Assembly (NCBI GenBank): GCA_003024785.1
Contig: PUQB01000056.1
Coordinates: forward strand, 544,501-608,500
Direction: 5' to 3'
DNA from: Selaginella tamariscina
Taxonomy: Eukaryota > Streptophyta > Lycopodiopsida > Selaginellales > Selaginellaceae
Length of the DNA: 64,000 nucleotides
Under the pieces are notes generated by a model, which saw nothing but the letters and a program-made list of their open reading frames with translations, had not been told where the DNA came from and made no database searches. Within the stretch, counting starts at the first letter, position 1; each line of letters starts with the position of its first letter. A program made the position numbers and the translations under genes. Shown one piece after another: positions 1-64,000 of this stretch.

Positions 1-1224
1 ATGATGCTTGGGAGAGCCGCTGGACTGTTTCCGGCCACAGCGACTATCAAGGTGAGTATTTTAAGGGAGTAATTATAGCAATCAACAATTTCTACCTTGT
101 TAATTTATGCCCCCTTATTTATAATTACACCTATTTGTATTGGTTGGACATTTAAGGGACTCCATGCAACATCAGCTCTTATACAATAAATAGTCGTTCT
201 GTACATATATACAACAAACAACATCAAACTAAGATCATATGAATTTCTGAATTAACTTCTATTTCAGGTCATTGGAAGCACGAGAAGAGTGAAGGTCATG
301 ACGATCACGTTTATTAGTAAGCGAACCGGCAAAGAAGCACGGAATAGCAGTGACACTTCCATCTAAAGTCGACTTTAAAGACGGTGTAGTTGTATTCCAA
401 TACGATGTACGTCTGCAAAAGGGATTAGAGTGTGGTGGTGCATATCTCAAGTTCCTTTTGCCACAAGAAGCCGGCTGGACACCTGGAGACTTCAGCAACG
501 AGTCCCCTTACTCGATCATGTTTGGACCGGTACGCTAATATATTCATATGTATAATGATATGAGCTCATATGTTTTGTAAACAGGACAAATGTGGTGCAA
601 CCAACAAAGTTCACTTCATCTTCAAGCACAAGGCCCCGAACTCGGACAAGTATATTGAGCACCACCTGAAGTATCCACCGACTCCTATTGGGGACAAGCT
701 TTCCCACGTATATACGGCTGTTGTATATCCTAACAACACTCTGAAGCTCCTCATCGATGGTAAAGAGGAGAAATCTGTTGATCTTCTTTCAAGTGATTTT
801 GAACCGGCTGTTATTCCTCCCAAGACGATCCCTGATCCTGAGGACAAGAAGCCTGAGGACTGGGACGAGGTATGTGTGTATGTGTTTATATTGTGTTTTG
901 TTTTGTGTATGTATATCTAAAGCAACAAACTCACGAAGTTTTGATGAAAACAGCGCGCCAAGATTCCGGATTCAGAAGCAAAGAAACCTGAGGATTGGGA
1001 TGAAGATGCTGCACTTGAGATTGAAGATGCTGAGGCCGTGAAACCGGAGGACTGGCTTGATAACGAGCCTGATGAGATCGACGATCCAGAAGCAGCTAAG
1101 CCTGAGGACTGGGACGATGAGGAAGATGGTGCTTGGGAGCCACCAAAGATCTCCAACCCCAAATGCGAGGAAGCATCTGGATGCGGTAAGAAATAATAGA
1201 TATATATATATAATTATATATATA

Positions 1225-1284
<60 letters not shown>

Positions 1285-2397
1285 CATGCTTGATGAGGTT
1301 TATTTATCTTAATGTGGTTGTTTACTTATACTCAGGTGAATGGAAGAGGCCCATGAAGAGGAACCCAGATTACAAGGGGAAGTGGTATCCACCCATGATT
1401 GATAATCCTGCTTATAAGGGTATTTGGGCGCCAAAGGAAATTTCCAATCCTGAATACTTTGAGCTGGAGAGGCCCAATTTGGAGCCTGTTTTCTGCTATT
1501 GGTATTGAAGTAAGTTACACGTATTTTGGCCATGTGTTTATAGTGGGAGTATGAACTATAAACTCTGTTAGTATCTTTGTATATATATTAACTCTTATGA
1601 TGATTAGATATGGACAATGCAAGACGGCATTTTGTTTGACAACATCCTTGTGGCGACTGATGAGGGTGTAGCAGCCGAGTACAGGGAGAAGACGTGGAAG
1701 CCCAAGTTTGAAGCCGAGAAAGAGAGGCAAAAGGATGAAGAAACTGCCTCGGGTCCCTCAGACGGGTTACAGGTGCATTTTTACTGTTTGTGTGTGTGTG
1801 TGTGTGTGTTTTAAAAGCCATTCAAGTTGTGCTAAGGAATCTTTATCTGACCAGGCTAAGGTGTTTGAGTACTGAGAAGGTAGCTGATTTGCAGCTTTAC
1901 AGTCTCAGAGGCAGCACATACTGGTGAGTAACTTAGTTCTTTGGAAACATGGATATATATTACATGCACGGACGTTACTAACCTTCACACGAATGCAGGC
2001 TTTCTTGGAGAAAGCAGAGAAGTACCACAATTTTCTTGAGCATTCTTGCTCTGATCCCTCTTACGCTTGCCGTGACGCTGTTCAAGATGCTCTTCGGTGG
2101 TGGCAAGAAGCCAGTTGCAAAGAAAACGAAGGTGAATAGTACATTCATATATATACATAATATATATCTACAGTAGAGAGATGACTAACCTGTGTATATT
2201 TCTTTACATATTGATTAAGTCTTGTTATACTGATCCTTGTCAATGGATATGCAGGTCAGTGTTGAGAAGTCGAAAAAGGAGGATATACCGACACCGGATG
2301 ACAAAAGGAGAGCAACGAGGAAGAGTCTGCGGCGGTGAATGAGATAGAGAAGGAAGCCGAGGCCACTAGGCAAAGGAGAACCAGGCGGGAGACTTAA
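1..2397 (+). CDS. CNX: Calnexin, ER lectin chaperone (5' truncated by window edge, frameshifted)
   Basis: Calnexin holds monoglucosylated glycoproteins in the ER membrane during folding. Exons read from sequence: 1-51 (third frame, [10 protein letters not shown]), 268-529, 585-869, 954-1185, 1336-1509, 1608-1772, 1855-1923, 1999-2131, 2255-2397, all with GT-AG junctions. The globular lectin domain ([34 protein letters not shown]) is followed by the P-domain with repeated KPEDWD units and WKRPMKRNP, then a transmembrane segment ([14 protein letters not shown]) and a basic/acidic cytosolic tail ending RQRRTRRET. The signal peptide lies upstream of the window. Single-base indels break the frame near 309, 1490, 1868-1905, 2035 and 2302. 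Several sit in short homopolymers and all splice sites are intact, so consensus error is as likely as recent pseudogenisation. The family assignment is secure. Confidence 0.95.
1199..1283. repeat. (TA)n microsatellite in calnexin intron
   Basis: About 85 bp of almost pure TA alternation fills the intron between the fourth and fifth calnexin exons. It produces spurious Tyr/Ile-rich reading frames on both strands. Confidence 0.95.
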
Positions 2398-2576
2398 AAA
2401 GAAGCCATGCATGTGGGGTAATTTTATCTTGTAAGCTTATGTTTTGAAATCTAAACTTATTAGCAGATTTATTAGCATATATTTTATGTGTATTCAGTAC
2501 CTGTGTGCGTGTGTGGATTTTGCTAATGCTACGTAAGGTCCAGAATCAAGCTTATCCTCAGCACTAAGAACTTCGC

Positions 2577-3909
2577 TTACAGACACTCTTCACCGTTAAC
2601 ATTACAAGCTCCAAGAAGGGTAACCCATGCAAACGAGTCTCCTTTGTAAGGCATGCTCTCAACAAGATTTCCAGCATCTTCCAAATGCCCAGAGCGGGTA
2701 AATGTATCTATCATACATCTGTAGTGTTCAATAGTGGGAGTTAGTTCATAATCTAAAACATCGACATAAAAGAATTGCTTGCTCATTCTTAACACCCTGA
2801 GTGACTTAACATCCCCAAAAAATCATAAAAGTAACACTATCTGGTTCATATCCCCTAAGTTCATCTGTTGAAAGAGATCATATACGTGATATCCGTTCTG
2901 GGCATACACCTGCAGCATCTCATTCCAACTGACCACATTCTGTACAGGTAACGTATTAAAAATGCTCCTTGCCATCTGCAGACGACCATTCCGGCCGCAT
3001 ACTTGAATCATGTACGTCCAAGAGACCACGTCTTTCCGAGGTATGTTATCAAAGATCATCTTTGCTTCCTGGTGATATCCATTCTGCGCATATACCTGCA
3101 ACATAGTTGTCCATACAACGTCCTTCTTAGGCATACCCTCAAACATCCTTGCAGCTTCTTCAATATACCCTTCTCTCGCGTATGCTTGCATCAACAAAGT
3201 CCAGGATATCTCATCTCGTTCGCTCATCTTATCAAAGAGAACCCTGGCTTCTTCAAGATGCCCGTTGTGGGCATATGCGCAAGCATTGCGTTCCACAATA
3301 CCAGATTTTTAACCGGTGAACTCTCAAAGTACCTTCGGGATTCTGAGGTTTCCCCCTTCTAGCATACCCTGTTACCATGGAACTCCAGGTGAACGCGTTT
3401 CTGTGGGGGCTCTTTCAAACAGGAGCTCCGCAAGCTGCATATGCCCATCCTGGGCATATGCTGTGATCATGGTGGTCCATGATACTATGTTTATGCTGTG
3501 GCATTCCTATCAAAGATATCTCTGGCCTCCTGGATCTTCCCGTGTTGAGAGTATGCATGTAACATTGTAGTCCATGACACAACGTCCCGCTCCGGCATCG
3601 AATCAAACAGACTCTTTGTGTCCTTCAAATGCCCGTGTTTGGCATATGCAGCAAGGAACATATTCCATGAGAAGACATTGGGTGTCGGGATTGTATCGAA
3701 GACAGACCGAGCGTCCTCCAAGGTACCGTATTTGGTGTACATGCCAATGAGGTGGTTTGCTAGAAACCGGCTTCTTGAATGGCTGCTACGAGCAACCAAC
3801 AAATGTACTCGTTTTGCCTGTGAATGTCACTTACGGACGTAATGAGATTAACAAGCTCGTGTCTGTCAATGTTGTTGCCTACAAGCGGGGGATGCAATGG
3901 AATGCTCAT
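2577..3909 (-). pseudogene. PPR protein, PLS class, broken by several frameshifts
   Basis: PPR proteins bind organellar RNA, and the S-rich class in plants usually serves C-to-U editing or processing. A likely ATG is at 3909 (MSIPLHPPLVGNN), followed by the usual N-terminal block (ELVNLITSVS, KRVHLLVARS, FLANHLIGMYTKYGTLEDARSVFD). About eight 31-residue S-type repeats follow (for example NVFSWNMFLAAYAKHGHLKD and DVVSWTTMLHAYSQHGK). The C-terminal block before the stop at 2577 is EHYRCMIDTFTRSGHLEDA. I see no DYW domain. The reading frame changes near 3825, 3490, 3380, 3300, 2830 and 2795, too many for a working gene unless the consensus is poor. Repeat-coding DNA carries GCATATGCCC...GGGCATATGC inverted repeats, as in the 15.6 kb PPR gene. 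Confidence 0.85.
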
Positions 3910-4799
3910 ACGATATACGATCTGTACTACATACTCATGGTCATAAAACCAGCCACCTAAACCCTAAACTTCTCGGTTGCTAGATCACTTTGTGGACACC
4001 GAGCAATAAGTGTTTGTTGGTCATCAAAATCTCCGTTTACATATCGGTTCAGACCTGCAAACCTTCTCTGTGTCCTTAGATGAAAGGTGAGGCTTAATAT
4101 TAGCTCTTTAACAAAGTTTATTAAGTGCAAGGTCAATTATGCATTAATATTTGTGCTAATGACATTAATAATTAAACATTTGATTCGATCGTACCAACTA
4201 CACAATGTTGTAGAACAGATGATAATATACATAATCATTTTAAAATGGTATTGAAACTTATTCAATTAATTTAATTGAAAAAGATATGCTATGAAATGCA
4301 TTATAAACGTTTGTTCATGAAAATTTTTACCATAGAATGATCATACTTGTGAAAAAATTACACACTTACAGAACAAGAACGTGAAGCCTTGATCAAAAAT
4401 ACCATATAATATGAATATATTTTTCTGTTTTTAAAACTATATGTTCCGTGACTATTGTATAAAAGTTTATAATAATTTTCAATGTTTTGCATCTTTAACA
4501 ATACTCTTTAACTTTAATATAAGACTTCTTTGTAAATTAAATATGTATTTTTTAGAAATCACTTTGTAAATAGTTATAAACATTTTTATAGGTTTGGTTT
4601 GTCGTTATTATGAATATTACTAAAGCTTTACTTTTTTTGGCATTTAGAGTTATTAATGCTGAAATTAATGTTAATTAAATGTGATTTTTTGAAACGTTAA
4701 AAGCTTGACTATGATCTTATTTTTTATTTTGAAATTGATTATATTATTTATCGAATTATGTTAATAAGTGTTAAATACAGTAGTAAGAAACAACTCCAT

Positions 4800-7260
4800 T
4801 TAATTAACATGGGTATTTAGGATTAGTTAGTATGGGTATTTAAGAATGGCTCGATCAAATGTTACTAAGTATTTATAAAAAAATTTAGATGAAAATAAAA
4901 CTTACTTTTTAAAAAACTCTTCTTATCATTTATGTCTTGTTTATATACGGTGACTTTTGCATGTTGAAAAGGGTTAAGGTTTAGGATAAGGATTATATAT
5001 TCATTTTAAAATCAAACTTTGTATATAAGGATTAGCATTTAGTGCCAGCCCACTTACTCAAACAATAAAATAAAGTGGGTAGGTTTCCATAACTTAAATA
5101 AGGTATATAACGAGAGTTTTAGTGTTTAAAGAAGAGCTCATTAATTTTTTACTGGTGTAAGTTTGAGCTTGTGTGATCAAGACACAACTTATTTGTGCTG
5201 CCCTATTTCACACTTTAAGGGTTGTCCAACTCTAAATCCATGCCCCTATGCGAGTATGTTGCATTTAAGGAGTTAACTGTTGTTCAATAACTCACTTGTA
5301 ATTTTGGGAGGTATTGTTTCAAGTATATGTTTCTACAGAATTATAATTGAGGCTTTGTTTTGACCACCCCTAGAAACAACACTTACAACTCAATTAAGTT
5401 AAGTCACACAATCTAACTCACAAAAATAAGTATTATCTATATATTTAGTGTGAGTTCCTAAAAGTCAAGTTTTTAATATGAATTATCTTAGCGAATTCAT
5501 GGTTATTAATGAGGGTTTCTGCTCATGGCGCCATGTAAACACTCTAATAATTAGTATTAAAGCTTATTTTTTACGGTCAGTAAGATTGCCTAAGGTTATA
5601 AAATGTTTTAGTAACTTTAATAAGTTGAACAATGTTTAACTTAGTACTAAGCTATGTAATATTTAATAATTTTTGACTAACACGTCTTTATTTTGCGTAA
5701 AGGATTTGGTCTTGAGAATTATCACTCTTTAGAGAACAATTTTAAGTATGTCCAAAAATGTTTTGTGCTTGTTAATAATTAATAGATGTGGGTGTCCAAC
5801 CTATGCAAGGTGTTTTCAACCTCGAATTAGAAATATTTTAAACATATTCTTTTAAGTGGTGATACCTGAGTTAGATATAATGAGTAAATAAAAATAACAT
5901 GAGCCTCATGGACTCAAAATGAGGAACAAAAAAAAGTTGAATTGAATTGTTTCATGGACTTAAAATGAGGAACAATCAACATGTTAACTCCTTAGGGTTA
6001 AACCACAACTTAGACGTAATTGCTAAGAAGTAATGATGAATACCCTAAATGAATTTTGAGGGAATGTTTTAAGATTGAATGATGAGATTAATATGTAATT
6101 GTACAAATTCTAGTAGTCACCACAGTATTAAATGCTACATGAAATAAAACAAAGTGTGATTTAGAGTTACGTTCCTTTTAGTTAGAGTTTTTATTAAAAA
6201 AAATAAAAATGCTAATGGTCAAGCCTTCAAATTGTGTGAATTTAAAAGATTACAAGTTCACGATAACTGATTGTACAATATAAAGAGTTATTTTAAGGTC
6301 ACTTTTATTAAAAGATTAAAAAAATCACATGTGCTAAACAGTTTTTTAAGAAGGAAACTAAAATTTTATAACATATTGTTGAAAGTGAAACATCAAAATA
6401 ATTGAAGTTGTATGAAATACAAAATTAAAAAGTAATACATACCATATGATATTGGATTGTGATTATAAACTGACTTTATAACATGTAATCGAGGACTTTA
6501 AACTATGTTTACCGATTTGAAAGTGTGCGGCATTTGGTTCTAAACATGAGTAATGATAAAGTTCAAAGTTACTTTATGGTAAACTTAAATCAAAAAAAAA
6601 AAAGAAAATTCTGAAGTACAAACAAAAGGTTATTTATGGTATGTCATTATAAGATTTTTACAATAAAGAGGATGAACTAAAGCCTAAGTCACAAACGTCC
6701 GGTTGAAGAAGGTTTAATAAATATTTAAATCAGTTATCGTTGATTTGAAGTGAAAGTCCTTTTATAAGAAATTTAAAAATTTCAAACGTATTGCCAAGAC
6801 CTACAGGGTCTCCAAAGCCATTAGGTTTGCAACATCGGCAATAAATCAAGGATTCAATCTCAAAATTTGCTTATTTACATGTAAAGTTCTAAGATGTTTT
6901 AAGTGCAATAAGGTTGGTCATATATTTAGAAAATGTTTGATATCGTTACAATATGTTAATCATTTTATAATTATGGAATTGTTGAATATGAAATGCTTAT
7001 GAAAGAAGAGTTAAAAAATGTAATGAAAATGATTGAGTTCAAATGATGATCAATATATAAGCAAATACAAGTTTATATTAATTAATTTAGCTCATTGATT
7101 GAATTTAAATTTAATAAAAATTAATTTTAGCAAAGGTCTTGTTATATCAAAGGTTGAATTGCCAAATTAGACTTATTTATCTTAAATATAACAAGGTTTA
7201 ATTTTATGTTAAATATGAACTAGTTTTACAAACATATATTCGAAGTAAAAGGATCGTGTG
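4800..7260 (+). mobile_element. Decayed LTR retrotransposon (LTR, PBS remnant, gag zinc knuckle)
   Basis: The stretch 4800-5545 aligns by eye with the LTR at 63375-64000. Shared landmarks are the GCCAGCCCAC block (5045), the 'ggtgtaagtttgagcttgtg' block (5155) and the 'ttgggaggtattgttt' block (5306). A decayed primer-binding site (attagtattaaagc) follows at about 5547, then 'cggtcagtaagattgcctaa', which corresponds to sequence just after the PBS at 59619. At 6895-6936 a plus-strand frame still encodes a CX2CX4HX4C zinc knuckle (CFKCNKVGHIFRKC), a gag nucleocapsid remnant. Most differences from the 59-64 kb copy are G-to-A or C-to-T, as expected of an old methylated insertion. No open frame survives. 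Confidence 0.75.
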
Positions 7261-9640
7261 ACAATCGTATTATGTTCACGTTGAACAAGCGGAATGGAAA
7301 AAATTTCGTGCTTTAGACAATATTATTAAATCTTATTAGAAGTTTATCATTTTGAAAAAAAATTGATCAAAGCCAATTTTAAAATGTTGTGGTAAAATAT
7401 TCAAATTTCATGATAATAAAGATTTCATTAAAATATCACACACACACACACCGCATTGATTTGAAACTCTCTGTAAATACATGGTTTTATTTATTGAACA
7501 AGAAAAACTAAAGAAACTCAGCATCCACCTCCCCTCCGCCTCCACATCCACACACACACACATATATATATATATAATTAAAGTCAAAATTTAGAAAGAA
7601 ACATCATAGATAATAAATTTTGAACAGTAAACTTTTAAATATATGTAACTCATAAATGTATATAGTATATCAATTTAAATAGATAAGAATGAAAACATAA
7701 ATATTTCATATAAAGTATAAAGTATAAAATATATATATAATATAGGAAAAAGGTTTTTAAATTGCTTTTCGTTGTGCCTCCATCGTACATTTTTATTTTA
7801 TGTTTTTGGTTAAAAAGGTATTACATGTTCCACCGTTATCTTAATGGAGATAATCTACATCTCTTAAGTAACGGAGATTCAACCATGTTATTGCATCTAT
7901 GTTTCTCTGTGCACTGTTTAAACTAGATTGTTTAAAACAAACTAGATGCACACATACAACAAAATATACACATGCACACACATATCACATTTTATACAAT
8001 GAGTGCTTATTACAAGTTTTATATATAATATACTGAGATATCAAATATTATATTTTATTATGAAATTTCAATTCTCTATGTATATATATATATGTAGTAG
8101 TTTTTCCCAAAGCTCCGAAAGTCCAGAAAATTAAAAGATTTTATATCGTATATCTCCATTGTGTTTATTTCAGAAATTTTAAATATAAATAATGAAATTT
8201 TGTATAATTTATCAATGATAAAGCATAGAATTCATGCATGCCTAGTCTCCTGCATTTGATTAAATAACGTGCACTATATGTAAGTAATCTATAATTATAA
8301 ATGATAATTTAAATCAGTGTATGTAAAGGGATTATGTACATGTAAGATATTAATATTGTGTGTGACCTTTGCACAAAATGTGTGTGCGCGTGGGTAAGAA
8401 TAATTAAACAAGTTAACACTAATATTTTAAATAGTAACTATAAAGAAGATGATTTGAACATTTAGTCTCAATTTTACAATGGCAAACCTGAATATATATT
8501 ACATATACATAATACATGCGTATTGAGTAGTTCCACAATATTTACAATTTCTGTGTACATTCAATATATTAGTTTCACGTCCTTTAAATTAAATTTATAT
8601 GTATTAACCCTGTCACACTTCAAAGCAAATGATTCACCATTTAAATTTAATTTTAATATATATGTATATACTTTATTATATATGTATGTATATAATGACC
8701 ATTTGAAATTAATATATAATATGTTGTTATTAAATAATATATAAATACAAATACACCTTTATAATCATATAAATGTATATTATATATAATTCAAATTACA
8801 TGTGAAACATGTGACTTACAACAAACGTATTTAAACTAAGAGAACCCTAAACCGTAAATTTTGTATATCGATCTTTTTGCGAAGTGAGTATCAATAATAA
8901 TGCAGACGTGCAATCATACAATTAATATGTCTATTAACATTAATATTGATAATACCCTAAACCTTGATGTAGTATGTATGATAAATTTAAGAGAGCTACT
9001 TAATATATATGAGTGTTTACATTTATATGTATATCACCCGTACGTTCAGCACACACACACAGTGATTACCGCTGCTTTCACGTGGGATTCATAGAAAAGC
9101 TAGAAATCAATGAATTCTTAAGAATGCGGATCGAACAGTGTCATTATCCAGTTGCTGCGCCTTAAAGTTTGTGACGCCCACCGTGTCCTAAAAACGTGTT
9201 TTTCTTATACGTTCCAGGTGGGTAAGGCAAGCCATATCTACCGATCCGGAAGAATCAGTGTGATACCCAAATAAACGTTGTAACTATAATGGAAATGTAT
9301 ATAGTTTCATTTTCTTAATAATTAATAATTTTAATTATTTAATTAACATTTTTTAATATAAAAAATAATTTTTAAAATATTTAAAATGTTTAAAGAAAAA
9401 ATATTCTTTAAAATGTATGTTTAAAATATTAATTAAAGAATTTTTTAATATTCCTTCATTCCCATTTTAATTACAACGTTCATCCAACTCTACACGTTTG
9501 ATACTCGATTCCACATGAGATAGCTAATTAAATCCAACTGGATGTCTAATAAAAATATAGGATTACTGCACACATGTGAACAGAAAATTAATCATAATTT
9601 AATATTAATAATTAATTTAAAAAATTATTAAATCAGTGAT
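7261..9640. other. AT-rich spacer, no gene seen
   Basis: Long AT-rich spacer with (CA)n and (TA)n runs near 7440, 7550, 8075 and 9052. A patch of higher GC at 9115-9260 includes 'aggtgggtaaggcaag' (9219-9234), a 16-mer that recurs at 9871-9886 beside the NLR remnant, so it is probably part of the same small duplication. No coding frame is supported. Confidence 0.6.
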
Positions 9641-9711
9641 AATTATAATTTATAATTACATAAGAATAGAGTCAATTGTTACTGTCATTGTCACAATAAT
9701 TTATAACATCA

Positions 9712-9900
9712 AAATGACTAAGTCAAAGATTACAAAAGTCAAATCTCCACCGACACTTACGAGCGATGTTGAAACTAAAACACAAGTAGAACACATTAAT
9801 GTAAATGCTGAAAAAAAATCCCAGCAAAAGGTGTCAGGAGCTGTGATAGGGTTTGCGATTTCTCAACTACTAGGTGGGTAAGGCAAGAGCTGCCATAGCC
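9712..9900 (+). pseudogene. Duplicated remnant of the NLR 5' end
   Basis: The stretch 'acacaagtagaacaca...gctgagaaaaa' here (9780-9815) matches the leader immediately upstream of the NLR start at 10028-10065. The short frame that follows (AVIGFAISQLLGG) matches the NLR N-terminus (FIGAVISELLRAA). It is therefore a decayed partial copy of the NLR first exon and leader, about 250 bp upstream of the real one. The frame ends after SQLLGG. It is probably not functional. Confidence 0.65.
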
Positions 9901-10067
9901 ATATAGCCACATGATGAAACTGGCACGTTCTATACCCTCGGATCTAACGTGATACTTGGCCATTGATTTGATTTTTGTAATCTCCACCAGAACTTAGGGA
10001 GATAATGTAGAAGTGAGGCTGAGTCTAAACACACAAGTAGAACACAATTTCTCTTGCTGAGAAAAAT

Positions 10068-11087
10068 ATGGCAGATCCGGGGTTTATAGGGGCAGTGATT
10101 TCTGAGCTGCTACGTGCGGCCATAGTAGAGGTGAAGAAAGTTATTCTCTTCAAGAAGCATTGCAGAGACCTTGTCGAAATGCTACAGAAACTCCAACCTA
10201 CTGTTGACGATATCTCCGGGAGAACTACTTGCAGTAGTGCTGTAAAATCGTGGTTGGAGAGGGTCCAAGACTGCTTGGAAGAGGCAAATTCCATTATCTC
10301 AGAGTGTACCGTCCGCTCCTCAAATCCTATTTTCAGGTGAGTGATGCTCAGTGTGATCTGAATTGCAATCGAAAAACAACACAGTGAATTGTATTTAAGG
10401 ACAAATTATATGATAATTAGTGAGAGCAATTCGTCAGTGCACATAAATCAATCTAAATGCACACATTTACCTAATAAAACTGATTCATATACATGCCTGC
10501 AGGCATCGAATCTCCTCTAGAATATTGAAACTCATGCAGAAAATCAAAGAGGAAGCAAACTTTGTGATTGTGGATGTGACCACTCTTTTGGAGGAGAAGA
10601 TCGAGTCACTACATACCGAGGTGAAGTACTTAGCATTAGCAGCTAAGACATCCAGTTGCACACAGTCAGAGAGCTACAGTAAAGAACGTGCAGCCTTTAT
10701 TATATCCTCAGAAGCAACTAAGCACTCGGAGAACGACCTTTCTCTCCGAAGTAATGGAGATATGAATACAACCACTGAGCTACAACCGATACCAAATCTG
10801 GTATTTGGAATAGAAGACATGGCAAGCGAGCTAGAACAGCTGCTCCAAGACGAGGGAGAGCTTTATAACCTCCTTCGCGACAAGAAATTACTGCTCATCC
10901 TCGACGATGTATGGAGTCCACCAGTCTTAGATGAATTCAATGTAGTGGATGGGAAAGCTGGTGGCAAGATTCTTGTTACCACGCGGAACAGGCCAGTTTT
11001 AGACAAATTACCTGTAAGTATGCAAATTATAAACCCTAATGCATTAGAACACCTCACAAATGATTGATATATATATATATATATATA

Positions 11088-11136
<49 letters not shown>

Positions 11137-13331
11137 TAACATTACCATATGCAGTTTAAGGTGCTGGAGGTGAAAATGCTGACACCGGAGAATAGTTGGA
11201 AGCTTTTATGCAGCTATGCATTTCCTGGAGAAGAGCTTGAACATCTGGATGATAGGGTTCCACCGGGTATGGCAGAGTTAGTGAAGGAGGTCGTTTCAGA
11301 ATGTAAAGGGCTTCCTTTAGCCCTTAAAGTGATCGGGTCAACCATGGCTGGGCAAAGGCAGGTGGAACAATGGAAATCCGCTCTCAAAAGCTGAAGAATC
11401 TCAGGTTCTGGAGGAGGATCATGAGAAGCAGGTTTATAAGAGACTTCATTGATTACGATGAGCTGCTTGTTATGGACAGGGCAAGGGGAACGACGCTTCA
11501 GGAGTGCTTTCTTTACTTTGCTGCCTTCAAAGAAGATGCAACTGTACAAGTAGATAGCCTGATTAAGTATTGGGTTGGTGAAAACCTGATAAATATAAAG
11601 AGGACCAAGATGATGATGAGGATCCAGAAGTGGAAGCCTATTATATTCTTGGCCAACTCATTGGACGCTCCTTGATAGATTTGGAGACAGCATGGTCAGA
11701 CAGTCACAACACAAAGCTTCTTGCTTGCAAGATACACGATGTGCTTCGGGACCTTGCAATCTACATACTGGAACACAGGCAGGAAATCCAGGATATGAAG
11801 TGTTTGTTCCGAGCTGGCAACGGCCTACACCAATTCCCAAGAGAATGGGTTGCAAACAGAAACTTGAAAGCTCAGAAACTCTCCTTGTTGGCAAACGATT
11901 TGAAGGAACCCAGATTCGAGCACCAGCCTTGAGAGTAAGTAAGCTCTTGTCATTTTCTCCTTAACGCTAATTGGTTTCTTTTCCATAGGTATTGCTGCTC
12001 AACGAGAATAGTGAGTTGACTATTAGAGCAGGGTTTCTGAAAAGTTTCAAGAACCTCCAAGTGTTAGACTTAAGCAGGACTGGCATTCAAGAACTTCCAA
12101 AGGACATTTCTAAACTCAAGAAGTTAGCGGTACTTGATCTCAGTTACTGTTCCAGGTTGAAGCATGTCCCCAAGTCGATAGGCAAATTGAACAAGCTAGA
12201 GCATTTCACCATGCAAAACTGTGGATCGGTCACAGACTTTCCATCGGAACAAATGTCGAGGCTTGTCACCTTGCGCTACTAAACACTAGAGGCTGTGGTG
12301 ATATATGGCTGCAGGAAATCAAGTTTTTTGTTCAAGAAGAAGAATTTCACCTGGCCTAGTGCACCTAAGTGGTTTGACAAGGCTCACCAGGTTATGGATA
12401 GGAAGTCCTACAATACAATATCTTCCTAACACAATGTCCAGATTAAATAAGCTTCGACAACTCAGCCTCTACTTTCAAGAGCTTAAGGAAGTTCCAGATG
12501 AGCTCCGGTCCTTAACTGCTCTGGAAATACTTGACTTGAACACTTGCAGGTCTTTAGTCAAGTTACCGACTTGGTTAGCAGCATCTTATGCCAGCTTAAC
12601 GATCTTGGACATGCGCGGATGTGGATCTCTATCGGAGTTGCCTCCCGGCCTTGAGAAGTTACGGTTTCTTGAAAAGCCGACTTGAGCACATGCTTCCTTT
12701 TGAAGACGCTACCGCATGAATATGGGGGAGCACAAGCTTTTCCTTCCTTGCAGGAGCTCTGGCTAATGGGATGTCATCAGATAGAGCTATTCCCGGAGCT
12801 GCATGATGGAGCTTTCAAACGGTTAACGTTACTAAGCTTGGTTGACTGTAAGATGGTCAAGCAACTCCCCATACGTTTGAGGTGTTACACAGCATTGTCA
12901 ACTTGAAGTTGAACACGTCAGGTTTGAAGGAGCTTCCAAGGGATGAAGTGATTACATCGCTATTAAATCTCGAGGTTCTGTCCTTGAATGGTACGCAGAT
13001 TTCTAACATGCCTTCAGGTATAGGGGCACTGCCTCGTCTCAAGAAATTGTTCCTAAGTGATTGCAACTGTCTTCAAGCATTGCCAGAAGTGACTGGAGTT
13101 CAACAGTATTTCACCAGTTTGGAGGAGATAGACCTTAGTCGCAGTGACATCCGACAAGTGCCTATCGAGCTTGCTGCTGCACCGCAACTTAGGAAGATCA
13201 GTTTAACAAGCTGCAATCAATCTGTATATGACCAGCAAGAACTCCTCTTGCTTGCAGAAGAGGAGAGTTCAAGTTGTTGGATGGCCCCTTCCTTAGTGTT
13301 TAAGTTTGTGTTTCATAGAAATAATGAGTGA
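10068..13331 (+). CDS. NLR immune receptor, RPW8-like CC-NBS-LRR, missing its P-loop, frameshifted
   Basis: Intracellular immune receptor of the plant NLR family. Exon 1 (10068-10336) encodes a coiled-coil N-terminus (FIGAVISELLRAAIVEVKK) closest in style to RPW8/NRG1-type domains. Exon 2 (10503-11013) runs from a linker (IPNLVFGIEDMASELEQLLQ) straight into kinase-2 (LLLILDDVW) and RNBS-B (GGKILVTTRN); the expected GxGGxGKT Walker A and about 60-80 residues are absent. Exon 3 (11155-11934) has RNBS-C, GLPLA (CKGLPLALKVIGS), RNBS-D (CFLYFAAF) and an MHD variant (KIHDVLRDLAI). Exon 4 (11989-13331) carries leucine-rich repeats (LQVLDLSRTGIQELPKDISK and many more). Frame breaks occur near 11395, 11610, 11900, 12280, 12690 and 12890. 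Without Walker A it could not switch by ATP binding in the usual way. Family call secure; functional status doubtful. Confidence 0.88.
11066..11133. repeat. (TA)n(GA)n compound microsatellite in NLR intron 2
   Basis: A (TA) run passes into about 22 GA units, ending shortly before the acceptor at 11154. Confidence 0.95.
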
Positions 13332-13780
13332 CATTAAAAATAAAAATGTATGATGCGTGTGAGACACATCAAAAAAGAATTTCAAAACCATTTTCTTATA
13401 TTGTAATAAAAGAATTATAGGAGAAAAAACAAATTTTTGTTTTAAAAGGTATCACATTAATAATAGAGATTCAATCGAGTTTAAAACATGAGTTGAACTT
13501 AAGTCAATGAGTTCAAATGAATTGTCAAAGATGACGAAACTCGTGACAAACTAGCAAAGGTTCGCTGCAAACCACAAAGTCAGCACCGGACAACAATGGC
13601 AGTCAAAGATAGTCAATGAATATTCAATGATAGTAAATGACATTTCAACACTGATCAATGGAAGTACGTATGTTTCAATGCTAATCAATGTACAAGTCAA
13701 CTCTGTCAACTTGACAATCATCGAAGGTCATGTTTGAGGTTTCACCATGAACAAAAACGCTATTGTTGTGTCTATTCATG
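13332..13780. other. NLR 3' flank with dispersed 'gtcaatg' motifs
   Basis: Non-coding. From 13500 to 13720 the words 'tcaatga', 'gtcaatg' and 'atcaatg' recur about ten times at irregular spacing, suggesting a degenerate minisatellite or LTR interior. No gene seen. Confidence 0.45.
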
Positions 13781-13799
13781 AGTGCCACCGTGGGTATTC

Positions 13800-14225
13800 A
13801 AAATATTCCTCATGCAGATTTACAATGCATGAATGCAACTTTGCACCAAGGGTGTCTATTCTATTCATAGTGAGTCCCTAGATTGACTTAATTTTGGGGT
13901 TGCCTTAATTTTTCATGTTAAGGTAAGTTAAACTCACTAATATTTATGTATTGGAATGAAATTTGGTGCTAGTCCACTTTATAAACAAGAAAATAAGAGA
14001 AGAGTCACATATATTAAGTAAAATATGTAATAAAGTTTTTAGGTTTATTACTAACCTCATTATTTTTATATTGGTGCAAGCTTTAACTTGTGTTATTAAG
14101 ACATAACTACCCATTGTTATGTTGCCTCAATGTCTTCAACCTCCTCCTCCCGTCAAATTAAAAGTAGCATTCACAACTAAACAGGATATATCCGTGTCCT
14201 TGTTCAATTGTGGATGTGAGTGTGA
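13800..14225 (+). mobile_element. LTR relic of the same family as 63375-64000
   Basis: Shares ordered blocks with the LTR at the right edge: 'gttaaggtaagttaaac' (13918), 'tttggtgctagtccac' (13962, cf. 'atgccagcccac' at 63618), 'ggtgcaagctttaacttgtg' (14074), 'cctcctcctcc' (14140) and 'gatatatccgtgtcctt' (14186, cf. 'cacatctgtgtccttg' at the window end). It is AT-enriched relative to the young copy. No PBS or internal sequence is evident, so it is a solo LTR or fragment. Confidence 0.65.
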
Positions 14226-15640
14226 AATCTTGGTTAACATATTTTTTTTACCAAAGTTTTAAAGGGTTTTTACATAGGGATTCTATATTATTAAATATAT
14301 TGTTTATGAAATTATATAGAGGGTTATGTATTATTTTCTATATAATTTCATATGGAAATATAGTAAGAATATGAAATTATTAATTATATTTGTATGTTTA
14401 TATATATGTATCTATATATCATAACTTAAAATGAAAGTATTATTAATAACTTTTTGATATTATATGATTAATATTTTTTACATATGTGTATTATTAAAGC
14501 TTCAAATGATAAATTACACTAATATTAAACATAAGTTATTCAATTTTTACTATTAACCTTTCTTAAAATGAACAATAAAATATATACAATTAAAATGAAA
14601 TATACTACATCAATTTTAAATTTCACTTTCGAAACTTATGTGTGAAATTTACGATTGAGAAAGAAAAACTATGTGGGAAAGTTAAATAAAATTCTCAAAT
14701 TAGTGCCTTGGACATATCACAATTTATATGATAATTTAGTGAATTATTATAGAAAAGATAAATTCATAAGGGATTACCCTTAAAATTTTCAAAATCCACA
14801 TAAATTTAAAAAATAAGTATGATTAAATATGATTAAATAAATTATGAAATTTGCATTCGAAAATAAAATTAAGATTTGAGTTTTTAATTTAAATGATTAA
14901 GTTTAATATTTCAAATAGAAGCTAATATTGGCTTAATTTTATATTTTTAAAATATTTTATATGGGCTATTAAATTATAAAAGCAAAACCTAATTAAATAT
15001 TTAATATAAATAATTACAAGTTCAATTTTAAGTTTTAAAATGTGAAAATATTATTTCAATATTTTACATGGGCTAACAATGATTAATTAAATTATTAAAC
15101 TTACATTATAAAATCAGCATAATTTATATTTAAAACTCAAATTTTAAATATTTAATCTAAATAAGTAAATTAATGTGAAATGAGTATAACATATAGTAAC
15201 GCACATGTGCAATCGCAGCAAGAGCACTGTTTGATGCATCAACATAAATATACGTACACATATATGTGCTATGTATACAAATATTATTAAATTGACTCTT
15301 GTTTAATGTAATTATCAAACTGACCCTCTAATTTTATATAATTATTAAATTGATCTTGAATCATTAATTAACTTAATAATACACACATAATGCAATATTA
15401 TATATTTTAACATTAAATAATATATTTATTATTTGTATTATATATTTTAGTGTTAAACGCATGTGTGTTTGATTAAAAGTAAATTTGACTCAAGGCCAAT
15501 TTGATAATTAATAAAACTAATGGGTCAGTTTGATAATTTTATAAAACTAGAGGGTCAATTTGATAATTATATAAAGTTACAAATAAAACGTGTTTTAAAG
15601 TACATAATATATGTATATGTGTATGCCTTATATATATATA
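14226..15640. other. AT-rich spacer upstream of PPR gene
   Basis: More than 80% A+T by eye, with no coding frame. Short near-repeats of 'gggtcaatttgataatt' occur just before the PPR gene (15495, 15522, 15551), a small degenerate tandem array of about 29 bp. A related phrase, 'gagggtcagtttgataatt', is at 49790, so this is a dispersed AT-rich repeat. Confidence 0.6.
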
Positions 15641-15648
15641 TATATATA

Positions 15649-17889
15649 ATGTTACAGGAAAACTCCTTAGGATTTGAGAAAGAACAACTTGTTTCACAAC
15701 TGAGATCTTGCGAGGACCTCGCTCATGGCAGAAGAATACACACTCTCATCTCAAGCAGCCCACATTGTCATGACAAATACCTGTCAAATTTCCTCATTCA
15801 CATGTACGGCAACTGCGGAAGCCCGTCCGATGCACGGGCAGTCTTCGACAAAGTACTGCAACCCAATGTGTTCTCCTGGAACATGATAATACAGGCATAT
15901 GCCCGTAATGGGCATCTGGAAATGGCTCGAGAACTGTTTCAAAGGGCTCCAAAGTGGGATGTTCAAACATGGAACTCTATGGTGGCAGTGTATGCCCAGG
16001 AAGGGCATTTGCAGGAAGCCGAGGTTTTGTTTAATCAAATGCATGAGAGAAACTTAGTATCATGGAACTCACTGCTTAATGCATATGTACAGAACGGGGA
16101 AGTCGAGAAAGCAAGAGATGTTTTTGAAACTATGCCCGAGTATAACGAAATCTCTTTGAACACCATGATGACTGCATATGCCCAGAAGGGGCATATGCAA
16201 GAGGCAGAGCATTTGTTCCGGAACATGAATATTCAGAGCTCGGTCTCACTGAATATACTGATCACCGGATACGCTGATATAGGCAGCTTAACGAAGTCTA
16301 AAATGATCTTTGATAGCATGACATTTCCAAACATTGTTTCATGGAACTCGATGGTTACTGCATATGCCCAGAACGGGCATTTACGGGACGCGTTTAAGCT
16401 GTTTAGAGAAATGCCTACCCGGGACTGCTTAACGTGGACAGTCATGTTACAAGGCTTTGCACAGTATGAGGACTGGGAAGGTGTGGGATATCTCGTCTAC
16501 ATGATGCCCAAAGAGGACGTTACCTTGTGGAATGTGATACTACATGCATATGCCCAATACGGGCATGTTGATAAGTTATGGAGTGTGTTTCATAGCATGC
16601 CAGAGTGGAGCATACCATCGTGGAACTCCATCGTTATAGCGTATAGTAACACTGGGGAAGCTCATTTGGCTAAGGAAATCTTTCTGAAAATGCCCAAGCG
16701 GGACATTGTATCGTGGGCATCTTTGTTAGCGGCATATGCCCATGTAGGGGATATAGAGGAAGCCGAGCGTGTGTTTGCACGTATGCCTGAGCATAATGTT
16801 CTTTGTTGGAATGCCTTGCTACAAGCTTACGCTTACCACGGTTGCGTTCAGGAAGCTGAAGGGGTTTTTATGTCTATGTGCTGCAGGGATATAGTGTCGT
16901 TTACCTCGATGATTCAGGCATATATGCAAGCAGGTGACTTAGATGGAGCGATTGAGATATTCAAGAGAATGCCGCAGAGGGATATCGTTTCGTCCACACT
17001 TATGATCACTGTGTATGCTGAGAAAGACTTACAGTTAGCGAGGGAGCTTTTCGAGCAAATGCCAAAGAGGAACATCGTTACCTGGACAGCGATGGTGCAA
17101 GCGTATGCTGCTAAGGGGCATGTGGAGGAGGCCAAGAGTATGATGAACAAGCTCCCAAGGTGGGGGCTTCACTGTGTAACGCTCTCATGCAAGCATATGC
17201 TCAAACTGGGGATATTCATCTAGCCAGGGAGGTTTTCGATAGCATGCCGAGCAAGGACATTATTACATGGACGAGTATGGTATTCTTACATGCACAGAAC
17301 ATGGAACTCGAAGAAGCCGAGGACTTGTTTTATAAGATGCCGGAGAGGACACAGCTTCGTGGAACACATTGTTATCGGCATACTCTCGAAACGGGAAGAT
17401 AGAGAGCTTGTGTAATACATTCGAGGAGCTTCCTGAGAGAGATATCATATCTTGGAACATAGTCATCTCCGCGAATGCACACTCTGGAGATGGAGCTGAA
17501 ACAATTGAGCTGTTTAAGAGCGTCCAACTGGAAGGTTTAGACATTAATTACTTCTCGTTTACAAGTGTTTAGTTGCCTGTAGACACCTCGGTTTGCTTGA
17601 GCAAGGATGGAGGTACTTTACCTCTATGCAATATGACTATGGTTTAGTTGCGTACAGTGAACATTATAGTTCTATAGTTGATATACTCGGACGCGCCGGG
17701 GAGATTTCAAAGGCTGAGGATCTCATTAAGAACATGCCTTACGAGCCTGTTGTATATGCGTGGGGAAGTGTTCTTGGAGCTTCTGGGATTCATGGGGATT
17801 TGAGGGGCGCAAGTCGAGCTGCAGCTGAGATTTCTTTCTCTGAGCCTCTCAATGCTGTCCCGTTCCTTGTCATGAAAACTCTAATCTAG
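15649..17889 (+). CDS. PPR protein with about 18 S-type repeats, no DYW domain, three frameshifts
   Basis: Predicted organellar RNA-binding protein, intronless. I chose the ATG at 15649 (MLQENSLGFEKEQLVSQLRS), which gives the standard N-terminal block (HGRRIHTLI, YLSNFLIHMYGNCG); the open frame also runs upstream to 15520 through AT-rich sequence that is unlikely to be coding. Then come roughly 18 consecutive repeats of 31 residues, for example NVFSWNMIIQAYARNGHLEM and NIVSWNSMVTAYAQNGHLRD. The C-terminal block is EHYSSIVDILGRAGEISKAE...VVYAWGSVLGAS. A pure S-repeat array without P/L triplets is typical of lycophytes. Frame breaks at 17162-17166 (G5), 17347 (GG) and 17568 (TTT) are each repaired by one base in the homopolymer, and all downstream repeats remain intact. 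This fits consensus error and a functional gene. Confidence 0.92.
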
Positions 17890-17929
17890 ATGTATATAAG
17901 ATATAAACACTGCAGTATCATTAACTTAC

Positions 17930-18575
17930 CTATAAACAGAGGGTGGTAATGATAGAGCCAACCGCGGTAGAGAAGGTAAGAAGCAGGAATATCACATGCA
18001 GTAGCCATCTCTTAACAAACTTGGCATGGTAAGAAGTGGGAGGCTCCTGGTAAGGGACCTCAAACTCGCAGTCCATAACTGTGACCACGGTTGCCCGTAA
18101 ACTCCTTAACCTGCTTAGTTTAGCTGCAGCTAAACCGAGTGTTAGTTTGTGACAGTGTCTCTGGAACTTGAGCCCGTTGATACACCTCAGTGTTTGTGCA
18201 ATGGAGATGTATAAGATCATATGCCCTGTAAATAAGATGTGTATATACATATATGAATGTGTGTGTATATACGTACACACCCAAGAGACATAGCAAGATG
18301 GGAGACCAGGAATGCCAGCAGTTGAGGCGTGTGTTGTTTAGAATGCCAGTGAGTAGAATGGAAAGGAATATGAAGAAGTAGCTGATGAGCTTCCATATCT
18401 GCTTCTTCTGAGAGTCTATGGCCTTCTTCTTCTCCACTGTCTTCTGGAAATGGAACTGTACAATGGACTGCAGTGACTCAATTGCGGCCTCTAGAGTGGA
18501 GGATTTTAATTCAACTGTTAAGCCATTCTCTGGCGATGAAGAAACATCTAGTCCATCGGTATTTAGAGCATCCAT
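17930..18575 (-). CDS. Two-exon membrane protein of unknown function
   Basis: Exon 1 is 18575-18281 and exon 2 is 18225-17930, joined in frame across a GT-AG intron (LLG|HMILYISIAQTLRC). The product is about 196 residues: an acidic N-terminus, a basic amphipathic stretch (EKKKAIDSQKKQIWK), one transmembrane segment (LISYFFIFLSILLTGIL), a Cys/Trp-containing second hydrophobic segment, a basic loop (INGLKFQRHCHKLTLGLAAA), and a C-terminal hydrophobic segment (LLHVIFLLLTFSTAVGSIIT). Intact reading frame. I do not recognise a named family; it looks like a plant-specific membrane protein. It is divergent from CLP1, with starts 788 bp apart. Confidence 0.75.
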
Positions 18576-18639
18576 ATGTATAGAGAGTCCGAGCTTCCAT
18601 GGATCACTATGCAGTGTTTTTTCTTAATTATAATTTGTA

Positions 18640-19300
18640 ATGTATAATATTAAGATTGGAGAAAACATATGAATTAATTATACTGACGGGTCATTTCTGC
18701 AGTGAATGATGGGGAGCACTTGAGGTGACATTATGGGAATCTGTGTGTGTGTGTGCGTGTGTGCGTGTGTGCGTGCGTGTGTGAGTGTGTTAAAGTCTGA
18801 CCACACATGGAGCTTGCCTTGACTGAGTGAGACTATGTTTCTGTTCAGATAGTAGTGCCATATGGAATCCAGCTAGACACGACAGGAATATGAAGAAACG
18901 TGCAAATTGCCAATATAATAATTATAAATGTTTAATTAAAATTAAAAGAAATTTAAACCATCCAAAACGAATGTATTTAATATTTACTCGGTATAATTTT
19001 AAAAAGAATAAAATTTATTAAAATCGATTTAATAATGTTGTATGATAACAGTGAACGTCTCAATCTGGCCTCCGGTTATTTTATATTGATTTCATGCATT
19101 TGATTTTATGCTGATTATTAAATTATATATTGATTTTATGTTATATTTATATGTTTTAAACATATTACATCATGGAAGGATTATTATTTGTTATGATTAT
19201 ATTTTTTATAATTTATCAATTATATTATATTAATGTTCTTAAATCGAAGTAAAATTTAAACCATTAACATATCATCGGAACTTAAAACGTGGTTTGAAAT
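18640..19300. other. Divergent intergenic region with (GT)n
   Basis: Space between the divergent starts of the membrane protein gene and CLP1. Contains a (GT)n/(GC) run at 18742-18790 and AT-rich DNA; no gene seen. It probably holds promoters for both genes. Confidence 0.6.
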
Positions 19301-19301
19301 T

Positions 19302-19322
19302 TTAGGGTTTAGGGTTTAGGGT
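19302..19322 (+). promoter_or_regulatory. Telo-box (three TTTAGGG units) upstream of CLP1
   Basis: Three and a bit tandem TTTAGGG units sit about 40-60 bp before the CLP1 start codon. Telo-boxes (AAACCCTAA) are known promoter elements of plant genes for RNA processing and translation, which suits CLP1. The position is observed; the function is inferred. Confidence 0.65.
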
Positions 19323-19362
19323 ATTTTACACTGTGCCCTAAAACAGGGAACTAGGGCTGGAT

Positions 19363-21600
19363 ATGGCGGCAGAATCGGCAGGAAGTTCGAGCTGCAGAAG
19401 GAGAGCGAGCTGCGTGTGGAGGTAGGCGCCGATGCAGGTCTCAAAATGCAGCTCATCGCCGGAACTGCTGAGATTTTTGGTACAGAACTCCCGCCGCAGT
19501 ATTGGCTCAATTTCAATCCTTCACAGAAGTTCGCAGTAAGTGTTCATACACCAGCATTATATATGCATACACTCACACACACACAAAACAGATATATAAC
19601 CGAGCGTGCAGCTCATTGATGTAATGTAGTAATTCAATGTTTGCTTTGAATCGATTGTTAATGTATATAATCACCATTATATATATTGTATACACACACG
19701 GAGGAGAGTTCATTTCTTGTCTTATATCAAACCAGTGTTGATATCTTCTTATCAGTTATATTTAGATGACATGTACTTTATTTCCCTTTTTTTTCTTTTC
19801 CTAGGTTTTTACCTGGACTGGTGCGGTTCTGGAACTGGAAGGCGAGTCCGAAGTAGCTTATGTTGCTGATGAGGTCTTTCTCTCTCCCTCCCTCTACCTC
19901 TCCCCCCCCTCTCTCTCTCTCACACACACACACTGATTATTTGCTTTTCTTGTTACTAGACACCAATGGTGAGCTATGTCAACGTTCATGCGATACTTGA
20001 CAATAGGCGTCGAAGAGCACGTGAAGCAGCAGTTGCTCTGCCAAATGATCCTGACGAGACTCCGAATCCTCATACACAGGTTATACTCTATACATATATA
20101 CTGCTATATATTACATTACACTATTGTACTAGTATATATGGGTGTGTGATGTTGTGTATATTTACGTTCATGTATGTAGACAACACACACACATAAAATT
20201 GTTTACGCTTTCAGGGGCCGAGGGTGATGGTGGTTGGTCCAACAGACTCCGGAAAGAGCAGCTTAACGAAGATGCTTCTGGGGTGGGCAGCAAGGCAGCA
20301 ATGGAAACCAACGTTTGTTGACCTTGATATTGGACAAGGCTCCATCACAATTCCAGGTGCTATTGCAGCAACTCCCATGCAAAACCCCGTTGATCCCATC
20401 GAAGGCATCACGTTTGACGTTCCTCTAGTATATTTCTATGGTCACACGAGCCCCAGGTATGTATACATACATATTTGTATATTTATATATATGCAGTGTG
20501 CATTCTCTTATACGTATTCATAGATTTGTATCTATGTATTCACTATATGATAAACTCGTATATACTAGTATTAATGCTGGTTTTTTTCAGTATGAACGTG
20601 GATCTGTACAAGACGTTAGTCAAAGAGCTGGCCCATCAAGTGGACTTACAGTTTGCCTCATGCATAGAGACCCGGTCATCAGGGATGGTTATTAACACAA
20701 TGGGCTGGGTCGACGGCGTCGGCTACGAGGTTAGTATAGATGCACCTTTTTATATACATATATATACATCACGCACGCAGTTCCTGTGAAACTAACTTAA
20801 TCTTGTTTTTTTATTCTCCAGCTACTGCTGCAAGCAATTGAAGTATTCAATGCAAATGTCATATTGGTCTTGGGACAGGTCTATATATATATTATATAAT
20901 ATATATATATATATATAAGACACACACACACACAATTGCAGATATTTAATGGGTCTTCTTCGCAGGAGAAAGTATATAGCATGCTGCACGATCATCTCAG
21001 ATTAAAGCCTGGTGTAGATGTCGTCAAGCTTCACAAATCTGGAGGTGTCGTAGCTCGCAGCTCCAAGTACAGGCAAAGGAGTCGCTTTGCTCGGACACGG
21101 GTATGTTACATATGAATTATCTAAACATATCATACATAACCTACGAATCAAGGTGTCACATGATACTGCTTTTGCAGGATTACTTCTATGGTCGATTAAA
21201 TGAACTATCACCACATGCCTCGGTTGCAAACTTTAGTGACGTGCAAATATTAGGATTGGTGGGGGGCCTCAAGCTCCACGTTCCGCATTACCAATTGGTG
21301 CGGAACCTACAGCGGATCCTACACGGGTTCTCCTTTACCATTAACAAGGACTTAGTTCATGCCGTCCTCGGTGTTTCACATGCTAAAGAACCAGAACAAC
21401 TGCTCACAAGGTCCGTATTATGTGTACAGACATATGCTCTATACGTATAGCATGTATATATTTATACAGACAATGCATATATTATTTAAATGGTGGTATG
21501 TTCTATTTTGTTTATTGATATTTTGCTTGGTTTTACAGCAATGTAGCGGGGATTTGTATACGTGACAGAGGTAGACCTGACCAGGTAAACTAATAACCCA

Positions 21601-21636
<36 letters not shown>

Positions 21637-21846
21637 TCTCGTGTGTGTGTGCGAATATAATTGTACAAATATATGGAAGAGCAGTGTTTAATTCTCTCTC
21701 TCTCTCACACACACAAACATACAAAATATATAAATAGATCACTAATTCATCATTTTCACAGAAAGAAAATTACATATGTTGCACCATGCCCTGGTCCTCT
21801 CCCAACGAATATACTCATTGCGGGCACCTTGCTGTGGGTAGAATAG
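19363..21846 (+). CDS. CLP1: CLP1, polyribonucleotide 5'-hydroxyl kinase / pre-mRNA cleavage factor II subunit
   Basis: Clp1 is a nuclear RNA kinase and scaffold of the mRNA 3'-end cleavage machinery, also linked to tRNA splicing. Ten exons read: 19363-19535, 19805-19873, 19960-20079, 20215-20456, 20591-20729, 20822-20878, 20966-21100, 21178-21410, 21539-21584, 21763-21846. The N-terminal beta domain (KESELRVEVG, GTAEIFGTELPP, FTWTGAVLELEG) is followed by the kinase domain with Walker A GPTDSGKSSL, the Walker B region (FVDLDIGQGSITIPG) and the lid (INTMGWVDGVGYE), then the C-terminal domain (DYFYG, YVAPCPGPLP). The exon 5 junction restores a Ser codon, which supports the model. Single-base indels are needed near 19381 (GG run) and 21763-21770 (A run). 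Otherwise full length, about 430 residues. Confidence 0.95.
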
Positions 21847-22255
21847 AAAAGTTTACAGGAGGTAAATGTGTAAATTCACTATAGCAAAGTTTAGATTTTT
21901 TATTTTTTTTAAAAGTATTAAATAGTCAAACAATCATTAATATACTTGACCAACCAAACATTACACGTCAGCTTTACACCCATAAAAATTGCATGATGAA
22001 GTTTTCTATTATATTGTAGTGTGTGTTTGTTCGATTAAAACTTAATATATGCACTTTTTCAACTTAGCACTTTCGATATTACTCATTTTTAAATAGAATT
22101 TGTACGAACGAATGTTTATTAAGTCAATGTATGCTTTTGACCTTGAGTTTGATTTGTGTGTGTGCGTGTGCGTGCGTGCGTGTTTGGACCATTTCTCGTG
22201 TTACATATGCAACTAAACTGTTAGAATACTCTTTCTTGCCCTTTCAAGAAAGAAA

Positions 22256-24031
22256 ATGGTAAAGAGGATAGATTGGAAACGCTTGTTTGTTATAGTCTTA
22301 TGGGAAGGAGGCTCAAGCTACGATGCGTGGCTAAACATTGCGTCGACCAGGGTATCTATGTGTATATGTGTACGCGTGTGTATGTTATATATATATACAT
22401 AGTGTTTAATTTCGTTTGTTTTTACCTGCAGGTTGTTCAGATACTTCTTGTTCTACCACATTCATGGTCACAAGCAGGACTTCCTTCCACAATTGTCTCG
22501 CATTTCGCGTTCCTCTTCATGGGATATTGGACTGGTTTAATTATTCACATTTTATACATGAAGTATAGAGAGGCACATTTGCACTCTGATAATCGCAATA
22601 TCCAGGTACTACGCTCACTCTCTCACTCTTTGATTATGTATTAATCTTGTTAGTATTTAAGTACATTATTGATCTTGTTTTTGAAGCTTCATGAGGTGCT
22701 GGTGCCTTGATGGGCAAATGGTGGAGAATAGCATCACTGGTATTCAATGTCTTGAATCTCTTCTTTGTTTGCACGTTGAAGGTTTTCGCCTGTAGCAAGT
22801 GAGTGTGTGTGCGTGAAGAGAGAGAGAGAGAGAGTCACACACGCCTATGGTTTGATTTCAGTGTAGCATATCTTATTAATGAGAATCTACCAAGAGAACA
22901 TGGACCTTGATAATAGGAGCACTCTGTTTTCCAAGTATACTCGTACCGTCAGCACAAAACTATAGAGCATGGTCATTTATCGGAGTTATTCAACTGTATA
23001 TATTTCATGTTACCTAGCTATTGCTGCAGGAGTTCATAAACAAGTAAGTCTTTATGTAATTTAATTACTTATTATTACTTAGTTTATGTTAAATGAAGGT
23101 TTTACATGTGAGAAGGCCTCTTGCTCCTCCAAGCTCTCGAGAGTACTTCACAGCTCTTCTCTTTCATAGGACTGGGGACTGAGTTATACCAGTGTAAGTT
23201 TATATGTTATTTATATTTAACACTGTTGTCTTATTATAAATTTTAATAGTTTTATATAATACTAAATACTAATTACTCATATTTATAGGGAGATTATGGA
23301 TGCTATGTGGAAACCGAAGAGGTTTAAAACTCCTTGGTTGTACGGGACACTATACGTGGTTTTAGTAAGCTTACCAAGTGCACTATGGTGTTTTGGAGGT
23401 TTGGAGATGAAACACTCACTCATATATATGCATTAGTTTACTACCAAGTCAAAGTTTAGAGACGCTGCAGCATTCTTTTACTTTTACACCAGGTAATAAT
23501 ATAATTTAATGTAATTAACTACATTATTTAAGGCTTGATTTCTTTTGTAGTACATAGTTATGGGATATTGGCCCTCCCAGTGTACCTTATATGCGAGAAG
23601 TTATGTGGGGTGCATTCTGCGAGTTTCATCAAGAGAACACTAGTGAGGGTACCAGTTTTTATATAATTTGGCTAACTGCTTTAGCGTTCCCATTTGTTCG
23701 TTTTCTACTCCCATAGCGATATTTGGTGTTTGGTCGTTTATATACTTCCTTGCTCTGCATATATTGGTGTATTTTGGAAACAAGGTCAATCGACTTCAAA
23801 CCATGTAAGTGTGTGTGTGTGTGTGTGTACGCATGTGTATGTGTATGTAACTTATGGTTAACAGGAGGATAGCCTTTCTCTAGATTAAACTGGGAAGTGG
23901 TGTTTAGTGTTAACCTTGGAATCATACTGTGGATGCTTATTATGAATGTATTGGGACTGTGGGCAAACCTCATGAACTTTGCGAAGGGACTACAACATGG
24001 GGATCTCTTTACAAAGTGTTATCTATGCTAA
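22256..24031 (+). pseudogene. LAX: AUX1/LAX auxin influx carrier, copy 1, riddled with 1-bp indels
   Basis: AUX1/LAX proteins are plasma-membrane proton/auxin symporters of the AAAP family with about 11 membrane spans. This copy has the same eight-exon structure as the one at 37006-38739. Exons start at 22256 (VLWEGGSSYDAWLNIAST) and 22432 (HSWSQAGLPSTIV...YWTGLIIHILYMKYRE) and end at 24031 (FTKCYLC). Against copy 2 it lacks single bases near 22697, 22893, 22991, 23189, 23376, 23434, 23449, 23472, 23555, 23663, 23740 and 23873, mostly in doublets or short runs. It keeps a stretch (CFPSILVPSAQNYRAW) that copy 2 has lost to a 19-bp deletion. Either a true pseudogene or an unpolished duplicate. 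Family call is secure by order and content of AUX1 signatures. Confidence 0.9.
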
Positions 24032-24065
24032 GGCATTCTGTGTAAGTTATTTTGATATTTAAATG

Positions 24066-24067
<2 letters not shown>

Positions 24068-24114
<47 letters not shown>

Positions 24115-25440
24115 ATTACAGTTTAATGTATATTAAAACCTCATATATAGTTAGTAATATAACTTTTAAGAGTTTTCATAATTCTTTTTATGACTTAGTA
24201 TCTTGATAATCATGTACTTGCAACATAACTATAGGTAGTAAATTATTGGTGTATGGATTTTCTTTGTATAATTTAACTTATTTTGATTACTAAACAATAA
24301 ATTATAAGCTCCTTCAATCATTGGGAAGTCTTTAGTTCCTTTATTAAATTTATCTAATAAAGTATCTTGCCAACTTGTTAATATGTAAATCATTATTTAA
24401 CTTAATTATATATCTCCTTTAATTGATTGAATGTGCAATATCATCTTTTTTTGTTTACACAAGCTTAATTCTTTTATTAAATTTCTTACCAACTTGTCAA
24501 ATTTACAAATTGTTTGACTTTTATATTATAAACATTGAAAACGTGTGATGAAACGTGCGATACTTTAATCTACTCACAAGATTAAATATTAAATTAATAA
24601 TTAATCATTTTGTTTACACAAGTTTAATTCTTTTAATAAATTATAATCACAGCATTATATTTAGACATAACTCCACAGTTAGATTTATGCAACTTAAAAA
24701 TAGGGTTGTTAATAAAATTATTAATTGCACCAAACTCCTTCAGCCTTAAATAAAACATATGAAACTAATATATTCTAATATTTTTGTAATAAATGAAATT
24801 AAAAAGTGAAATAAAATTACTATATCATAATAATATTCTATATTTGCAATGTTAGTTAAAGCTGTTTATCATTTAAATAATATGAATATTATAAAAATAT
24901 ATATATATGTTTATATCCATATTAAAATATACAATTCAAATTACATATTGAAGCTTTTAATGAGCTTGTTTAAGTTTTCTATTACATTTAATGTATATAC
25001 AAGGCATAGATATACGAGTGTTTTTTTTTTATATAAAACTTTAGTTTTAATAGAATTTTGATATTAGATGCTTTTTATATATTGTTAAATCAAAAGGAAA
25101 AGTGTGAAATATATAAAAGTGTTTTAAACCTTTCCTTATTTTAATTAATTTGTAAAACGTTAATTTCTAATTTTATTAAAAGAAGTAACATATAAACGAA
25201 ATTAGGGCTTCGCCCTTTTTAGGGTTTATGAGTGCGAGGATCTACAGAGGTTTGGTTAGTATTAAGCTCGATTTTAAGCATTTTCCATAAAATTCGGCCT
25301 TAGAATTTACTAAAATTCATTAAAAAATGGGAAATTTCGATTTTAATGTATAAAACGGTAGGAAATTTCGATTTTAATATACAGAAAAATGGGATTAATT
25401 AAATAGGGGAAAATGGGCATATTTACTTAAGGGCTTATTT
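24068..25440. other. AT-rich spacer with (AT)n
   Basis: A (AT) run of about 43 bp at 24069-24111, then AT-rich DNA without a coding frame. A short GC island at 25200-25260 ('gggcttcgccctttttaggg') precedes the RING gene and may be its promoter. Confidence 0.6.
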
Positions 25441-25445
25441 GCAAA

Positions 25446-26903
25446 ATGTCAATCTCAGGAAGCACAAGTAATGGTCCTGCAATTACAATAATATTAGAAG
25501 ATGATGATAGTGATCTCCAAATTTCATCACAAGACATGTTCTTAGCATTTCCCCAGGTATAATGTATGTATATGGGTGTATATATATTGTTGTGTGTATG
25601 TGTGTACTTTTATATTCAACATACATTGATAAACATATCAGTTATACGTGGTCATCCATAACTGTATCACTTATATCTTCCATTATGCACAGGTACATAT
25701 GATTAATATATATTGATGTATATTCCTTATATCTCTCTTGTACAGGTAATATGTGTGTGTGTGTACCATTAATATGCAGGTAATCATATATATATGTGAC
25801 GCAATATATATTTATATGTACCATTGATATGTGGATTCTGATCACTTTCCTCAACGTATATGTGCATATATACGTCTGAAAGATATGTTGCTATCATTCT
25901 ATCATTAATATAATGATATAAAAGATGTATAGATATGACATGAAATACATGTCATAACAAATGTGTGTTTGCAATATATGCATTCATATATGTGTACACA
26001 TACACACACACACATATATATGTACTTATAAATACATAGTATGTACCAGTTTCCTTATTTACATTTATCATGTCATTTTATATTGTATATCTCATATCGT
26101 TTTCCGCACATAGTTCTGTAAACGTATATGCTTACAGTATATACGGTAGACATACATTTATAGTAGTCTTCAAGTGTATCTCTCTTATATGTCTACCTTT
26201 TTTCAGAGCAATTCACTGACCACTAGGCCATTCTTTCACGACTTGGAGCTACGACTTGGTCCTTCTCCAGGTTTTGATCATCTCTTACCTGGTCACAGCT
26301 TTATAAATTATAAATGAAATATGCATTTAGTATACATATTATATATGAGTAATATATATTAAATTAGCTACAGGATATTGTGTGTGTGTGTGTGTAGAGA
26401 GAGAGAGAAAGAGTAGACTATCATGTGTTTTCTGATAGTATAGATTCAATATACTATCCTAACAGGTCCATCTACTCCGAGAGAGGATAATGACGTAAAT
26501 GAACTTACAACAAGGCCTGAACCGACTACACTTGATCTTACGTTTTCACTGAGTAGAGGTCACGATTATATCCCCGAACCTAACAAGGTGTGTGTGCGTG
26601 TGTGAGAGAGAAAGATAGAGAGATAGACACACACACACACAGACGTACGTATGTTACTAATTGATGCATATGTAGAGACGCAAGCGTGTGCATCCGTCAG
26701 CAGATGACTCGGAGTCTGGGCGTGAAATACGGCTGAGGTGTATTATATGCCTGGATGATATGAAAGAGGAGACCTCTACAATATGTGGGCATATTTTCTG
26801 TAGGGAGTGTATACTTGAAGCCATACACATGCAGCGTACATGTCCCACTTGTCGTACAAAGCTCACAAGTAAGGATGTTCATCGGATTTATATATCGAGT
26901 TAG
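25446..26903 (+). CDS. RING-type E3 ubiquitin ligase, RNF4/STUbL-like, with N-terminal SIM
   Basis: Four exons: 25446-25556, 26207-26270, 26466-26587 and 26676-26903, with all junction phases consistent and no frameshift, giving about 174 residues. Near the N-terminus ITIILEDDDSD is a classic SUMO-interacting motif, a hydrophobic core followed by acidic residues. The middle is low-complexity (TRPFFHDLELRLGPSP). The C-terminus is a C3HC4 RING: CIICLDDM, CGHIFCRECI, CPTCRTKL. A basic patch (RRKRVHPS) precedes the RING. SIM plus C-terminal RING is the architecture of SUMO-targeted ubiquitin ligases (RNF4, Slx8), which ubiquitinate SUMOylated nuclear proteins; function in this plant is inference. 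Only one clear SIM is visible, so it may instead be an ordinary small RING ligase. Confidence 0.88.
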
Positions 26904-27398
26904 TGAATTTTTTTTTATTTTTCTATTTTTATTTTTATTTTCCTATTTTACAGTCTTTGTAAAATATATACTTGTATCTTCTTGTTTTAAGTAAATATCC
27001 ACTTAATTCTTGATAGCAGTGACTAATACTGCATAATGTAATTTAATGCTTACACACACACACACACACACACACACACGATTTGTAACTATTTTGTATT
27101 TAAGCTTCTATACTTACGTAAAAAACACAGTTTAAAGTCATAAATAACAATATTTCCATTTAACAACGATAATTCTAATTTATGAATTATTAGATCATTG
27201 TGTTATGATGTTAAATATAGATATGTACTACATATAGATATAATTTCTAACATCTCACAAATTAAGCATTTACTTTTTATAATATTATATACATATTTAT
27301 TTATATATACTTCTCATTGTTTCAGTTTATTCAGTAGTGAGTATCACATTTGTCTTTCTATTGTGTGTATATATATATATATATATGTACATATGTTG

Positions 27399-27465
<67 letters not shown>

Positions 27466-28701
27466 TTCTACATATATTTTCATTTTGTTTTCAAAAATCT
27501 ATTCTTAATTTAGCTCAATACTTGACCAATTGAGAAGAAACAAAGAAGTGTGTGCGCGCGTGTGTTATATGCGTGTATATGTATATACATCTATGCATGT
27601 GTGTTGTATTCATAACTCTTATGCATGTGTGTATGTTTTTGTGTATGTGTAGAGAAATTTTCAGAATATATATGCAGCATATACATGTATATGTATCACT
27701 CATAAATAAAGCATGCATAAATATATGTATATTAAACATGTACATTATTGATATATGTGTGTGTATTCTTTTTTCCAGATGAAAATAATAAAGAAATTCA
27801 ATTAACAGTGTTGAAGCCCTGTTATCTTTTCTAACTTTTTTTTTTTTAAATTATTTTATTATTTATTTTTTTTATTGCACTTTAAGTTTCACTCTATTTT
27901 TTAATATCATAATTTTAATTTGGTGGGTTAACTACCTAGATAAAGATTATAAAATATGTATATAAATATGTATAATATATAGACAAAAATACCTAAATAA
28001 ACATGGGTCATCACGATTGAGCCTCTCGTAAACACCAATTGAATTTTTGTCATAGTTAGTATAAGAGGAGAGAGAAAGGTTATAAACACTCAATGTCTAG
28101 TAGACCTTGTGAGCATAGTCTTTAAAACAAAGAAAAATTATATTTATACTTTTGAAATTTATCATATTTACATATGTACCTGAAACTTCAATTTAAAATT
28201 TTATAAATTTTAAAATTTTTATTAAAAAAAAAATCAATAAAAATTTATAACTAATTTGTATTTTATTATATTTAAGTTAAAATATAGCCTATTAAACATA
28301 TATATCACAATATAATATAAATTAAATTATTTTTAAAAATATTTTATTTTTTATTATGACAAATTTTTAACATTTAACACTTAATAAACTTCAATTATTC
28401 CATTTCCAATATGAATTGAATTTTATGAATTGAAAATATATTTTTACTTAACAATGTTATTTTAAAACTTAAAATATTATTATTGAAGTTTTTCAAGGTA
28501 TATATATATATAAAAATTTATAACATTTAAAAGGGTATATATATAAATATAAAACTTTTAAGAATACATATGTAAATATGATAAATTTTAAGGGTATAAA
28601 TGTAATTTTTTCTTAAATTAGAAGGGTGACACTTAAAAGTGATTATTTTCTGAGGAATCATAAACCCAGTATGTTATCGTATTTTACACATGCTATATAT
28701 G

Positions 28702-28735
<34 letters not shown>

Positions 28736-29641
28736 AATTAAACATTTTTAATATGTATATAGAGAGAGACTAAAATGTGGGAGAAATGTTTCATATATAT
28801 TACAAAGACCTTACAATAATTGTGATATATTCGGTGAAATTGTCCTGAAGTAATTAAAGATACATCCCCATGGATGTCACAGTATATACTTTACATTCCA
28901 TCTTATCCGTCCATAAAATTCAACTCAATCGTCACTTTGATCCTTGTTAAGTCACGTGTTAGAAAGGTAAAAGTAGCATATATGACAATAATATCCTTTA
29001 CAAATTTATTAATTATGAGATTTATATAAAACATAAAATTTTAAGAAATTATTATTTTTATTATTATATATAAACTCAAACTAAATTGATTAAACACAAC
29101 TTATTATATTGTTTATAAAGTAATGTTGTTTATAAGATTTTTAATTTAAGATGTCTAGTTTATATACATATGATTTTAATTAAATAGTTCTCTTTCAATA
29201 TATATACACGTAACATATTAGACTTTATATGAATGATAGTTTTATTAATTAATTAATTAGTATTATTTAGATTAAAATATGTAATTTTTATTTTCTTATT
29301 ATATTTTTATTAATAAATTTGAGACTAAGAAAATGTTAAATTAATGAATATATGATAAATATATCTATCTATATTGTGAATAAGTCTCATTGACAAACAT
29401 TTATGTTAAATTTTTCATCCTGCTTAAATCACACATACACTATTTACGATAAGTATTGGCAGAAGCTGTGTTTACTTTGGACTTTACATAGCAGTAATAT
29501 ATTTACACTTGTCCCTTTTTAATTAAATTAAACGCTACTTAATTTCCATTCTTCTCTTGTTCAGTTGTTTCCAATCGCTCAATCAATCTTCTGAATTGTT
29601 TTGATATTGTTCATAGGCCTAAATATACATATAACACATAT
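26904..29641. other. AT-rich spacer with microsatellites
   Basis: No coding frame supported. Contains (CA)13 at 27055-27079, (TC)n(TA)n at 27400-27466 and (GT)n at 28712-28734. The region 28120-28620 reads like diffuse AT-rich repeat DNA; phrases such as 'tataaatgtaaattt' and 'cctattaaacatatatatcacaatataat' recur near 48785, so it is a dispersed repeat. Confidence 0.6.
27400..27466. repeat. (TC)n(TA)n compound microsatellite
   Basis: About 22 TC units followed directly by about 12 TA units. It gives rise to a spurious Leu/Ser frame. Confidence 0.95.
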
Positions 29642-30128
29642 ATGGGAAATGTGTGCAGGGTTCATTCTTCGTACAAAAGTACTGCAGGCCAGGCAAAATG
29701 GATACATATCTTACTGGTTCATGGTGGTGTAACAAGGATAGAAGACGAGGTTTGTGCGAGAGATGTTATGGTTGAGTTCCCATACCACTTCCTTTGCGAT
29801 GCCAGTTCGGTTTTATTAGGAAAGAAGACTAAGATGATTCCTCCAAATTCCCATCTCCAGTTTGGGAATATATATGCTCATTCCGTTCCCGAACAAAACC
29901 CAGGAATCCCAGGAATCTGGAGAAGAACAAAACTCTGGGAGGCCTCTTCTATCGAAAACAACCCATAGTACAAGGTTTTTAATTTCAAAATATTATGTAA
30001 ATATGATACTCAGTCAGAAACATGATCTAAAACCAAAGGTGAGATTGACAAAGAAGATGAATACTAATTACATGCAAAGAAGCTCTGTAAATTGGAGTCC
30101 AAGGCTTGGCAGTATTTCAGAAAGCTGA
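29642..30128 (+). CDS. PADRE (DUF4228) domain protein, N-myristoylation signal, one frameshift
   Basis: PADRE proteins are small plant proteins often induced by pathogens. The start MGNVCRVHSS is a typical N-myristoylation site for this family. The domain signature follows: WIHILLVHGGVTRIE, CARDVMVEFPYHFLCDASSV, LLGKKTKMIPPNSHLQFGNIY. One base is missing near 29870 in a TATATA run. The next frame then continues with MLIPFPNK and reaches the family-style C-terminus WSPRLGSISES before a stop at 30128. About 162 residues, single exon. Membrane-associated signalling role is inferred from family; exact function unknown. Confidence 0.82.
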
Positions 30129-32320
30129 ACAGCTCTGTATGTAGATTATTAGTTTTTATAAAAGTTAATAAAGCTACATAGCTTACATTAATCATTAGCT
30201 AATTAATTTGGTAATGACTTGTTTATAAATAATGTGACATATACAAATTATAAAACTAGAATTGATTGACATTAACTATTATTAACCACAGTCAACTAAA
30301 ATTAACTCCAAAAATAACCTATATAAAATTTTCACTTAGTGTAGAAGTCTCCTATAGATATATACACAGCTAATAATTAGTAACACTGCTACATGTACTG
30401 TGCAGACGCGGACATATCATTGAATTAATTTATTAAATTCTAATTTAATTTGAAATTTTATATGAATTTTTATTTTATTCATTATTAATTAATATTATTT
30501 AAATTAAATAGGCTAAGAATAAGAACTATGTTCAATTATTTTTAACAACCTTTTTAAAACATTATTAATATTTATTAAGCATTATTTAATATTTTATTAA
30601 TAAATATGTATGTATATAATTCTTTTACATCTTGCAAGTTATCGTTTCACCACAGTAAGGTCCCTAATTAAATATAAATAAAAGATGTGTTAATTACTAT
30701 CTTACCACCGTAATCACAAGGTTAAAGAGTTTAATTTATGATAATAAAACTTAATTATAATAAACATTTTATAATTAAAGAAATAAAACATTGTAAATGA
30801 TGTTCTCCGGTGTTTTACTTAATTGACATTTAAAAATACGTTCATCCATGATTTATAAAAATGTTATATTAGTTTACCATTAAATGTACTATATATGATA
30901 TACATTAATTTAAGTTTGTCTTAAATTATTTTTGAGTCAATGGCTATAGTTTTTAAGTATTATAAAGTTTCTTATAAGCATCTTCAAGTAATATTATTGT
31001 GTGATAATTTAATAATATAAATTTGAAATAATAATAGTGATGAAATAAAGAGTTTCTTTGTAAAATACTTATAAATGAATATGCAATTAACCTTTTCATA
31101 TCAATTTAAACATTTTATTTAAGAGTGGACATGAATTAATTTAAACAATACATTGTGATAGATAATTAAGTGCAATAAATGAATCAAAATGAAAATAATT
31201 TTTTTAAATGATTAGCATTTTTCATAAATACTTATGTGTCCTAATAATATTCAAATCCATGCGTGTTTTTTAATATCTTTGAATTCTTTTATATGTTAAG
31301 TTAGAGTGGGTTTCCAAAACTATTATTTTTCTCATGTTTATAAGCCGGTGTAAATATTGTGCAAATAATTTAAAATGGTAATATTATTATTATAATACTT
31401 ATTTAAGTACTTTATTACACATCTTTTTTAATCATTAAGGACTGACAATAGCTTATGAAAATAAGTTATTTTCTCTTTTAACATAAAACAAATTTATTCT
31501 ATTATGCAACTCACTTGTTATCTCATGTTGATAAGTAAATGACCCAGTGTTTTTATTTATTTTTTTACTTCAACTTATCCTCTCTGTTATATAGCAAAAA
31601 CAACCTTTGTTAATTATTATAATTCATCACCATGTCTTCCATATCACATAGCAATTTATTTATTAATTTTTTTAAATTAAAAATTTAAATTAAATTTTAA
31701 CATTCTACACATGGAACTCATGAATTAAATATTGGAAATAAAAATTAATGGATGATTGTATGGCTAATGACTGAAGAGGTACATTTTTACTATAATTATT
31801 CTTTATTTAATCTTTTAATAAATATCAATGTGGTTAAAATTAATGAAAAGTTTTGAAAAAAAAACCATTATTGCTAAATAATAAAATGCCGAAGAATTAA
31901 AATAGATTTATTTAAATTTATATAAGTCCCCAAGCGCCTATGTTCTCTTAAATAATGTTTAAAAATGGGAAACCGAAAAATACTTGAAAACAAATATAAA
32001 TGAACTTAAATAATTTAAATTAATAAACTTCATAATCAATGTCTTATACTATTGTTTTCATAATGAATTTTTTATATTATTCTTAATTTTTATAAAAATT
32101 GTCAATATCCATTAGGAAGATACATAATTGAGCTCAAATATTCATAAGGAAGATACATAATTGAGTTATATTATAATGAAATCACTTTAAAATATAAAAA
32201 ACATGTATTTGTAAATGTATATTAATAGAAGTGTATTCACTTAGGCGGAGTCACTATATTAGTGGCTAATTGAGGCGGGGCAGTATTATGTAGGTGACTC
32301 ACATTTGATATACATATAGT

Positions 32321-32375
<55 letters not shown>

Positions 32376-35300
32376 AATGTTAAAGTATTAAGCTATTTTA
32401 ACTAGTTATAACCTTCCTTTTTATAACTACTAAATAGTCTAAATTATAAACTATTAAATAGTTATAAATGGTGTTTAAATAATTTAATTATTATTTTATA
32501 AACTAGTTAATAAAATATTTAAATTATAAATATTATTATTTAGTTAAACTAGTTTAAATTAGTTAAACTTTATAATTTTTAATAATAATATTCAATGCAA
32601 ATTTAAGGCGTTTACCCACGTGTGAAAATCACTGTGTACGTAAATTTAAACATAATGAAATAAAAGAACCGTATGTATTCTTATAATAACATAGACCTTT
32701 TATAATAAACGTTTTTGGTGAGTTGACCTCTTGACAATCAATATATTGTGTGAATTTGCAATATATTTTTTAAATTGTAATTATAAATTCTTTAATGGTT
32801 TACAATTAATCTAAGAATGCATTAAACCTAAAAAATTCTGCATTTTAATCTATAAAGAATTCATGTCCTTTTAATTTTTCTCATTTAAATTTTCTTCATG
32901 TCATAATGCAATAATACATTTTAAATACCTCTTTAGAAGTATTGGAATAAAGAGAGGGCCAATCTCTATACCTATTATACATTATATTTAACTAGTGTAC
33001 ACTAGGATTTGTTGATTAATATAGTTAATATTGATTGTATTAATATAATTCATTAAATAAATTTAATAGTTATATAATTTTTATTTACCATAAATGTTTT
33101 ATTACCTAAAGAGTCATAGTTAATCTATAGTATAGCATTATATTATACTCTAACATAATATGTAATACTCTTATATGTTAAACATATTCTTATATATTAA
33201 ATTATTTTGCATAAACTTAGATGCACACATATTATATATAGAATTGAGGGATCTGACTCATATGTATATCCATATAAACATGTATTACGATGTAAAGTAT
33301 GAAATATATTCTTCATATACAATTGAGTATATCCATATAAACTATACAACATCATGCTTACATTCAAACAAGCTTGGATTTTTCATGGTGGATAAATTTT
33401 AAATTTCTTGAAGAGTTGTTTTGTTAGAAGTAAGTAAGGTCAAGATATGGGAAGTAAGCAAGCATCTTAAACTTGATCATTTATATTATTTATTATTTCT
33501 ATACAAAAACTCTCACACCACGCACACACATATCTATTTATTACTTTTATACAAAAACACACACATCAAAATTGAAATATCCCATAAATAATTTTAAGTG
33601 TTTTCTTAGGTATGTATATAAAAAGTTGTGATTTTCACTTTTTTATATGAAACTTTTTGATTTAGTTACCAATTAATTTAATTATTTTAATGAATAAGAT
33701 TTAAATATATTTAATTTATATTTCATTTCATTTAGTTATAACAATGTTGATTCTAAATAAAAAAAGTGTCCATCATTTATTCTGTGGTAAAAACATTATA
33801 AAAAGCTTATTCTTTTGGTTCAGGATTTTTATCATTCCTTATTAAGCTACTAATTGATACAAACTCGTTATAGTGCAAAAGAACCAAAAATAATTATCCC
33901 TATTTGACTTGTTATATATTCGTTTGCACTGCTCCTCCAATAAATTTATTTGTTCCCTCGGTATTTGTTTTTTTAAAATTTTTTGTCTGCTCTTGCAAAA
34001 ACTTTTGTGTTTGTTTTACAAACTTTTCGTCCAAAAGTTCTTCCAACCCTTGAAGAAATAGTCATTTTAACCCTAAATTTTTAGGGTAAACAAGATATGC
34101 ATTTTATTCACCTTTTTTCCTTATCTTAAAACTAATTATATAATTTGATTTATAAATTTTAAAACTTTTAATTATATAAATATATAAATGTTAATAATAA
34201 CATAAATAAATCTTATTTCAATTTTCATCTTACTTTACCTTATTGTGTTATCCTCTTTATTGTTCAAGCATTAAAATACACATTATTTTAATTTCATTTT
34301 AATTTTTATTATAATCCTTTTGTATTTTTTTATTAATTATAAGGAAAATATTTGAACATGAAACTTCATAATTTTAAGTTTTCATTAATTATTAATTAAA
34401 TTAAAAGATAGTTATTTATTTGGGCTCCTATCAATCATGATTAGATTATGTAACTTCAAAAGCTTATAAAATTATGTATTAAATGTCACAACATATTTAA
34501 TTTGTTATTATTAACATGTTAAAGTGTTTTTAATTCTACATGTTATTAACGTTTTTACTATAAACTATTTTCTAATGACCCATAAGCGTAAATACGGTTA
34601 TATTATATATACATACGTATATGTGTAATAATACATATGCATATATGTGTCCATAGTTTAAAAGTGAGAATGAGTCCAGAATTAAAATTGAAAAAAAATA
34701 TAGTTTTTTTATATACACGATCATATTCATATTTATGCATACATATAAATTTTATTTATTAATATATTTTAATAATTTTCTTATTAATCTATACAACAAT
34801 ATAAACTTATATTTATAACATATGAAAAGCTAGCATTATTTATAATATAACAAGTTTGCCTTATATTCAAAAATTGTTTTTGATATAAATTAATGAAATA
34901 AAATATAATCTTATATTCTTAATTGCAGAATTGAAAAGAATTATTTAACCTTTATTTTAAAAGAAAATTTAAAGCTATTAAATATATTAATGAAAAAAAT
35001 TACGTGCATACATGTATCACGCTTTTAATAATGATTTGATATAAATTTTATTGATTTTCTTTAGTGTATGCACACAATAGAGAAAATGTGTTATGTATAT
35101 TAGATTGCTGAAATAAAATCATAAATTACATCAAATAATTTGTGTATAGTTGAGAAATTATTAATAAATGTATCTTTTAATTTCACATTAAATTTTCAAG
35201 TTAATATCCAAATTAAAAGAATATTGAAATGATATAAAACTTGGATTTTGGAGATACCAAATGACAATTATCTATCTACTAAATATATAACAAGCAACCA

Positions 35301-35455
35301 CACGTGGATGTGTGTGCACGGGGGGTTCACTTAGTAAACCTCGTATTCCTTAGGATCATGTACAAATTGGCGTATTTTTTTGTCATTTTTCATAAGAGTA
35401 CGTACAGGTGAGGCCAACATATTTTTAAATTTTTTTTCCATATGTACGAAGGGGG
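30129..35455. other. 5.3-kb AT-rich spacer, no gene seen
   Basis: Very AT-rich. A (TC)n(TA)n run at 32325-32371 is the only strong repeat. A phrase near 32120 is tandemly duplicated: 'ggaagatacataattgag' at 32116 and again at 32148. A short frame at 33175-33402 is low-complexity and unsupported. Confidence 0.6.
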
Positions 35456-35814
35456 ATTAGGGTTCTTGGGGCCGAGTATAGAAGGAGGTGGATGGAGATG
35501 GAGCATGATGTTTGCCAAGATGATCAACAAGAGATTGTTGGTTTCATTCACATTGCTTTAGATTTTACATTTGTAAAGGTTTGTGAAGAAATCATCTAGA
35601 TAAAATTCCTGCTTTATATGGGTGTGATTGGGTTTGCTAGGCTAGCTATAACAAGAAATCAAGAGCGCCATGTCTTCTAGGATAATGAGGTGCTTATTAG
35701 GTTAGAAATATGTTTTGTTAATGATGTTCAGCTTAGGGCACATATGTGAATGATCAAGCCAGCTTAAGCATTAGCATTGCAGGAGTGGGTGGAGATTCCA
35801 TAATCCACCTAGGT

Positions 35815-36128
35815 TTGAATTCAACAAAGGCGAATTCAAAGCTCATTCACAACTAGAAAGTTTCATTTAGGAAAAACAAACGATTGAGAGACCAGGGCGA
35901 CAAGATAGATGTGAACTTGTTTCATATGATACGAACAACGAACTTGTTTTCAGGATTTTTTGTCATGAATGTGGCATTGTATATAGGAGGGAATTAAAGA
36001 ATACATATTACAACTATGTTACCAAACATTGCACTGATACTAAGCATGAAGGAAACGTAAAGAAGAATTTGGTTGCTGCTATTATCGATACTAACGATCA
36101 TAATGTAAATTTAAACGAAGATGTTTAG
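35815..36128 (+). pseudogene. Zinc-finger fragment, BED-like C2H2, possible transposase remnant
   Basis: Without a start codon, a plus-strand frame reads FEFNKGEFKAHSQLESFI, a stop at about 35868, then continues through RPGRQDRCELV to FRIFCHECGIVYRRELKNTY, NYVTKHCTDTKH and VNLNEDV before a stop at 36128. The CX2C...HX5H spacing resembles BED or other transposase-associated zinc fingers. The region is much less AT-rich than its surroundings. I cannot name the element. It could also be the 5' part of a domesticated gene. Confidence 0.45.
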
Positions 36129-36324
36129 CCAAGAGCTCAGTTAGAACTGAACAACACAAAAGACAACTGGCAGATACAGGAAAGTCTAGAGTATTAATCA
36201 GGCTAGTATGTAGCCTGATGGATGAGGTGATTCTCTTTCTTCATTACAAAACTGTTCATACGTGAAATTAATACTAGCCTGATATACTTTAGACGTATGT
36301 AGCCTGATATACTTTCCTGTATAG

Positions 36325-36860
36325 GTATGCAATAAAAGGAGATGTATCAGGAGCAGAAAGCATCATGGAGGAAATGGAGAGAGAAGGTTTTGAGGCAAAT
36401 ACAATTTGTTATACCTCATTCATCAAAGCTTGTTGCAAGTCCGGAGACATGCAGGTAAACATCTCTCTCTCTCTCTCTCTCTCCACACACACACACACAC
36501 GCCCACGCCCACGCACGCACGCAGAGAGCGGAGGAGGCATTTAAGAGAATGCGGGAGAAAGGAGTAAGACCGAATGCAGTAACATACACAGTATTGATAC
36601 ACGGGTGGACACGGGCAGGCGCTCCGGAGAAAGCCATGGAGTGCTACGAAGATATGAAAGTAAATGGTTTACAAGGGGACAGGGCGTTGTTTAACTGCTT
36701 AATCTCCGGAGTTTTAGCACAGGTTTCTGTGTTAAACAACGTTGTTTTATTTGAGAAGCTTCGATGTATAGCTAGTGAGATTTCGACTTTGAGGATACCT
36801 TTGGATAGAGGCGTTGCTGCAAGGCTGTTTGATTTTCTACACAGGGAGCAACGTGTATGA
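36325..36860 (+). CDS. C-terminal part of a P-class PPR protein, PPR4-like
   Basis: Two exons, 36325-36453 (YAIKGDVSGAESIMEEMERE, YTSFIKACCKSGDMQ) and 36525-36860 (RAEEAFKRMREKGVRPNAV, LIHGWTRAGAPEKAMECYED). The order GDV..., CCKSGDM, HGWTRA.APEKA, CYE.MK, D+A+..CL.S closely follows the C-terminus of PPR4, the RRM-PPR protein needed for chloroplast rps12 trans-splicing. The last about 50 residues (RIPLDRGVAARLFDFLHREQ) end at a stop at 36860. No RRM or upstream PPR exons are visible before 36325, although an acceptor AG precedes 36325, so the 5' part is lost, displaced or unrecognisable. Confidence 0.75.
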
Positions 36861-37005
36861 AAACATTATGGATATACAACATACTTTATTTTATAATTAA
36901 TATACATAAAAAATTTAGTTAATCTTAAGTTTATTAAGTCACTGACCTTGAGTTTGACTGATGTGTTGGCGTGCGTGGCTCTTTCTTGCCCTTTCAAGAA
37001 AGAAA

Positions 37006-38739
37006 ATGGTAAAGAGATTAGATTGGAAACGCTTGTTTGTTGTAGTCTTATGGGAAGGAGGCTCAAGCTACGATGCGTGGCTAAACATTGCGTCGACCAG
37101 GGTATCTATGTGTATATGTGTACGCGTGTGTGTGTGTGTGTGTGTGTAGTGTTTAATTTCGTTTTTTTTTTCCTGCAGGTTGTTCAGATACTTATTGTTC
37201 TACCATATTCATGGTCACAAGCAGGACTACCTTCCACAATTGTGTACCATTTGGCGTTCCTCTTCATGGGATATTGGACTGGTTTAATTATTCACATTTT
37301 ATATATGAAGTATAGAGAAGCACATTTGCACTCTGATAATCGCAATATCCAGGTACTACTCTCTTGTTTAGTATTTAAGTACATTATTGATCTTGTTTTG
37401 AAGCTTCATGAGGTGCTTGGTGCCTTGATGGGCAAATGGTGGAGAAGAGCATCACTGGTATTCAATGTCTTGAATCTCTTCTTTGTTTGCACGTTTGAAG
37501 TTTTCGCCTCTAGCAAGTGAGTGTGTGCGTGCGTGAGACACACACACACACACAGGCCTAATAATTTGACTGCAGTATAGCATATCTTATTAATGAGAAT
37601 CTACCGAAGAGAACATGGACCTTGATAATAGGAGCACTCTCTTTTCTAACTATAACTATAGAGCATGGTCATTTATCGGAGTTATTTCAACTGTATACAT
37701 TTCATGTTACCTAGCTATTGCTGCAGGAGTTCATAAACAAGTAAGTCTTTATGTAATTTAATTACTTATGGTTATTTAGTTTATGTTAAATGAAGGTTTT
37801 ACATGTGAGAAGGCCTCTTGCTCCTCCAAGCTCTCGAGAGTACTTCACAGCTCTTTACTCTTTCATAGGACTGGGGACTGAGTTAATACCAGTGTAAGTT
37901 TATATGTTATTTATATTTAACACTGTTTAATAAGTCTATTTAATACTAAATAACTGTATGTTATACTAAATACTCATATTTATAGGGAAATTATGGATGC
38001 TATGTGGAAACCGAAGAGGTTTAAAACTCCTTGGTTGTACGGGACACTGTACGTGGTTTTAGTAAGCTTACCAAGTGTCACTATGGTGTTTTGGAGGTTT
38101 GGAGATGAAACACTCACTCATATATATGCATTAAGTTTACTACCAAGTTCAAAGTTTAGAGACGCTGCAGCAATTCTTTTACTTTTACACCAGGTAATTA
38201 ATATATTTAATGTAATTAACTACATTATTTAAGGCTTTATTTCTTTTGTAGTACATAGTTACTGGGATATTGGCCCTCCCAGTGTACCTTATATGCGAGA
38301 AGTTATGTGGGGTGCATTCTGCGAGTTTCATCAAGAGAACACTAGTGAGGGTACCAGTTTTTATATTAATTTGGCTAACTGCTTTAGCGTTCCCATTTGT
38401 TCCATTTTCTACTCCCATAGCGATATTTGGAGTTTGGTCGTATTATATACTTCCTTGCTCTGCATATATTGGTGTATTTTGGAAACAAGGTCAATCGACT
38501 TCAAACCATGTAAGTGTGTGTGTGTGTGTGTGTGTACGCATGTGTATGTGTATGTAACTTATGGTTAACAGGAGGATAAGCCTTTCTCTAGATTAAACTG
38601 GGAAGTGGTGTTTAGTGTTAACCTTGGAATTATACTGTGGATGCTTATTATGAATGTAGTGGGACTGTGGACAAACTTCATGAGCTTTATGAAGGGACTA
38701 GAACATGGGAATATCTTTACAAGGTGTTATCTATGCTAA
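37006..38739 (+). CDS. LAX: AUX1/LAX auxin influx carrier, copy 2, one 19-bp deletion
   Basis: Proton-coupled auxin importer of the AAAP family. Exons: 37006-37101, 37179-37352, 37404-37516, 37576-37740, 37796-37893, 37986-38193, 38252-38509, 38572-38739, all GT-AG. Signatures in order: VLWEGGSSYDAWLNIAST, YSWSQAGLPSTIV, VLGALMGKWWRRASLVFNVL, INENLPKRTWT, YFTALYSFIGLGTELIPVEI, MDAMWKPKRFKTPWLYGTLY, LLPSSKFRDAAAILLLLHQ, YLICEKLCGVHSASFIKRTL, FTRCYLC at the end. Compared with Arabidopsis AUX1 the N-terminus is about 30-40 residues shorter; an in-frame ATG at 36961 is an alternative start. Exon 4 has lost 19 bp near 37650 relative to copy 1, shifting the frame inside a membrane span. Apart from that it is intact. 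Confidence 0.93.
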
Positions 38740-38946
38740 GACATTCTATGTAAGTTATTTTGATATGTAAATGTTCATATTATTATGTATTATTTCTGAA
38801 TACACACACACACACACATTGTATACATAAATATTACTATTATCACTCGTGTTGCAAAATGTGATAATACTTTATATAACATTAATAATAGGACGTTTCA
38901 TTATTATTATTAAGGGTAAAATTTACTATTTTAAATTATAAGGTTT

Positions 38947-38947
<1 letters not shown>

Positions 38948-38982
<35 letters not shown>
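38948..38982. repeat. (TA)n microsatellite
   Basis: About 17 TA units in the spacer between AUX1 copy 2 and the PLATZ gene. Confidence 0.9.
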
Positions 38983-38983
<1 letters not shown>

Positions 38984-39059
38984 GATTATAAAATATATAA
39001 TATATTAACAATAATCCCACCAAGACTTTAAATTTAGATAACAAAATTATAAGCGAGCC

Positions 39060-39335
39060 TTCTAGCAAGTAATCTAGAAGAGATTATGCAGGTGGAAAGC
39101 CAGCTACTGGTGTTGTTACCTGTGATGAGTCCAGGCCTGTGTTCTTCAGGTAGCTTACAGCAGGCGTGAGCGCTTTCTCAGCTCCACAAATGGTGTGTGG
39201 GTATCTTTACGTTAGCCCCATACCAGCTTGAGTTCTGTGTAGATACCTGAGAATTAATTTCACGTATTTTTGCAGATTGTTGAAGATGATCTCCGACGAA
39301 AAGACCGAGCTATTGGTCCAAACACTTTCCATAGG
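39060..39335 (+). other. Higher-GC patch with possible orphan exon
   Basis: A less AT-rich stretch ends in 'tttttgcag' at 39273, followed by an open stretch (VEDDLRRKDRAIGPNTFHR) and a GT at 39335. It may be a 5' exon of the PLATZ gene or a fragment of another gene. I do not recognise the peptide. Confidence 0.3.
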
Positions 39336-39489
39336 TACCAATATACTGTTATCTCTATCTATAGTGGTTGTGTATACATAAATACATGTATATTTGTATA
39401 TGTGTAATTTTGGCCTTTTTTTTCGAAAGGGTCTTATTACCTTTTAATAAGCGTTATATAAGTGGGCGACAGACAAACCTAGGATTGTC

Positions 39490-40213
39490 ATGGAGATGAG
39501 AGAGGGTCCCGAGTGGCTGCAGAGCTTCATTAACGCGGCGGACAGGAAGGGGATAACTATAAGAGGTGTCCGTGTGCATCTGAAAGCGGGAAGAACCACA
39601 TGAAGATGTTCTGCATCTCGTGCCAGAGCCTGAGTTGCGAAACGTGTGCGAAATCGCACCGCAGACACGGCACCATCTTGGAGATGAGAAAGGCATCTCA
39701 TAGAGCATCAATAGCGCTGGAAGATATTAGGGTTGTGATCAACATTAAAGATGTACAACCTTACGTGGTGAATGGGGTATTGTGCTCTTCTTAAACAGAC
39801 CTAATGAGAAGGGTAGGCCTTATGGGAAGACTTGCATCAACTGTAAGCGGCCACTGCTTGCCAAGTCGGAGATGATAGAACCTGGTGATTATAAGTTCTG
39901 CTGCCTGGCGTGTAAGAGGGATTACATTGTGAATAAACCGGAGGAGCTCTTCATGTTCACATTCGGATTGGCAGAGGATCCGGAAAGGATTGAAGATCCC
40001 ATTAAAAGGGTTCCTTATTACGAGTTTGATTTAACAACCAAAAGGGTTGAACATCCCATTGAAAAGGCTCCTTTAGACAAGTTTGCTTGGGGAAGAGATT
40101 TAACATTGGGTGCTCTGCCAGCCAAGGTTACTAAGGTTGCTGAGAATAAGGGGGATGATGATACTCATGGTGTCATAACTAAATGGGTACCATTGAGCAT
40201 TAGAGTTGTTTGA
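39490..40213 (+). CDS. PLATZ-family zinc-binding transcription factor, two frameshifts
   Basis: PLATZ proteins are plant-specific nuclear zinc-dependent DNA-binding regulators. From ATG 39490 the frame gives EGPEWLQSFINAADRKG. After a one-base correction in the G4 run at 39549 it continues NYKRCPCASESGKNHMKMFC and ISCQSLSCETCAKSHRRHGT, the Cys/His cluster, then ALEDIRVVINIKDVQPYVVN. A second correction near 39782 gives VLFLNRPNEKGRP and TCINCKRPLLAKSE, followed by the second cluster YKFCCLACKRDY. The tail (RIEDPIKRVPYYEFDL, RVEHPIEKAPLDKFAW) is an imperfect internal repeat. Intronless over this span, unlike most PLATZ genes. Family call good. Confidence 0.88.
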
Positions 40214-40504
40214 TCATGGGTCTTTTATATAATAATGCAAACATGTGTATTTCTCTATCAGTGTGCCCTTGTATATGTGTGTGCACGATCCTGTTCCTCC
40301 GTTCATCAACACTACACGTACGTATTTTGATTTTCTTCTTTCACGATATGCAGTAGTTTTATTCCTTCTGCATAACTTTGTGTTTTTCACACGCACAATG
40401 TTCTATTTGATGTGTCCAAAGCTACTGTCCACGCACACATACAAAGGCACAATCACAACAAAATTCTTGATGATACTTTAGCATGAGTTGTTTAACAGAG
40501 AACA

Positions 40505-40547
40505 ACCTTTTCAAGAAAAGGTAATAGAATCCTTTTCTTGAAAAGGT
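40505..40547. repeat. Perfect inverted repeat (17-bp arms, 9-nt loop)
   Basis: Arms CCTTTTCAAGAAAAGG (40506-40521) and CCTTTTCTTGAAAAGG (40531-40546) are exact reverse complements, extended by one A:T pair, around the loop taatagaat. It lies about 290 bp after the PLATZ stop. It could be a transcript-end hairpin or a tiny transposon relic. Confidence 0.9.
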
Positions 40548-40549
40548 AA

Positions 40550-42640
40550 GTTTTCCAGTTAATGAACTTATTATAATTATAATGAAGATTGAAAGTATGG
40601 TGAGTGTGTACAAAGTCCCAGATATATTTAAGATGAATATGTAAGTTAAAACTGTATATATGTAGAAATTGCAGTAATTCCGGGGCATTTAAGATAGCAT
40701 CTACAATATTAATTAATTTAGGATGGTCGTCGATGAGGGATTTAAAAACCATTCGTTCGATATGATATAATAAGGTTATTGAATACGATGTAAAATGATT
40801 ATTAATGAGGGCAATTTTATAATTGGTTGGTTAATGTATAAAATTGGTAGTTTATGAGGCAATTTTTTAAAATGACTGTTTAATCAAATTTAAGATGATT
40901 ATTAATGGAGCATTGATAATAGATACATATAAAACTTATTATACAAGATATCAATTGTCAATGGATCCACATGAACATAATAAACTTAAAATATAAGATT
41001 GTATAATACACATTACTTCAAAAGTTTTTATATATGTTCAAGTGCATACACATGAACATGTATACATATACATATATATTAGCATACATATTACAACACA
41101 TCTATAATTAAGTTAATTCCTTATTGATTCAAGGATCTCTAAATAATTAAATCGTAAAACATGTGTTAAAAACCATATTTCCTTCTTTTATATAAAAGAA
41201 ATTATATGGTTGTAGCCTTTGAATTGTTATGGTTTATATTTGCGTTATGTCTATCTTTACTTAAAATTAATTATCCTTGATGTCTGAGGATATTTACAAA
41301 GTATGTATAACATTGTAATATAACTATGTAACAAACTATTTAACAAGTCATAAACATATTCTTGACAATGAAGACAACATTTTATGAAGTGTATAGACAT
41401 TGTATAAAACTATAACAATACCATGCAAGCTTCAACATATTAAATAGTTCTCCCTATGTAAGACATACTTTTACAAAAATCTTGAACAACATAATTAATA
41501 GGTTTCATTTTTAAAACCTTGACAAGTATACACTTATAAGGAGTTCACTTTAATAGTACATGTACTTATTTAAAATTGTGGTATTATTAATAAAAAATGG
41601 TATGTGCATAATGGTTTTCTCCTTCTTTAGGCGTGTGGAATTGGCAATGTTAGTTTTTAAATATTAAAGTCCTTTTCTTAAACCCTAACAAAAAGGCAAG
41701 TATATTTTGTAAAATCTGACCTTTCTCATTAATTAATATATATACAAGTATATATTAATTAGGATATAAATAACATTAATTATATAATTATATAATTTAT
41801 TATTAATAACTATTAAACTATATATTAATATAATTTATTATATTAATATGTAGTTATAATTATTTACTCTTAATTTTATTTAATTAACATTGAATTATTA
41901 ATATTATAACAAATTATTAATTAATTTAACTAAGACCCATAAGTGAGTCTAATCGCATGTACTACACATACACCTTTTGTACAATTTCGTATCATATAAA
42001 TTCTCATACAAGTATATTACTTAATTCACAATTTTGTTATAAACATAATGAAAATAATCATCCTTATTATCAAAGATATTTATAAGTCTAATGCATATTG
42101 TGAATGGAACTTTCAAGTTTTTTTTTTTTTTTCCATTTCATTAAAAAAAATAGAAGTCTATGCTTACATATAATGAAATTTAATATGAATAAAAACAACT
42201 TATACTTGATGATCTTCGTGTTTATGTTCAAAATAAGTATAAAGTCTAGAATGATCACAAACGAAGTGCATGCACCAAATATGGGACATGCACTTAGTTT
42301 GTGCCAATTTTGGCCTTTATAAAACTAATCCCTGGTGTGCTTGTACAAGAAGAAGCAAGTGAAATAAAATTGAAGCTTCTTAAATTACATTCAACATTAT
42401 TTGAAGTTTATGATTAATGGGATATAATAAGTAAAGAGACTTAACACCATGAGTTTTGGGCAAGACTTAAGTCTTGCCCTTGCAATGCAATTAGTGATGT
42501 AATACTTTCATATTAAGTGATTAAGATATTCACATATTCAAAAAATAAACATGTGAAACATGAAAATTTCAACAAGCTTGTTTAAATACAATAATAATAA
42601 TAATATCTACAGTTTTAACTTAATGCGATCGATATTGGAG
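40550..42640. other. AT-rich spacer, no gene seen
   Basis: Non-coding AT-rich DNA. The frame at 42104-42322 begins at a poly-T run and shows no domain. Confidence 0.6.
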
Positions 42641-42649
42641 TGTACCTTA

Positions 42650-44397
42650 TCACCACCTAACCAGCAGCAACACGTAGGACGTCCTGTTGACCATTAGGTC
42701 CACGTGCTGCCACTCTGAGTGCCACGTCCCTCTAACAGATGTGCTGGCCGGGCATGTTGGAACTCCCTTATGTAACTCTGTATGTTACCTGGGTTAAACC
42801 TTGTAACCAAAACATGTCATTAGTTTAATACATGCAATTATTACTGAATATATGTTCTGTGTGTGCACGTATGTATCTCACATGAGAGAGGGACATATAT
42901 GTGTCTGTGTAGCACAAAAAATAACAAGTTATCTGTATATTTACATCTCTCCATATATATATAGAGAGAGGGGGAAACTCACAATACAAGAACTTGGAAT
43001 ATAAACACATCTATATATATGATACATGCATTGTAGATAAACACGCGTGTGTGTATATACAGGTATATATATGTATATATATAATTTACCTTTCCTAGGT
43101 TTAGCACACAAGACGGGGACAGTCTCGTCCCCGTCAACAAAATTTACACCGCCCTTCAGAGTCCCCCTCAGCAGAAGCGTTGATCCTAAACGGAATATAA
43201 CACGTGTCGTTGTGCGATGAAAGCTTGTAAACGTACGACCTCTCCGTTAGTACGCCCACTCCATACATACAGAATATCTCCATATCCGGTGCATTAGGCA
43301 CAATCGGTACATATATTGTATATACTATCTATGTAATACACGTACTACGTGTATATTTGTGTGTCACACACGCGCGCGCACGCACGCACACAACTTGCGT
43401 GGATTGAACCAATATTTATAATGGGATCCGAGAGATCGTCAGCAATAACATAGCCCCAATTAGAGTCAGCGCGTTCCATCATACGTGAAGCTAAATAAAA
43501 CATTTTACATATTAAACAAATTAGTAATCCAATTAACGTTTATACATACATATAAATGTTTACTAATAGTATACACATATCTATATGTGCACACACCAGA
43601 CATAAATATATATATTTGCTAAATATATACTAGAATAAAGCTATATTTTTATACTTGTGTATATATATACTGACATTATAAACTTGTATAATGTTTGTAT
43701 TCTAATCATGTATACATTTACTAACGGTATAAACTACAATTTATTCATTGTAGATGCGGTATATAATTTGCCATCTGCAACTGATTGTACACTCTCCCAG
43801 CTCATTTCATGGTATTCTGTCTACACGTCGCCACAGGATACGTTCTCCCTTACAGGTGTTTGCTTATCTATATTCTGCAATAAAATAAATGATTGAAACA
43901 AAAAATACTCCTAATCAAGTTACATATTATACATTGCGATTGTCATATCACCAAGCACATGGAGAGAGAGAGAGAGAGAGAGATTCCTTAGTGCATGGTA
44001 GAGTCAAATAATAACATATACTCCCGTTTCTGAAATGCTCAATGCTTTGCTACCCAACCTTCGGAGTCAAACAATTAATACTATAAATAATTTTAACTAT
44101 AATATATATATAAGACAACTTATATGCATATACAATTACGTATGTATGTAATATCGTATATATTACTATATATATTATTTGATTAAGCATGAATTATTAC
44201 ACACAAAATATTTAGACACTTTATTGTATAGTTATATACATATAGCTCAACTTATAATTTGTACAAATAATAATTTATTATAATTATTAGATATAAATTT
44301 AAATATTTATTAAGAATATACCTTCATCGCCGCCACCTCCACCGTGAGAAACACATTTTATGTAATTTACACTCATCCGCACGCTCACCACACAGAG

Positions 44398-44462
<65 letters not shown>

Positions 44463-44506
44463 CTGTTTCATTATCCAGCCTCGTATGTTCCAGACAACAT
44501 AAGGGC
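42650..44506 (-). pseudogene. PDAT: PDAT (phospholipid:diacylglycerol acyltransferase), 3' two thirds, degraded
   Basis: PDAT transfers an acyl group from phospholipid to diacylglycerol, making triacylglycerol at the ER. Minus-strand exons: 44506-44463 (PLCCLEHTRLDNETG), around 44350-44322 (HGGGGGDE), 43848-about 43750 (TEYHEMSW, ADGKLYTA), 43490-43395 (SRMMERADSNWGYVIADDLS), 43304-43090 (VPNAPDMEIFCMYGVGVLTE, RSYVYKLS, VNFVDGDETVPVL), 42799-42650 (RFNPGNIQSYIREFQ, LLEGRGTQSG, then VDLMVN). The catalytic Asp region (VDGDETVP) is recognisable. Damage: a Trp codon became TAG in the 43.8-kb exon, frameshifts occur near 43150 and 42705, and splice sites at 43305 and 43750 are not canonical. The catalytic-Ser exon (PHSMG) is not seen. 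The 5' part lies on the other strand at 50179-55370. Confidence 0.85.
44399..44460. repeat. (TA)n(GA)n microsatellite
   Basis: About 10 TA units followed by about 20 GA units, in an intron of the PDAT 3' fragment. Confidence 0.95.
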
Positions 44507-44823
44507 CTACATTTAAAACAATTACTCTTGATATGTATATATATACATACATTACGTAAACATGTTATGCTGAAAAAGAAACTACATACCACTCTAGAGG
44601 CAAAATACGTGTGTATGTGTGTGAATCACAACATTTTTAGTTGCATATAGATACAGAGTTAACTTAGAAACAGCTCGAATGTTCCTAAACATAAAAATAG
44701 GATGCTTTTACTGTAGACTTTTCGTATATATTTTAGATACACACGTGCGCTTTGAAAAATATATACATATAGAAGAAACTAGAACATACATATATATTCA
44801 ACTATCTAATATAGATGAATGAG

Positions 44824-44826
<3 letters not shown>

Positions 44827-44903
<77 letters not shown>
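44827..44903. repeat. (TC)n(TA)n microsatellite
   Basis: About 20 TC units, a short interruption, then about 13 TA units. Confidence 0.95.
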
Positions 44904-44905
<2 letters not shown>

Positions 44906-44909
44906 TCAC

Positions 44910-45045
44910 ACATATATATGTATGGATACGAATGTGTCTTATAGCATATATACACTAGATATTCACATATACCTAACAGCAGCCACACACACGTACACGA
45001 CAAAAAAGTATATAGCCATATCACAATTGCATTCATATATGAACA

Positions 45046-45082
<37 letters not shown>

Positions 45083-46270
45083 CACACACTAGTTTGACAT
45101 ATGTAGTTTCTGTTGTGTATTTTGTTTGTATACATAAATTTTTCTTGTTATTATGCTAATTAATTATAATAAAAATAATAAATAATTTCATAAACTTTAT
45201 AACGTAAAAGGAAAAATTAATGTATAAAATGTATTTTCACTGGCAATAATAATGATATGTACTTTATTTAATTGATTTTAAATATTTAAATAAGCTACTC
45301 ACATCATTATTTAACTGATTTATTATAACAAACATATTTTATTAAATAATAGGAATTAATATAAGATTTGCAATTTATTCTATTTATTTAATATAAGCTG
45401 TCGTGTTTATTCATTTTAATTACAAAAGTATGTATTATCTTAGCAATTCATGCTACGCAATTAAAAATAATGAAATATATCTGGTTCTTTGAACTTTCAC
45501 GTAAAGTTCAAAGACTTTATAGTATATAATAATTAAAATAAAACCTACATTTTTACTAGAAGGGATAAAGCATTTAAACTGAAATTAATCTGATTCATTA
45601 CTTTAAATTAAATTAATAAATTAAATAAATATAAAATTATTTTAAATGAATATAGATATAAATCACATATATTATTTAGATAATGTTTTTAAAATAATAA
45701 ATTTCAAAAAGAGTTTGACCAAGGGTTATACTCTATTATATGCATCTCGCATTATGTTATACCATTTGTTGCATAATCCAATAGAACTTTGCCTGCTGCT
45801 TGAATTCAAATCACTGCTTCATTATCCCTCACGTCAGCCGACACTAGCTCGGTTCTTTTGTGAAAACCAAATAAACCAGGTCGAGAGAGAGAACATGGAA
45901 GATTTGCCAAAAACATGCAGAACATGGCAGAGGGAGTGTGTGTGTGTGTGTGTGCGTGCGAGAGAGAGAGATATGCTAGTTTATATCAACTTTAGTTGGT
46001 TTGTGTGTTTGGTCCTTGCGTGCATGTCCATCTGTCTGTGTGTAATCACACTTATAAGAAAACCCTCTTCTTCGTTTTGTAGAATGGTGCTACTTTGTAC
46101 TTAAGAACGTGCTTGTGTGATTTAGAAAATACACACATGCATAACAGTGATAACAAATATTAACACACACACACACACACATTAAAATAGTTTTAAAAGT
46201 AAAATTTAATAGAATTAAAGTAGCTCATGTCCAAAATAAGTAAAATAAAGAAAATCACGTCCAATATAAA
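44910..46270. other. Spacer, no recognised gene
   Basis: AT-rich with a (TA)n run at 45049-45079. The open frame 45646-46104 has a less AT-rich middle (QVERENMEDLPKTCRTWQ) but turns into (GT)n-coded CVCVCV, and I cannot support it as a gene. Confidence 0.45.
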
Positions 46271-46276
46271 ACAAAG

Positions 46277-47610
46277 TTAAAAAAACATAAAAATAAAAAG
46301 TTCAATAAAATAAAATAAAGAAAAAAGGAAGTCCGGGAGTAAAAGAATGTTGAAAAGTTGTTTGAATGGGAAATAGATCTTGTGTAAAGTTGGCTGATGA
46401 GTGGCAAACACCTTTGTAGCAGGAAAGTTAAGCACATAACCTGGGATGTGAAAGAGCATTGCATGCTGTCCGTCCGTCCTGAAGATCCAAAGCCACGTAA
46501 TAATGCATGTCCATCCCAAAAAAAGTGAGATAAAGTGCTTCAGTACCAAAGGAAATTACACCAGTTATGACAATATATCCTGAAATAGCCACAGTAGGTT
46601 AATAGTACACATACATTAAAGATTATATATAATTTTGATTATATATAATTTTCGATCGTACCATTTTAAAATAACTTAAAATTCACAAGACGGAATATCT
46701 GGTCCCATAGGGTACTGAGTTCGTTACTGTTACAGAAAGTAAAAAAGTATTAATAGCACAGGAAATAATAAAATCGTATGTAAATCACGCATACATGATG
46801 GTATGAATGTATATGCGTGGATTAATACAAATTCATGTATTTATACATGAGTATAGACAAAAGTACACGAGCGTATGTAGGCTAGGTTCATATAGATATA
46901 TACGTTTAGATAAATAGATCTATAAATATAAAGAAAACAAACAGTCCATAGAGTTGTTTGTTTTTTGTGACAGCAGTTTAAAAAGGCAAATCTGTACAGA
47001 CACCCATGAAAATCACCATATTTCCCTAATTAGCTTAACCACTAATGACGGCTCTCTCTCTCACACACACTCACACTTTAAAAACCAGAAGACAATCAAA
47101 CCAAAATTAAGCACCTCTATAATTTTGCTAAGGAAATTATAAGCCATGTAGGCATATACACACATGCTACTACTATGTTGAATGTTTATACCTGAACATC
47201 GAGAAGCCTTTGAGAAGTGGCTATTTCAATAACCATGCCCATATAGATTATTCCATTTAAATTTGCAGCTGTTGATATGAATCACCACATCGGGGACTAA
47301 GAGTCCACCCGTCTATCTAAGAACAATATCTTGTTCAGGAACAACGGACATAAATTCTTCAGCAAGGTCTTGAACAAAACATTGTTTCAAACAGTTTGCC
47401 TGGGCCTTGGAATGAAGATAGTAAGGAAGCTCTTGCACTATAATCTTCTTATTAATCCAATCACATTTGCTTGCACTGTACTTATCTCTCCATTTCAGAA
47501 ATGCTGTTGCATCTTTGGCATGCCCAAGAATTCGTTCATTCTGCAACTGTGGGTCCTCGTATTTCATTTCCTATTTGTCAGACGACTTCTCCGCAGCCTC
47601 AAGTAAGTTG
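46277..47610 (-). CDS. Unrecognised gene, at least two coding blocks
   Basis: Block 1 (about 47610-47313) reads LNLLEAAEKSSDK, an in-frame TAG, then EMKYEDPQLQNERILGHAKD, ASKCDWINKKIIVQELPYYL and QCFVQDLAEEFMSVV. Block 2 (about 46549-46380) reads FISLFLGWTCIITWLWIFRT, AMLFHIPGYVLNFPATKVFA, with a membrane-like segment. Between them 47270-47190 has coding-like sequence (LNGIIYMGMVIEIATSQRLL) ending at a GT. Composition and lack of low complexity argue for a real gene with introns, soluble N-terminal and membrane C-terminal parts. I cannot name a family. The in-frame stop and small frame shifts suggest the same indel problem as elsewhere. Confidence 0.5.
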
Positions 47611-47756
47611 AGATCGCAACTTAAAATTCATAACAGGCTTGTAACATGTATAGCATGCTAACGATTTTGCATCCCCTCCTACACAGATTGACATAGTGTG
47701 ATAGCGTAAGAAAAATGAATGACAAAGAAATAAATAAAAAAACTCGCGTGAGGTAA

Positions 47757-47995
47757 CTGAAGGAGGGAAATAGCAAACACAACAAAATATCAAATGAGTA
47801 ATAATACAGCAAAGAAGCAAGGCAATGGAAGGAGGGAAATATATGAACACACAACATACCAAATGAGTAACAACACAGAAACAAGGCAATGGAAGGAGGG
47901 AAATACTATAAACACCAGCAAATACCAAATGAGTAACAAAACAGCAAAGAATTGAGGCAATGGAAAGAGGAAAATACTATAAAAACACACAACAA
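47757..47995. repeat. Minisatellite, about 67-bp unit, 3.5 copies
   Basis: The unit 'caatggaaggagggaaat' followed by 'accaaatgagtaacaacaca' repeats three times fully, with starts near 47755, 47824, 47887 and 47958. Units differ by small indels. It lies in the upstream part or first intron of the unrecognised minus-strand gene. Confidence 0.85.
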
Positions 47996-48109
47996 AAAAT
48001 CGTGAGCTTTGTACCTTTCATAAGGACGCTACCTCAGAGAATCAATTGCCGTGTGGGTTAGGGCCTCGCTGCTTCAAAGAATCAATTGATTAACGCTAGG
48101 GCAATACGC

Positions 48110-50178
48110 AAAAATCTTTAAATAAGTAAAGAATGAATTATATTAAAAACTATAAATACTTTAATTAAATATTAAATAATTGTCTTGTAATTTAATTTAA
48201 ACATAAACTTTTATTTGTTTTAAAAACAAGACATATACCTTAAAATAAATCAAGCATTTCAGCCAGTAAGTTGTTACATATATGTGACTCACAATATATT
48301 ATATACGATGTAAACTATACCATATAGCTAAATAAATAAACCTTAATCTGTGAAATACACATGTATATACTATTAATACTAAACAGTAATAATATTAAGT
48401 TTAATAATAATTACGATTGCAGGTGTGTATAGAGAAGAGTGTATAAACTTCTCTAGAAAAAAGGTTTGTACACACACACACATATATACATATATGTATT
48501 ATAGTTGTACTTACAATCAATGTTGCAGCCTGCTTTGCAATGCCAAGCAAAAGCTCAAGCTTATGTCGACTGTATACAAAAAGCAGCAAAATCGACGGGT
48601 TCTTGAAAATAAATATAATTAATAAAAGAATTTTCTGATTTTTGTTTAATTATAAATTTGGGAAATTTTCACATATACCCCTGAAATTTACATATACATA
48701 CCTTTATATTTACAACATTTCAAAATTAAAAGTAAAATATATATTTTTTAAATCAATACAAATTTATAATTTTATTATATTTAGGTCCAAAATCAACCTA
48801 TTGCACATATATATCACAATATAATAAAATTATTTTAAGAAATAAGCCATTTCCTAACATTTCTTACTATGACATTTTACATTTAATACTTAATAAGATT
48901 CAGTTTATATATATTATTAATTAAATATATATTTTTAATTAGTATTATTATTTTAAAAGTACATATTGTGTCGTGATGCTTTTCCCTGTTCTCAACTATT
49001 GAAGGTTTTAAGGATATATATATATGTAAATTTAAAATATTTAGAAAGGTATATATGTATATGTAAATATAATCAATTTTAGGTGACTAAATTTTATATT
49101 ACAAAATGCTGAATTAATGTTGTATTTATTGGATTTAATGAGATAATGTAATATGTTTAAGGGGTATGCAAATTCATATTAAATAGAAAATTTAAATTAA
49201 TATATTAATAATGTTTATTATACCCTATATATAGTTTAGGGTTTAGGGTACATTTTTTTGATGAGAAAAGTTACTTGGTTTTATAATTAATCCTTGGGTC
49301 AAACTTATTGTAATTTATTATTTAAAAACATTATTAAATAATATATGTTATTTATATCTAAACTATTAAATTCATTTATGTATGTGATATTTATTTAATT
49401 TAAAATAATAATTTCCAGTTAAAGCTTTATCCATTTGAGCTAGGTTTATTTTAATTATATACTATAAAGTCTTTTGAAAATTCAAAGAACCTTATATATT
49501 ATTATTTTCAATTGCACAACATGGTAAAAGAATTAGTTGATATTAAGATAATACATATTTTAAAAAACTGAGTCCAGGTGGCTTTAAAAAACCCAAATTG
49601 ACCTTAATCAGCTACACACACGCCCACACACATATTGTTTAAAGTTAAAATATATAACACAAATGATAAATATATTATTTAGAGTTAAAAATATATAACA
49701 TTGCATGATTATTAAGTTAATTAATGATAAATTTGATTCAAGGCTAATTTGGGCATTTTAAGAAGAATTTGAAAATTATATAAAACTAGAGGGTCAGTTT
49801 GATAATTTTCCCTACATATTTTTATAAGAGAAATGAATAACACAATCAGTTTATATTAAATAAATAGAATAAAATACCATATAATTAATTCCTATTATAT
49901 ATTTGTTAATAATAAATCTATTAAATAATTAGTTAAAAATTATATACATTAATTTTCCCTTTTACGTTAAAAATATGAAATTATTTTTATTATTATTAAT
50001 TAGCATAATAACAAGAAAAATTTATGTGAGTTTAATAAAATAGGTTTTATTAAAATAACATAATGATATAAATTTAATAAAAAGGCTTAGAACGGGAAGG
50101 CAATCAGTGATTCAATGCGCAAATATTTGGTAAATAATTAGTAAAATATTTAGTGGGTTTTAGCGGGTTTTCTACAAA
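48110..50178. other. AT-rich spacer upstream of PDAT 5' fragment
   Basis: No gene seen. Contains a telomere-like 'gtttagggtttaggg' at 49236-49250 and dispersed AT repeats shared with 15.5 kb and 28.2 kb. PDAT's promoter should lie at its right end. Confidence 0.55.
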
Positions 50179-50252
50179 ATGCTCAGAAAGAGGGAGAACA
50201 ATGAAGAAGAACGCGCAGATGTGATCAAAATCGGGAAATCAGGGGATGGGAT

Positions 50253-50419
50253 GTTACAGAACACCCATTTATTCATCTCATCACCGACTTAAAAACTAAG
50301 CCCCTTCTTCTACCCAGTCTCAGTCCCCAATTAGAATGTGGAGAGATCATCTACCTCTCCCCTGCCGACGTGGTGGAGCCACGTGGAAGAGAGAGGGAGT
50401 CCACGATGTCCCTCCAACA
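50253..50419 (-). repeat. Copia 3' LTR
   Basis: Begins TGTTACAGAAC and ends TCCAACA on the plus strand, matching 54600-54773 almost exactly but lacking a 7-nt segment near its inner end. A purine-rich tract lies just inside (rc GAGTGGGAG). Confidence 0.95.
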
Positions 50420-53400
50420 CTCCCACTCAGAGTGGAACTCACTCTGGCAGGGGTAAAACTCCGAGAGCAGTACGGTGCTGCTCGAAGCGATCTCGAGGAA
50501 GAGGCTTGGTGAAGATATCCGCCACCATGTCGTTTGTCGGACAGTAGACTAGTTTAATGTAACCGTCTTCAGTCTTCTCACGAACTAGGTGGTGTACCAC
50601 CTCAATGTGCTTCGTCCGGGAGTGGAAGCGAGGATTTTTGGAGATTGCCAGGCTCCCCAAATTATCAGTGTAGATTGTAGTTGCGTCCTCCTGCGTGAAG
50701 CCAAGATCCGCAACTAACATGCGAAGCCAAATGGCTTCCTTGGTGGCTGCTGAGGCAGCCATGTATTCAGCCTCCGTGCTAGAGGTCGCCACTGTGGATT
50801 GGCGCTTGCTGCTCCATGAAGTTGCAGCACTGCCAAGGCCAAATGAATAGCCTGTGGTGGAACGCCTATTGTCTGGATCACCTGCCCAGTCAGCATCACA
50901 GTATCCAACGAGAGTGGGCTGGACCCCTTCATAGCAAAGGCCGTAATCGAGGGTGCCTTGGAGGTAGCGGAAAATCCGCTTCACAGCTGCCCAATGTGCC
51001 ATGCCAGGATTATCAAGAAATTTGCTGACCTGGCTGACAGTGTAGGCGATGTCAGGTCTGGTGCAGATCATGGGGAACATCAGGCTCCCCACTGCGCTCC
51101 TGTAAGGAATGTTTGTCATTGCTGCTTTCTCAGCATCAGTGCTTGGGCACTGCTCCATCGATAGCTTCAATGTGTGTCCATGGGAGTTGCCACCGGATGG
51201 CAACTCTCCATCCCATACTTGCGGAGAATGTCTCGTAGGTACTTACCTTGGTGTAAATGAATCAACTTCTTGTCTCGGTCACGAACAATCTGGATGCCAA
51301 GGCAGTACTGGGCCTCACCAAGGTCCTTCATCGCAAAGTGGTTGGCGAGAACCTCCTTCGCAAATGGTAGCAGTCGGCTGTTCTTGCTGCTGATGATCAG
51401 AAGGTCGTCAACATACACTGCTATGAAAACGAAGTCAGCTCCCACTCGCCGAATGTACACATTGTGGTCGCATTGCTCCTAGAGAAGCCAGCTTGAAGGA
51501 GGAACTTGTCCAGTCGAGTGTACCATGCACGTGGACTTTGTTTCAACCCGTACAATGACTTCTTGAGCTTGCACACAGCACTCTCATGTCCAGGAACTTG
51601 AAAACCTTCAGGCTGCTCCATGTAAATCTCCTCTTCCAACTCCCCATAAAGGAAAGCTGTTTTTACATCCATTTGGTGGATTTCGTAATCCCCAACTGCT
51701 GCTAGTGAGAAGAGTAACGTAGGCTGGTCATTTTTACCACAGGAGCAAACGTCTCTGTGAAGTCGATGCCAGGAACCTGTGCACATCCCTTGGCCACAAG
51801 CCTAGCTTTATACCTAGCAATGGTGCCATCAGCATGAAGCTTGAGTGTGAACACCCACATGCTTTTGATTAGCTTGCGGTCCATTGGAACCTCCTCTGGT
51901 GCCACCAAGTCGTAGGTCTTGTTCTCAGCCAGGGATCCAAGCTCCTCCAAGCATGCTGCATGCCAATGCTCTGCATCCGGTGACGCCTGTGCCTCTCTCA
52001 GATTGGAGGGTACTCTATGCACGACCTGTGCATGTAGGAGCATGGTCGTGATGAGTCTGTCAGGTGCCTTGCGGGTGCGAGCTGGTTGCATGCGAGGTGG
52101 AGGGGGTGCCTTGCTATGCCGACAAGTCGTCGGCCCTGTACTAACTGCGTTTAGGGTTGTGCCAGGTGAGGAAGCTTGAGCTGCAGGGTCTGTTGTAGAA
52201 GCGCCATGTGCTGGAGTTGGTGCAGCATCAGTGCCGTGGGAAGCTACTGGAGGATGGTGACTCAACTCCCATTGGTTGGTTGCACTTGGAGCAGATTTCC
52301 ACGCCTTCTGGAGCTGAGTCCAATGGCGAGGTTTCAATTGTCCGTGAGTACTCACCAGGTCCAGAGCTGGAAGAAGCTCCGTGAATTGTTGAGGAGTCCT
52401 GATGGTAGCTGAGCAGGGGCGTTCGTTGAAGACCACATCCCTGCTCAAAATCGGTTTCCTGGCAATAGGATCATATAGCTTGTAGGCTTTCTATCTGTGC
52501 AGTAGCCCAAAAAACGACATCGGATGCTCCTGGCATCAAGCTTTTTGAGTGACGAGTCATCAATGGCGTGGACATAGGCCTCACAGCCAAAGATCTTCAG
52601 TCCTGCTACAGATGGCTTCCTACCAGTCCAAGCTTCATGTGGCGTCATCCCTTTCAATGCTGAGGTTGGTAGGCGATTTTGCAGGAAGTTGGCGGTGTGT
52701 ACTGCTTCTGCCCAGAACATTTGTGGGAGTTGGCTTGTCTGGAGCATGCTCCGTGCACTCTCCATCAACGTCCTATTCTTCCTCTCTGCCACGCCATTTT
52801 GTTGTGGTGAGTTGGTTGTTGTTAGCTCCCGTGCAATGCCAGCTGACTTGCAGAATTGGTAAAAGGCATTGGAGGTGTACTCGCCACCACCATCGGAGCG
52901 TAGACGTCTCAGCATCTGACCAGTCTGGGTGCTACCCATGTGTAGTACAACCGCATGTAATCCAGGGCTTGTGATTTTTCTCGAAGGAAATACACGGTAT
53001 AGTAGCGACTAAAGTCGTCCACAAAGGTCATGAAGTAGCGAGCGCCAGCGTAGGACTGTGTTTGCATCGGCCCACAGAGGTCTGTGTGCACGAGCTCAAA
53101 CACTCTAGTCGCCCTGGTTGCTCCGCTGCGAGGAAAAGCTTGGCGAGGCATCTTTCCGAGCTGACATCCCCTACAAAACGACAGTTCCCCAGTGGGGGGA
53201 ATTTTAGTCCTTCTACCATCTGTTCTCGTACCAACTGAGCAATCCGTGAGGTCGCAGCATGGCCAAAACGTTGGTGCCACAACTCTAGCTCCTCAGTTTG
53301 ACCTTGAGTAACTAGAGCTTGCGGTCTGGGGGAGTTGGGTCGAGCTCCATCTCTAGCTTATACAAGCTCCCACTGCCATCACGATGTGCATGCAGTGCTG

Positions 53401-54585
53401 GTGCACGTCCTGTCTGGGGTGTGAAGGAGATGCGAGTGCCATCACCATGAAAGGTGTAGCCAGCATCGCAAAGCCGCCCAAGTGCTAACAGTTGGCCTGA
53501 AGTTCAGGGACGTAGAGCACATCCTTGATCTGCACCTGGTGTCCACTCAGCAAGGTAAGACGAATCGTCCCAGATCCTAGTATAGGAAGAGGGCGTCCAT
53601 CTCCCACTAGGACATGTTGACTAGGTGAAGTTGCTTCGAAGATCACGTACCAGTTGCGGGTGTTAATGTTGTGTGTTGCTGCTGAGTCCACATAGAAGGT
53701 GTGGGGGTTCTTCACCACCACAAATGTATGGACCATGTACATTGCTACATCACCAACGAGTAGAGCCTTGCCACGCTCATCATCAGGGCCAGGTTTGAGT
53801 TCCGGGTGTTTAACCCAGCACTTTGTTTCCTCATGACCTTTCTTCTTGCAGTGAGAACACTTCACTTCGCCTTGGTGAGCTAGATGAGCTGGTGTCCTCA
53901 TTCTGTTTCCCCTTGCGCACTGCCGTGAAGAGGGCGGTGCTTGGCTGATGCTCCGTGTTCTTTCGCCGGGTATCAAGGTCTTGCAATGCCGCTTGGACCT
54001 CAGCCAACTTGAGTGGAGTAGTTTGGCAACCTAGGGTGGAGACGAGTGAGTCGTACGAGGGGGGAAGTGAGCACAGGATGTACTCGCACTCCTCAGCCTC
54101 GTCCATAGTAGCTCCCACTCCTTGGAGGGCATCCAATATGGCTCTTACCTTGCCGACATGATCAAGGAGAGAGTCTCCCTCAGTCATAACGGTGTTGAAC
54201 AGCTTTCGCTTGAGGTAAATGCGGTTGCTTGCTCGTGGAGCCTCGTACGTTGCCTTGAGGGATATCCAGACTTCGGCAGCACTTTTACAGCGCACCACTG
54301 TCCGGAACTCGCGTTGCTCGAGGGCTTTGAATAATTTACCCTTGGCTTTGCGGTCCTTCTTCTCCCATGCGGCTACGTCGATAGCAGGAGTTGTGGGCTT
54401 GGCTTCAATGCCAGACACGATCTCCCAAAGCTCCAAGTCTTCGAGGTAGAGTTCCATCTTCACCCCAAAGGTAAAACTCTTGACCGGTGAATTTGGGTGG
54501 TGGCGCATCCATGACAACAATCTGCTGCACTGCCGCCATTTGCCCAGTGTCCTTTGGAAGGAGAGCTTGAGACTCTGCCATCACT

Positions 54586-54599
54586 CTACTCCGATACCA
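54586..54599 (-). promoter_or_regulatory. Copia primer-binding site (initiator tRNA-Met type)
   Basis: On the minus strand the sequence next to the LTR is TGGTATCGGAGTAG, close to the TGGTATCAGAGC complementary to the 3' end of plant initiator tRNA-Met. Confidence 0.85.
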
Positions 54600-54773
54600 T
54601 GTTACAGAACACCATTTATTCATCTCATCACCGACTTAAAAACTAAGCCCCTTCTTCTACCCAGTCTCAGTCCCCAATTAGAATGTGGAGAGATCATCTA
54701 CCTCTCCCCTGCAGACGTGGTGGAGCCACGTGGAAGAGCCATGTTAGAGGGAGTCCACGATGTCCCTCCAACA
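54600..54773 (-). repeat. Copia 5' LTR
   Basis: The upstream LTR relative to the element's own minus-strand transcription; directly followed on that strand by the primer-binding site. Confidence 0.95.
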
Positions 54774-55027
54774 TGGGAAACATGGGGATGGGAAGCATGG
54801 GAAAGCTGCGGGGATTCCTGTGAGAACGAGGGAGAAGCCAAGATGGAGGTGTCTAGATACTGTATATGTGTGTGTTATGGTGGCTTCTGTTGGTTTGTAC
54901 AATGCGATCCCTTCACTCCCACAATATGTCACTGAGGTAATACACACACACACACATATGTGTATATATGCATATATTGTGTATACAACAGAAACTACAT
55001 ATGTGCATTTGTTATAAACTACTATTA

Positions 55028-55060
<33 letters not shown>

Positions 55061-55370
55061 GTATATATTGTTATGCAATTGGAATGTGGCTATCTATATG
55101 GATATACTTCTTTGTCGTGTATGTGTGCGTATGTGTGTCATTACATTATATCAATACCTTTTGGAGATTGTCATATGTATATTATATAGATCTCATAGCC
55201 ATTATATATATTTGTATGATCAATATGTCTACTTTTTCTTACATATAGGCAATTACGGGGCCATTACCAGAAATACCGGGGATTAGGCTCGCTAGAGAGG
55301 GATTACGTGCTAAACACCCAGTTGTATTTGTACCTGGGATTGTTACTGGTGGTTTAGAGCTGTGGAAAGG

Positions 55371-55431
55371 TTTTTTGTTGTGCAGATCTCAAAAGGGTTT
55401 ACAGTTTTTTTTTGTTGTGCAGATCTCAAAA
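55371..55431 (+). repeat. 24-bp direct repeat at the PDAT breakpoint
   Basis: TTTTTTGTTGTGCAGATCTCAAAA occurs at 55371-55394 and again at 55408-55431. The first copy starts right where PDAT homology stops. The second ends in a plausible acceptor (tgcag) leading into unrelated coding-like sequence. Confidence 0.85.
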
Positions 55432-56460
55432 TACTTGGTGGAAGTGATGAGTGAGATCTCGAAGAATACTATAAGAGCGGAAAGGTGTTCACTCGAGTTT
55501 TCTGCAGTTGTTTACGTTTTCTTCCAATGCATTGAGGTCGAACCGAAGCTCAGAAGTCAAAATCACTGGATATGATTTCATTTATAACTTGTATGGATTA
55601 ACACATCTATTGCCAATCCAAAGTGAACAAGTTTACAATCTCTTACAAAATTTAAAAATATAACGTCAAACTCCTTAATACACCGTGTTAATTGTATATT
55701 TTTCTATGCAGAAACTAATTCAGCAAGTTTAGAACAAGAAAAAAACGTTTAAACATTTCTAATAAAAGAAAATATTTAATTACCTTATTTCAAACTCTTT
55801 GCTCATTGTATCTCCCATGTACATGATTTCCTATATTACATTGGTCAAAATCAATTGCTAAGTGAAAATCTTGATGTGTTTACAATTGGATTGGCGACAT
55901 GTTAACTCTCTCAGGTATCCAATCTCTATACATGTATCTCTCTCGTTTGTGGTATTTTTTGTTTCTCCCCTCGTGTTTTTGGGATGCATTGATTCTGAAC
56001 CTAGAAGAAGCTAAAATTGGAGCTGAGAAAGTGATTGTTGATCTAGTAAGTTTATAGTTTTCCGTCTCTTTGGTAAATAACAAAAAAAACTTACGACATC
56101 ATCTATATTATGTTATTATGACTTAATAACCTTTTTTTATCAGTACATATCTTCGAAATTGCGAAGTTTATGTACGAATGTGTCATGAGTTTGATACGAT
56201 TTCTGATGAAATGGGTAAAGGGCATGAACAAATATGTGCATCTTTCTCTATCTATCTATCTATCTATCTATCAGTGTGTATGGGTGCGGCGTATAATCTT
56301 TCACGTCGGTTTTCAGACTACACAAGTGATTGCTTTGATTTGGGCCCTCTTTGTCAGGCAAAAAGATGAACATATTCCCGAATGTTTCAGTTATAAGGGT
56401 GTCTCCGTTGTAAAGTGTGTAGTAGTTATTTGCCCTTCAACGCTGGGGAAAGAAGGTAAG
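55422..56460 (+). other. Exon-like blocks of an unrecognised gene
   Basis: Three coding-like stretches: 55422-55575 (KYLVEVMSEISKNTIRAERC, YVFFQCIEVEPKLRS), 55985-56050 (LNLEEAKIGAEKVIVDL) and 56300-56457 (FQTTQVIALIWALFVRQKDE, CVVVICPSTLGKEG before GT). They have ordinary amino-acid composition and some flanking splice-like signals, but frames differ. I do not recognise the protein. They may be a gene fused to the PDAT breakpoint. Confidence 0.35.
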
Positions 56461-56629
56461 ACTCTTTGACATGTAGTGTATGTGTGCGTGCATGTGATGT
56501 GCTTCTGTTCATCTAGGTGCATAAATGGCTGGGACAGAAAGGCTGAAAGCCCTTTGTCTTTTATTGTAGAAAGGTGATAGAAGTTGACTGTTTTTATATA
56601 AGCATGATATACGAGTACATCAAAATATT

Positions 56630-56959
56630 CTACAAAAGTTGTCTATCATACTCTAAAATGGTTAATAGGCGAACCAGAGACTCTTGGACTTCAAGAAGGA
56701 TAACTTTTGTCCTCTCGTAATCACTTCTTACGAGACACTGAGAAGGCACTAGAATGTTATTACTTCTTCCAGGCCCGAGCTTCTCATATGTGATGAAGCC
56801 CATCGGCTCAAAAAGCTGGTAAAGTTCCTCTTTTTGTGTGTATGTGTGTCTATCTGTCCCTCTTCCTAACCAATACACAGTGCGTGTAAGATGTATGAAA
56901 CTTGGGTCTGAGCTAACAAGTTCTCTTACAGTAAAGGCAACAAAACTGATAAATAACAT
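56630..56959 (-). CDS. Unrecognised coding fragment, C-terminal exon(s)
   Basis: Minus-strand frame with non-repetitive composition: FVAFTVRELVSSDPSFIHLT, ELYQLFEPMGFITYEKLGPG, RSNNILVPSQCLVRSDYERT, VQESLVRLLTILEYDRQLL, stop at 56630. A short intron probably lies at the (CA)-rich stretch around 56830-56850. Upstream it abuts the Ty3 LTR starting at 56965, which may have truncated it. Family unknown. Confidence 0.45.
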   Translation of the reverse strand: MLFISFVAFTVRELVSSDPSFIHLTRTVYWLGRGTDRHTYTQKEELYQLFEPMGFITYEKLGPGRSNNILVPSQCLVRSDYERTKVILLEVQESLVRLLTILEYDRQLL

Positions 56960-56998
56960 GTACTTGTCACGACACGACGATACGTGATGCAGAATACA

Positions 56999-57172
56999 GG
57001 ATATGGGTTACAGGATATGCCTATAGGATATACCTACAGGATATGCCTGTAGGATATTCCTATAAGATATACCTACAAGATATGCCTATAGGATATACCT
57101 ATAGGATATGCATGCAGGATATTCCTACATGATATGCCTATAGGATATACTACAGAATATACCTAGAGGATA
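56999..57172 (+). repeat. 13-bp minisatellite inside the Ty3 LTR
   Basis: About 13 head-to-tail units of consensus GGATAT(G/A)CCTATA, each with one or two changes. Located in the U3 part of the LTR, about 65 bp upstream of the TATA box, where transcription enhancers of LTR elements usually lie. Confidence 0.92.
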
Positions 57173-57561
57173 AGGGTCATTATTTTTAGCTCATGACCAG
57201 ATTAGACTCATGACTAGATTAGCTTGGAGTTATGAGTATAAAAGTTCCGACCTAATTGTTGTATAATTAGTTACTATCAACACCAGTCTTTCTACGATCA
57301 ATCTTGTCTTGTCTTGCTCCTTGCCTCCTGCTCTTGTCTTGTTCCTGGTTCTTAGTTCATGTCTTGCTCCAGTTTCTGTCCTGCTCCTTGTCTTGCTTCT
57401 GAGTCAAGCTTTCTTGTTCTCGGAATCCTGTTCACTTCTTTGTTCCTGAATCATGGCTTGACAGTTTGATAGTAACTCCTTTTATAGCTTTCCGATTTCC
57501 AGCTATTTTTTTTTCCTTGATTCTTCTCCTTCATTTTCCTCCCTTTTTTTTTTCATAGATC

Positions 57562-59138
57562 ATGACCGATTTTGAGCAATTTCAACGTGAGCACCAAATA
57601 TTGCTTCATGAGCTGGCCACTTTGCGCCAAGTGGTCACAGATCTGCAAGGTTTCACCAACGCGGCACATGCAGTTGCTGATGCATCCTCCAAGGTTGTGC
57701 AGGCTCTCTCTCAAGAATCCGTGGTTTCCTCTTTATTGAACACTTCTTCGGAGCCGAAGATCAGCATGTCGGAAAAGTTCAATGGCAATCGTGCCGATTT
57801 CCAAGGGTTCCTGAATCAAATCAGGCTTTTGATCCGCATGCAACCATGTCGCTACTCGACTGATGCACAAAAGGTTGGCCTTTTGGCATGGATCTCCATG
57901 GGCTTGGGTTGCCCCTTTGCTAGAGTGTGATGACCTGTTGATGGAAGACTTTGAAGGTTTCGTGGCTGCCTTTGAAGCTTGCTTTGGAGATCCCGATAAG
58001 TACTGTTCCACATGCACGAAGTTATGAAAGCTCACACAAGGATCTCAACCAACTTCTGTCTATACATTCAAATTTCAACAACTTTGCACGAACATTCCAT
58101 GGACGAGACTGCATTGATTGAACACTTCCGTTTGGGTTGAGGATGACGTGAAGGACTTCTCCTTACGTTACCGGATGCCCAAACATTAGCGGAGATCATG
58201 CAACAGGCCATTCTGCGACAACCACTTGTTCGAACGCGTCAAGAAAAATCCCGTCAACAGTTCCTGCAAACCAATCTGCAGCTGTGGTACATACTCCTGC
58301 AACACCTTCTAGAGTAGTTCCTAGGGAGGTTGAGAAATACAAGCGTGGCTCACTTTCCGCTGCTGAGAAGCAACGTCGCCGCTGTGAGAATCTATGTTTG
58401 TATTGTGGTGAAGCAGGACACAAGGCGGCGGAATGTCCTATTAAAGCCAGGAAGTTCAAGACGCGTGAAGTTGAAGCTGAAGTTCAGTCGGAAAACTTCA
58501 ATGTTCTAGGAGCCACGAAGTTGGACATGGGTGCAGGCTCCATTGGTGCTGCTCATACCATTCCATCACTCAAGTTTCCTGTACACATTCATCTCAATAA
58601 TCGAGAGCTCAAGGAGTTTGCGCTATTAGACACTGGTGCAAATGCATGCTTCATGGATGACACTTTTGCAACTCAACATGGCATTCCGGTGGTGAAGTTG
58701 AAGCGTGAAATTCCTGTAGAGGTGGCTAATGATCGTCTGATTGCTTCTGGCGCAGTTACCCATGTTACCAAACCTCTCTCTTGCAGTCATGGCGCATTTA
58801 ACTGTTCGATTTCCTTTAACTTGATCAAGACTCGGTCGACTCCCATCATTTTGGGCATGCCATGGTTCGTTGTTGCAAATCCTCAGATCGACTGGAGGTC
58901 TAGGACGCTCATGTTTTCCTTTTCAGCAACTAGGATCAATCCTGTACCTTCCTCTGTGCAGGATACATCCTTAGTGTCTGAGGTAGTACAAGCTACAGGA
59001 TTGACCGTGCCTGTTCCTATATCAGTGTTGAAGACTCCTCCTCGACAGGATTCACCTCATGTGTCAATTCCTCAGCACATCCGCATCTCCCTTCTTCAGC
59101 ACTTGCAAGGTCATGTACTTAGGGTTTTCCAAACTTAG
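57562..59138 (+). CDS. Ty3 gag-protease polyprotein, frameshifted, C-terminally truncated
   Basis: Frame 57562-57930 encodes a coiled N-terminus (REHQILLHELATLRQVVTDL) and the start of a retrotransposon gag domain (KFNGNRADFQGFLNQIRLLI, RYSTDAQKVGLLAW). A one-base shift gives WVAPLLECDDLLMEDFEGFV and FEACFGDP. The frame at 58284-59138 has a CCHC knuckle (CLYCGEAGHKAAECP) and a retropepsin domain: active site LLDTGANACFMD and the C-terminal ILGMPWFVVANPQIDW. The gag wording (F.G....F.GF.NQ.RL, ACFGDPD) resembles Sushi-ichi/Tcn1-type chromoviruses known from fungi, vertebrates, mosses and lycophytes rather than common seed-plant gypsy gag. Frame breaks near 57895, 58020 and 58140-58283. Confidence 0.88.
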
Positions 59139-59618
59139 CCTTAGGGAGTTTGCTTAGTAGAACACTCATGTCCACCTACGACCCTCACTAAGTACTAGCC
59201 CTAGGTCTAAGGTATGACTTGGCCACCCAAACCCTTAGGGGTTAGTCGTGGTTCAGGGTACCTCTTGTCGCCCTAAAGGGGTTGTACTCCCGGATGAGGG
59301 TGATTCCTCAAGGGGTAAGTGACAATGCCTTAGCTCTATCACGGGGGTATGTGTGAGACACATCTCCTTTGTGGGGTTAGGGCATGAGCCTGTCTAGGTC
59401 TACTAGGACATGATCCTAAAGTCTACTCGGGTTATCCTCTAGGGTTTAGGGGACTTAGGGTAGGACTTTAGTCTTTTGCCTAATTCGGCCCCTGAGTCAA
59501 ATTCTTAGGGTTATCTTGGAAGACTTAGCATTGCTCACATAGGGTGATGATGCCGAATGGCCACTTGGCAGCCATGTTTTGCCATGTGTTGGCCCTTTGG
59601 GTTAAAACTCTAACAAAT

Positions 59619-59630
59619 TGGTATCGGAGC
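59619..59630 (+). promoter_or_regulatory. Primer-binding site, initiator tRNA-Met type
   Basis: TGGTATCGGAGC three bases after the LTR end; one mismatch to the standard plant TGGTATCAGAGC. Confidence 0.88.
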
Positions 59631-62600
59631 TATTCTTTACAGTCAGTAGGACTGCTTAAAGTGTGGTGTGTTTTAGGCTTTAGTTAGTTTCTAAATTCTT
59701 GAAGTACTCTATCACTTTCGGCTAACGTCTGAATTCTGCATAGAGAGTTGGTCCTGAGATTTATAACTCTTCAGAGTACACTTACTCCATAAGTGGGTGT
59801 GGGTTATGAACTCCAATGTTGAAGGTAGCACTTGGAAGGCAACTTCCAAGTTGTAGGCCAGGTTACTTTACCTTATGGATGTTCATGTTACTTTACCATA
59901 TACTTCCACAAGACATGGCGTGTTAGTTTGTTCTGGCTTACAAACTAAGTCTTGTGAAGTGAGTTTTATGATATCATAAGTTTACACATTTTGAAAATTT
60001 TTCTTTTTCTTTAAGGTGTTTGAATTTGGGATAACACATGATTTGAGAATGTGACTATGTCAATTGAGTTTTGACTTAGGTCAAGATTCAATATCGAGTC
60101 CAACTATAGTGTTCAAATGGGGAAAGACTTATGTTCAAATGTGTCTTTGACTTTGGAAAAAGGGGCATATTCAAACATAAGAGGGAACACTACATTTTGA
60201 CATAAAATGTAAAATAAGCTCTCATTATAGTGCATGTTTTAGAGTGTAACTCCAGAAGCAGACTATGGTGATGAACTTATAATATAACGAAATGTCAAAT
60301 ATTAACATATGATGAATATGTTAAGCAGTTGGTTCTTAGATCCAATGTAATCAAAGTATTGTCCAATGTTTGTAATATTTTGATGATGTTAGCTACAAGT
60401 AACATTAGGTGAAATAATTTACTAAGTTCAAGTCACCTGATTTGAACAAAGTACAACTTGAAACCTTAGTTAGTTGTAAGCGCGCACTTTGTATTCAAGT
60501 TAGCTAGCTCGACTAACTTGATTATGAAGTTGTGTCTCATATAGGATCAATGAGAGAGATTTGGGATAACATTTTAAGGATTCTGCTTTCTTATCGGTAC
60601 AGTTTCACGTAGATGGAGTGATCTATCAAAAAGAGTAATCTTGGAAACATATGTTTACATTTTCAGTTTTTTGAGTAATGAAGAACTTGCATAGTGAAGG
60701 CGTTCGGCGCACACTTGTGCATTTTCATTGTTAACTCTTTAATCTTGAAATCTATAATGTTGTTTGTAATGTGAGGATAAGCTCTTGAACAAGGGTGATT
60801 CCTTGCTTAAGAAGAGCATGATTTGGGATTCTCCACTCTGCTTATTGACTAAATAAGGAAACTTGCTAAGTTTAATAAGTTATGTGGTGGTGTCAAATGA
60901 GTCGGAAGCTAGTTGGGTATACATTTTGGAGGTTTAAGTGCATGTACCTCTTCAGAGAGTCGGTATTTAATAAAATTAGAAGTTGATATTGGTTTTCAAT
61001 ATCAATATCATTTTTTGAGTCGAATACGATTATTCAAAAGACGGTTTCTTAATTTTGCATCATGGTTGCAAATGTGCACACCCTAAGAACTTATAAAGTA
61101 AGTATCTTCAGTTCTTTGGAATATCAAAAAAATAGAACTATTCTTGACTAAGGTTTGATTATATTCCTTGGGTTAGTTATCGGTTCTATCTCAAGGTTTG
61201 ATGGTGTTCTTTGAGTTTGGTTCAAAAATCCTTGAAAGTGAGATATCCAGTGGTTAGATTAGTTCAAGAAGATGGTCTCCCTTCTTGATGATTGTGATAC
61301 AATGTCCCTAACGTATGGTCCAATATCTGGTACAAAATATGAGGTTTCCTATCACCTCATTCATTAAGATATTCATATCTTAGACTTTGGAATATTTGTG
61401 ACAGTCTTTTAAGATTAGTTATAAATGACTTGTCAAAGTATGGTATGATATCTCCTCAATATTGAGTTCAGAGCGTTCATATCGGAACTTGATTATGATC
61501 ACATGAGGTGGCCATAATCATAAATATAAAGACTCAAGCGGATCGGAGTCCTACACTTTGGTAAGGCATTACTTTAGTGTTGTAACTTGAAATATGTTTT
61601 CAAGTTAGTTGAGAAATGAAGCGTTTCTCAATACATTACTTGAGGAGCAATGTGGTACTCTGATAATTGCTAGATGTCTAGAATGAATAGTATATTTTAG
61701 TTCGATGTACTGAACTAAATATCTTATTCATGTTTGGGGAGATTTGTTGAAGTATAAGATATATTAAAACATGAAGTTACTGTGGCACTTTGGTGTCATG
61801 ATAACATTAGTGTGGAAAAATGATATCTTACTAAATCAGTTAGAGAACTAGACACTAGTTTATGATTCCTTTTAGTCTTTAATAAAGTTCCTCGGAATAC
61901 TGTTGTGACATTATATTTCCGTTTCAAAACTGAAGTTCGATTCATGTAAACTAAGATTATGTCTATATTATAGTTGTAGTATTTCGATAGATTGATATGA
62001 TTATAATTTTATATCCACTAGTATAACAACTAGTTGATAAACTTAGGATTTGAACGTTAAAACGATCATTATCCATTTGAGAGTATCAATATCGAAATTG
62101 TGACTATTTATAAAATAAGGATTAGTTTTAAAAGATGTTTATCAAAACACTAGTTGCTTCAATTAGTGAAAATGTTATACTTCGGTATATGTTAAGAAAC
62201 ATTTACATAATCAATTTGAAGAGTTGGACATGAATATAATGTTACGAAGGCGTGCAGTATTCTAAGTTTAGAGAGACTCTTATTGTGGAAACTAAGTTTT
62301 AAAATTCGGTATTTTTAAACTTAGTGAGATAAAGAGTTATGAAGTATTGAACGGCATCTAGTATGATGTGCTTTTTGGGGAATGATACAATGAGAGTGAC
62401 AATTAAGAGATGTTATCTAAAGGTCATCGATTGAAGCACAAGAGATGGGTTGAATTTCCTGATTTTACATTGGTTTGTATGAAAGGTATGTTAGCTTATC
62501 TAGTCCCTGAACTAGTCAGTGTTATGAAAGAGTACAAAGTCGGTTGCCAAAAAGTGAATATTAGTGCTATTACACTTGGTAATAGATTTGACTTGAATTT

Positions 62601-63639
62601 AATTTCCATTGGGAATGAAGTTATGTAATGACACATCAAGTGGATGGGTTAATTTTAAGTTGGCATGCGCCTCTGTGATCGCCTCTAGCCAGATTGACAT
62701 GTTTACAAAGAATAGGGTTTGAGAGAAGTACTCTAGCATGGAAAAGAGCTCGATTCCAATAAAAGTCTCATACCTAGTTTGGCGTAACTATATACTAAAG
62801 GGGGATAGGTATAGTAGCAAACCCTTATGTAAAGGGGTAATGAGAAACACGAGGGATGCAGAAATGTGAAGTTATAAAAACGTAACATATAGAAATGTGG
62901 AACCATTGGGAAATTAAAGAAACGAGAAGGCGTTTGGTTAAGCACTTGAGATGGACATCAAAGTGCTTATTGTGTGCTAAGACGGCGGCGTCAACAATAA
63001 GTGTTTGACATATAAGGAATAAAGCAAGTCTTTATTTCTTGTTAACCAAGGGCCGGCAACAACACTAACTAGAGGCCTCCAATATAAATTCTAGTTAAGT
63101 AAAGAAATTAACTAGTGTTTGTGCGTCGAGTGACAGACTTTGCAGACATGCAAAAGGTCTCCAGGTGACTTCATGTCGTAGGTGGTGCCTCCAGCAGCTG
63201 GGTTTACGACTCAGTGAACAACAGTTCTGGAGTATTTGGTTTCGCGTAATGCAAGGGGGATAATAAAACTTATGTGAACTTTTGGCGATATGTTAGTTTT
63301 GGTTAATTTTTATAACATTATCTAGTCTTGGAGTGAGACGTCAATGAGGACATTGACATTTTCAAAGGCGGGAGTGTGTCATAGTTTTTATGTGCACTTG
63401 GGTATTTGGTGATGGTCCGGCCGGGTGTCATTAGGTATTTGTAGGAAACTCTAAGCGAAGCTAGAACTTACCTTTTAGAAACCCACCCCCAATTTTGACA
63501 TCCCAGTTAGGCTATGTAGATGAGTTCAGCGTGTTTAGTAGGGTTTAGGAACACCCCTAAGAGTTAGGCTAAGTTAAACACTCTCTCATTAACTTAATAA
63601 GGGGCTAGCTAAATTTATGCCAGCCCACATACACATTCA

Positions 63640-63681
63640 GGAAAAGAGGGGAGGGGGAGGGGAGGGGGGGGGGGGGGGGGG
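63640..63681 (+). repeat. G-rich tract, potential G-quadruplex, in LTR
   Basis: Runs of 4, 5, 4 and about 20 guanines separated by single adenines. Satisfies a four-run G-quadruplex pattern. The older LTR relics lack it. Confidence 0.9.
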
Positions 63682-64000
63682 CTCCGTCACATAAATAAGG
63701 TAGAGTATGTAGGAGTGAGGGTTCCTGGGTTCATGACTGAGCTTGTTACTCTTCCCGGTGTAAGCTCTAGCTTGTGTCGTCAAGGCACAACCCTTTGTTG
63801 TGCCACCCTAACTTCCAGATGATAGGGGTACGTCTCACCTTTAGGGTAGCTTACCCTTAACGTTGGCGAATCCATGCTTGGGAGGTTTTGTTGGGATGCA
63901 TGATCCAAGAGGCAGAGGTTGAGGCTTGTTTCTAGCCTCCTCCTCCACGTCAAGCTGGGTGTAGCACTCATGGCTAAGCAAGGCACATCTGTGTCCTTGA

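Follow-up and report, generated by a model that had tools for sequence, protein, structure and literature searches.

Ty1/copia elements (Pseudoviridae) encode gag, with integrase before RT, between LTRs that begin and end TG..CA, and their integrase makes a staggered cut that leaves a target duplication. Plant PDAT1 (phospholipid:diacylglycerol acyltransferase), of the LCAT family, has an N-terminal membrane anchor followed by YVTE..ITGPLP..HPVVFVPGIVTGGLELWKG. Duplicated, fragmented pseudogenes with nested transposons occur in plant genomes. As for gene structure, one report gives six exons for most of its PDAT genes, including AtPDAT1 (PMC6530137).

We analyzed a window of 64,000 nucleotides, the whole stretch of DNA under study. 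The copia element found there has the family's domain order, its TG..CA LTRs and a 5-bp target duplication, and differs in its short LTRs (168 and 174 bp) and frame-broken coding region. The PDAT sequences share with PDAT1 the anchor, the motifs after it and, in a minus-strand relic, an LCAT match, whereas every copy in the window lacks some exons and the catalytic serine motif is absent. With fragmented plant pseudogenes the locus shares an inverted duplicate, exon loss, a foreign-gene join and a young LTR element on top, and we saw no feature that distinguishes it from them. The titles and abstract openings among the matches listed, in a search that was not species-directed, made no mention of a comparable locus. 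We consider it likely that the locus records a recent, ordinary copia insertion into a 5' fragment of PDAT that was very probably already making no enzyme.

The copia insertion

The element is a copia-type LTR retrotransposon on the minus strand (50252..54773) with a broken coding frame, delimited by LTR alignment and Pfam domains. Its 3' LTR (168 bp) occupies 50252..50419 and its 5' LTR (174 bp) 54600..54773, both on the minus strand and both with TG...CA ends. An exact target-site duplication, tggga (strand not assigned), flanks the element at 50247..50251 on the left and 54774..54778 on the right. With equal base frequencies assumed, an exact 5-mer match at two fixed ends would arise by chance about once in 1000. 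The target being itself a short tandem repeat, two further tggga words lie no more than 30 bases to the right of the insertion, and only the two flanking copies abut the LTR ends. Paired LTRs of this kind, together with the target duplication, place the element in Ty1/copia. Alignment of the LTR pair gave one substitution in 167 aligned bases, plus a 1-nt and a 7-nt indel. The insertion is real and recent. A first-pass annotation had proposed that copia recently entered PDAT exon 1, leaving a perfect 5-bp duplication, and that the LTRs are nearly identical; the exact tggga at both LTR ends and the single substitution bear out the duplication and the recent date, and the near-identity of the LTRs stands for substitutions once the two indels are added.

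The PDAT exons around the element

When one copy of tggga is dropped, the flanks of the element join into a frame that stays open for 77 codons, starting with the ATG at 50179 and ending at the donor that follows 54936, and encodes MLRKRENNEEERADVIKIGKSGDGKHGDGKHGKAAG...LYNAIPSLPQYVTE. With both copies kept, the five extra bases would put the frame out of register. PDAT-like exon 1 consists of a pre-insertion part that starts at the ATG (50179..50251, plus strand) and a post-insertion part with the membrane anchor, ending ..LYNAIPSLPQYVTE (54779..54936, plus strand), the latter covered by a tblastn row and by the match of the joined exons. A gt-ag intron 1, read from the sequence, follows on the plus strand (54937..55248), and after the acceptor ending at 55248 comes PDAT-like exon 2 (55249..55371, plus strand; tblastn, 75.1 bits), which reads AITGPLPEIPGIRLAREGLRAKHPVVFVPGIVTGGLELWKG and runs to GGLELWKG (55371). 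Its end would be 55369 if the GT there serves as splice donor.

We compared the 118-residue joined peptide with a hand-typed Arabidopsis PDAT1 probe and obtained 98.6 bits with 49/80 residues identical, a similarity that makes the fragment a homolog of the PDAT family. Residue 46, where the match starts, is encoded by the half of exon 1 to the right of the element. For the left half, which has no similarity evidence of its own, the link to PDAT is the open frame and the join; the right half is placed by collinearity, its own tblastn row scoring 29.3 bits against a chance level, the best of 20 shuffled probes, of 30.0. A Pfam search with the ORF that holds exon 2 (55249-55575) and a PDB search with the joined peptide each gave zero matches. 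The open join and the PDAT1 match confirm the earlier proposal that the flanks form one open PDAT exon, with 54936 as its end and 54779 as the first base past the second tggga. Chance joining of the flanks can be ruled out, since the PDAT frame is open with exactly one tggga dropped and the product matches PDAT.

The sequence downstream of exon 2

Plus-strand similarity to PDAT stops at about 55371, which corresponds to residue 126 of 671 (tblastn). The search with PDAT1 over the whole window, at an E of 10 or better, returned 17 rows, eight of them from two PDAT relics and the other nine at 22.7 bits or less, under the 30.0 reached by the best shuffled probe. Between 55372 and 64000 on the plus strand, tblastn found no later PDAT exon over chance, and none of the tested PDAT motifs occurs there. 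We take the PDAT catalytic residues to be the Ser in PHSMG, the Asp in GDETVP and the His in HVD. HSMG has zero occurrences in the six frames of the whole window, and the sole GDETVP is at 43132, inside the minus-strand relic. No catalytic motif belongs to the host copy in this window, and with a plus-strand copy that stops at about residue 126 we found no functional PDAT, that is, an N-terminal anchor joined to a full LCAT domain with Ser-Asp-His.

Exon 2 runs into a junction (55371..55431, plus strand) with two copies of a 24-nt repeat, TTTTTTGTTGTGCAGATCTCAAAA, at 55371-55394 and 55408-55431. The second copy reads like the 3' splice site of a RAD54-like gene, and the first may be breakpoint filler. 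Next comes a decayed RAD54-like SNF2 fragment (55422..56830, plus strand), its start placed by eye and its identity firm only at about 56705-56820, where it carries LVITSYETLRRH...ELLICDEAHRLKK. The fragment matched Pfam SNF2-rel_dom (2.5e-06), and its best PDB match was 1z3i (RAD54-like, 9e-06), the next being at 0.088. A hand-typed Arabidopsis RAD54 sequence scored 36.6 bits in tblastn, and none of 20 shuffled probes exceeded 25.8; outside about 56705-56820, tblastn did not distinguish the fragment from chance. The surrounding frames are interrupted by stops.

Between this fragment and the next lies an array of 13-bp units around GGATATRCCTAYA (56996-57164; unit defined by eye). The next fragment, at about 57559-59138, resembles a Ty3/gypsy-type element, a label we apply tentatively. 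Its ORF 58152-59138 matched the aspartyl protease RVP_2 (6e-06), with a zinc knuckle just under Pfam's cut-off; ORF 57559-57930 looks gag-like by eye and had no retroelement match in Pfam. From there to 64000 there is no further ORF of at least 100 aa.

The first-pass annotation had read the insertion as a clear gene-disrupting hit in the key enzyme. This claim is not supported: the host copy within the window consists of exons 1-2 only, followed by the RAD54-like fragment. Some observations count against a stump: without the element, exons 1-2 are open over 118 codons, which fits a copy intact until recently, and exon 2 ends AAAG/GTTTT, a sequence that might act naturally as a weak splice donor. 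They would suit a working PDAT, disrupted by copia, whose long intron 2 contains both the RAD54-like and the gypsy-type fragment and whose later exons lie past 64000. Such a gene would also agree with the position of the GT, right after the last PDAT codons, and with a window that extends only 8.6 kb past exon 2; one of the nine weak tblastn rows, on the plus strand at 63392-63433 (residues 656-669, 20.8 bits), which contains a stop and is at chance level, would be a possible place for its last exon. Against it stand the lack of any later PDAT exon over chance or tested motif in 55372-64000, the matching later exons, which are inverted on the other strand, and the 24-nt junction repeat, whose resemblance to the RAD54-like acceptor suggests a breakpoint with filler. 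We therefore regard a long-intron gene as improbable.

A second PDAT relic and the order of events

The second PDAT relic, which the earlier annotation lacked, lies on the minus strand (42706..44508), 11-13 kb from the plus-strand copy, and was identified by tblastn and Pfam LCAT. Read from 44508 to 42706, it retains in order residues 149-164, 418-463 (with a stop), 470-495, 512-562, 563-about 590 (in another frame) and 593-625, with a stop at about 43823 and a frame change near 43150. Exons 1-2 are missing, as are residues about 165-417; residues 165-417, for which the window gave zero tblastn rows, presumably hold the PDAT catalytic serine motif. The LCAT match (Pfam, 9.8e-08) spans residues 512-about 590 and was obtained with a query that spliced two frames together, and the 593-625 piece had zero Pfam matches. 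Two rows are placed by collinearity: set against the 30.0 of the best shuffled probe, one (470-495) falls short at 28.9 bits and the other (149-164) is barely over it at 30.4.

Blastn and alignment further showed that the flanks of exon 1 (49288-50027 and 54982-55130) have an inverted duplicate at 44985..45728 on the minus strand. Four collinear blocks, 49288-49523, 49813-49929 (detected with a shorter blastn word only), 49939-50027 and 54982-55130, match 45728-44985 in inverted order. The proximal promoter, exon 1 and copia of the plus-strand copy correspond to just 12 bases in the minus-strand copy, between 45132 and 45119, and exon 1 is absent there. In a search for leftovers, five plus-strand pieces were compared with 42201-45300 (minus strand), each against 100 single-base shuffles. 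Exon 1, exon 2 and the proximal promoter did not rise above the 95th percentile of shuffles in this interval. The intron-1 piece 55131-55248 scored 38 (95th percentile 34, maximum 40) and the piece 54937-54981 scored 28 (95th percentile 24, maximum 26); both matches fall off the collinear place and are therefore attributed to chance in AT-rich sequence. For the positive control, 54982-55130, the score was 86 and the shuffle maximum 34. The two PDAT relics keep non-overlapping exons. The 10% divergence in the common blocks and the different exons kept rule out the idea that the second relic is an artefact mirroring the first.

Pooling the common blocks of the two copies gave 57 mismatches among 565 aligned bases (K 0.108), a divergence of about 10% that is roughly 18 times the LTR divergence of 0.6% (1/167). 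This ratio argues that the duplication preceded the copia insertion; it is probably much older, although noncoding rates need not be equal. At an angiosperm rate of 7e-9 per site per year, the 95% interval for the insertion is about 0.01-2.4 million years, wide because it derives from a single LTR substitution. Dispersed repeats upstream of the plus-strand copy, 49626-49807 with 15310-15468 and 48750-49067 with 28231-28553 (66-71%), overlap none of the four dating blocks; the upstream region is repeat-rich.

In the history that we favor, the host copy, of which the window has a 5' fragment of exons 1-2 followed by the RAD54-like fragment, forms one arm of an inverted duplication that is older than the insertion. 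The other arm, on the minus strand, retains later exons, while exons 1-2 and a large part of the middle are gone from it. The host copy was probably already a non-coding stump when copia entered its exon 1, a point that we hold with lower certainty than the order of duplication before insertion. A 5-bp staggered cut would have produced the tggga duplication, and the insertion would then have had no direct effect on triacylglycerol synthesis. Because the relics keep non-overlapping exons, the plus-strand copy could have arisen when the 5' end alone was duplicated in inverted orientation, when the whole gene was duplicated and parts were lost afterwards, or when an inversion split one gene, and such an inversion could form part of the history. 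The nested order of an older duplication and a younger copia element makes up a small datable history, nothing more.

A different sequence of events has PDAT complete and working when copia landed, with exon 3 onwards lost afterwards under relaxed selection. The absence of any other frame break in exons 1-2 agrees with it, but the LTR divergence leaves little time for every later exon to be lost and for the copy to become fused to a different gene; an age near the top of the interval is still compatible. We think it unlikely that the losses came this late, and keep to a copy already truncated at insertion.

The copia coding region and the assembly

Eleven minus-strand ORFs of at least 80 aa lie wholly within the element. 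Two, in other frames inside the rest, were omitted; the remaining nine make up the coding region, with the frame changing at every step, and eight of the nine have a Pfam match. Gag (Retrotran_gag_2, 3.7e-39) is at 54580-53831, integrase pieces at 53292-52445 and RT pieces at 52490-51167, all on the minus strand, and this gag - integrase - RT order is that of Ty1/copia. Among the integrase pieces, gag_pre-integrs (9.4e-09) and SH3_retrovirus (1.1e-14) are above Pfam's cut-off; two rve matches in the element are under it, and Pol_BBD matched at 7.3e-14. RVT_2 matched in three ORFs (5e-15, 6.8e-29 and 2.1e-19), across which profile positions 1-65, 65-149 and 148-242 run on with no loss. ORF 50439-51242 had zero matches in Pfam and, by its look, may be copia RNase H. 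With its nine ORFs, the element lacks the single open gag-pol frame of an autonomous copia.

Broken frames beside near-alike LTRs suggest either a defective copy mobilised in trans or residual assembly indel errors. The frame changes at each of the nine ORFs, together with the continuous RT profile, do look like uncorrected indels and would suit a broader assembly artefact, in which PDAT and RAD54 were misjoined or the element was placed by a chimeric contig. We consider such an artefact very unlikely: an exact target duplication abutting both LTR ends is unexpected from a misjoin, and PDAT copies 10% apart in their common blocks are not a foldback of one sequence. We find it likewise highly improbable that PDAT is complete apart from the insertion, with a very long intron 2, and that the insertion segregates as an allele, which would make it a natural knock-out for acyl-CoA-independent triacylglycerol synthesis in the species.

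The tempting claim of disruption is corrected: the insertion is real, and as far as the window shows its target gene is a stump. Annotation from exons 1-2 or from the LCAT relic could wrongly count one or two PDAT genes here.

Other features of the window

Rfam, at gathering scores, gave 0 matches over the whole window, and a minus-strand piece near 47.3-47.6 kb had zero Pfam matches. Plant resistance-type gene pieces lie on the plus strand, with NB-ARC at 10447-11067 (4.8e-10) and a leucine-rich repeat at 12852-13331 (LRR_4, 2.9e-12). Two reading frames encode PPR proteins, at 2823-3308 (minus strand) and 15508-17223 (plus strand, open over 571 residues), with Pfam PPR matches of 1e-31 and 2.2e-103. 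The window also holds two copies, 22229-24084 and 36979-38790, of a direct repeat about 1.88 kb long, which share 91% identity, and an ORF overlapping the latter copy has a weak Aa_trans match (amino-acid transporter, 4.3e-05) just under the cut-off.
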